Of a stretch of DNA of 32,539 nucleotides, positions 1-32,539 are shown piece by piece. Source of the DNA: Halorubrum yunnanense (lineage in GTDB: Archaea; Halobacteriota; Halobacteria; Halobacteriales; Haloferacaceae). The first letter of the stretch is position 1; each line of letters opens with the position of its first letter. The position numbers and the translations under genes are program-made. The stretch spans positions 31,374-63,912 of the forward strand of contig NZ_JAODIX010000011.1 of NCBI RefSeq assembly GCF_026586675.1, read 5' to 3'. The notes under the pieces were generated by a model, which saw only the letters and a program-made list of their open reading frames with translations, made no database searches and had not been told where the DNA came from.

Positions 1-17
1 TGGCGGCGACGCCGCCA

Positions 18-82
18 GCGACTCCCTCGCGCGTGCGACTTCGCGGCCTACCGGCCGCTCGTCGGCACGCGCCACCGCACCG
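18..82. repeat. Tail of a dispersed haloarchaeal repeat (copy A)
   Basis: This stretch shares two 19-nt blocks with 5023-5085: gcgactccytcgcgcgtgc at 18-36 and ggcacgcgccaccgcaccg at 64-82. The blocks are 46 nt apart here and 44 nt apart in the other copy, and the sequence between them is diverged but similar (cggcc-rich). No gene is visible in 1-206 apart from the pyrE 3' end. The copy may continue upstream of the window. Confidence 0.6.
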
Positions 83-192
83 TTGTTTATAAGGAATCGT
101 CGCCGTCCCCGCACGGACGCGAGCGTGTCCGGAGGTGCGAGAGAGTTCACCGAATCCGAACGCAATGTGAATCGCGGGCCGCCGATCTCCAT

Positions 193-201
193 TTAAAAAG
201 G
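193..201 (-). terminator. T-rich terminator after pyrE
   Basis: Directly after the pyrE stop the minus strand reads cagacc followed by a run of five T and then AAAT. Oligo-T tracts are the usual intrinsic termination signal in archaea. There is no obvious stem. Confidence 0.5.
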
Positions 202-206
202 GTCTG

Positions 207-755
207 CTACTCCGCGTCCCGTTCCGCCAGCAGCTCCGTCGCCGTGAGCAGCGACTCCAGCTCCACGTCGTGCTCGGCGAGCAGCTCCGCTGCCCCCTCT
301 TCACGGTCGACGACGACGAGCACGCGGTTCACCGTCGCGCCCGCCTCGCGGAGCGCCTCGACGGCGTCGACGGCGGACTGCCCCGTCGTGGCGATGTCCT
401 CCAGCACGACGACCTCCTCGCCCTCGTCGAGCCGGCCCTCGATGCGGTTGCCCGTGCCGTACTCTTTCGCCTGCTTGCGCGCGATGACGTACGGGCGGCC
501 CAGCTCGGCCGCCGTCACGGCCACGAGCGGGACGGCGCCGAGTGCGACCCCCGCGAGCTTCGCGTCCGCGTCGCCGACCCGCGCCGCGAACGCCTCGCTC
601 ACGAGCGTCAGCGCGTCCGGGTCGGTCTCGAACAGGTACTTGTCCACGTAGTAGTCGCTCGTCCCGCCGTGCGAGAGTTCGAACTCACCGAATCGGACGG
701 CGTCGGCCGCCCGCAGCGCGGCGATCAGCTCGCGTCGTCGCTCGTCGTCGGTCAT
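207..755 (-). CDS. pyrE: Orotate phosphoribosyltransferase
   Basis: Transfers the phosphoribosyl group of PRPP to orotate, giving OMP in de novo pyrimidine synthesis; a cytoplasmic enzyme. The protein of 182 residues has the type I phosphoribosyltransferase layout. An N-terminal substrate region ([18 protein letters not shown]) is followed by the flexible-loop segment [11 protein letters not shown] near residues 92-102 and the PRPP-binding motif [15 protein letters not shown] near 115-129, with its acidic pair and TTG loop. An upstream in-frame ATG at 782 would add nine residues (MVAAPSPLG). I prefer 755 because family members start with MTN/MTD-like residues. The gene lies 52 nt downstream of the sugar kinase on the same strand, so the two may be cotranscribed. 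Family assignment is secure; the exact start is less so. Confidence 0.93.
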
Positions 756-807
756 ACCCAGAGGGGACGGGGCGGCGACCATAAACAGGTCGGAACGCGG
801 GCGATGG

Positions 808-1764
808 TTATCGGTCGATACCGGCGGCGCCGCCGACGACGTCGGCCACGTCCTCGGGGGTGATCACGGCCAGGTCGCCGTCGACGGTGCGCTTCAGGGC
901 GGCGGCTGCGGCGGCCCACTCCAGCGCGTCGGCGACGCCCCCGCCGTTGAGCCGCTTCGCGAGGTAGCCCGCGACAAACGCGTCGCCGGTGCCGATCGCG
1001 TCGAACGTCTCTGCGTCGAAGACGCCCTGCTCGTACACCGAGCCGTTCCGCAGCGCCACCGCCCCCTCCGTCCCTCGCGTGACGACGACGGTGTCGAAGC
1101 CGAACTCGGAGGCGAGCCCGTGGGCGATCTCGACGGCGTCGCCCTCGCGGTCCAGCACCTCGCGGGCGTCGCGCCGGGGGACGAACAGCGTGTCGACGTG
1201 CGCGAACAGCTCCTCGTACGCCGCCCGCGCCGCCTCGGGGTCCCAGAGCTTCGCCCGGTAGTTCAGGTCGAACGAGCGCGTCGCGCCGGCCTCGCCCGCG
1301 GCCCGGAGCAGCGCGGTCGTCGCCTCCGCGGCCCGGTCGGAGAGCGCCGGAGTGATCCCGGTCGTGTGGAAGCGGGCCGCCGACTCCAGCGCCCCGGTCG
1401 GCAGCTCGTCGGGCTCGACCGTCGTGATCGCGGCGTCGGCGCGGTCGTAGATCACGCTCGTGCCGCGGGGTTCGCCGCCGTGTTCGAGGTAGTACGTCCC
1501 GACGCGGCTCGACTCGGGGTCGGCCCACGCGACGCCGGTCCGGACGCCGTGGCTCCGGAGCTCGCCGACGAGCCGCCGCCCGAGCGGCGACTCCGGGAGC
1601 TTGGAGAGCCAGACGGCGTCGACGCCGAGTCGCGCCGCGCCGACCGCGACGTTGCTCTCCGCCCCGCCCGCCTGCACGTCGAGGGACCGAGCGGTCTCCA
1701 GCCGCTCGCCGCGCGGCGGCGAGAGTCGGAGCATCGTCTCGCCGAACGTCACGAGGTCCGTCAC
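808..1764 (-). CDS. kdgK: PfkB-family sugar kinase, probably 2-keto-3-deoxygluconate kinase
   Basis: Ribokinase/PfkB-type kinase of 318 residues. It most likely phosphorylates 2-keto-3-deoxygluconate in the semi-phosphorylative Entner-Doudoroff route used by haloarchaea. Visible signatures are the N-terminal [13 protein letters not shown] strand typical of KDG kinases, the sugar-binding [15 protein letters not shown] at about 33-47, and the PfkB signature [14 protein letters not shown] at about 256-269 with the catalytic Asp261 in GTGD. The start is a GTG at 1764, because MTDLVTFGE is where KDG kinases begin; the frame stays open upstream but is low-complexity. It lies upstream of pyrE on the same strand. 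The substrate is inferred from family resemblance, and another keto-acid or sugar cannot be excluded. Confidence 0.85.
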
Positions 1765-1915
1765 GCCGACCACCTCGCGGGCCGAGGTCCCGCTCTCGCC
1801 GCGGTCGCCGCGGTTGCCGCGCTCGCCGTCATCGCTGCGGTATCCATACCGGACCGTCGACGGGGGAACACAAAAGGGCAGGCGATCGGGGCCGGACCGA
1901 GAGCGCCGGGAGGGG

Positions 1916-3025
1916 TCAGTCCCCCGACCCGTCGACGGCGTCGTCGAGGGGCGTCGTCGGGAACAGCGCGTCGACGTCGGGGTCCGGGTCGATGAGACGG
2001 TAGCGGGCCCCGTCGCGCTCGGCGACCCCGGCGTCGGCGAGGTGGTCGAGGTGCGCGAACGCCTCGCCCGGCCCGTGGAGCACGTGGATGTCGACCAGCT
2101 CGCCGAACAGCTCGGCCGACACCTCCCACGCCGTCGCGGGGCCGCCGTCGGCGAGGACGTCGAGGACGCCTCGCGTCCGGTGGCGGTGGTGGTCGAGGAT
2201 CGTCGCGGCCCGGCGGCTCGGGTCGTCAATCCGCTCGCGGTGGCCGGGGTGCGCCGCGTCGAAGTCGCGCTCGACGATCCGCGCGAGGCTCCGGGCGTAC
2301 GCCGCGAGCGGCGCGTCGACCCGGACGTCCGCGCCGCCGACGTTCGGGGTGTACCGCGGGAGGAGCGCGTCCCCGGCGAACAGCTCCTCGGGGGCGGCCG
2401 AGTCGCCGCGGGACGCTCCCCCTTCCCAGTCGCGACCCCCTCGCCCCACCGGCTCGTGGTCCGGGACCTCGCGCGGGTCGAATGCGAACCCGCTGAGCCC
2501 GGCCGCGTGGCCCGGCAGGTGGACGGCCTCCAGCGCGACGCCGCCGACCTCGACGACGTCGCCGTCGGCGAACGTCGTCACGTCGGCGGAGCGGCCGCTG
2601 AGATCGGCGCTCACCGCGTCGAAGAACTCCCGGAGGCGATCCCGGTCCGCCTCGGGGAGCCCCCACCGCTCGAACGTCTCGCGCTGGAGGTCGCGATCGA
2701 GGAAGAGGGGGGCCTCACTGCCGTCGACGAGCGGCGCGTCGGCCTCGTGGATGAACACGTCAGCCCCGCCCGCGGCCTGGACCTCCCCGGCCAGCCCCGC
2801 GTGGTCGGGGTGCCAGTGAGTGAGGGCGACCGCGTCGACGTCGCCAAACGCGACCCCGTGCTCGGCGAGCCCCGCCTCCAGGTCGGCGCGGACGTCCGGG
2901 AGCGCGACGCCGGTGTCGACCAGCGCGGTCGTCTCGCCGTCCAGCAGGTAGACGTCGTTCTCGCCCTCGAACACGGTGTTGCCGAGCTGGATCCGCTTCA
3001 CATCCCCTCGTCGTCGGGCGCGCAT
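1916..3025 (-). CDS. MBL-fold metallohydrolase with C-terminal winged-helix-like region
   Basis: A metallo-beta-lactamase-fold hydrolase of about 369 residues. The first metal site [10 protein letters not shown] (His70, His72, Asp74, His75) is intact, followed by a HLPGHAAG motif, FAGDALLP and AHPGH, which supply the remaining metal ligands of the fold. The last ~80 residues ([14 protein letters not shown] onward) look like the small helical domain found in LACTB2/glyoxalase-II-like hydrolases. Physiological substrate unknown; thioesters or nucleic acids are typical for the fold. Start: the ATG at 3025 has a GGAGG 10 nt upstream; a GTG at 3001 (VKRIQLGN) would also fit and removes a basic leader. 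It lies 55 nt downstream of the histidine kinase, so the two may form an operon. Confidence 0.85.
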
Positions 3026-3080
3026 TTGAGGGTTGCCTCCGCGGAAATCGCCCCGGTCGCACCTCCGGAACGGAGCCGGC

Positions 3081-4130
3081 TCAGTCGACCACGTCGACGC
3101 CGGTGAACTCGAACCGGGCACCGCCGTCGGCGCTCTCGGCGACGCGCACGTCCCAGCCGTGGGCCGCCGCGACGGCGTCGACGATCTCCAGGCCGAAGCC
3201 GGTGCCGTCGTCGTTCGTCGTGTACCCCACCTCGAACACCGCCTCGCGGTCGCTCTCGGGGATCCCCGGCCCGTCGTCGGCGACGTAGAAGCCGCCGTCG
3301 ACGTCGCTGACCGCGACCGTCACGCCCTCGCCCGCGTGTTCCACGCTGTTCCGCACGAGGTTCTCGAACACCTGCTTGAGCCGGCTTCGGTCGGCGCGGA
3401 CCGCGCGGTCGGTCTCGATCCGCAGCGTCGCGTCGGCCGTTTCGACGCCCTCCCAGCACTCCTCGACGATCCGGCGGAGGGAGACCCGCTCCACCTCCTC
3501 CACGCCGTCCCCGTCGCGGGCGAGCGTCAGGAGGTCGTCGATGAGCGACCCCATCCGCTCGTGGGCGTCGGCGATGGCGTCGAGGTGTTCGGAGTCGCAC
3601 TCCTCTCGGGCGAGGTCCAACCGCCCCTCGGCGACGGAGAGGGGGTTCCGGAGGTCGTGCGAGACGATGCTCGCGAACTCCTCTAACCGCTCGTTCTTCT
3701 CTCTGAGCACCTCCTCGCGCCGCTTCCGCTCGCTGACGTCCCGGATGACGCCGACGCGGTCGAGGCCGCCCAGTCCGTCCTCGCCCCCCGCGTCCTCGCT
3801 CTTCTCGCCCGCGAGTCGGCTGAACCGCATCTCCACCGGGAACCGCTCGCCGTCCGCGGTGAGGAACTCGTACTCGACGGCGCCGGCCTCCCGCTCTCCG
3901 GCCGCCATCTCGCGGCGGACCTCTCTGGCCTTCTCCGCGGCCTCCTCCGTCACCCAATCGTAGATGTCTGTCCCGATCAGCTCCTCGCGGCTCGCGCCCT
4001 TCATCTCCGCGTATCGGTCGTTGACGTACGCGATGGTCCCGTCGGGACGCACGGCGTAGACGGCGTCGTCGAGCGACTCGAGGATCGTCTCGTACCGGCG
4101 TATCTCCCGCTCCCGACGTGAGTCGTCCAT
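3081..4130 (-). CDS. PAS-domain sensor histidine kinase
   Basis: A soluble two-component sensor kinase of 349 residues with no membrane segment. An N-terminal PAS domain (about 11-135, VYAVRPDGTIAYVN) is followed by a HisKA-type dimerisation helix with phospho-acceptor His158 in the H-box SIVSHDLRNPLSVAEG. The HATPase domain has an N-box (FENLVRNSVEHA, about 255-266), a G1 box DDGPGIP (285-291) and a G2 box GTGFGLEIV (309-317). This is the common haloarchaeal PAS-HK architecture. No response regulator is adjacent, so the partner is unknown. The ATG at 4130 was chosen because upstream codons in the same frame are low-complexity. An AT-rich promoter-like segment (tttattactt on the minus strand) lies at about 4165-4175. 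Confidence 0.93.
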   Translation of the reverse strand: MDDSRREREIRRYETILESLDDAVYAVRPDGTIAYVNDRYAEMKGASREELIGTDIYDWVTEEAAEKAREVRREMAAGEREAGAVEYEFLTADGERFPVEMRFSRLAGEKSEDAGGEDGLGGLDRVGVIRDVSERKRREEVLREKNERLEEFASIVSHDLRNPLSVAEGRLDLAREECDSEHLDAIADAHERMGSLIDDLLTLARDGDGVEEVERVSLRRIVEECWEGVETADATLRIETDRAVRADRSRLKQVFENLVRNSVEHAGEGVTVAVSDVDGGFYVADDGPGIPESDREAVFEVGYTTNDDGTGFGLEIVDAVAAAHGWDVRVAESADGGARFEFTGVDVVD

Positions 4131-4291
4131 CGTGGCTCTTCCCGTCTCCTCGTTTCGCCCGTCAAGTAATAAATGGGCCGTCGCGGTCGCCCCGCCCTGT
4201 CGGCCTTCGATCCGATCGCTTCGCTCGGCAACCCCGGGCGACTCCCGCGCGGATCCGGTGCGTTTTCGTCGCCGCGGGCCCACCCGGTCGC

Positions 4292-4669
4292 ATGGAGTAC
4301 CAACCGGGCGTCTGTAACATCGGACCGGCCCAACAGCGACGGCGGCTCCTCCTCGGGATCGCCTCGCTCCTCCTCGCGGTCGCCCTCGTCGCCGCGGTCG
4401 TCGCGGTCGGCTGGCCGCGCTGGGCGCTGCTGCTCTCGGTGTTCCCCCTGTACGGCGCCGCGATGGGCTACTTCCAGTACCGCGAGCGGTTCTGCGTCGG
4501 CTTCGCCGGGATCGGCGTCTTCGACGTCGGCGACGGGACCAACCAGGTCCTCGACGAGGCGGCGCTGGCCGCCGACCGAAAGCGCGCGATCAGGCTGAAC
4601 GCGAAGTCGCTGGCCGCCGGGGTCGTCGGTGCAGTGGTGATCTACGGCGTCGCGGTCGTCGGTTTATAA
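4292..4669 (+). CDS. Small conserved membrane protein of unknown function
   Basis: A protein of 125 residues. It opens with a Cys-containing cytoplasmic segment (YQPGVCNIG), followed by two adjacent hydrophobic helices (about 20-45 and 48-60), a conserved-looking FQYRERFCVGFAG segment and a final hydrophobic helix at the C-terminus (AAGVVGAVVIYGVAVVGL). I do not recognise a function. The CNIG and RFCVG motifs suggest a conserved family rather than a random frame. It is divergent from the histidine kinase, with 161 nt between the two starts. Termination probably uses the AT-rich sequence at the stop codon. Confidence 0.7.
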   Translation: MEYQPGVCNIGPAQQRRRLLLGIASLLLAVALVAAVVAVGWPRWALLLSVFPLYGAAMGYFQYRERFCVGFAGIGVFDVGDGTNQVLDEAALAADRKRAIRLNAKSLAAGVVGAVVIYGVAVVGL

Positions 4670-4719
4670 CAACTCGCGGGTCTCGTCCGCGTTCGATAGT
4701 GCGTTTTTACTTTCGGCGT

Positions 4720-5090
4720 GAGCAGTTTCGGAGCTTCCGGCGTTTATTTATATACCGTTGCCGGCGCAGCGAGCACTTCCGAAGCCCCGGCCGCTCGCTT
4801 ATAAACAGTTGCTGATAGATCGTCGGTGAACACCTCCAAAGCCCCGGCCGCGAGGACTCGCGCGACTCGCTGTGCTCCTCGCTCAGTCGTTCACTCCGTT
4901 CACTCCTTCGCTGCGGTGCTTGCGTCGTCGTGCTTCCTCCTCGCGGCCGCCCCTTTGAGTCCCACCCCGCCCCGCTCCGCACAGCACCGCACGCCTCCCC
5001 AGCCTCGCCGCTCACTTCGTTCGCGACTCCTTCGCGCGTGCTCCTCGGCCGCGAGGCGGCCTCGGAGGCACGCGCCACCGCACCGCACCG
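4720..5090. repeat. Composite intergenic repeat (copy B)
   Basis: This fills most of the 514-nt gap before purL. It opens with three related units starting at 4720, 4771 and 4828 (gagcagtttcggagcttcc, gagcacttccgaagccccgg, gaacacctccaaagccccgg). The first two are followed by an AT-rich box, ttatataccgttg or ttataaacagttg. The rest is GC-rich and full of short gctcgcttcgctc-like words. It ends with the two 19-nt blocks also found at 18-82 (here 5023-5041 and 5067-5085). Several frames stay open, but their composition (Arg/Ser/Pro/Ala only) is not protein-like. I see no gene here. Its nature (REP-like element or old transposon remnant) is unknown. Confidence 0.6.
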
Positions 5091-5126
5091 CACCGCGAGC
5101 CGTGCCGTCCTCGAAGTCGAACTAGA

Positions 5127-5142
5127 GTACACGAACGTGTAC
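5127..5142. promoter_or_regulatory. Palindrome upstream of purL
   Basis: GTACACG-AA-CGTGTAC is a perfect inverted repeat with 7-bp arms and a 2-nt centre, starting 57 nt before the purL ATG. It is followed by an A-rich segment (atagaaaagc) that could serve as TATA/initiation region. The position and symmetry suit an operator for a dimeric regulator, but no regulator is known from the sequence. Confidence 0.4.
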
Positions 5143-5183
5143 ATAGAAAAGCATTAGAACCGGCTCGGTAACCACGTAAGTGA

Positions 5184-7448
5184 ATGAGTTTGTCCGAACC
5201 GGACCGCGAGCTCGTGGTCGCCGAGCTCGGCCGGGAGCCGACGACGGCCGAGGCCGCGCTGTTCGAGAACCTCTGGAGCGAGCACTGCGCGTACCGCTCC
5301 TCTCGCCCCCTACTCTCGGCCTTCGAGAGCGAGGGCGACCAGGTCGTCGTCGGGCCGGGCGACGACGCGGCCGTCCTCGCGCTGCCCGAGCCGGACGCCG
5401 CCGACGTACCTGCGGCCGACCGCGACCCCGACGACTACGGCGACCAGTACGTCACCTTCGGCGTCGAGAGCCACAACCACCCCTCCTTCGTCGACCCGTT
5501 CGACGGGGCCGCCACCGGGGTCGGGGGCATCGTCCGCGACACCATGTCGATGGGCGCGTATCCCATCGCCCTGCTCGACTCGCTGTACTTCGGCGGCTTC
5601 GACCGCGAGCGCTCGCGGTACCTCTTCGAGGGCGTCGTCGAGGGAATCTCCCACTACGGCAACTGCATCGGCGTCCCCACGGTGGGCGGCAGCGTCGCCT
5701 TCCACGGCGGCTACGAGGGGAACCCCCTCGTCAACGTCGCCTGCATCGGCCTCACGAACGGGGACCGGCTCGTGACGGCGACGGCGACGGAACCCGGCAA
5801 CAAGCTCGTCCTCGTCGGCAACGGCACCGGCCGCGACGGGCTCGGCGGCGCGTCGTTCGCCTCCGAGGACCTCGCGGAGGACGCCGAGACCGAGGACCGG
5901 CCGGCGGTGCAGGTCGGCGACCCCTACGCCGAGAAGCGGCTGATCGAGTGCAACGAGGCCCTCGTCGACGAGGACCTCGTGCTGTCCGCCCGCGACCTCG
6001 GCGCGGCCGGGCTCGGTGGGGCCTCCTCAGAACTCGTCGCGAAGGGCGGGCTCGGCGCCCGCATCGACCTCGACCGCGTCCACCAGCGCGAGCCGGGGAT
6101 GAACCCGACCGAGATCCTGCTCGCCGAGAGCCAGGAGCGCATGTGCTACGAGGTCGCCCCCGACGACGTCGACCGGGTCGCCGCGCTCGCCGACCGGTTC
6201 GACCTCGGCTGCTCCGTCATCGGCGAGGTGACCGACGGGAACTACGTCTGCGAGTTCGCGGGCGACGCCGACGAGAGCGAGGTCGTCGTCGACGTCCACG
6301 CCGAGTGCCTCGCCGACGGCGCCCCGATGAACGACCTCCCGAGCGCGGAACCGGCACAGCCGGCCCGCGACCTCCCCGACCCCGAGCCCGCCCTCGCCGA
6401 CGCCGTCGAGGCGGTCGTCTCGGCGCCGTCGACGGCGAGCAAGCGCTGGGTGTACCGCCAGTACGACCACGAGGTGGGCGCCCGGACCGCGCTTAAACCC
6501 GGCGACGACGCCGCCATCATGGCGATCCGGGAGGCCGGAGAAGCCGGGGAGACCGCGGGAGACGACGAGGGGGCCGCCGCGTCCGACCCCGACCACGAGG
6601 GTGTCGGCCTCGCGCTCTCCTCGGGCGCGAACCCGAACTGGACCCAGACTGCCCCGTACGAGGGCGCCCGCGCCGTCGCGCTGGAGAACGCGACCAACCT
6701 CGCCGCGAAGGGCGCGGTCCCGCTCGCCGCGGTCGACTGCCTTAACGGCGGCAACCCCGAGAAGCCAGACGTGTACGGCGGGTTCGAGGGGATCGTCAAC
6801 GGGCTCGCCGACGCCTGCGCCGCCCTCGACGTCCCGGTCGTCGGCGGCAACGTCTCGCTGTACAACGACAGCGTCGAGGGCCCGATCCCGCCGACGCCGA
6901 CGCTCGCGGTGATCGGTACCAAGCACGGGTACGACGCCCCGCCGGCCGCGCTCGACGCGGCGCACGCGGCCGATTCCGAGCTCCTTCTCGTCGGCGCCGG
7001 TGGGGACGCGCTCGGCGGCTCCGAGTACCTCGCGCAGGCGGGCGGGACGGACCGGTTCCCGGACCTTCCGGACACCGATTCGACCGCTCTCTCCGGCCTC
7101 GTCGCGTCGCTCGCGGCGGTCGCGCGCCACGAGTCGACGCTCGCGACCCACGACGTGAGCGACGGCGGGCTCGCGGTCGCGCTCGCCGAGCTGATGACCG
7201 ACGCGGCCGGCGCCGACGTCTCTCTGCCCGACCGCGTCGCGGCGTTCGACGAGACGCCCGGCCGCCTCGTCGTCCAGACTACCGACCCCGAGGCGGTCGC
7301 CGAGGCCGCCGGCGACCTCCCCGTACTTCGGCTCGGCGACGTCACGAGCGAGGGGACGCTCTCGCTGACGGTCGGCGGCGAGTCGACCGCGCTCGACGCC
7401 GACGCGATCCGCGAGCTCCGCGGCGTGATCGAGCGCGAACTGGCCTGA
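5184..7448 (+). CDS. purL: Phosphoribosylformylglycinamidine synthase, PurL subunit
   Basis: Converts FGAR, ATP and the ammonia delivered from PurQ into FGAM in de novo purine synthesis; works with PurS and PurQ in the cytoplasm. The protein of 754 residues is slightly longer than the usual small-type PurL (about 700-740). Seen are the N-terminal [15 protein letters not shown] motif with catalytic His34, the [10 protein letters not shown] motif (about 92-101), [14 protein letters not shown] (about 114-127), and the repeated ATP-binding/AIRS halves ending in [10 protein letters not shown]. The extra length comes partly from an acidic, low-complexity insert near residues 455-475, a haloarchaeal trait. 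purS and purQ are not in the window. The start ATG is the first in frame after the promoter-like region. Confidence 0.97.
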
Positions 7449-7506
7449 CGGGTCGCCGAGGGCGCTCGCCCTCCCCATTTTCGCCGCGCGGAAGCGAGCG
7501 ATACGT

Positions 7507-7524
7507 TTTTAGGTATTCCTAAAA
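7507..7524. promoter_or_regulatory. DtxR/IdeR-like operator before the ABC ATPase
   Basis: TTTTAGG-TATT-CCTAAAA is a perfect inverted repeat with 7-bp arms and a 4-nt centre. DtxR-family iron or manganese regulators bind TTAGG-N4-CCTAA-type sites, and this site has the same half-sites and spacing. It ends 50 nt before the ATG at 7575, in the expected promoter zone, so binding would probably repress transcription. Haloarchaea encode DtxR-family regulators (Idr, SirR, TroR). The match is my own reading, not a computed score. Confidence 0.6.
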
Positions 7525-7574
7525 TATGTGGGTGCAACCACGGGACGCCGGTCGAACCGGCGCCCGACTCATCG

Positions 7575-8705
7575 ATGGCTCAAACGCAACACGTCGGAAC
7601 GAGACGGTCGAGCGACACGGAGAGCGGGTCGCCCGCGGACCCGTCGCTCGACCCGGTGTTGTCGCTGTCGAACGTGACGAAGGAGTTCGGCCCCGAGACC
7701 GCGGTTGACGGCGTCTCGCTGGACGTCGAGCCGGGCGAGCTCCTCACTTTCCTCGGCCCCTCCGGCTGCGGGAAGACGACGACGCTCCGGACGATCGCCG
7801 GGCTGGAGGAGCCGACCGACGGCGAGATCAGCCTCGGCGGCGAGACGGTCGCCGGCGACGGCGCGTTCGTCGCGCCGGAGGGTCGCGACGTCGGGATCGT
7901 CTTCCAGAACTTCGCGTTGTTCCCGCACCTCACCGTCCGCGAGAACATCGCCTTCGGGCTCTCTGACGCCGACGAGGAGACCGCCACGGCGCGCGTCGAC
8001 GAGCTGCTCGACCTCGTCGATATGCCCGACCACGGCGAGAAGACGCCCGACCAGCTCTCCGGCGGGCAGAAGCAGCGCGTCGCGCTCGCCCGGTCGCTCG
8101 CCCCGGAGCCAGAGGTGCTCCTCCTCGACGAGCCGTTCTCGAACCTCGACGTCCGGCTCCGCGTGGAGATGCGCGAGGAGGTCCGCCGCATCCTGAAGGA
8201 GGCGGGCGTCACCGCCGTCTCCGTCACCCACGACCAGGAGGAGGCGATGTCCATCTCCGACCGCGTCGCCGTCATGAACGAGGGCGAAATCGAGCAGGTC
8301 GGCAGTCCCGAGACCGTCTTCGAGCGCCCCGAGTCGAAGTTCGTCGCCTCCTTCCTCGGGCGGGCGTCGTTCCTCGAGGGAGAGCTCCGCGACGAGCAGG
8401 TCGAGACCGGGATCGGCCGGTTCGACGCCGTCACGCTGGAGGGGTACGACAGCGTCTACGACGGGGCGCCCGTCGACGTCCTCGTGCGCCCAGACGACCT
8501 CCGGGCCACCCCCGCGAGCCCCGAGCTGGCGGACGGGATCATCGTCTCGCGGCAGTACGTCGGGCCGTCGTTCGTCTACCGGGTCGAGCTGGAGTCCGGC
8601 GACACGGTTCACTGCCTGCACAACCACGTCGAGGAGTTCGGACTCAACGAGCCGGTCACGGTCGAGCTCACCGCCGATCACCCGCTGGCGTGGTACCCGC
8701 GGTGA
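7575..8705 (+). CDS. ABC transporter ATP-binding protein, ferric-iron (FbpC) type
   Basis: ATPase subunit of 376 residues that would power a binding-protein-dependent importer from the cytoplasmic face. Walker A GPSGCGKT is at 61-68, Q-loop Gln111, signature LSGGQ at 161-165, Walker B LLLDEP at 182-187 and switch His219. The C-terminal ~130 residues form the TOBE-type regulatory region seen in MalK/PotA/FbpC transporters. The segment IVSRQYVGPSFVYRVEL and the final FGLNEPVTVELTADHPL resemble the ferric-iron subgroup more than the sugar or polyamine ones. No permease or binding protein is adjacent, so partners must be elsewhere. The DtxR-like palindrome upstream supports an iron link. Sure of ABC ATPase; substrate moderately sure. 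Confidence 0.85.
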   Translation: MAQTQHVGTRRSSDTESGSPADPSLDPVLSLSNVTKEFGPETAVDGVSLDVEPGELLTFLGPSGCGKTTTLRTIAGLEEPTDGEISLGGETVAGDGAFVAPEGRDVGIVFQNFALFPHLTVRENIAFGLSDADEETATARVDELLDLVDMPDHGEKTPDQLSGGQKQRVALARSLAPEPEVLLLDEPFSNLDVRLRVEMREEVRRILKEAGVTAVSVTHDQEEAMSISDRVAVMNEGEIEQVGSPETVFERPESKFVASFLGRASFLEGELRDEQVETGIGRFDAVTLEGYDSVYDGAPVDVLVRPDDLRATPASPELADGIIVSRQYVGPSFVYRVELESGDTVHCLHNHVEEFGLNEPVTVELTADHPLAWYPR

Positions 8706-8728
8706 ACGCGCCGCTATCGACGGTTTCA

Positions 8729-8741
8729 GCTGTCTTTTAAA
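8729..8741. terminator. Bidirectional T/A terminator between convergent genes
   Basis: The 57-nt gap between the stops of the convergent genes ending at 8705 and 8763 contains gtcTTTTAAAAgc. It gives an oligo-T tract on either strand and can end both transcripts. Confidence 0.45.
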
Positions 8742-8762
8742 AGCGGACGCGACGCGCGCCGC

Positions 8763-8912
8763 TCAGAGGCTGAACAGGAAGGGGATGACGTACGCCACCA
8801 GCAGGCCGACGAGGGTGACGGCCGCGCCGATGCCGACCTCGCGGCTGCCGAACCCCTGCATGGGAGACGTCACGCGTTCGTCCGGGTCGGGCTCGTGTGA
8901 GTGATCGTCCAT
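8763..8912 (-). CDS. Small haloarchaeal single-pass membrane protein
   Basis: A protein of 49 residues. The acidic, His-containing N-terminus (MDDHSHEPDPDERVTSPMQ) is followed by a Gly-containing linker and one hydrophobic helix (VGIGAAVTLVGLLVAYVIPF) ending at the C-terminus. The arrangement, with the S-P-M-Q-x-F motif before the helix, matches a small protein family widely seen in haloarchaea (I recall it as DUF7550, not checked). Function unknown. The ATG at 8912 is preceded by ctcaagcac with no clear ribosome site, so the transcript may be leaderless. Confidence 0.7.
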   Translation of the reverse strand: MDDHSHEPDPDERVTSPMQGFGSREVGIGAAVTLVGLLVAYVIPFLFSL

Positions 8913-9049
8913 GTGCTTGAGTGAGGACGGGAGGCACATAAGCGCATCTGAACGGGGCGGTGGATTTCGAACCACGGCCAAGCTTTGAGAAACGCTTTCC
9001 CGCGACCGACTCGAAACGCGGGTCGAACGACTCGACGTCGAGGAGCGCT

Positions 9050-9325
9050 GTGAGCGACTCACGAACGCCTGAAGAGGGCTCGGCCGGAGGCGACGACCCC
9101 GAGCGACCGCCCCGCTACGAGCAGGTGATCCGGTGGGTCGAGTATATCAAAGAGCACCCGCCCGAGGTGTGGGGGCCACAGCAGAACGCGGTGGTGAACG
9201 GACAGATAGAGAGCACGCGCGCGGTCGACGTGAGCGCCGAGGAGAAGCAAGCAATTCGGGAGTTCGCGGACGACGTGTTGGAGGCGGAAGGTGAGACCGA
9301 TGAGGAAAATAACAACGAGGAGTAG
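9050..9325 (+). CDS. Small conserved protein of unknown function, paralogue of 14116-14388
   Basis: About 91 residues. The core DDPERPPRYEQVIRWVEYIK plus a PQQNAVVNGQIES segment and VSAEEKQ-IREFA helix is about 80% identical to the protein at 14116-14388, and the DNA is also very similar, which shows that both are real genes. The fold looks small and helical, without cysteines or membrane segments. Start: the GTG at 9050 has aggag 4 nt upstream and lines up with the paralogue's start region. An upstream GTG at 8960 would add 30 residues of non-conserved sequence. It stands at the left edge of the accessory island while its paralogue stands at the right edge behind a RelE toxin gene. I do not recognise the family; a toxin-antitoxin accessory role is only a guess. 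Confidence 0.65.
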   Translation: MSDSRTPEEGSAGGDDPERPPRYEQVIRWVEYIKEHPPEVWGPQQNAVVNGQIESTRAVDVSAEEKQAIREFADDVLEAEGETDEENNNEE

Positions 9326-9339
9326 ATCGACACCCAAAC

Positions 9340-9453
9340 TCAGCCGTAGAGTATCTCGTCGATGTCTGCTTCGTCGGTCGCGACCCCGGAACTGACCCGA
9401 CCGCGCCGCATTCGTTCCTTTTCCTCCTCTGATAGCGGGAGCGACGATGCCAT
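9340..9453 (-). CDS. Very short possible protein next to the transposon end
   Basis: 37 residues: MASSLPLSEEEKERMRRGRV followed by SSGVATDEADIDEILYG. The composition (acidic, amphipathic helix, final DEILYG) looks like a haloarchaeal protein rather than a random frame, and it resembles small antitoxin-like proteins in size. The frame stays open upstream (TTARERDTD before the Met) up to the tip of the IS200/IS605 element. The insertion may therefore have removed the original start codon, leaving a truncated gene that could restart at 9453. It is convergent with the gene at 9050-9325, 14 nt apart. Function unknown. Confidence 0.4.
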   Translation of the reverse strand: MASSLPLSEEEKERMRRGRVSSGVATDEADIDEILYG

Positions 9454-9483
9454 ATCGGTGTCTCTCTCACGAGCCGTAGTGAC

Positions 9484-9650
9484 ATCCTCCTCGCCGTAAA
9501 CGGCGAGGCTTCCCACGCATGGGGAATACCAGTTAGTCGTCGCTGGCAGAGGGTTCCGACTCTTCGTAGGCCGTGAGCGTCATCTGCGCTGGTACGCTCT
9601 TCTCACGGTGAGTCGTGGCGGTGTCACAACCGCTCCCATCCTGAGGCGAG
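9484..9650 (-). ncRNA. Predicted TnpB guide RNA (omegaRNA/reRNA) at the IS right end
   Basis: In IS200/IS605 and IS607 elements the RNA that guides TnpB is made from the tnpB 3' end and the element's right end, and its guide is the host sequence just outside the tip. Here the corresponding region runs from within the tnpB C-terminus through the 9489-9508 hairpin, transcribed on the minus strand. The guide would then be the minus-strand reading of about 9463-9480. The 5' boundary is not visible and is a placeholder. This rests on family knowledge plus the hairpin position, not on a covariance match. Confidence 0.4.
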
Positions 9651-10792
9651 TCATCGCGCTCCGCCTTGTCAAGCGGGACGCTCTCTCCCCACGGGTCGAC
9701 CCGTCGTGCGATATTCGCGGAAGCGTTGATGTCGGCCTGAAACGTCGAAACGTGGCAGTCGCCGTTCGGACACCGAAACTCGGCTTGGGAGTCCCGCCGA
9801 CCGATACGGTGGCACGAGTGACACGTCTGCGAGGTGTACGCCGGATTCACGTACTCGACCGGGATGCCTGCTTCCGTCGCCTTGTCCTCGATGCGCCCTT
9901 GCAGTCGGGCGAACGCCCACGAGTGAAGCCGACGGTTCATGTACTTCCCGTAGTCGAGACGCTCACGGATGTACGTCAAGTCCTCCATCACCAACACGGG
10001 ATTCTCGTACCGCTTTGCGTACTCGACGGCTTGCCGAGACGCTTTCTCCACGATGTCGGTGAGCGCGTTCTGGTAGTGCGAGAAGCGGTCTTCGATACGC
10101 CACTCGGATACGTCACGCTCTTGGAGTCGTTTCAGGGTCGTGTGCATCTCTTTGCGGAGATGCTTCGCTCTGCTTCCGCTACACACGAACGGGTCAGTCG
10201 GAGAACCATCCTTGAGGGCACAGCCCGTGATGAGGGCGGTTTCTCCGATGTCTAAGCCGATGTGCGTGGTGTCACCGTTTGTCGTTGGTTCTTCGACCGG
10301 GTACTCGACGGTGACGTGCAGTACCCAGTTTTTCCGATGCTTCTGAAGCCGTATTTCGCCCGCCTTTGCGTCCTCCGATACGAGGTCATGCCAGAGGTCT
10401 TCCTGTTCAGGGTTGATGCGGAGCGGTATCCAGAAGTTCGTTCCCCGACCGGGACGCGGAACCCACCACGTGAACGCGTAGTCGCGTTCTTCAGAGTGGT
10501 CGAACTTCGCGGCTTGATTCGTGAGCCGTATCGGGTGGCCGTCGTCCAACTCCTTGGCGTTGTACGTCTTGCGGAGTTTCGGAACGTAGTTGCAGAGAGC
10601 GGCCTTGGCCTGATACGGGAGGTCGTAGGGCGTCACGATGTCGCTCACCGCCGACATGGTACTCGCTCCGGCGTCGAACGCTTCTTGCAGACCGTCACGG
10701 TAGGTTTCGAGCAGGTCGTTGAGTTTCGACTGCTTGTGCGCGGTGGGTGGCGCGAACGTCGCCTGCAACGTTTTTGTGACGGTCGTGGACAT
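9533..10792 (-). CDS. tnpB: RNA-guided endonuclease TnpB (IS605 OrfB type)
   Basis: 419 residues, about the usual size for TnpB. The RuvC-like catalytic set appears complete: Asp181 in IGLDIGETALI, Glu270 in PVLVMEDLTYIRER and Asp354 in STFQADINASANIARR. A zinc-finger with Cys324, Cys327, Cys341 and Cys346 lies between the second and third acidic residues. The C-terminal ~55 residues after NIARR are hydrophilic, as in many haloarchaeal copies. TnpB cuts DNA next to a transposon-adjacent motif under guidance of an RNA from the element's right end, helping the element to persist. The ATG at 10792 follows the tnpA stop by two nucleotides, so translation is probably coupled. Confidence 0.95.
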   Translation of the reverse strand: MSTTVTKTLQATFAPPTAHKQSKLNDLLETYRDGLQEAFDAGASTMSAVSDIVTPYDLPYQAKAALCNYVPKLRKTYNAKELDDGHPIRLTNQAAKFDHSEERDYAFTWWVPRPGRGTNFWIPLRINPEQEDLWHDLVSEDAKAGEIRLQKHRKNWVLHVTVEYPVEEPTTNGDTTHIGLDIGETALITGCALKDGSPTDPFVCSGSRAKHLRKEMHTTLKRLQERDVSEWRIEDRFSHYQNALTDIVEKASRQAVEYAKRYENPVLVMEDLTYIRERLDYGKYMNRRLHSWAFARLQGRIEDKATEAGIPVEYVNPAYTSQTCHSCHRIGRRDSQAEFRCPNGDCHVSTFQADINASANIARRVDPWGESVPLDKAERDDSPQDGSGCDTATTHREKSVPAQMTLTAYEESEPSASDD

Positions 10793-10794
10793 CG

Positions 10795-11187
10795 CTACTG
10801 CTCCTCCACGTACTTCATGAGTACGTCGATGCTCACTTGGCCGGTGGTGGCGAGGAAGTACCCCGGTTGCCAGAACGCCTTGTCGAGCGCCTGCCGAACC
10901 TCGGGATTCTCGTCACGGATTTTGCGGGACGTGACGCCCTTGAGCGAGTTGATGAACTTGGTGAGGTCGGTCGTTGGCTTCGCTGTGAAGAGGATATGAA
11001 CGTGATCGCTTCCGCCGTTGACGTTCTGGATGTTCACGCCGAAGTCTTCTGAGATGTCGCTGGCAATCTCACCGACCCGTTCTGCGATTTCGTCGGTGAG
11101 GAGGTCTGCGCGGTACTTCGTGACGGTCACAAAGTGATATTGGAGCGCGTGGACCGTGTGCGACCCGGTTTCGAGGTTGTACTTCAT
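10795..11187 (-). CDS. tnpA: IS200/IS605 transposase TnpA (Y1 HUH family)
   Basis: 130 residues, full length for the family. The HUH metal motif is His62-Val-His64 in GGSDHVHILF, and the catalytic tyrosine is probably Tyr126 in the last helix (VLMKYVEEQ). The transposase cuts and joins single-stranded DNA at the hairpin-flanked ends of the element. It lies directly upstream of tnpB. Its own 5' flank is interrupted by the MITE starting at 11211, only 23 nt before the start codon in transcription order, so its native promoter has probably been displaced. Confidence 0.95.
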   Translation of the reverse strand: MKYNLETGSHTVHALQYHFVTVTKYRADLLTDEIAERVGEIASDISEDFGVNIQNVNGGSDHVHILFTAKPTTDLTKFINSLKGVTSRKIRDENPEVRQALDKAFWQPGYFLATTGQVSIDVLMKYVEEQ

Positions 11188-11210
11188 TTGACCGTACTGA
11201 TTTCTATATA

Positions 11211-11474
11211 GAGCGTGTCATAGAAACAGCCGCATGCTATTATAGGACTGCTTATGCGTTTTAACCCGTAACCGATTTAGAAGTACGTGCACTTGGTGCA
11301 CGGCTGTAGAAAGCTGTTTTAGAGCGCCCATTCATTCACTGGAACGAATACTTTACGTCTATCGGCCATCGCGTGGCTCAGAACGAACAGCTGCTATGAC
11401 AACGGGTTTGACCGTCTCGAAGCTACTGGCTCCGAATACGTGGGCAACCACGAGAACTATTCTATGACACGCTC
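11211..11474. mobile_element. 264-bp MITE inserted in the IS left end
   Basis: GAGCGTGTCATAGAA at 11211-11225 is repeated in perfect inverse orientation at 11460-11474 (15-bp terminal inverted repeats). The flanks ATATA at 11206-11210 and 11475-11479 form a 5-bp target duplication. The interior is AT-richer than its surroundings, has no plausible gene and contains a short inverted repeat gtgcac-ttg-gtgcac. It lies between the tnpA start and the left-end hairpin of the IS200/IS605 element. The autonomous parent is not in the window; ends and duplication point to a DDE-type IS. Confidence 0.85.
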
Positions 11475-11605
11475 ATATATCCAATTTTAATAAAGATTTG
11501 CAGTCGTGGGGTATTCGGCCTGTAACCGACGGTGGAACGTGTAGGAGTTGTCGGCTTCACGCCCGCCGTAAACGGCGGGATTCTCGCCTTGAAAAAAGAT
11601 AGTCG

Positions 11606-12124
11606 TTACTCGAACGACTCCAACTTCCCGACGATCTTCGTGTACACGTCCGGCGCCACGTCCCAGCCGTGATCGATCATCGCGTCGATGGCGTCGCGGC
11701 CCCCCGCCGTCGACAGCGCGCCGTCCTTCACGGCGGCGAGGACGAGATACGCGGTCCCGCGCGTCTCGATGTCCTCCACCTCGGCCGCGGAGCGCCCGGC
11801 GGACTCGTCCATCACGCCGACCGCGTCGCGGGCGTCCGCGCAGGCGAGGACCGCGGCGTCGGCGTCGCTCAACCCCGGATGCCGCGCGAGCCGCGTCGCG
11901 ACCGGGGAGTCGTCCGTGTCGACCGCGACGACGTCGACGAGGCCGTCCTCCACGGCGCGCTCGATCCGACGCGCGTCGTCGTACCCCCGCCCGACGCCGG
12001 TCGTCACGACCTCGCGGTAGACGGCCTCCGGCACGACTGGCGGTTCGTCCAGCGTCTCGATGGCGTCGAGTCGCTCCGCCTTCGCGAGGTAGATCAGCGG
12101 CGTCGCGTCGAAGACCCAGCTCAC
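11606..12124 (-). CDS. PIN-domain toxin, DUF3368 type
   Basis: 172 residues. A PIN-like nuclease, the presumed toxin of a VapBC-like pair that would cleave RNA. Acidic residues of the active site are visible: Asp6 in WVFDATPLIYLAKAERL, Glu33 in VPEAVYREVV, Asp87/Asp89 in LSDADAAVLACAD and Asp106 in VGVMDESAGR. The C-terminal helices (TRGTAYLVLAAVKDGAL, AIDAMIDHGWDVA) fit DUF3368 proteins. The GTG start at 12124 overlaps the antitoxin's TGA (GTGA), which indicates translational coupling. Its stop lies about 20 nt from the IS left end, so the insertion spared it. A relic of a close paralogue is at 13251-13425. Confidence 0.88.
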   Translation of the reverse strand: MSWVFDATPLIYLAKAERLDAIETLDEPPVVPEAVYREVVTTGVGRGYDDARRIERAVEDGLVDVVAVDTDDSPVATRLARHPGLSDADAAVLACADARDAVGVMDESAGRSAAEVEDIETRGTAYLVLAAVKDGALSTAGGRDAIDAMIDHGWDVAPDVYTKIVGKLESFE

Positions 12125-12411
12125 AGCTCATCGAGGTCGGCTTCGAGGTGATCGGACGAGACCCACGCGTCGTCCGCGTCCTCGACGAGGTCGGCGAACT
12201 CCCAGACGGAGAGCCCGGCGAGTTCTGCGGCTTTTATAAGCGAAACGTCGCCGTCGGCGAAGCGTTCAAGCGCGCGCTCCGTGTGCCACTCCTCGAGCCC
12301 TTCGGAGAGGAGCTTCCGGACCGCCGTGCTTCGGTCGAGGCGTTCCGATTCGAGGTACGCCTCGAGTTCCGCTTCGAGGTCTTCGGGGACCCGGGTAGAG
12401 ATCGTAGGCAT
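12121..12411 (-). CDS. UPF0175 antitoxin
   Basis: 96 residues. The N-terminus MPTISTRVPEDLEAELEAYL is ribbon-helix-helix-like, and the C-terminal half (SLIKAAELAGLSVWEFADLV) carries the helix-turn-helix typical of UPF0175 proteins. These are found beside DUF3368 PIN toxins and are taken to be their antitoxins and autorepressors. The final residues are acidic and may contact the toxin. The ATG at 12411 was chosen by the start of the conserved fold; upstream codons overlap the promoter repeat at 12415-12450. Overlaps the toxin start by 4 nt. Confidence 0.88.
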   Translation of the reverse strand: MPTISTRVPEDLEAELEAYLESERLDRSTAVRKLLSEGLEEWHTERALERFADGDVSLIKAAELAGLSVWEFADLVEDADDAWVSSDHLEADLDEL

Positions 12412-12414
12412 GTT

Positions 12415-12450
12415 GTTTGCTATGTGTACAATGTGTTCATAGGTTTCGGC
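12415..12450 (-). promoter_or_regulatory. Promoter/operator region of the UPF0175-PIN operon
   Basis: About 84% of this sequence (32 of 38 nt, my count) recurs at 13390-13427 in front of a decayed copy of the same module. It contains ctatg-N13-catag, an inverted repeat just before the antitoxin ATG. Conservation in a noncoding stretch suggests the core promoter plus the site for autoregulation. Confidence 0.5.
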
Positions 12451-12571
12451 GGGCGGGGATCCAGCGATCGCGCTGACCACCATCGGTGCCACCGTATGCC
12501 AGCTGGCGGAGACCGACACAGCCTTCCGAGCCGCCCGAAGGACTAAACGGATATCAGTCGTATCTCATCGT

Positions 12572-12883
12572 ATGACCTCGATTGTCCGGAACGAGGCGAT
12601 TCGCTCCGGCGAGGCGCGCGTGGAAGGGACGCGGATCACCGTGCGCGACGTCAAGCGGCGCGTGATCGACGCCGATGAGGATCCACACGTCGTCGCCGGC
12701 GAGTACGAGATCTCGATGGCCGACCTCTTCGGCGCGCTCGCGCACTACTACGAACACCGCGACGCGTTCGAGGGCGACGAGCGGGAGGCCGAGCGGACAC
12801 GGCGCGACGGCGAGCGACAGACGCGCGCCCTCGTCGAGGAACTCCACGGCGAGAACTCGGGGTCGACAGAGGACGCAGCGTAG
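12572..12883 (+). CDS. DUF433 antitoxin-like protein
   Basis: 103 residues. The DUF433 pattern is clear: IVRNEAIRSGEARVEGTRIT, then VRDVKRRV and the helix-turn-helix HVVAGEYEISMADLFGALAHYYEH, followed by an acidic Arg/Glu-rich tail. DUF433 proteins are the antitoxin partners of DUF5615 PIN-like proteins, and such a gene follows 2 nt downstream. It is divergent from the UPF0175 operon with 160 nt between the starts. The upstream segment gactaaacggatatc at about 12540 could hold the promoter. The gene itself looks intact although its toxin is frameshifted. Confidence 0.88.
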   Translation: MTSIVRNEAIRSGEARVEGTRITVRDVKRRVIDADEDPHVVAGEYEISMADLFGALAHYYEHRDAFEGDEREAERTRRDGERQTRALVEELHGENSGSTEDAA

Positions 12884-12885
12884 TC

Positions 12886-13211
12886 GTGTCTCGGATTCTC
12901 GCCGACGCGAACGTGCCCGAAGAGTACGTCTCCGCGCTCCGAGGTGACGGGCACGATGTGGTGTACTCCCGGGAAATATCCGAACTCGGCCCGGAGGCGA
13001 CCGATGACGCGATCGCGGCGTACGCCGAATCCGAAGCGATGGCGATCATCACGACCGACGTGAAAGACTTCGCTGATCGAGACGCCGTCGTCCCGGTCTT
13101 CGTCGCACCGCAGGACATGACCGGCGGGGCGTCCGTGCAGCGGTCGCACGTATCGAGGCGCTGCCGTTCGATCCGGCGGAGACGGAGCCGATCTGGCTCT
13201 CGGCGCTTTGA
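12886..13211 (+). pseudogene. DUF5615 PIN-like toxin, frameshifted
   Basis: The N-terminal ~80 residues read as a typical DUF5615 protein: ILADANVPEEYVSALRGDGH with the first Asp, HDVVYSREI, then IITTDVKDF with the second acidic site. After PQDMTGGA at about 13130 the frame breaks. A single added base after gcg (13127-13130, ggggcg) restores a sensible end, VRAAVARIEALPFDPAETEP followed by IWLSAL and a TGA at 13209-13211, which gives 108 residues, the normal family length. The unshifted frame runs on to 13329 as Arg/Ser-rich noise. Start is GTG, 2 nt after the DUF433 stop. Either a real one-base deletion or a sequencing error in a G-rich run. Confidence 0.75.
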
Positions 13212-13250
13212 TCGCCGTTCCCGCGACCGATTCCGACTTCCGGGCGAGTC

Positions 13251-13427
13251 ACGTGTATCGGTCCGGAGCAACGCACCACCCGCGTTCGATCGCCGCGTCG
13301 TTCGTCTCGCGTCTCCGATCGGACGATAGCTCTCCGCGTTTCACCGGCGAGAGAACCACGGACGCGGGTGGAGGTGGTGTGCGTGCGGCGTTTGCTCTGT
13401 GTACGATATATTCGTAGGTTTCGACGG
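13251..13427 (-). pseudogene. Relic of a UPF0175/PIN toxin module
   Basis: On the minus strand 13390-13427 repeats the promoter region of the intact UPF0175 operon. About 100 nt further on, a frame ends in AAIERGWCVAPDRYT, which aligns with AMIDHGWDVAPDVYT near the C-terminus of the intact PIN toxin at 11606-12124. The antitoxin and most of the toxin are missing, as if by an internal deletion. The intervening sequence has no recognisable gene. The rest of the 13212-13533 gap contains only the promoter of the next gene. Confidence 0.6.
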
Positions 13428-13503
13428 AATTCGTTCGTGAGCTTGTCTTGAATCGTGGAGTGGTCACCCTGACGCCCAAACGGTGGTCCCCGCTCGGGTG
13501 TCA

Positions 13504-13512
13504 TTTATATAA
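13504..13512 (+). promoter_or_regulatory. TATA box of the RHH-RelE operon
   Basis: TTTATATAA is centred about 26 nt before the ATG at 13534. That is the standard TATA-to-start distance in archaea, so the mRNA is probably leaderless. Confidence 0.65.
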
Positions 13513-13533
13513 CCGCGAACGCAATACGCACGT

Positions 13534-13824
13534 ATGTCAGAAACGGGTACAAACGACGCCGAAGTCGACGATCCCGAGACGACGACGATCAACGTCCGCG
13601 TCACCGAACGCCAGCTGGCGGAGATCGACGCGGTCTGGAAGGAGGAGGGGTACACCTCTCGGAGCGAGTTCCTTCGGCACGCGATCCGTGACGCGACGGA
13701 TCATCCCGGCGCGTCACGCAGTATGTTGGCGAGCATCGCCGCCGAGGAGTACGCGATGCGAAACGGTGAGAGCGAGGCCGTCTCTCGCGATGAGGTCGTC
13801 GATATGATCGATGACGAGGAGTGA
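13534..13824 (+). CDS. Ribbon-helix-helix (CopG-type) antitoxin
   Basis: 96 residues. An acidic leader precedes the RHH fold, TTINVRVTERQLAEIDAVW then EEGYTSRSEFLRHAIRDA, in which the first strand binds DNA and the helices dimerise. The acidic C-terminal tail ending in DMIDDEE would wrap the toxin. It overlaps the RelE-like gene by 14 nt, the usual sign of a type II toxin-antitoxin pair. Likely represses its own promoter together with the toxin. Confidence 0.88.
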   Translation: MSETGTNDAEVDDPETTTINVRVTERQLAEIDAVWKEEGYTSRSEFLRHAIRDATDHPGASRSMLASIAAEEYAMRNGESEAVSRDEVVDMIDDEE

Positions 13825-14098
13825 CGACTGGACGTGGGAGTTCCGGCCACCCGCTGCGCGGGCGTTTGAGGGACTCGATACGCCGATACAGCAGCGTATC
13901 GTCTCGAAGCTCGACGACATCGTGACTGACGAGTGGCGGGACCCACCCGAGTATATCGAACCGCTGTCGGGCGTTCCGCACGGTAAAATTCGGATCGGTG
14001 ACTTTCGGTTGGGAGCATCTGCCGATCGGGATCGAGAGGTAGTGGTAATCTACGATATCGAGCACCGATCGGGTGCGTACCGACCCGGCGACGACTGA
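13811..14098 (+). CDS. RelE/ParE-superfamily toxin
   Basis: 95 residues. The RelE layout is visible: WEFRPPAARAFEGLDTPIQQ (first strand and helix), RIVSKLDDIV, PLSGVPHGKIRIGDFRLGAS (the conserved R-I-G-x-[FY]-R-L segment of the central sheet) and VVVIYDIEHRSGAYR (last strand with the basic C-terminus). These toxins generally cleave mRNA at the ribosome or inhibit gyrase; which applies here cannot be told. The ATG lies within the antitoxin 3' end. The short gene at 14116 follows after 17 nt and may belong to the operon. Confidence 0.88.
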   Translation: MTRSDDWTWEFRPPAARAFEGLDTPIQQRIVSKLDDIVTDEWRDPPEYIEPLSGVPHGKIRIGDFRLGASADRDREVVVIYDIEHRSGAYRPGDD

Positions 14099-14115
14099 GC
14101 GCCGATTCGAACGTG

Positions 14116-14388
14116 ATGACCGACTCTGGAACCTCTGAGGGAAGCTCAGCCGAAGCCGACGACGACCCCGAGCGACCGCCCCGTTACGAGCAGGTGATCC
14201 GGTGGGCCGAGTATATAAAGGAACAGCCGGCCGAGGTGTGGCGCCCACAGCAGAACGCGGTCGTGAACGGCCAGATCGAGAGCGCGCGGCCGGTCGACGT
14301 GAGCGCGGAAGAGAAGCAGAGAATCCGGGAGTTCGCACGGGCGGAAGTTGACGAGGCGGTGGATTCCGATACGGGAGGCGGGGAGTAG
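14116..14388 (+). CDS. Small conserved protein of unknown function, paralogue of 9050-9325
   Basis: 90 residues starting MTDSGTSEGSSAEADDD. The core PPRYEQVIRWAEYIKEQPAE, the PQQNAVVNGQIES segment and the helix VSAEEKQRIREFA are shared with the protein at 9050-9325; only the ends differ. A GTG three nucleotides upstream is an alternative start. It follows the RelE toxin by 17 nt on the same strand, which may place it in the toxin-antitoxin operon. It is convergent with 14402-15211. The family is not recognised. Confidence 0.7.
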   Translation: MTDSGTSEGSSAEADDDPERPPRYEQVIRWAEYIKEQPAEVWRPQQNAVVNGQIESARPVDVSAEEKQRIREFARAEVDEAVDSDTGGGE

Positions 14389-14401
14389 TTCGCGATCAAA
14401 A

Positions 14402-15211
14402 CTAGCCGCCGAACGGATCGGTTTTCGTGTCGTCTGTAGCGACCGTGTTTCCGGTACTGTTGTCCGAACTATCCGGCTTCACGAAGACGCCCTCGATCCC
14501 TTCAATCTCGATACCGGCGATTGATCCCTCCAGATCGCCGTCGAAATCCTCGACACCGAGGTTTTCGTTCACCAGAACGTACTCGAAGTCGTCGCTAGAT
14601 GTCACGTTCCCGTCGTCCTCGCAGTATAATTTCGCGCTTACGACGCCGCTGACACCGCTGTTGCCGTTACTCTCACCGGTGAGTATCCGGAGATGTCCGC
14701 TATTGCCTGGGAACTTGACTTCTGTGACATGCCCGGTGACGTCTCGCGGTCGAAGCGTGAACTCCCGGGTCTTGTCGACGCTCGCGCCGCCGGCCTCGCC
14801 CGCGAACGACAGGGCGAACGACCCCTCACCCGCCTCGTCGAAATCGACCCGTACGTGCGCTTCGTTTCCGGGGCCGAGTTCGCCCTGACCGCTCTCGTCG
14901 TCTACGTCGATATCACTCTCTCCGCCCGTCCCGTCTACGAACGTTATCGGTCCCTCAGCCTCGATTTCGCCGATTGCGCCGTCCGCCGAGTTCAGCGTTA
15001 CCGTCAGGTCGAGGCGATCGGCGAACTGGTTTTTGATCTGAACCGCGTCCACCTCTTCGTCGACCGCTATTCCGAGGTACGCCTCGTCATCCTCCACGAC
15101 GTTCACCTCCACGCCGCGCTCGGCCTCGACGCTGCTGAACGCGCCGGTCCCCATGCTCATCGCGCCGGAGCTCGCGCCGCCGAGCAGCAGGATGAAGTTT
15201 CGTCGTTTCAT
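14402..15211 (-). CDS. Exported TasA/DUF1102-like acidic beta protein
   Basis: 269 residues. The leader MKRRNFILLLGGASSGAMSM has a twin-arginine pair and a hydrophobic core, followed by GTGAFSSVEAERGVEVNVVE and DEAYLGIAV, the pattern shared with the proteins at 16355, 16921 and 17505. The mature part is very acidic and strand-rich, with a segment VQIKNQFADRLDLTVTLNSA and a long C-terminal extension (from about 160) absent from the other copies. By analogy with TasA, processing would occur at the A-F junction in GTGAFSS. It is probably exposed at the cell surface. It lies 102 nt downstream of the membrane-bound regulator, both on the minus strand; ataacctta at about 15264-15272 (minus strand) may be its own promoter. 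Function inferred only from the family pattern. Confidence 0.75.
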   Translation of the reverse strand: MKRRNFILLLGGASSGAMSMGTGAFSSVEAERGVEVNVVEDDEAYLGIAVDEEVDAVQIKNQFADRLDLTVTLNSADGAIGEIEAEGPITFVDGTGGESDIDVDDESGQGELGPGNEAHVRVDFDEAGEGSFALSFAGEAGGASVDKTREFTLRPRDVTGHVTEVKFPGNSGHLRILTGESNGNSGVSGVVSAKLYCEDDGNVTSSDDFEYVLVNENLGVEDFDGDLEGSIAGIEIEGIEGVFVKPDSSDNSTGNTVATDDTKTDPFGG

Positions 15212-15313
15212 TTGCGATGGGATCGCACGGTTCGGTCACTCGACACAACGCGCCCCGACCCTAAGGTTATGCGGCGCCGGAACCCCGGAAGGCACTGCTT
15301 GAACACCGGCGCC

Positions 15314-15895
15314 TTACTGTAGTTCCGGGGGTTCCTCGGGTTCGCCGACCTTCATCTCCGTGGTGTAGTACTTGTGCGTGATCGCGGAGAACGCGAACGC
15401 GACGACGATGGCGACCGTCCACGCCATGTTGGGAAGGAGGACGAACGGCCACGCGCCGAGCCACACCGCGCCGGTGAGCGCGGCCGCGACGCCCGAGAGC
15501 CCGAGGTAGTAGTCGCTCCACGGGATCTCCTTCCCCTCGACGACGTCCATGTAGAGGTCGACGTTCTGGAGCGCGGGCGTCGGCTCGACGACCCCCCGGT
15601 CCTTGTTGAAGTCGACGACGCCCGCGTCGTCCATCTTCGGCAGGTGGGACTGCTGGAGCGCGGTGTACACGCGCTTGCGCTCGTTGCCCGTGATCTCGGC
15701 CGTGTCGATCCCGTTCTCCCACGCCGCTATCTGTTCGGCCATATCACCGATCTCGATCCGATCCTTCTCCCCTCGTTTCAGCAGATGGACCGCGAACCGC
15801 CGCCGCTGGTTCGCCAGCACGTCGAACAGCTCATCTTCGGACACCTCCGTCGTCGGTTCTACCCCTCCCCCGTCTACCTGCTGTACCGACGCCAT
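15314..15895 (-). CDS. Membrane-anchored winged-helix regulator, DUF7344 type
   Basis: 193 residues. The N-terminal half is a winged-helix domain of the kind now called DUF7344 in haloarchaea: SEDELFDVLANQRRRFAVHL, AAWENGIDTAEITGNERKRV then YTALQQSHLPKMDDAGVVDF. The C-terminal half has two hydrophobic helices (LGLSGVAAALTGAVWLGAW and WTVAIVVAFAFSAITHKY), so the DNA-binding domain would be held at the inner membrane face. It sits between the minus-strand TasA-like gene and the divergent three-gene TasA-like cassette, a natural place for a local regulator. The ATG at 15895 is preferred over a GTG five codons upstream. Confidence 0.82.
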   Translation of the reverse strand: MASVQQVDGGGVEPTTEVSEDELFDVLANQRRRFAVHLLKRGEKDRIEIGDMAEQIAAWENGIDTAEITGNERKRVYTALQQSHLPKMDDAGVVDFNKDRGVVEPTPALQNVDLYMDVVEGKEIPWSDYYLGLSGVAAALTGAVWLGAWPFVLLPNMAWTVAIVVAFAFSAITHKYYTTEMKVGEPEEPPELQ

Positions 15896-16354
15896 TTCTG
15901 TCTGACACACATGAATCGGCCAACATAAAACCCGCGGTCGTAATACTTTACCGAAGTTTCTCGGAGTTCAAAAACGGGTGGTGGTCGATCGCTCAAACAT
16001 CCGAAAACAGGTGTTTAAGTGTCCTATAGCATATTTTTCGAATTGGTTAGTACATTGTAAATTCGATTAGTCGGGCAAATTTATCAGATTATGTATCGTT
16101 TAACGGTCGATCGGCATCGTTCAGGCTGCGGCCGAACCGGGGAAGACTCGTCTTCAAGCGGCGATTGAACCGGGGCGGCCGCGGTTCAGGCGGGGGCAGA
16201 ACCGGGCGGCCGGGTTTCAGTCCCACCCGGAAGTGTTTCTGGAAATTCATAACGATATGGGATAGGCCCCATGGGTGTCGTAGAGCGACCCCGGGTGACG
16301 CGGGATGTCCCGCGTCGGCGGCCCGCGGGTCGTGTGCGAACACAGGTAACAACT
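15896..16354. promoter_or_regulatory. Long divergent intergenic region with AT-rich promoter zone and hairpins
   Basis: No gene is visible. The left half (about 15911-16110) is unusually AT-rich for this genome and probably contains the promoter of the minus-strand regulator. The right half holds inverted repeats: gttc-N11-gaac at 16119-16137, gaagac-tc-gtcttc at 16142-16155, tgaaccg-N9-cggttca at 16166-16188, and a third gaaccggg unit at 16199. The word gaaccggg(g) occurs three times about 33 nt apart. These may be operator sites or RNA stems before the cassette starting at 16355. Confidence 0.5.
16297..16316 (+). promoter_or_regulatory. Strong hairpin/palindrome before the TasA-like cassette
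   Basis: GACGCGGGA-TG-TCCCGCGTC is a perfect inverted repeat with 9-bp arms. It ends 38 nt before the ATG at 16355. It could be an operator or a stable stem in the leader RNA. Confidence 0.5.
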
Positions 16355-16918
16355 ATGACAAACCGACGCAAGTTCATGGCCGGATTGGGTGCATTAGCAT
16401 CAGGGAGTGCAGCAGCAATAGGTACTGGTGCGTTTTCAAGTGTAGAGGCCGAACGTGACGTTACCGTCGAAGTCGGCGGTGACAACAGCGCATACTTAGG
16501 ACTCAAGGCGGAGCGCGACGACATCATCAGCGACGATGGTGGTAATGGGCAGCTTAGTCTTGACTTCGGCTCGCAGACGACAAACAAAGGCGGTGAAGGA
16601 TTCAATGAGGACGCCGAGACAGAGATTGATGGTGTGTTCAAGATCATCAATCAAGGAACCAATACTGTCGCTGCTGGGTTCTCTCAGAATCCCAGCCGGC
16701 CCCTTTACAACGTCGGTGTCAAGGCTACCACGAAACCGATTGACGGCGTCGAGCTTGAGGTTCAGAACGCGGAATCGTTCGACGAAGGTGACAGTCAAGG
16801 TGCCGTCCTCAACCCTGGTGACAGCACGCTTGTTGACGTAACGGTCGATACGCTGGACGACGACCCAGAAAATGAGAACGGACAAGTGGTTATTGGAGCA
16901 TTCGTGGAGGACTTCTAA
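16355..16918 (+). CDS. Exported TasA/DUF1102-like protein, first of three in tandem
   Basis: 187 residues. The leader has a twin-arginine start (MTNRRKFMAGLGALASGSAA) and the shared GTGAFSSVEAERDVTVEV and NSAYLGLKAE elements. Next come a linker, the conserved ETEIDGVFKIINQGTNTV (a strand plus the N-x-G turn also seen in the next two proteins) and a C-terminal strand pair (STLVDVTVDTL, GQVVIGAFVED). Acidic and strand-rich, probably a secreted pilin- or fibre-like subunit; processing is expected near A-F in GTGAFSS. Codon use and G+C are much lower than in flanking genes (many gca, aca, tta and aat codons), which suggests transfer. It is followed 2 nt later by the next copy. Confidence 0.75.
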   Translation: MTNRRKFMAGLGALASGSAAAIGTGAFSSVEAERDVTVEVGGDNSAYLGLKAERDDIISDDGGNGQLSLDFGSQTTNKGGEGFNEDAETEIDGVFKIINQGTNTVAAGFSQNPSRPLYNVGVKATTKPIDGVELEVQNAESFDEGDSQGAVLNPGDSTLVDVTVDTLDDDPENENGQVVIGAFVEDF

Positions 16919-16920
16919 CA

Positions 16921-17484
16921 ATGAACCGACGTAGTCTCATCGCCGGTATCGGTGCATTGTCCACAGGTAGTGCCGCGGCGCTCGGAACCGGTGCGTTCTC
17001 GAGCGCAGCGGCACAGCGGAGTGTTAGTGTCCAAGTTGCTGACGACGCAAGTGCGTACCTCGCGATAGAGTCAACGAGCCAATACGCTGACGGAAGTGGC
17101 GACGCGATCGCCTTGGATTTCGGTACCCTCGTCGAAGATCAAGACGGAAACGATCTAGGTGAGCACGTCGGAGAAAATTCAAGCACAGTCTTCGGCAGTG
17201 GAGCTGCAGATAGAAATGTCTTCACTGTTCGCAATCAGGGTAGGAACAAGGTAAAAATATCCCCTCAATATCAGGTTCTGAGGTTCGACAGCGACGGAAA
17301 TTCGGTTGAAAGTGACGGTGAGTTGGCTATTGCGCTAGCCCTCGGTACTGGTAATGTATCTGAACAGGCAGAATTGTCGACAGGAGATTCGGCAGGGTAC
17401 TTTGTCCAAATCGTTGCAGGAGATAACCCACCGGACACCGTGACCGCAACGTTCGAAATCAACGCGAACGAGATCGAAGACTAA
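16921..17484 (+). CDS. Exported TasA/DUF1102-like protein, second of three
   Basis: 187 residues. Leader MNRRSLIAGIGALSTGSAAA, then GTGAFSSAAAQRSVSVQVAD and SAYLAIES. The central VFTVRNQGRNKVKISPQY matches VFKIINQG of the preceding protein, and the C-terminus (GYFVQIVAGDNPPDTVTATF) forms strands that would complete a jelly-roll-like sheet. Same low G+C as its neighbours. Start two nucleotides after the previous stop, so the two are translated from one mRNA. Sequence divergence from the first copy (only the leader and core strands are obvious) suggests different subunits rather than recent duplication. Confidence 0.75.
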   Translation: MNRRSLIAGIGALSTGSAAALGTGAFSSAAAQRSVSVQVADDASAYLAIESTSQYADGSGDAIALDFGTLVEDQDGNDLGEHVGENSSTVFGSGAADRNVFTVRNQGRNKVKISPQYQVLRFDSDGNSVESDGELAIALALGTGNVSEQAELSTGDSAGYFVQIVAGDNPPDTVTATFEINANEIED

Positions 17485-17504
17485 CAAGCTTATAAAGCCC
17501 CACA

Positions 17505-18083
17505 ATGAAACGACGCACCTTCGTATTTGGTCTGGGCACGGCTGTCACCGGCAGCGGTGCACTAATCGGTAGTGGGGCGTTCTCGAGCGCCGAGGCAGAA
17601 CGGAGTGTAAGCGTCGAGACCGCTGACGATGACGACGCGTACTTAGCGTTGATCAAAGGCGAGAGCGCTACTGATGATAGGGCCTACAGAGACGATGGAC
17701 AACTGAACTTCACCTTCCCCGGCCTACGGGAGAGAACTGATTGGCTAATCGACACCAACCCAGAGAATCCCGAAGGACTCGGAGAAGACTCAGTTTACCG
17801 ATTCGGGAGTGAAACTGACGGGGATCCGTTGTTCTTCTCGAGAAACCAGGGAACCCAGACGATCGAACTGTACAGTCGGCAGGATGATACAGAAGGTCTC
17901 CCACACGTTCAAATATTCAACGTGAACACGGGGGACCTCCTCACCGGAGACGGTACTAGAGCGGTCCTTGAAACTGGTGACTCGGTGCCACTCGGTCTTC
18001 AGATCGATACGACGGGGGTTGACGCACAAGAGAGTGCGTATAGCGTATCGCTGACAATTGTTGGCAAAGCAACGGAACAATAG
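17505..18083 (+). CDS. Exported TasA/DUF1102-like protein, third of three
   Basis: 192 residues. Leader MKRRTFVFGLGTAVTGSGAL, then GSGAFSSAEAERSVSVETAD and DAYLALIKGE. The central LFFSRNQGTQTIELYS corresponds to the VFxIxNQG element of the two preceding proteins, and ETGDSVPLGLQIDTTG plus AYSVSLTIVG form the last strands. 20 nt after the previous stop, with an AT-rich gttata-like spacer; same low G+C. Likely end of the transcript, since a 276-nt gap follows. Confidence 0.75.
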   Translation: MKRRTFVFGLGTAVTGSGALIGSGAFSSAEAERSVSVETADDDDAYLALIKGESATDDRAYRDDGQLNFTFPGLRERTDWLIDTNPENPEGLGEDSVYRFGSETDGDPLFFSRNQGTQTIELYSRQDDTEGLPHVQIFNVNTGDLLTGDGTRAVLETGDSVPLGLQIDTTGVDAQESAYSVSLTIVGKATEQ

Positions 18084-18359
18084 CCAATATAACTCCCCGG
18101 GTTGACGAAACAGAAGAACGCGATTCCGTCTTCTCCTTCTCTGTCGACTCTTGAACTATTGATAGCTTCACACCGATCCGACTCCGCTGGTAGGTATTCA
18201 GCGAGGGACACTGAAACGGCAATTCTAATTATTGGAACGTATTCTGAGGGAAATCATGCCGTTCGCCTGGCTGACATCTCGTTACAGGCAACCCCTTCAG
18301 CCGTTTCAGGCACCGCGTTATCAAGAGCCTACAGGCACAAGCAGAGGTAGACGTACCCT
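18084..18359. other. Noncoding gap between the cassette and the anchored protein gene
   Basis: AT-rich compared with the following gene. An open frame exists across it, but only with a TTG start, without a ribosome site, and its residues do not resemble an acidic halophile protein, so I treat it as noncoding. gttatcaa at about 18317-18324 lies roughly 40 nt before the ATG at 18360 and may be the promoter of that gene. No clear terminator stem was found. Confidence 0.4.
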
Positions 18360-19889
18360 ATGCCAACCCTCCGCCGCACCCTGATCCTCGCCCTCGTCCT
18401 CGTAGCCGCGGGTTCGCTGATCTTCACCACGGGCGCGGCGGTTATCGACGGCGACGCCGACACCTTCGCGGAGGACCGCCTCGCGATCCAGCCGGCCGAC
18501 GGCCCGAACGGGAACTATTCTTATTTAAATGACGACGACGAGATCGCGATCGACGTCTCGGCGTCGAACCCGAACATCCAGGATCCCTCCTTCGACGGCG
18601 TCAACGTCGACTCGACCGGGACGATCGACGACGTGTTCACGATCACGTACACGGCCGACCGGTACGCGCACGTGTGGATCGAGTACGACGGCGACGGCGA
18701 GGTCACGTTCGTCGCCGACGGCGACTCGATCGAGGGCGAGGCGAACAACGTCACGCTCGCGCCCAACCAGACCGTCACGGTCGGCCTCGAACTCGACACG
18801 CGCGGGAAGGCCGCCGGGACGCAGCTGGGCGCCGACGAGTTCTCGATCGAGGCGAAGATCGCGGAGCCCGACGCGGTCGGGGGAACGGGGGCGTCGACCC
18901 AGCAGACCGGCGACGGCGGCCCGACCACGACGGTCACCTCCCCGAGCGCGGACCGCCGCGAGTTCGTCGCGAGCGACGTCGAGCGCGGCGAGGCGGTCCA
19001 GTTCCTCGCCGAGGGAATGGAGATCGCCGGCGATGACGTGACGCTCGAAGGGATCGACTTGGAGGGCGTCCGGAACGAGCGCGTCGAACTGGACGCCGAG
19101 GGGAGCCGTGACTCCTTCGCGAACGGGAGCGCGCTGACGGCGCCGACCCGCCCGCGCCCGGTCGGGTACCTCTCGCTGGACTACGACTTCGCGCCCAACG
19201 CGGTCGACGCGATGACGATCCGGTTCAGCGCGGACCCGGCGTACCTCAACGAGACCGGGACCGACCCCGAGGACGTGACGCTCTACCGGCAGACGGAGGC
19301 GGGCGCGTGGGAGGAGGTGCCGGTCGAGATCGTCGACGAGGCGGTCGTGGAGATCATGGGGCTCCCCGAGGACCGCGTCCACTTCCGGGCGACGACCGAG
19401 GAGTTCTCCACGTTCGCGGTCGCGGAGCGCGTTCCCCGGTACGACGTGACCGAGGCGACGGTCGCGCCCGAGGCGGTCGACCCCGGTGAGAACGTCACGG
19501 TCCGGACGACCCTGCGGAACGGCGGCGGCGCGGCCGGCGAGCGCACGGTGACGCTGACGGCGAACGGCACCCCGGTCGCGAACGAGACCGTTTCACTCGA
19601 CCCGAACGAGACGGCGACGGTCGCGTTCGACGCGACCTTCGGGACCGCCGGCGCCTACGACCTCGCGGTCGACGGGACCGCCGTCGGGACGCTGCTCGTC
19701 GGCGACCCCGCGGGCGACGACGCGGGGGGATCGGGCGACGAGTCGAACGTCGGCAGCGACGAGTCCGCCACCGTCACCGGGACCACGGAGGAGCCGTTCG
19801 GGATCGACCCGGCGGATCTCGCCGGTCCGCTCGCGCTCGTGGTTATCGCCGTCGCCACCCTCGCGCTCGTCCGGCGGATGCCGCGATGA
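18360..19889 (+). CDS. Large membrane-anchored surface protein: TasA/DUF1102-like, PGF-pre-PGF-like and CARDB-like domains
   Basis: 509 residues. An N-terminal signal (MPTLRRTLILALVLVAAGSL) lacks the GTGAFSS form but leads into a region (about 30-170) with the same order of elements, including AIQPADGPNGNYSYL and DDVFTITYTADRYAHVWI. A Thr/Gly-rich linker follows, then a PGF-pre-PGF-like domain (about 200-356) ending in the characteristic EEFSTFAVAE, then a CARDB-like domain (about 361-448, VDPGENVTVRTTLRNGG), an acidic Gly/Ser linker and a C-terminal helix (about 487-504) followed by two arginines. N-x-[ST] sites are frequent. It would be exported and anchored in the cytoplasmic membrane, possibly as the base or receptor for the smaller TasA-like subunits. 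Normal high G+C. Confidence 0.78.
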   Translation: MPTLRRTLILALVLVAAGSLIFTTGAAVIDGDADTFAEDRLAIQPADGPNGNYSYLNDDDEIAIDVSASNPNIQDPSFDGVNVDSTGTIDDVFTITYTADRYAHVWIEYDGDGEVTFVADGDSIEGEANNVTLAPNQTVTVGLELDTRGKAAGTQLGADEFSIEAKIAEPDAVGGTGASTQQTGDGGPTTTVTSPSADRREFVASDVERGEAVQFLAEGMEIAGDDVTLEGIDLEGVRNERVELDAEGSRDSFANGSALTAPTRPRPVGYLSLDYDFAPNAVDAMTIRFSADPAYLNETGTDPEDVTLYRQTEAGAWEEVPVEIVDEAVVEIMGLPEDRVHFRATTEEFSTFAVAERVPRYDVTEATVAPEAVDPGENVTVRTTLRNGGGAAGERTVTLTANGTPVANETVSLDPNETATVAFDATFGTAGAYDLAVDGTAVGTLLVGDPAGDDAGGSGDESNVGSDESATVTGTTEEPFGIDPADLAGPLALVVIAVATLALVRRMPR

Positions 19890-20001
19890 CCGGCCGGTCG
19901 TCTCGGGGCGCCCTCGTTCGAACTGTCTTCCCGGACATCGATTTTTCAGCTCCGAGACGCGCGCCGACAGGTCTTACCCGCTGGTCGGCGAGGTCCCGCC
20001 C

Positions 20002-20907
20002 GTGACCGCGCCACCGACCGACGAGCGCGACCGCGCCGTCGGCGCCGCGAGCGCCGACCGGGACGCGGACCGGGCCCTCCGCCGGGAGCTGCTCGCGAGC
20101 GTTCGAGCCGTCGACCTGCTCGTCCTGCTCGCGGTGCCGGCGGTCCTGCTCGCGGTCTTCGCGCTCCCGGAGCCGACCCGTCGGTCACTCGCGTTCGCGT
20201 ACGCGGACCCGACCGTCCCGACCGCGTTCGCCGCGCACTACGTCCACCTCGACGCCGGCCACCTCGCCGGGAACGTGGCGAGCTACTGCCTCCTCGCGGG
20301 CGTCGGCTACGCGCTCGCGGTCCTCGGGGACGCCCGCCGCTTCTTTTTGACCGCGCTGGCGACGTTCCTGCTGGCGTTCCCGTTCGTGCTCTCGGGACTG
20401 AACCTCGCTGTCCCGCGGGACGCGATCGGGTTCGGCTTCTCCGGGATCAACATGGCGCTCGCGGGGCTGCTCCCGCTGCTGCTCGGGACGTACGCCCGCG
20501 AGCGGTTCGCCCCGGACGCGTCGCTCCGCGCGCTCCCCGCGGTCTTCTTCGCGCTCCTCGGCTGGATCGCGCTGCTCGCGCTCCCGCTCTCGACGACCGG
20601 CGTCGGGCTCGCTGGCCTCGCGGTCGGCGTCGCGGGCGCGCTGCTCGCGCTCCTCTACGCGTCGAGCGCCGGGATCCGCGTCCTCGCGACCGCGCGCGAG
20701 GGGCTCCGCGAGATCGCCTCCCGGCCGGGCGAAGGCGACCTCTTCGCCGTCGGCGCGGTCCTCGTCGTCGCCTACCCCGTCGTCGGGTTCCCGGCCGACC
20801 CGACCGGCGCCGGCAGCGTCGTGAACCTCTACGTCCACCTGCTGGGGTTCTGTCTCGCCTTCATCGGCCCCTTCGCGCTGCTCGCGGTCGGGGCGTTCGA
20901 CGAGTGA
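20002..20907 (+). CDS. Rhomboid-like intramembrane serine protease (divergent)
   Basis: 301 residues with about six or seven hydrophobic helices. Rhomboid landmarks are present: HYVHLDAGHLAGNVAS with His87 and Asn91 (H-x3-N), the active-site GFSG at 145-148 with Ser147, and His279 in NLYVHLLGFCLAF as the general base. Such proteases cut within the membrane and could release or mature membrane-anchored proteins; the gene just upstream encodes one. The N-terminal ~30 residues are charged and cytoplasmic. Start is GTG at 20002. The gap of 112 nt from the previous gene leaves transcription linkage uncertain. Confidence 0.75.
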   Translation: MTAPPTDERDRAVGAASADRDADRALRRELLASVRAVDLLVLLAVPAVLLAVFALPEPTRRSLAFAYADPTVPTAFAAHYVHLDAGHLAGNVASYCLLAGVGYALAVLGDARRFFLTALATFLLAFPFVLSGLNLAVPRDAIGFGFSGINMALAGLLPLLLGTYARERFAPDASLRALPAVFFALLGWIALLALPLSTTGVGLAGLAVGVAGALLALLYASSAGIRVLATAREGLREIASRPGEGDLFAVGAVLVVAYPVVGFPADPTGAGSVVNLYVHLLGFCLAFIGPFALLAVGAFDE

Positions 20908-21073
20908 GATCGCGAGACAGAGGGGCGCCCGCGCCGCGAGCCGCGAGCGTCCGACCCATTCTGCTCCGACCCACGGGCTTATAACGTCTCGCTGACATTC
21001 CACGATCGGAGCCACGCGCCGGACCCGTGACGAGATCGACGCCCGCGGCGTGGCGCTGCCACCGACACGACCC

Positions 21074-22237
21074 ATGTCACCGAAACGAGTATTCTCGATA
21101 ACGCTGCAGGTCGCGGTCGTCCTCGTCGTCCTCTCGCTGGTCGTCGGCCAGCTCCTCGGGCAGCCGATACTCCTCAGCTTCGTCGAGACCGGCAGCATGC
21201 AGCCCACGCTCGATCCCGGCGACGGGTTCGTCGCGATCCCCGCGCCGCTCGCCGGCGACGTCGGCGCCGGGGACGTGGTGACCTTCGACGCACAGGAGAT
21301 CGAGGGCGGCGGGTTAACCACCCACCGCGTCGTCGAGGAGACGGATCGCGGGTATATCACGCGGGGCGACAACAACCCGTTCACCGATCAGGACGGGGGC
21401 GAACCCGTTGTGCAGGACGCTGAGGTCGTCGCCGTGGCGCTCTCCGTGGGCGGGAGCGTAGTCGTCATCCCGCACCTGGGCACTGTCGCGATGGGGATCC
21501 AGTCGGGGCTCTCCTCGGCGCAGACGTGGCTGGCGGTCACGTTCGGCGTCCGCTCGTTCCAGGGGACCCAGGGGCTGGCGTACATCCTCTTCGGGCTCTC
21601 CGTGGTCGCGTACGTGGTCGACTGGTACCTCAACCGCAACGCGCGCGAGGGGCGCGAACGCGACCGCTCCCGCGACGACGGCACCTCCGTGTTCGTCATC
21701 GTCGGCGTCCTCGCCTTGGTGCTGATGGCGACCGCGACCGCGGCGATGATCGTCCCGGCCGGCACGCAGGAGTACGGCGTCGTGAGCGCCGAGTTCGAGT
21801 CGGAGAACCCCACCGTCATCGAGAGCGGCACGAGCCAGGAGCTGGAGTACGTCGTCCCCAACGCCGGCTTGGTCCCGGTGTACGCGTACGTCACCCCGGC
21901 GAGCCCCGGCGTCGAGGTCGACCCGCAGCGGCTCGCGGTCGGGAGCCGCGGCGAGGCGTCGACCACGGTGACGCTCACCGCGCCGCCCGAGACCGGCTAC
22001 TACCGGCTGTTCGTCGCCGAACACCGGTACCTCGCGGTGCTCCCGCACGGCGTGGTCGACGAGCTGTACGGCGTCCACCCGTGGGCGCCGCTCGTCGCGA
22101 TCAACGGCCTGCTCGGCGGCGGCATCGCCGGCCTCGGACTCGTCTTCCTCCGCGGCGAGCCCGCGCGTATCCGTTCCCGGGAATCGCGCGAGAACCCCCC
22201 GCTGTACCGCCGCCTCCTCCGCCAGTTCTACAGGTGA
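21074..22237 (+). CDS. SipW-like signal peptidase I (S26B) with fused ectodomain
   Basis: 387 residues, about twice the size of a simple archaeal or SipW-type peptidase. After an N-terminal helix (about 8-28) come the catalytic Ser41 in ETGSMQPTLDPGDGF, His84 in LTTHRVVEETD (His in place of the bacterial Lys, as in ER/archaeal and SipW enzymes) and Asp99 in ITRGDNN. A second membrane region and cytoplasmic loop (RNAREGRERDRSRDD) are followed by another helix (VFVIVGVLALVLMATATAAM), a beta-rich extracytoplasmic domain of about 120 residues and a final helix. The ectodomain is unusual and may bind substrates. It is followed 4 nt later by the DUF5305-like gene. The ATG at 21074 is preferred over a GTG 24 nt upstream. 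Confidence 0.85.
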   Translation: MSPKRVFSITLQVAVVLVVLSLVVGQLLGQPILLSFVETGSMQPTLDPGDGFVAIPAPLAGDVGAGDVVTFDAQEIEGGGLTTHRVVEETDRGYITRGDNNPFTDQDGGEPVVQDAEVVAVALSVGGSVVVIPHLGTVAMGIQSGLSSAQTWLAVTFGVRSFQGTQGLAYILFGLSVVAYVVDWYLNRNAREGRERDRSRDDGTSVFVIVGVLALVLMATATAAMIVPAGTQEYGVVSAEFESENPTVIESGTSQELEYVVPNAGLVPVYAYVTPASPGVEVDPQRLAVGSRGEASTTVTLTAPPETGYYRLFVAEHRYLAVLPHGVVDELYGVHPWAPLVAINGLLGGGIAGLGLVFLRGEPARIRSRESRENPPLYRRLLRQFYR

Positions 22238-22241
22238 CCGA

Positions 22242-23438
22242 ATGAGCGCTTCATCCCCCGACGAGACTCGACTTCGACTCCGCGCGATGCTGGACGCACA
22301 GTTCGCCGTACTCCTCGCCGTCCTGCTGATCGCGGCCGCCGCCGGCGGCGGGCTGGTCTACGCGACCCACGTCGATCCCGGCACCGAGGCCCGCGAGGAG
22401 ACCGTCTCCTCGTTCACGGTCGAGACGGCGTACGACCACTCCGCCGAGGTGACCGAGCCGAACTCGGTGTTCGAGACCGGAACGGTCCTCGACGGCCGGG
22501 AGACGTACTTCACGCAGGTCGCGCCCGTGCTCGACGTCGCCGTCGAGACGACCTACGCGGCCTCCTCGGCGTCGGACGTCGACGTCCGGTTCGACTCCGT
22601 GCTTGTCATCCGCAACGTCGGCGAGGAGGGCGGCACCGTCTACTGGAGCGAGCGGGAGCCCCTGGCGTCGGAGGCCGTCTCGGACGTCGAACCCGGCGAG
22701 ACCGCGGGGTCGTCGTTCGCGCTCAACAGCTCGGCGGTCGACGCGACCGCGGCCGCGATCGAAGAGGAGCTCGGCGCGTCGCCGGGCGAGACCGAGATGT
22801 TCGTCGTCACCGACGTGGCGGTCGAGGGAACGATCAACGGCGAGTCCACCTCGTACGCCCGGACGGTCGAGCTGGGGCTCGACCACGGCGGCGACACGTA
22901 CGCGGTCGACGATCCAGGGGTCTGGTCGGACACCGCCGAGCGCACGCGGACGGTGGCCGTCGAGCGGAGCTACGGCCCCCTCCGGTCGATCGGCGGTCCG
23001 CTCCTGCTCGCGGTCGGGCTCCTCGGGAGCGGCGCGCTGGCGTACGCCCGGCGGGAGCGCGACCTCGCGCTCACGCCCGCCGAGCGCGACTACCTCTCGT
23101 ACAGCGACGACCGCTCCGAGTTCGCGGAGTGGATCACGACCTTCCGGCTCCCGGCCTCCGTCCACGAGCGTCCCGAGGCCGAGGCGGAGAGCCTCCGCGA
23201 CCTTGTCGACTTCGCCATCGACAACGACACGGGCGTCGTGGAGGACCCCCGGACGGGCGCGTACCACGCCGTGTCCGGCGAGTTCGTCTACACCTACCGG
23301 CCGCCGTCGCCGCCGGCGGTCGCCCCCGAGGAGGGCGCGGACGACGATCCCCCCGCCGGCGACGTCGACGACGCCGACCCCTCCGACGACGCCGGGGCTG
23401 GCGGCGACGCCGGTATCGATCCCGACGACCGCGACTAG
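22242..23438 (+). CDS. DUF5305-like membrane protein
   Basis: 398 residues. One N-terminal helix (LLAVLLIAAAAGGGLVYA), a beta-rich exterior domain of about 200 residues (VSSFTVETAYDHSAEV, a Y-F-T-Q-V-A-P motif), a second helix (GPLLLAVGLLGSGALAYA), and a cytoplasmic part with a very acidic tail. This matches the haloarchaeal DUF5305 family, which I know as a frequent neighbour of signal peptidase genes; function unknown. Tight coupling to the peptidase (4-nt spacing) suggests that the two act together on exported substrates such as the TasA-like proteins. Confidence 0.78.
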   Translation: MSASSPDETRLRLRAMLDAQFAVLLAVLLIAAAAGGGLVYATHVDPGTEAREETVSSFTVETAYDHSAEVTEPNSVFETGTVLDGRETYFTQVAPVLDVAVETTYAASSASDVDVRFDSVLVIRNVGEEGGTVYWSEREPLASEAVSDVEPGETAGSSFALNSSAVDATAAAIEEELGASPGETEMFVVTDVAVEGTINGESTSYARTVELGLDHGGDTYAVDDPGVWSDTAERTRTVAVERSYGPLRSIGGPLLLAVGLLGSGALAYARRERDLALTPAERDYLSYSDDRSEFAEWITTFRLPASVHERPEAEAESLRDLVDFAIDNDTGVVEDPRTGAYHAVSGEFVYTYRPPSPPAVAPEEGADDDPPAGDVDDADPSDDAGAGGDAGIDPDDRD

Positions 23439-23610
23439 CGACCACGCGTCCACTTCCCGGCGGGAGCGGTCCGGACCGCGACCGACATCGGCGTCGGTTT
23501 CGAATCCCCAGCCGACTCCGGAGACGCGCGATCGGCCGCGGCGGTCTCGGCCCCCGCGACCCGTTAGGGAAAGTAACCTACTTGAGTGTGCGCCGGCAAT
23601 TATCGACCGC

Positions 23611-23761
23611 AGTCCCGTGGTGTAGTGGCCAATCATAATGGCCTTTGGAGGGAATCCGTCCGCGTTCGCGGCTGAGACGCGACCACGGTCTGTCTCGTCG
23701 GAGACGACCGTCGGATGCCCGAAGTCAGCCATTGACGGCGGTTCGAATCCGCCCGGGACTA
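23611..23761 (+). tRNA. tRNA-Gln (UUG) with a 78-nt intron
   Basis: Acceptor AGTCCCG (23611-23617) pairs fully with CGGGACT (23754-23760), discriminator A at 23761. Anticodon stem ATGGC (23638-23642) pairs with GCCAT (23728-23732); the loop is C-TTTG-G-A with anticodon TTG at 23645-23647. The T arm is GGCGG-TTCGAAT-CCGCC (23737-23753). The intron spans 23649-23726, at the canonical 37/38 position. A bulge-helix-bulge is evident: CTTT (23643-23646) pairs with GAAG (23721-23724), flanked by 3-nt bulges GG/A and TC/A, and the inner helix ggg-a-atccg pairs with cggat-g-ccc. The intron also folds into a hairpin, acggtct-gtctc-gtcg-gagac-gaccgt. CCA is not encoded. Confidence 0.95.
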
Positions 23762-23876
23762 CTCTTGCCGCGAGCAACACCGCGAGCGGCAAATACGTCC
23801 AGCGGATTCGAAGCAGGGAACGGAGCGAGCGAAGCGAGCGGAGTGAGTAAGGTTCGATATCCGCCCGGGACTACTC
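23740..23876. repeat. Direct repeat of the tRNA-Gln 3' end (attachment-site scar)
   Basis: ggttcgaatccgcccggg and the following actactc at 23740-23764 recur at 23851-23876 with one extra base (ggttcgatatccgcccggg then actactc). The second copy lacks the rest of a tRNA. Duplication of a tRNA 3' end in direct orientation is the mark left by integrases that recombine into tRNA genes. The 86 nt between the copies contain only low-complexity sequence (gagcgagcgaagcgagcgga), so the inserted element has been lost or replaced. The remaining stretch to 24030 has no gene. Confidence 0.65.
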
Positions 23877-24030
23877 GCCTTCGAGACCGTCTCGCCTCGC
23901 TTTCCGGTCTCGCCCGAACACGGCATCTCGAAAAGCCACAGGAGTTTTGCCGCAGGCAAGCGGATGGAGGGGTAAGCGCCGATACCGCGGACGGCGGCAG
24001 CGTCGTATCGGCTGGAACAGACGATTCCTG

Positions 24031-26433
24031 ATGGCCCCTGACCTGACGCTCGTAACGACCGCCGTCGCGCTCCCTTTCGTGGCCGCAGCCGTCTCGCCGC
24101 TCCTGTATCGGGTCCTCGGCGAACGGACCGGCTACGCGGGGGCCGTCGTCGCGACAGCCAGTTTCGGACTGCTGGCGACGGGGGTCGACGATTACGGCAC
24201 CGTCGGAGTGTCGTGGGTCCCCGCGCTCGACGTGGGCATCCAGTTCACCGTCGACGGGTGGGGGCTCCTCTTCGCGCTCTTGGCCAGCGGCATCGGCGCC
24301 CTCGTGTTCGTGTACTCGACGTCGTACATGCACGGCGAGGAGGGGTTGGCGCGCTACTACGCGGCGCTGCTCGCGTTCATGGGGTCGATACTCGGCGTCG
24401 CGCTCGCCTCGGACCTCGTCTTTCTCTTCCTGTTCTGGGAGCTGACCAGCCTCTGTTCGTTCGTGCTCATCGGCCACCACACCGAGGACGCAGAGTCGCG
24501 CTACTCGGCGCGGATGGCCATGGTCGTGACCGTGGGCGGCGGCCTCTGCCTGCTCGCGGCGCTGCTCATGCTCGCGGCCGCGGCGCGGGGCGCCCTCGGC
24601 GGCGTGACGTTCGATCTGACGGCGATGATCGCGAACAGCGGGGCGATGCGCGCCGCTCTCCGCGAGTCGGGACTGTTCCTCCCGGCGCTCGGGCTGATCG
24701 TCGTCGCCGCGGCCGCGAAGTCGGCGCAGGTCCCGCTCCACTTCTGGCTGCCGAACGCCATGGTCGCCCCGACGCCCGTCTCCGCCTTCCTCCACTCCGC
24801 GACGATGGTCAAGGTGGGCGTCTACCTCCTCGGCCGCGTGCGTCCGCTCCTGATGAGTCCCGAATGGGTGCTGATCGTCGCGACGCTCGGACTCGTGACG
24901 ATGACCGTCGGGGCGCTGCTGGCGGTGGCCTCGACCGACACCAAAGAGCTGCTCGCCTACTCGACGGCGAGCCACCTCGGGCTGATGGTCGCCGGCTTCG
25001 GCTTCGACATCGGCTACGGCGCCGAAGCCGGCGCGTTCCACCTGCTCAACCACGCGCTGTTCAAGGCGCCGCTGTTCCTCGTCGCGGGGATCGTCGTCCA
25101 CGAGGCCGGGACCCGCAACCTCAACAACCTCGGGGGGCTGTGGCGGGAGCTGCCGGTCACGGCCGCCGTCACCGTCGTCGCCGCGTTGAGCATGGCCGGC
25201 ATCCCGCCGTTCAACGGCTTCTACTCGAAGGAGCTGCTGTTCGAGGCCGCGTACGAAGTGGCCCACGAGGCCGGCGGCCTCGCCTGGCTGTATCCCGCCG
25301 TGGCGACGCTCGCGAGCGTGTTGACCGTCGTCTACTCGCTGACGTTCCTCGCGCTGTTCTTCGGCGAGCGGCGGGCCCCGGCCGCCGACGTCCACCGACC
25401 GCCGGTCACGCTGATCGGGCCTCCCGCGGTGTTGGCCGTCGCGGCGGTCGTCGTCAGCGTCGCGCCGCAGTTGGCGGTCGACGCCATCGTCCAGGGGGCC
25501 GTCGACGCGACCGCCACCGGCGAGGCGCAGCTCGCGGTCGGACTGCCCACTCACCTTTCGCCTCCGGTCGCGATGTCCGGCGTCGCCGTCGTCGGCGGGG
25601 TCGCCGCGTACCCGCTCCGCGGGCGTCTCGCGACCGGCGTCCGACGCGGCGTCGACGCGCCCGTTCCCGTTCGGCCCAGCGGGTGGTATGACTGGGTCGT
25701 CTCGACCACGACGGCGACGAGCGCCCGGTTCGGCTCGGCGGTCCACAACGGTCTCCTCCGGAGGTACGTGGGATGGACGGCAGCGGCCGGGAGCCTGCTC
25801 GCGCTCGCCGGCTTCGCCGCCACGGGAGCCCCCGCCCCCGGCGCGCTCGGCGGGACCGGCGTCACGCTGGCGGTCGCCGTCGTGTTGGGGGTCGCGACCC
25901 TCGCCGGCGTGGCCGTGGCGGCCGCCGCGTCGCACGTGTCCGGCGTGCTCACGCTGTCGATCCTCGGGTTCATGCTCGCCATCTTCTTCATCCTCGCGAG
26001 CGCGCCGGACCTGGCGCTCACGCAGCTGGTCATCGAGACGCTCATTCTCCTCATGTTCCTCTTAGTGCTCCAGCGGCTGCCGTCGTTCTACTCGGAGATA
26101 CGGCCGCTCTCGATCGCCCGCGACGCGAGCGTCTCGCTCCTCGTGGGCGCGACGGCGTTCGTCGCGGTCCTCCTGACCATCCCGGATCCCGACGCCGACC
26201 CGACGAGCGTCGCCACGTACTACACGGAGCAGGCGGTTCCGGGCGGCGGCGGCACGAACGTCGTCAACGTCATCCTCGTGGACTTCCGGGCGTTCGACAC
26301 GCTGGGTGAGCTGCTGGTCGTCACGGTCGCCGCGATCGCCATCCTCGTGCTCGTGACGATGCGGACCCGCGGCGAGGCGTCCGAGGCCGCGAGCGACGGG
26401 GAGTCGATTCCCGACGGAGGTGACTCGCCATGA
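24031..26433 (+). CDS. mrpA: Mrp Na+/H+ antiporter subunit A
   Basis: 800 residues, the large antiporter-like subunit of the Mrp complex in the cytoplasmic membrane, homologous to NuoL. Seen are FLFLFWELTSLCSF with the functional Glu137, AAAAKSAQVPLHFWLP with Lys230 and His236, and FLHSATMVKVGVYL with His255 and Lys261, the proton-path residues of the family. The C-terminal part contains the DUF4040-type hydrophobic segment (VLTLSILGFMLAIFFILAS and DLALTQLVIETLILLMF) and then the MnhB-N-like helices (GATAFVAVLLTI; TLGELLVVTVAAIAILVLV). It is the first gene of a seven-gene operon; ATGA overlap with mrpB. The ATG at 24031 was chosen because the preceding in-frame residues are Arg-rich. Confidence 0.95.
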   Translation: MAPDLTLVTTAVALPFVAAAVSPLLYRVLGERTGYAGAVVATASFGLLATGVDDYGTVGVSWVPALDVGIQFTVDGWGLLFALLASGIGALVFVYSTSYMHGEEGLARYYAALLAFMGSILGVALASDLVFLFLFWELTSLCSFVLIGHHTEDAESRYSARMAMVVTVGGGLCLLAALLMLAAAARGALGGVTFDLTAMIANSGAMRAALRESGLFLPALGLIVVAAAAKSAQVPLHFWLPNAMVAPTPVSAFLHSATMVKVGVYLLGRVRPLLMSPEWVLIVATLGLVTMTVGALLAVASTDTKELLAYSTASHLGLMVAGFGFDIGYGAEAGAFHLLNHALFKAPLFLVAGIVVHEAGTRNLNNLGGLWRELPVTAAVTVVAALSMAGIPPFNGFYSKELLFEAAYEVAHEAGGLAWLYPAVATLASVLTVVYSLTFLALFFGERRAPAADVHRPPVTLIGPPAVLAVAAVVVSVAPQLAVDAIVQGAVDATATGEAQLAVGLPTHLSPPVAMSGVAVVGGVAAYPLRGRLATGVRRGVDAPVPVRPSGWYDWVVSTTTATSARFGSAVHNGLLRRYVGWTAAAGSLLALAGFAATGAPAPGALGGTGVTLAVAVVLGVATLAGVAVAAAASHVSGVLTLSILGFMLAIFFILASAPDLALTQLVIETLILLMFLLVLQRLPSFYSEIRPLSIARDASVSLLVGATAFVAVLLTIPDPDADPTSVATYYTEQAVPGGGGTNVVNVILVDFRAFDTLGELLVVTVAAIAILVLVTMRTRGEASEAASDGESIPDGGDSP

Positions 26434-26894
26434 CGACGACGATCATGCGGACGACGGCTCGGGTGACCGTTCCCGTCGTGCTCGTCGTCGCGATCTCGCT
26501 GTTCTTGCAGGGCCACAACCTGCCCGGTGGCGGCTTCATCGGCGGTGTCCTCACCGCGGCGGCGTTCGTGCTGATATACGTCGCCTACGACCTCGACTAC
26601 TTGGAGTCGGGGGTGCTCGGCAGGGAGGTCGAGCACGGCACCAGCGTGTTCGAACAGCGCACGGTCACCGCCTACCGTCGCATATTACTCGCGGGCCTGG
26701 TGGTCGTTCTCGCCAGCGGCTTCGGCGGGATGCTCATCGGCGACCCGTTCCTGACGCAGGGGTACGTCCACCTCGAGGGGGTCCCGATATACCGCGAGGT
26801 CGAGCTCGCGAGCGCGCTCCTCTTCGATCTGGGCGTGTACCTCGTCGTTGTCGGCAGTGTTTTGACTATCGTCTCGGTGGTGAGCGCCGAATGA
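26430..26894 (+). CDS. mrpB: Mrp antiporter subunit B
   Basis: 154 residues with four hydrophobic helices. The MnhB signature FLQGHNLPGGGFIGGVLTAA is clear, and the C-terminal helix ends LVVVGSVLTIVSVVS. It works with the C-terminal part of MrpA in the membrane arm. The start overlaps the mrpA stop (ATGA at 26430-26433). Its own stop overlaps the ATG of a 17-codon mini-ORF that leads to mrpC. Confidence 0.95.
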   Translation: MTTTIMRTTARVTVPVVLVVAISLFLQGHNLPGGGFIGGVLTAAAFVLIYVAYDLDYLESGVLGREVEHGTSVFEQRTVTAYRRILLAGLVVVLASGFGGMLIGDPFLTQGYVHLEGVPIYREVELASALLFDLGVYLVVVGSVLTIVSVVSAE

Positions 26895-26944
26895 GCCGGC
26901 GCAGCGAGACGACATCGGCCGGATACGGAGCTGACGGCCGATGA
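26891..26944 (+). CDS. 17-codon mini-ORF linking mrpB and mrpC
   Basis: It encodes MSRRSETTSAGYGADGR. Its ATG overlaps the mrpB TGA (ATGA, 26891-26894) and its TGA overlaps the mrpC ATG (ATGA, 26941-26944). All other junctions in this operon are direct overlaps, apart from the mrpF-mrpG gap, which is filled in a similar way. The peptide is probably not functional by itself; the mini-ORF may let ribosomes cross the 46-nt gap by termination-reinitiation. Chance is possible. Confidence 0.4.
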   Translation: MSRRSETTSAGYGADGR

Positions 26945-27285
26945 GCGCCGCCCTCGCGGTCGCGGTCGGCGGGCTGTTCGCTGTCGGAACGTTCCTGCTC
27001 CTCCAGCGGGACCTAGTGCGGGTCGTGTTCGGGATCGCGGTCGTCTCCCAGGCCACGTTCGTCTATCTGATCGCGATGGGCGGTATCGAGGAGGGAACGG
27101 GTGATCTCGTCCCCGTCCTCGACACTCACGGCGGCGCAGTCCCCGAGATCGCCGACCCGGTGGTACAGGCGCTCGTCCTGACGGCGATCGTCATCAGCTT
27201 CGGAACGACCGCGCTGGCGCTCGTCTTATCGTACCGCGCCTACGAGGAGAACGAGAGCATGGACGTCACGGAGTGGTCCCGATGA
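26941..27285 (+). CDS. mrpC: Mrp antiporter subunit C
   Basis: 114 residues, NuoK-like with three helices. FLLLQRDLVRVVFGIAVVSQ and PVVQALVLTAIVISFGTTAL are the usual MrpC segments; the loop between helices 2 and 3 is acidic and halophile-like. ATGA overlap with mrpD at 27282-27285. Confidence 0.95.
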   Translation: MSAALAVAVGGLFAVGTFLLLQRDLVRVVFGIAVVSQATFVYLIAMGGIEEGTGDLVPVLDTHGGAVPEIADPVVQALVLTAIVISFGTTALALVLSYRAYEENESMDVTEWSR

Positions 27286-28889
27286 GCCTGCTCGTGATCG
27301 CGCCGCTACTCGTCGCGGTGACCACCGCCGTGTGTACGCTCGCGCTCGGCCGGCGGCCGCGTCTCCAGCGCGCGGCGAGCGTCGGCGGCGCCGTCGGCTA
27401 CGTCGCGAGCGTGTCCGTCGCCGTCTGGGCGCTCGTTCTCGGACCGGCGGCCCCCGGTGCGGCGGTCTATCAGGTGGGCGACTGGCCCGCCCCCTTCGGG
27501 ATCACGCTCGTGTTAGACGGGCTGTCGGCGTTCATGCTGACGATGGCCGCGGGTGTTGGCATCGCGTCGATACTGTTCTCGGTCCGATACGTGAGCCGCG
27601 AGAACCAGCGCGTGTACTACCACCCGCTGTTCCACATGCTCCTCGTGGGCGTGACCGGCGCGTTCCTCACCGGCGACCTGTTCAACCTGTTCGTCTGGTT
27701 CGAAGTAATGCTGATCGCCAGTTACGTGTTCGTCGCCTTCTACGGTACCGATCACGCCACCGCGGCGTCGTTCCGGTATCTCGTGATGAACGTCTTCGGA
27801 AGCGCGCTCATGCTCGTCGCCGTCGGCGGCCTGTACGCCGCCACGGGGACGCTCAACATGGCCGACATGGCCCGCCGACTGGCGACGCCCGACGCGTACG
27901 GCATCGATCCCGCGCCCGTCGTCGGACTGTCGGCGCTGCTGCTCGCGGTGTTCGCGCTGAAAGCCGGGCTCGTCCCCTTCCAGTTCTGGGTGCCCGGCGC
28001 CTACACCGCCGCCCCGGCGCCTATCACCGCGATGTTCGCCGGCGTCACCAAGAAGGTCGGCATATACGCCATCGTTCGCTGCTACTTCACGGTCTTCGCG
28101 ACCGCGTCGGTCCCCGTCGATCTGCCGGGCCTCACCGCCGCGTCACCGCTGGGCTTCCTCGCCCCGGTACTGGGAGCGATGGGAGTTGCGAGCATCGCCG
28201 TCGGCGGATTCGGCGCCGTCGGTCGGGACCGACTCGAGAGCGTGTTCGCGTACTCGAGCGTCGGACAGGTCGGCTTCATCGCGGTCCCCGTCGCCATCGC
28301 CGCGGCGGCGGATCCCGCGGGGGCGTTCCGCGGGGTCGCCATCGCGGCCGCGCTCGTGTTCGCGCTCCACCACGCGCTCGCGAAGGGGCTGCTCTTCCTC
28401 GCGGCGGCCGCCGTCGAGGACGCGACCAAGACGGGTCGGCTGCGGCACCTCGGCGGCCTCGCCGGCCACTCGCCGGTGCTCTCGGGGGCCGTCTTCGTCG
28501 GCCTCCTCTCGCTGATCGGCCTCCCGCCGCTGACCGGGTTCTTCGGAAAGTTCCTCGCGTTCGACGCGGCGGTTCGAGGGATCGCGTCGAACCCCGGCCC
28601 GTCGTCGGCGCTCGCGCTTGTCGCGCTACTCGTCGGCGCCGTGCTCACGATCCTGTACGCGACGCGGGTGTGGACCAGCGGCTTCTGGGGCCGGGAGACG
28701 GCGGCCGTCGAGGTCGCCTCCGCCGATTCGGGACAGGTCGCGGTCCTCGTCGCGCTCGCGGCGGCCGTGGTTCTCGTCGGCGTCGGGTTCGATCCGGTCT
28801 ACCGGTTCGCCGAGACGGCTGCGACCGCCGCGCTTGACAGCGAGGCCTACGTCGATGTCGTGGGCCTGAACGGCGGTGACCGGGCGTGA
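27282..28889 (+). CDS. mrpD: Mrp antiporter subunit D
   Basis: 535 residues, the second large antiporter-like subunit (NuoN/NuoM related) with about 14 helices. Key residues are Glu141 in FNLFVWFEVMLIASY, Lys227 in FALKAGLVPFQFWVPGAYTA and Lys257/Lys258 in FAGVTKKVGIYAI; a His-rich HHALAKGLLFLA segment follows. Together with MrpA it is thought to exchange Na+ for H+. A GTG three codons upstream is an alternative start, but the ATG at 27282 gives the ATGA overlap seen at other junctions. The stop overlaps the mrpE GTG start (GTGA). Confidence 0.95.
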   Translation: MSLLVIAPLLVAVTTAVCTLALGRRPRLQRAASVGGAVGYVASVSVAVWALVLGPAAPGAAVYQVGDWPAPFGITLVLDGLSAFMLTMAAGVGIASILFSVRYVSRENQRVYYHPLFHMLLVGVTGAFLTGDLFNLFVWFEVMLIASYVFVAFYGTDHATAASFRYLVMNVFGSALMLVAVGGLYAATGTLNMADMARRLATPDAYGIDPAPVVGLSALLLAVFALKAGLVPFQFWVPGAYTAAPAPITAMFAGVTKKVGIYAIVRCYFTVFATASVPVDLPGLTAASPLGFLAPVLGAMGVASIAVGGFGAVGRDRLESVFAYSSVGQVGFIAVPVAIAAAADPAGAFRGVAIAAALVFALHHALAKGLLFLAAAAVEDATKTGRLRHLGGLAGHSPVLSGAVFVGLLSLIGLPPLTGFFGKFLAFDAAVRGIASNPGPSSALALVALLVGAVLTILYATRVWTSGFWGRETAAVEVASADSGQVAVLVALAAAVVLVGVGFDPVYRFAETAATAALDSEAYVDVVGLNGGDRA

Positions 28890-29572
28890 CCCGCACCTGG
28901 CCGGTCGCCGGGGTCCTCTTCGGCGTCCTGTGGGTGTTCGTCCAGGGACCGCCGCTCGCGCCGGAACCGCTTCTCGGATCGCTGCTGATCGGTCTCGTCG
29001 TCGGCTTCCCCACGGCCTTCGTGTTCCGGCGTCTGTACGGTGAGACCGTCGATCTCTCCCGATCGCTTCGCGGGGTCCCGTACGTGTTGCTGTACGTGGT
29101 GACGTTCGTTTGGGAGGCGATCGTCGCCAGCCTCGACGTCACGTACCGCGTGCTCGCGCTCTCCAGTCCGTCCGAGCCCGAGGTGATCCTCATCCCGCTG
29201 CGCGTCCGGACCGACCTCGGCGTGACCACCATCGCCAACAGCATCACGATGACTCCCGGGTCGCTCACGCTCAACTACGACTCCGAGGAGAACGCGCTGT
29301 ATATCCACGTCATCGACGGGAGCGACCCGGAGGAGATCGTCGATCCGATTCGTAAGTGGGAGAACTACGCGCTCGTCGTCTTCGACGAGGAGCTCTCTCC
29401 GGGCGACCCCGCGCCGGACTTCGCCGTCTACCCGCCCGACGAAACGCATCCCGCCCTCAAACAGGCCGCCCCGGAAGTGGGGGAGGAAACGGAAACCGAG
29501 CTGTCGACGGCGGAGACGAAAACCGAGCCGTTGACCGAGGAGGCCACAGGAGGTGACGGAGATGGCCGCTGA
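28886..29572 (+). CDS. mrpE: Mrp antiporter subunit E
   Basis: 228 residues. The first ~165 match MrpE: two or three N-terminal helices (LLGSLLIGLVVGFPTAFVF, VPYVLLYVVTFVWEAIVAS), then IPLRVRTDLGVTTIANSITM and TPGSLTL, the conserved cytoplasmic domain. The ~60-residue tail is acidic and low-complexity, an extension over the usual ~160 residues. GTG start overlaps the mrpD stop; its 3' end overlaps mrpF by 11 nt. Confidence 0.93.
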   Translation: MTRTWPVAGVLFGVLWVFVQGPPLAPEPLLGSLLIGLVVGFPTAFVFRRLYGETVDLSRSLRGVPYVLLYVVTFVWEAIVASLDVTYRVLALSSPSEPEVILIPLRVRTDLGVTTIANSITMTPGSLTLNYDSEENALYIHVIDGSDPEEIVDPIRKWENYALVVFDEELSPGDPAPDFAVYPPDETHPALKQAAPEVGEETETELSTAETKTEPLTEEATGGDGDGR

Positions 29573-29855
29573 CGGACCCCTGTTGCTGGTCATCGACGCC
29601 GCGATCGTCCTCGTCGCGCTCCTGAACCTGTTGTGCGGCTACCGCGCGGTCAAGGGGCCGACCGTCCCCGACCGCGTGGTCGCGCTGGACGCCATCGCGA
29701 CGAACGTCGTCGCGATCGCCGTTCTGTTCGCTATCAAGACCGGTCGGGGCCTCTTCGTGAACGTGAGCATCGTCCTCGCCATCATCGCGTTCCTCTCGAC
29801 GGTCGCGGTTGCCAAGTTCATCACCGAAGGCGACGTCATCGTCACGCGAGAGTGA
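29562..29855 (+). CDS. mrpF: Mrp antiporter subunit F
   Basis: 97 residues with three helices; LLCGYRAVKGPTVPDRVVAL with the conserved Asp, followed by DAIATNVVAIAVLFAI, identifies MrpF. A strong ribosome-binding site, ggaggtga, lies 5 nt before the ATG at 29562 and decides the start; the in-frame GTG at 29553 lies inside that site. The gene begins within the 3' end of mrpE. A gap of 75 nt to mrpG follows. Confidence 0.93.
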   Translation: MAADGPLLLVIDAAIVLVALLNLLCGYRAVKGPTVPDRVVALDAIATNVVAIAVLFAIKTGRGLFVNVSIVLAIIAFLSTVAVAKFITEGDVIVTRE

Positions 29856-29862
29856 CTACGTC

Positions 29863-29934
29863 ATGAATCACCAACATCACGTGAAACGAATCGTTTCGAC
29901 GGATCACCGGGGCTCCGGGGGCGATCACCGATGA
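29863..29934 (+). CDS. 23-codon His-rich mini-ORF linking mrpF and mrpG
   Basis: It encodes MNHQHHVKRIVSTDHRGSGG followed by DHR. The ATG lies 7 nt after the mrpF stop and the TGA overlaps the mrpG ATG (ATGA at 29931-29934), as in the mrpB-mrpC gap. It contains gaaacga-a-tcgtttc (29883-29897), a palindrome that could also be a regulatory or RNA element. Five histidines in 23 residues is unusual for this proteome. May serve translational coupling; a functional peptide is unproven. Confidence 0.4.
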   Translation: MNHQHHVKRIVSTDHRGSGGDHR

Positions 29935-30272
29935 TCGAATCGACTCCGACACGGACCTGGATCGTCGTCGCGTTCGTCGTCGTCGGGGCGTTCTTCCTCA
30001 CGGTCGGGACGATCGGTCTGTTGCGGCTGCCGAACGTGTACAACCGGATGCACGCGACGAGCAAGCCGGCGACCATCGGAACGGTGGCGATCTTTCTCGC
30101 CGGGTTCGTCTACTTCGGCCCCGGGGGCGCCGGCCTCTCGTCGCTCGTCGGAATCGTCTTCCTGTTCCTGACGGTGCCGACCGGCGCACACATGATCTCG
30201 CGGGCGGCCGAACAGACCGGCGTCCCGTTCCTCGGCTCGGTGACGTGGCCGGGGAAGTCCGACGACGACTAG
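29931..30272 (+). CDS. mrpG: Mrp antiporter subunit G
   Basis: 113 residues with three helices. TVGTIGLLRLPNVYNRMHAT then SKPATIGTVAIFLAGFVYF is the MrpG signature, and FLFLTVPTGAHMISRAA closes the last helix. It completes the A-B-C-D-E-F-G set, so the complex should be functional. The last gene of the operon; 127 nt of gene-free sequence follow. Confidence 0.95.
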   Translation: MIESTPTRTWIVVAFVVVGAFFLTVGTIGLLRLPNVYNRMHATSKPATIGTVAIFLAGFVYFGPGGAGLSSLVGIVFLFLTVPTGAHMISRAAEQTGVPFLGSVTWPGKSDDD

Positions 30273-30399
30273 GGGAACTCCCGGAAAATAACCGACTGGG
30301 CCAGAGCGGAGACGAAACACGGATCCCGCTCCGGCGGGCGGCGGTCGCGGCCTAATTCGGTGCAGTAGACGCTCGTGATCTCCGCCGCAACAGTGGGGT

Positions 30400-31020
30400 A
30401 TGAGTACCGTCCAGAATCTCAAAGCGCTCCTCGCCGACGCTGAGGAACTCATGATCGTCTGTCACAACAACCCGGACTGTCTCGCGAGCGCACTCGCGCT
30501 GGCCCGGATCGCAATCCCCGCCGGCATCGATCAACACCACATCCTGTACAGCGGCGACCTCTCTCACCAGCAGAATCGGCCGTTGGTCAATCTCCTCGAC
30601 ATCGATCTAAAACCCTTCGAGCCCGCGGCCGTCGAAGACCGCGCGAGGGGTCGCTGCTCGCGTTCGTCGATCACGCGGTTCCGGGGGGAACAACCGAGTT
30701 CCGCAGGGACCCAATGTCGATATCGTGATCGACCATCACCCGGACGAAGAGATCGAGGCGCGGTTCGTCGATCACCGCGAGCAGGCCGACGCGACGGCGA
30801 CGATCCTGACGGAGTACGTCCGAGAACTGGACGTCGAGAGGGACGTCGACCCCGGGACGGCCCTCCTGTTCGCGATCCGTCGCGAGACGCTCGGATTTCT
30901 CCGTGGCGTGACCAGCGACGAGTACGACGCCGCCGGCTGGCTCCACGAACACCCGGACGGTGCGTTACTCCGCACGCTCTCGACGCCGTCAGTTACCGGG
31001 GCAACTATCGACGCGTCCGA
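30400..31020 (+). pseudogene. DHH-family phosphoesterase, frameshifted and truncated
   Basis: The N-terminus reads as a DHH phosphoesterase (NrnA/RecJ-like): ELMIVCHNNPDCLASALALA. Motif I there looks two residues short of the usual HNNPDPDxxAS, losing an Asp. After FEPAAVED (about 30645) the frame shifts to one reading EGSLLAFVDHAVPGG, and at the G6 run (30683-30688) it shifts again to NNRVPQGPNVDIVIDHHPDE with an intact DHH motif. It continues through ATILTEYVRELDVERDVDPG and ALLFAIRRETLGFLRG to SVTGATIDA at about 31014, after which the resemblance stops and an unrelated tail ends at 31114. The whole C-terminal half is missing. Two shifts, a motif loss and a deletion together mean real decay rather than sequencing error. 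Confidence 0.8.
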
Positions 31021-31085
31021 CGCCAGACAGCTATACGTGAACTATCCCCAAGGAATATTTCTCTCGAGTGTGCTATCGCACCCGT

Positions 31086-31466
31086 ATGTCCGCTTCCGCT
31101 CGATCGCCGCGTGAGGCAGACCGCGAGACGGCTACCGACGGTGACCCACCCACGGCGTCCGCGGCGGAGCGGATACGCCTCCACGGGGACGTGCCGGCGG
31201 CGTTCGAGCGCGATCTCCGGTCGCTCGCCGACGTGGCCCGGAACCCCCTGCGTCGCCCCCTTGTCACCGTCGTCGCGGCGCTCGTCGTCTGCACGCTCGG
31301 TTATCAGTCGGTCCTCGTCGCCGTCACGGCGGGCTCGGTCGCGGGGGTCCTCGCGGTCGTCGCCGTCGTCGCCGCCTACGCGGTCGCGAAGCGGCTCTGG
31401 GCGGTGCAACACCGACACATGGTCGCGGAGCTCGCGGCGGCGGACGAGCTCGATCGGCTCCGCTGA
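31086..31466 (+). CDS. Small membrane protein of unknown function
   Basis: 126 residues. A hydrophilic N-terminus with AERIRLHGDVPAAFERDLRS, two closely spaced hydrophobic helices (LVTVVAALVVCTLGYQSVLV and GSVAGVLAVVAVVAAYAVA), then a cytoplasmic helix ending DELDRLR. The ATG at 31086 sits right behind the decayed DHH gene. I do not recognise the family. Confidence 0.65.
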   Translation: MSASARSPREADRETATDGDPPTASAAERIRLHGDVPAAFERDLRSLADVARNPLRRPLVTVVAALVVCTLGYQSVLVAVTAGSVAGVLAVVAVVAAYAVAKRLWAVQHRHMVAELAAADELDRLR

Positions 31467-31563
31467 GCCGGATCGTCGAGGTTAGTCGACCGGACGCCGT
31501 GCGGGAGCGCGTCACTCGCCGGCATGTGTGTTATTTTTTATCATGCAGTACATCCACCGAGGT

Positions 31564-32037
31564 ATGGATCACACGCAGTACCGCGACACCGTCGTCGAGA
31601 ACCGCCGGAAACACGGCTTCGAGCCGGTCGACGAGCACACGAACGGGTTCGACCCCGTGTGGGAGGCCCGCGACGACGACGACTCCGTCGGGGCGGTCGC
31701 CGTCCTCGCCACGCTCGTCGACGACGAGCCGGACCCCAGCCCGGAAGACCTCGTTGCGACCGCCGACTCGTTCCGCGACGTGCTCGTCGACCGCGTCGAC
31801 GACCGCCACGGGTCGACGACGCCCCTCGGCTACGTCGTCTTCGCGGTCTCGGATCCGGACCCCTCGCTGGTCGACGCGGCGCGCTCGTACACGGTCGCCC
31901 GCCGCCGAACCAACGTCTTCCCCATCGTGTACGACTGCGAAGAAGGGACGCTCCACCGACACGAGGTACCGCGGCTGAAAGGGAGAGGCATCTACCGCAG
32001 ACAGGCGGAGGACGCCGAACGACTGTTCGAGGTGTGA
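31564..32037 (+). CDS. Conserved-looking soluble protein of unknown function
   Basis: 157 residues, strongly acidic, no membrane segment and no cysteine pair. An N-terminal helical part (YRDTVVENRRKHGFEPVDEH), a strand-rich middle (GAVAVLATLVDDEPDPSPED; TPLGYVVFAVSDPDPSLVDA) and a basic C-terminal stretch (RLKGRGIYRRQAEDAERLFE). Codon use and acidity are typical of a real haloarchaeal gene. The T-rich segment ttattttttatca at about 31529-31541 may be the promoter. Function unknown. Confidence 0.7.
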   Translation: MDHTQYRDTVVENRRKHGFEPVDEHTNGFDPVWEARDDDDSVGAVAVLATLVDDEPDPSPEDLVATADSFRDVLVDRVDDRHGSTTPLGYVVFAVSDPDPSLVDAARSYTVARRRTNVFPIVYDCEEGTLHRHEVPRLKGRGIYRRQAEDAERLFEV

Positions 32038-32256
32038 TGCGCTTGACGAACGTCGAACGGACGGGAATAACAGGATTCCCTACCGAGACAGCAGGTTCCA
32101 TCGGAACGGCGTTCTAGCGGACTTACAATCGGTTTCAGGGTGTCGTTGAGCGTCTTCAATCGACGCTTTCTGAATTTCAGTCGCCCCATTACTACCCCGT
32201 CGGTAGCTCTGAAGAAAACCAATGAGCGATGGAGTTGACTCTCCGTGTGGTCTCCG
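32038..32256. other. Intergenic region with several inverted repeats
   Basis: No gene is seen. It contains gggaat-N6-attccc at 32063-32080, gttcc-atc-ggaac near 32094-32106, and agcgtc-N7-gacgct at 32149-32167 followed by a short T run, which could terminate the preceding gene. The promoter of the truncated TasA-like gene should lie in the AT-richer part after 32160. Confidence 0.4.
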
Positions 32257-32481
32257 ATGACCCGGTGGCGTCGCGTCGCCGTGGTGTTGGTCGCAGTGTC
32301 GATCGTCACGGCCGGGATTCCGATGACTGGTGCCTTCTCCAGCGTTTCGGCCGAGAGAACGGTGTCCGTCGGTGTCGCAGAGGACGACGAAGCATTTCTC
32401 TCGCTGGAGCCGTCGAACGGTCCCAACGGCGCGTACGCCGAGCAGTCTGGCGGAACGCTCGAACTGAACTTGCCTTGTTGA
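32257..32481 (+). pseudogene. TasA/DUF1102-like gene, truncated copy
   Basis: The N-terminus MTRWRRVAVVLVAVSIVTAG then IPMTGAFSSVSAERTVSVGV and DEAFLSLEPSNGPNGAY has the leader, T-G-A-F-S-S junction and first strands of the TasA-like family seen at 14402-18083; NGPNGAY also matches GPNGNYSYL in the large protein at 18360. After GGTLELNLPC the frame ends at 32481, at about 74 residues, where other members continue for 110 or more. The abrupt break at about 32470 (gccttgttgaatgcaagac, with cttg/caag inverted) suggests an insertion or deletion whose other side lies outside the window. A GTG 12 nt upstream is an alternative start. Confidence 0.6.
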
Positions 32482-32539
32482 ATGCAAGACTGCGTCGGGG
32501 TAGGGTCGATAACTCACGGTTTCACGGTGTCAGAGACTG

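Follow-up and report, generated by a model that had tools for sequence, protein, structure and literature searches.

Tat-fimbriae were described only very recently, in 2025. The name tafi denotes the Tat-fimbriae of haloarchaea (Galeva et al., iScience 2025, as cited in PMC12687288), and the Protein Data Bank holds an entry entitled "Structure of Natrinema sp. J7-2 Tafi pilus" (PDB 9P0A). Named tafi proteins are collected in the NCBIfam equivalogs TafA, TafC, TafE and TafF (NF052520-NF052523), from Haloarcula and some Halorubrum loci. Other fibres to be compared are TasA of Bacillus subtilis with its peptidase SipW, the bundling pili of Pyrobaculum (PDB 7UEG) and the thread of Sulfolobus acidocaldarius (PDB 7PNB), an archaeal donor-strand fibre (PMC11607397).

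The DNA analysed here, referred to as the window, is a stretch of 32,539 nucleotides from Halorubrum yunnanense. An original prediction, made from its letters, had described nine genes within 9 kb as a candidate TasA/SipW-like fibre locus. All nine genes were found (Table 1), but the nearest named system proved to be the Tat-fimbria. Sequence and gene order place the locus with the Tat-fimbriae and not among TasA, SipW or Taf equivalogs in the strict sense, and it can be said with good confidence that the window carries a locus for the biogenesis of tafi-class fimbriae, from a third and uncharacterised lineage.

Table 1. Features of the candidate Tat-fimbria locus and of a related sequence in the window
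Feature	Coordinates	Strand	Characteristics
P0001, 269 aa divergent pilin-like protein	14402..15211	-	Tat leader KRRNF, GTGA|FSS junction; TafA 41, TafE 37, TafC 25 bits, all below cut-off
P0009, DUF7344 winged-helix protein, C-terminal membrane segment(s), putative regulator	15314..15910	-	DUF7344 E 1.7e-30
Conserved promoter region and leader of pilin 1	16180..16434	+	Nucleotide comparison with other Halorubrum loci
P0002, pilin 1	16355..16918	+	Tat leader NRRKF, predicted cut A26|F27; TafE 61 bits; 9P0A E 3.4e-12
P0003, pilin 2	16921..17484	+	Tat leader NRRSL, GTGA|FSS
P0004, pilin 3	17505..18083	+	Tat leader KRRTF, GSGA|FSS
P0005, membrane-anchored pilin relative, TafF-like	18360..19889	+	DUF1102, PGF-pre-PGF and CARDB domains; C-terminal membrane segment
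P0006, divergent rhomboid-type intramembrane serine protease	20002..20907	+	Catalytic pattern; co-occurrence with P0005
P0007, S26 signal peptidase, Ser/His/Asp type	21050..22237	+	C-terminal beta-rich stretch between membrane segments
P0008, DUF5305, putative assembly partner	22242..23438	+	Two membrane helices around beta-sandwich ectodomain, cytosolic tail; E 1e-53
Start of further pilin-like leader and domain (RWRR...MTGA|FSSVSAER)	32245..32481	+	Part of giant gene broken by apparent insertion sequence

As had been predicted, P0001-P0004 are small acidic proteins (27-56 Asp/Glu against 9-16 Lys/Arg) with a common leader and a G[TS]GAFSS junction. The motif RR-x(12-24)-G[TS]GAFSS occurs five times in the window, in these four proteins and in the truncated relative at 32245, and not once in 200 triplet-shuffled windows. 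Absent from the prediction was the twin-arginine nature of the leaders, which are weakly hydrophobic after the arginine pair in the manner of Tat signals; because of this leader type, the pilins are very probably exported by the Tat rather than the Sec route. Judged by motif, they thus bear the Tat leader of tafi proteins. Among 130 pilin homologues in related loci, the arginine pair was present in 121 and G[TSGA]GA followed by Phe, Leu or Tyr in 104 (Phe in 84). A shared FxxxNQG strand, predicted for all four proteins, was found in P0002-P0004, with P0001 having "KNQF" only.

P0001-P0004 belong to no Pfam family, and none of them matched the TasA/camelysin Pfam family at E ≤ 1. All four gave sub-threshold matches to the fimbrial families TafE and TafA, and the Taf equivalog cut-offs were missed by the window proteins throughout (61 bits against 155 for TafE, 42 against 190 for TafA, 25 against 410 for TafC and 29 against 420 for TafF). 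The 9P0A pilin also falls under the TafA and TafE cut-offs, at 53 and 77 bits, so missing them does not exclude a tafi in the broad sense.

Chain C of 9P0A is the sole solved sequence relative of the pilins, found by phmmer with an E value of 3.4e-12 and with a profile of the four proteins at 8.5e-23. In this entry 188 of 215 residues are modelled and the last aligned residue is 215, lengths from which the model would start at Phe28, the F of GTGA|FSS. The claim that the mature pilins start at the F of AFSS is thereby supported by a homologue, modelled from the predicted GTGA|F cut. The 9P0A pilin is encoded in genome G202 (100% identity over the 184 residues searched), where a leftward DUF7344 gene is followed by rightward genes for the pilin, a DUF1102-anchored protein, the peptidase and DUF5305 (locus L120). 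The window pilins are clustered in the same way with DUF7344, a DUF1102/TafF-like protein, an S26 peptidase and DUF5305. In a related genome (L124) there are three pilins, and DUF7344 is separated from the forward ones by a pilin-like gene on the minus strand. In a Haloarcula cluster (L079) TafE, TafA and TafC, all over cut-off, stand together with DUF7344, DUF5305 and the peptidase.

P0005, described beforehand as a large membrane-anchored relative, is a true, if distant, relative of the pilins. Its DUF1102 domain was aligned to the pilin profile with an hhalign probability of 99.1% (E 4e-19; 99.5% with another sample), and 16 of 51 pilins themselves matched DUF1102. The leader of P0005 is strongly hydrophobic and of Sec type, the TGAF junction is also found in several of its relatives, and the 29-bit TafF match to its domain is weak (E 8e-7). 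It is conceivable, though unlikely, that the locus is an adhesin or matrix variant in which P0005 and the giant downstream pilin-domain protein are the functional parts and the small pilins mere connectors. The CARDB and PGF-pre-PGF domains of P0005 would fit such a variant, as would the pilin-like N-terminus heading a protein of roughly 2,300-2,600 residues, but small pilins are present in most loci, their homologue is the subunit of a solved pilus, and the giant gene lies ~9 kb away and is broken in this strain.

P0006 has no Pfam match and no solved homologue found by sequence, and scored 10 bits against 84 for the NCBIfam rhombosortase. It nevertheless has the catalytic residues of a rhomboid protease (GxSG serine, membrane histidine and H..H..N helix), as the prediction of a rhomboid-like protease had it, and the pattern H82..H87..N91, GFS147G, H279..G is kept in ~95% of 42 sequences. 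The rhomboid and the anchored protein occurred together in 38 cases, were both absent in 32 and occurred singly in 9 (Fisher p 5e-13 on 40 and 39 rows, with relatedness ignored). In 37 of 42 cases the rhomboid gene adjoins that of the anchored protein, and in one locus (L012) it adjoins a TafF-like gene. The rhomboid therefore appears to track the membrane-anchored pilin relative, a gene linkage that hints at release or trimming of P0005.

Structure prediction for the product of the gene at 16355 had been proposed as a check of the fibre hypothesis. An AlphaFold2 model of mature P0002, computed as a monomer only, has ten strands, a mean pLDDT of 76.6 and first residues of low confidence. Its best structural matches were 7UEG, the bundling pilus related to TasA (Z 7.9, with an rmsd of 3.1 across 114 residues), and 9P0A (Z 7.4), followed by the Sulfolobus thread 7PNB (Z 6.5), with FimA lower; TasA itself was not among the matches listed for this model. 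Z values of 7-8, all below 8, are modest alone, and common beta-sandwich matches such as MSP domains score in a similar range. Stronger evidence comes from the sequence relation to 9P0A, with which the structural matches agree. A generic beta-sandwich might also belong to non-polymerising proteins, either secreted in soluble form or forming a surface coat, with a processing enzyme in common, a reading helped by the overlap with such common folds and by the window clade being known here from genes alone. This reading is made distinctly improbable by direct sequence homology to a pilin whose pilus has been solved and which has leader, cut site and gene order in common with the window. The proposal that the locus makes surface fibres is supported by the homology to 9P0A and by the modelled fold, and the view of its product as a thin surface fibre, related in fold to bacterial biofilm fibres, seems largely right.

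The peptidase P0007 scored over the cut-off of the archaeal/ER-type signal peptidase I family TIGR02228 (55.0 against 51.85 bits), and its Ser49, His92, Asp107 and Asp113 are invariant in 60 of 60 relatives. The Ser/His/Asp pattern of SipW ascribed to it thus held, but membership of the SipW family did not, the NCBIfam equivalog giving 30 bits against a cut-off of 190. No solved homologue of P0007 was found by sequence. Its C-terminal beta-rich stretch was considered as a relative of the pilins, DUF1102 or DUF5305, and rejected when profile comparison showed no relation. A true TasA/SipW system, acquired from Firmicutes and exported by Sec, would share the peptidase chemistry and the TasA-related match 7UEG, but it is scarcely credible beside Tat leaders, DUF5305, DUF1102 and DUF7344 partners, exclusively archaeal relatives among those found, no camelysin/TasA Pfam match and the low SipW score. 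Of the TasA/SipW label originally given to the locus, the Ser/His/Asp chemistry stood, with a modest structural match to a TasA-related pilus, and sequence membership in TasA/camelysin or SipW was not supported.

A maximum-likelihood tree of the peptidases showed three groups. The first is of Natrinema type and weakly supported as a whole. The second is of the named Taf type (Haloarcula and several Halorubrum; support 100/99). The third (100/99) contains the window together with Halobellus, Haloparvum, Halobacterium, Halorussus, Natronomonas and others, as well as long-branched Methanofastidiosia peptidases whose placement is unsure. The named-type Taf locus and the window-type locus can occur in one and the same genome, as in G015, and are therefore paralogous; the peptidases of G015 are 43% (Taf-type) and 82% (window-type) identical to P0007. 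The window locus would thus bring the tafi to at least three lineages. With DUF5305 as marker (51 of 52 genomes, mostly in single copy), the third lineage appears in nearly every Halorubrum genome searched, and it extends to other haloarchaea.

P0008, earlier called DUF5305-like, is a true DUF5305 protein. Of 80 named DUF5305 loci, two come from Methanofastidiosia and nearly all from Halobacteria. A neighbouring peptidase gene was found in 77 of the 80 and pilin genes in 64; DUF7344 was present in 57, with 45 loci having the anchored DUF1102 protein and 40 the rhomboid. Given the few such genes per genome, the chance expectation for such co-location is a few per cent. A survey of the linkage between peptidase, DUF5305 and exported proteins, also proposed as a check, therefore finds them as neighbours, both across Halobacteria and around the gene of the solved pilin. 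Of the three outcomes named in advance as refuting the prediction, namely an unrelated fold, another mature N-terminus and a lack of linkage, none arose in the checks that were available. The P0008 model is confident (pLDDT 89) and places two membrane helices around a long-stranded beta-sandwich, followed by a cytosolic domain in which the segment DLVDFAID hardly varies; fold searches with it returned generic Ig-like and beta-sandwich matches only. The predicted membrane-bound winged-helix regulator, P0009, is a true DUF7344 protein with one or more C-terminal membrane segments, its regulatory role being putative. Pilin, anchored DUF1102 protein, Ser/His/Asp peptidase, DUF5305 and DUF7344 can now be named as the minimal kept set. 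No paper on DUF1102, DUF5305 or DUF7344 was found in the literature searched, and the locus gives all three a testable role.

Several further observations were made among the related loci. Outside the Halobacteria, two contigs of Candidatus Methanofastidiosia (L103 and L113) carry the peptidase-DUF5305 pair, and L113 also has a pilin-like gene. Another genome has, within 18 kb (L017, G016:C16:1-18000), three DUF7344 genes interspersed with about nine pilin-like ones; most of the pilin-like genes encode Tat leaders, and some of their products are 360-520 aa long. An apparent DUF5305-peptidase fusion in L111 was discarded, its upstream half being an out-of-frame reading of GC-rich DNA.

Pilins and machinery differ in how well they are conserved. 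Compared with the window, the peptidases of Halorubrum and close loci are 71-91% identical and their DUF7344 proteins mostly 74-91%, whereas the pilins are 27-51% identical or unmatched over 60% of length. The exception is H. kocurii, with pilins 78, 63 and 94% identical to those of the window; they are closer than the pilins of L034, yet the H. kocurii peptidase is the less similar of the two (86 against 91%). The three forward pilin genes have a GC content of 53-55%, their neighbours 61-75%. For pilin 1, median DNA identity is 85% upstream and 82% in the leader, and the mature part could not be aligned between species by gap-permissive global alignment. DNA conservation with L034, L020, L047 and L045 spans the promoter region and leader, ends at 16431-16439 and is found again from the start of P0005; the leader match of L045 is inverted. 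In 4 of 6 Halorubrum comparisons, conservation ends at, or no more than two codons from, the Phe27 codon (16433-16435).

Exchange of cassettes, with breakpoints close to where the leader ends, is one reading suggested by this pattern; very rapid divergence of the exposed parts could also account for it. Fibre subunits diversify much more quickly than the machinery does, which would not be surprising for a surface on which viruses or partner choice exert pressure. No silent pilin cassettes were found in the strain's own genome beyond the locus and the broken giant gene. A search for inverted repeats at the two divergent leaders, as for promoter inversion, gave two weak pairs only, of 19 and 26 nt, and the orientation of DUF7344 is constant in nearly all Halorubrum loci. 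A more speculative proposal, somewhat doubtful at present, is that of a pilin-switching island in which promoter, Tat leader and machinery stay constant and species swap whole mature-pilin cassettes at the junction of leader and mature part, the rhomboid releasing the anchored pilin relative and so controlling anchoring or shedding. If true, such switching would give each lineage a new fibre surface.

A mechanism for the Tat-fimbria reading can be outlined. P0002-P0004, possibly joined by P0001 as a minor component, would fold or part-fold in the cytosol and, to judge by their leaders, leave through the Tat translocon. Membrane-bound P0007 would then cut after GTGA or GSGA, so that the mature protein starts with Phe, as the homology to 9P0A supports. 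The related fibre structures and the disordered N-terminus of the model point to donor-strand complementation, in which the freed N-terminal strand would complete the beta-sandwich of the next subunit and build a thin fibre; by analogy, the fibre may work as TasA, the bundling pili and other donor-strand fibres do. P0005, with its membrane-fixed pilin-like domain, may start or anchor the fibre, and P0006 might conceivably trim or release it. DUF5305, being constantly linked to the peptidase, may hold subunits at the membrane or hand them over, and DUF7344 would control expression.

Other features were noted around the locus. The giant gene with a pilin-like leader is broken at ~32470 by an apparent insertion sequence, the end of which recurs at about a dozen places in the genome. 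Its remainder is a 2283-codon open frame at the start of another contig (L125, G000:C28:1-7000), with an apparent 10-bp duplication, AACTGAACTT, and in the sister genome G021 (L126) the gene is intact as a frame of 2613 codons. Directly upstream of the locus, two small gene pairs on the plus strand (12572-13329 and 13534-14098) resemble toxin-antitoxin modules, one DUF433/DUF5615 and the other a ribbon-helix-helix protein with a small partner lacking a Pfam match. A TnpB-like protein with a Cas12f1-like TNB domain (9533-10792, minus strand) is probably encoded by an IS200/IS605-type transposon gene. Downstream, Rfam places a tRNA gene of 151 bases at 23611-23761 on the plus strand (47 bits; missed by ARAGORN), a length that makes an intron probable, and just beyond it lie Mrp-type antiporter genes (23947-30272, plus strand; Proton_antipo_M, MbhD and MbhE domains).

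Among the known systems, the Sulfolobus thread is a structural match with no sequence relation to the window pilins detected in sequence and profile searches. The bundling pili and TasA/SipW share with the window the best structural match of the pilin model, the Ser/His/Asp peptidase and, in TasA, an aromatic residue near the mature start (PMC10269814); the window differs in its Tat-type leaders and extra archaeal partners, with no camelysin/TasA family match by sequence and a SipW cut-off far off. The named Taf loci are closer. They have the same part types, Tat leaders and DUF7344, with DUF5305 and the peptidase within the Haloarcula cluster and TafC placed after DUF7344 as P0001 is in the window, but the window proteins fall under every Taf cut-off. 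Closest is the Natrinema sp. J7-2 Tafi pilus, with a homologous pilin, an identical ten-residue GTGAFSSVEA junction and a matching gene set and order. The Natrinema locus has one forward pilin where the window has three, the window has a rhomboid gene between anchor and peptidase, and the two peptidases fall in separate clades at 44% identity. A named relative of the window locus thus already exists in tafi, and what is new is the third lineage, together with the details on pilin variability and the rhomboid.
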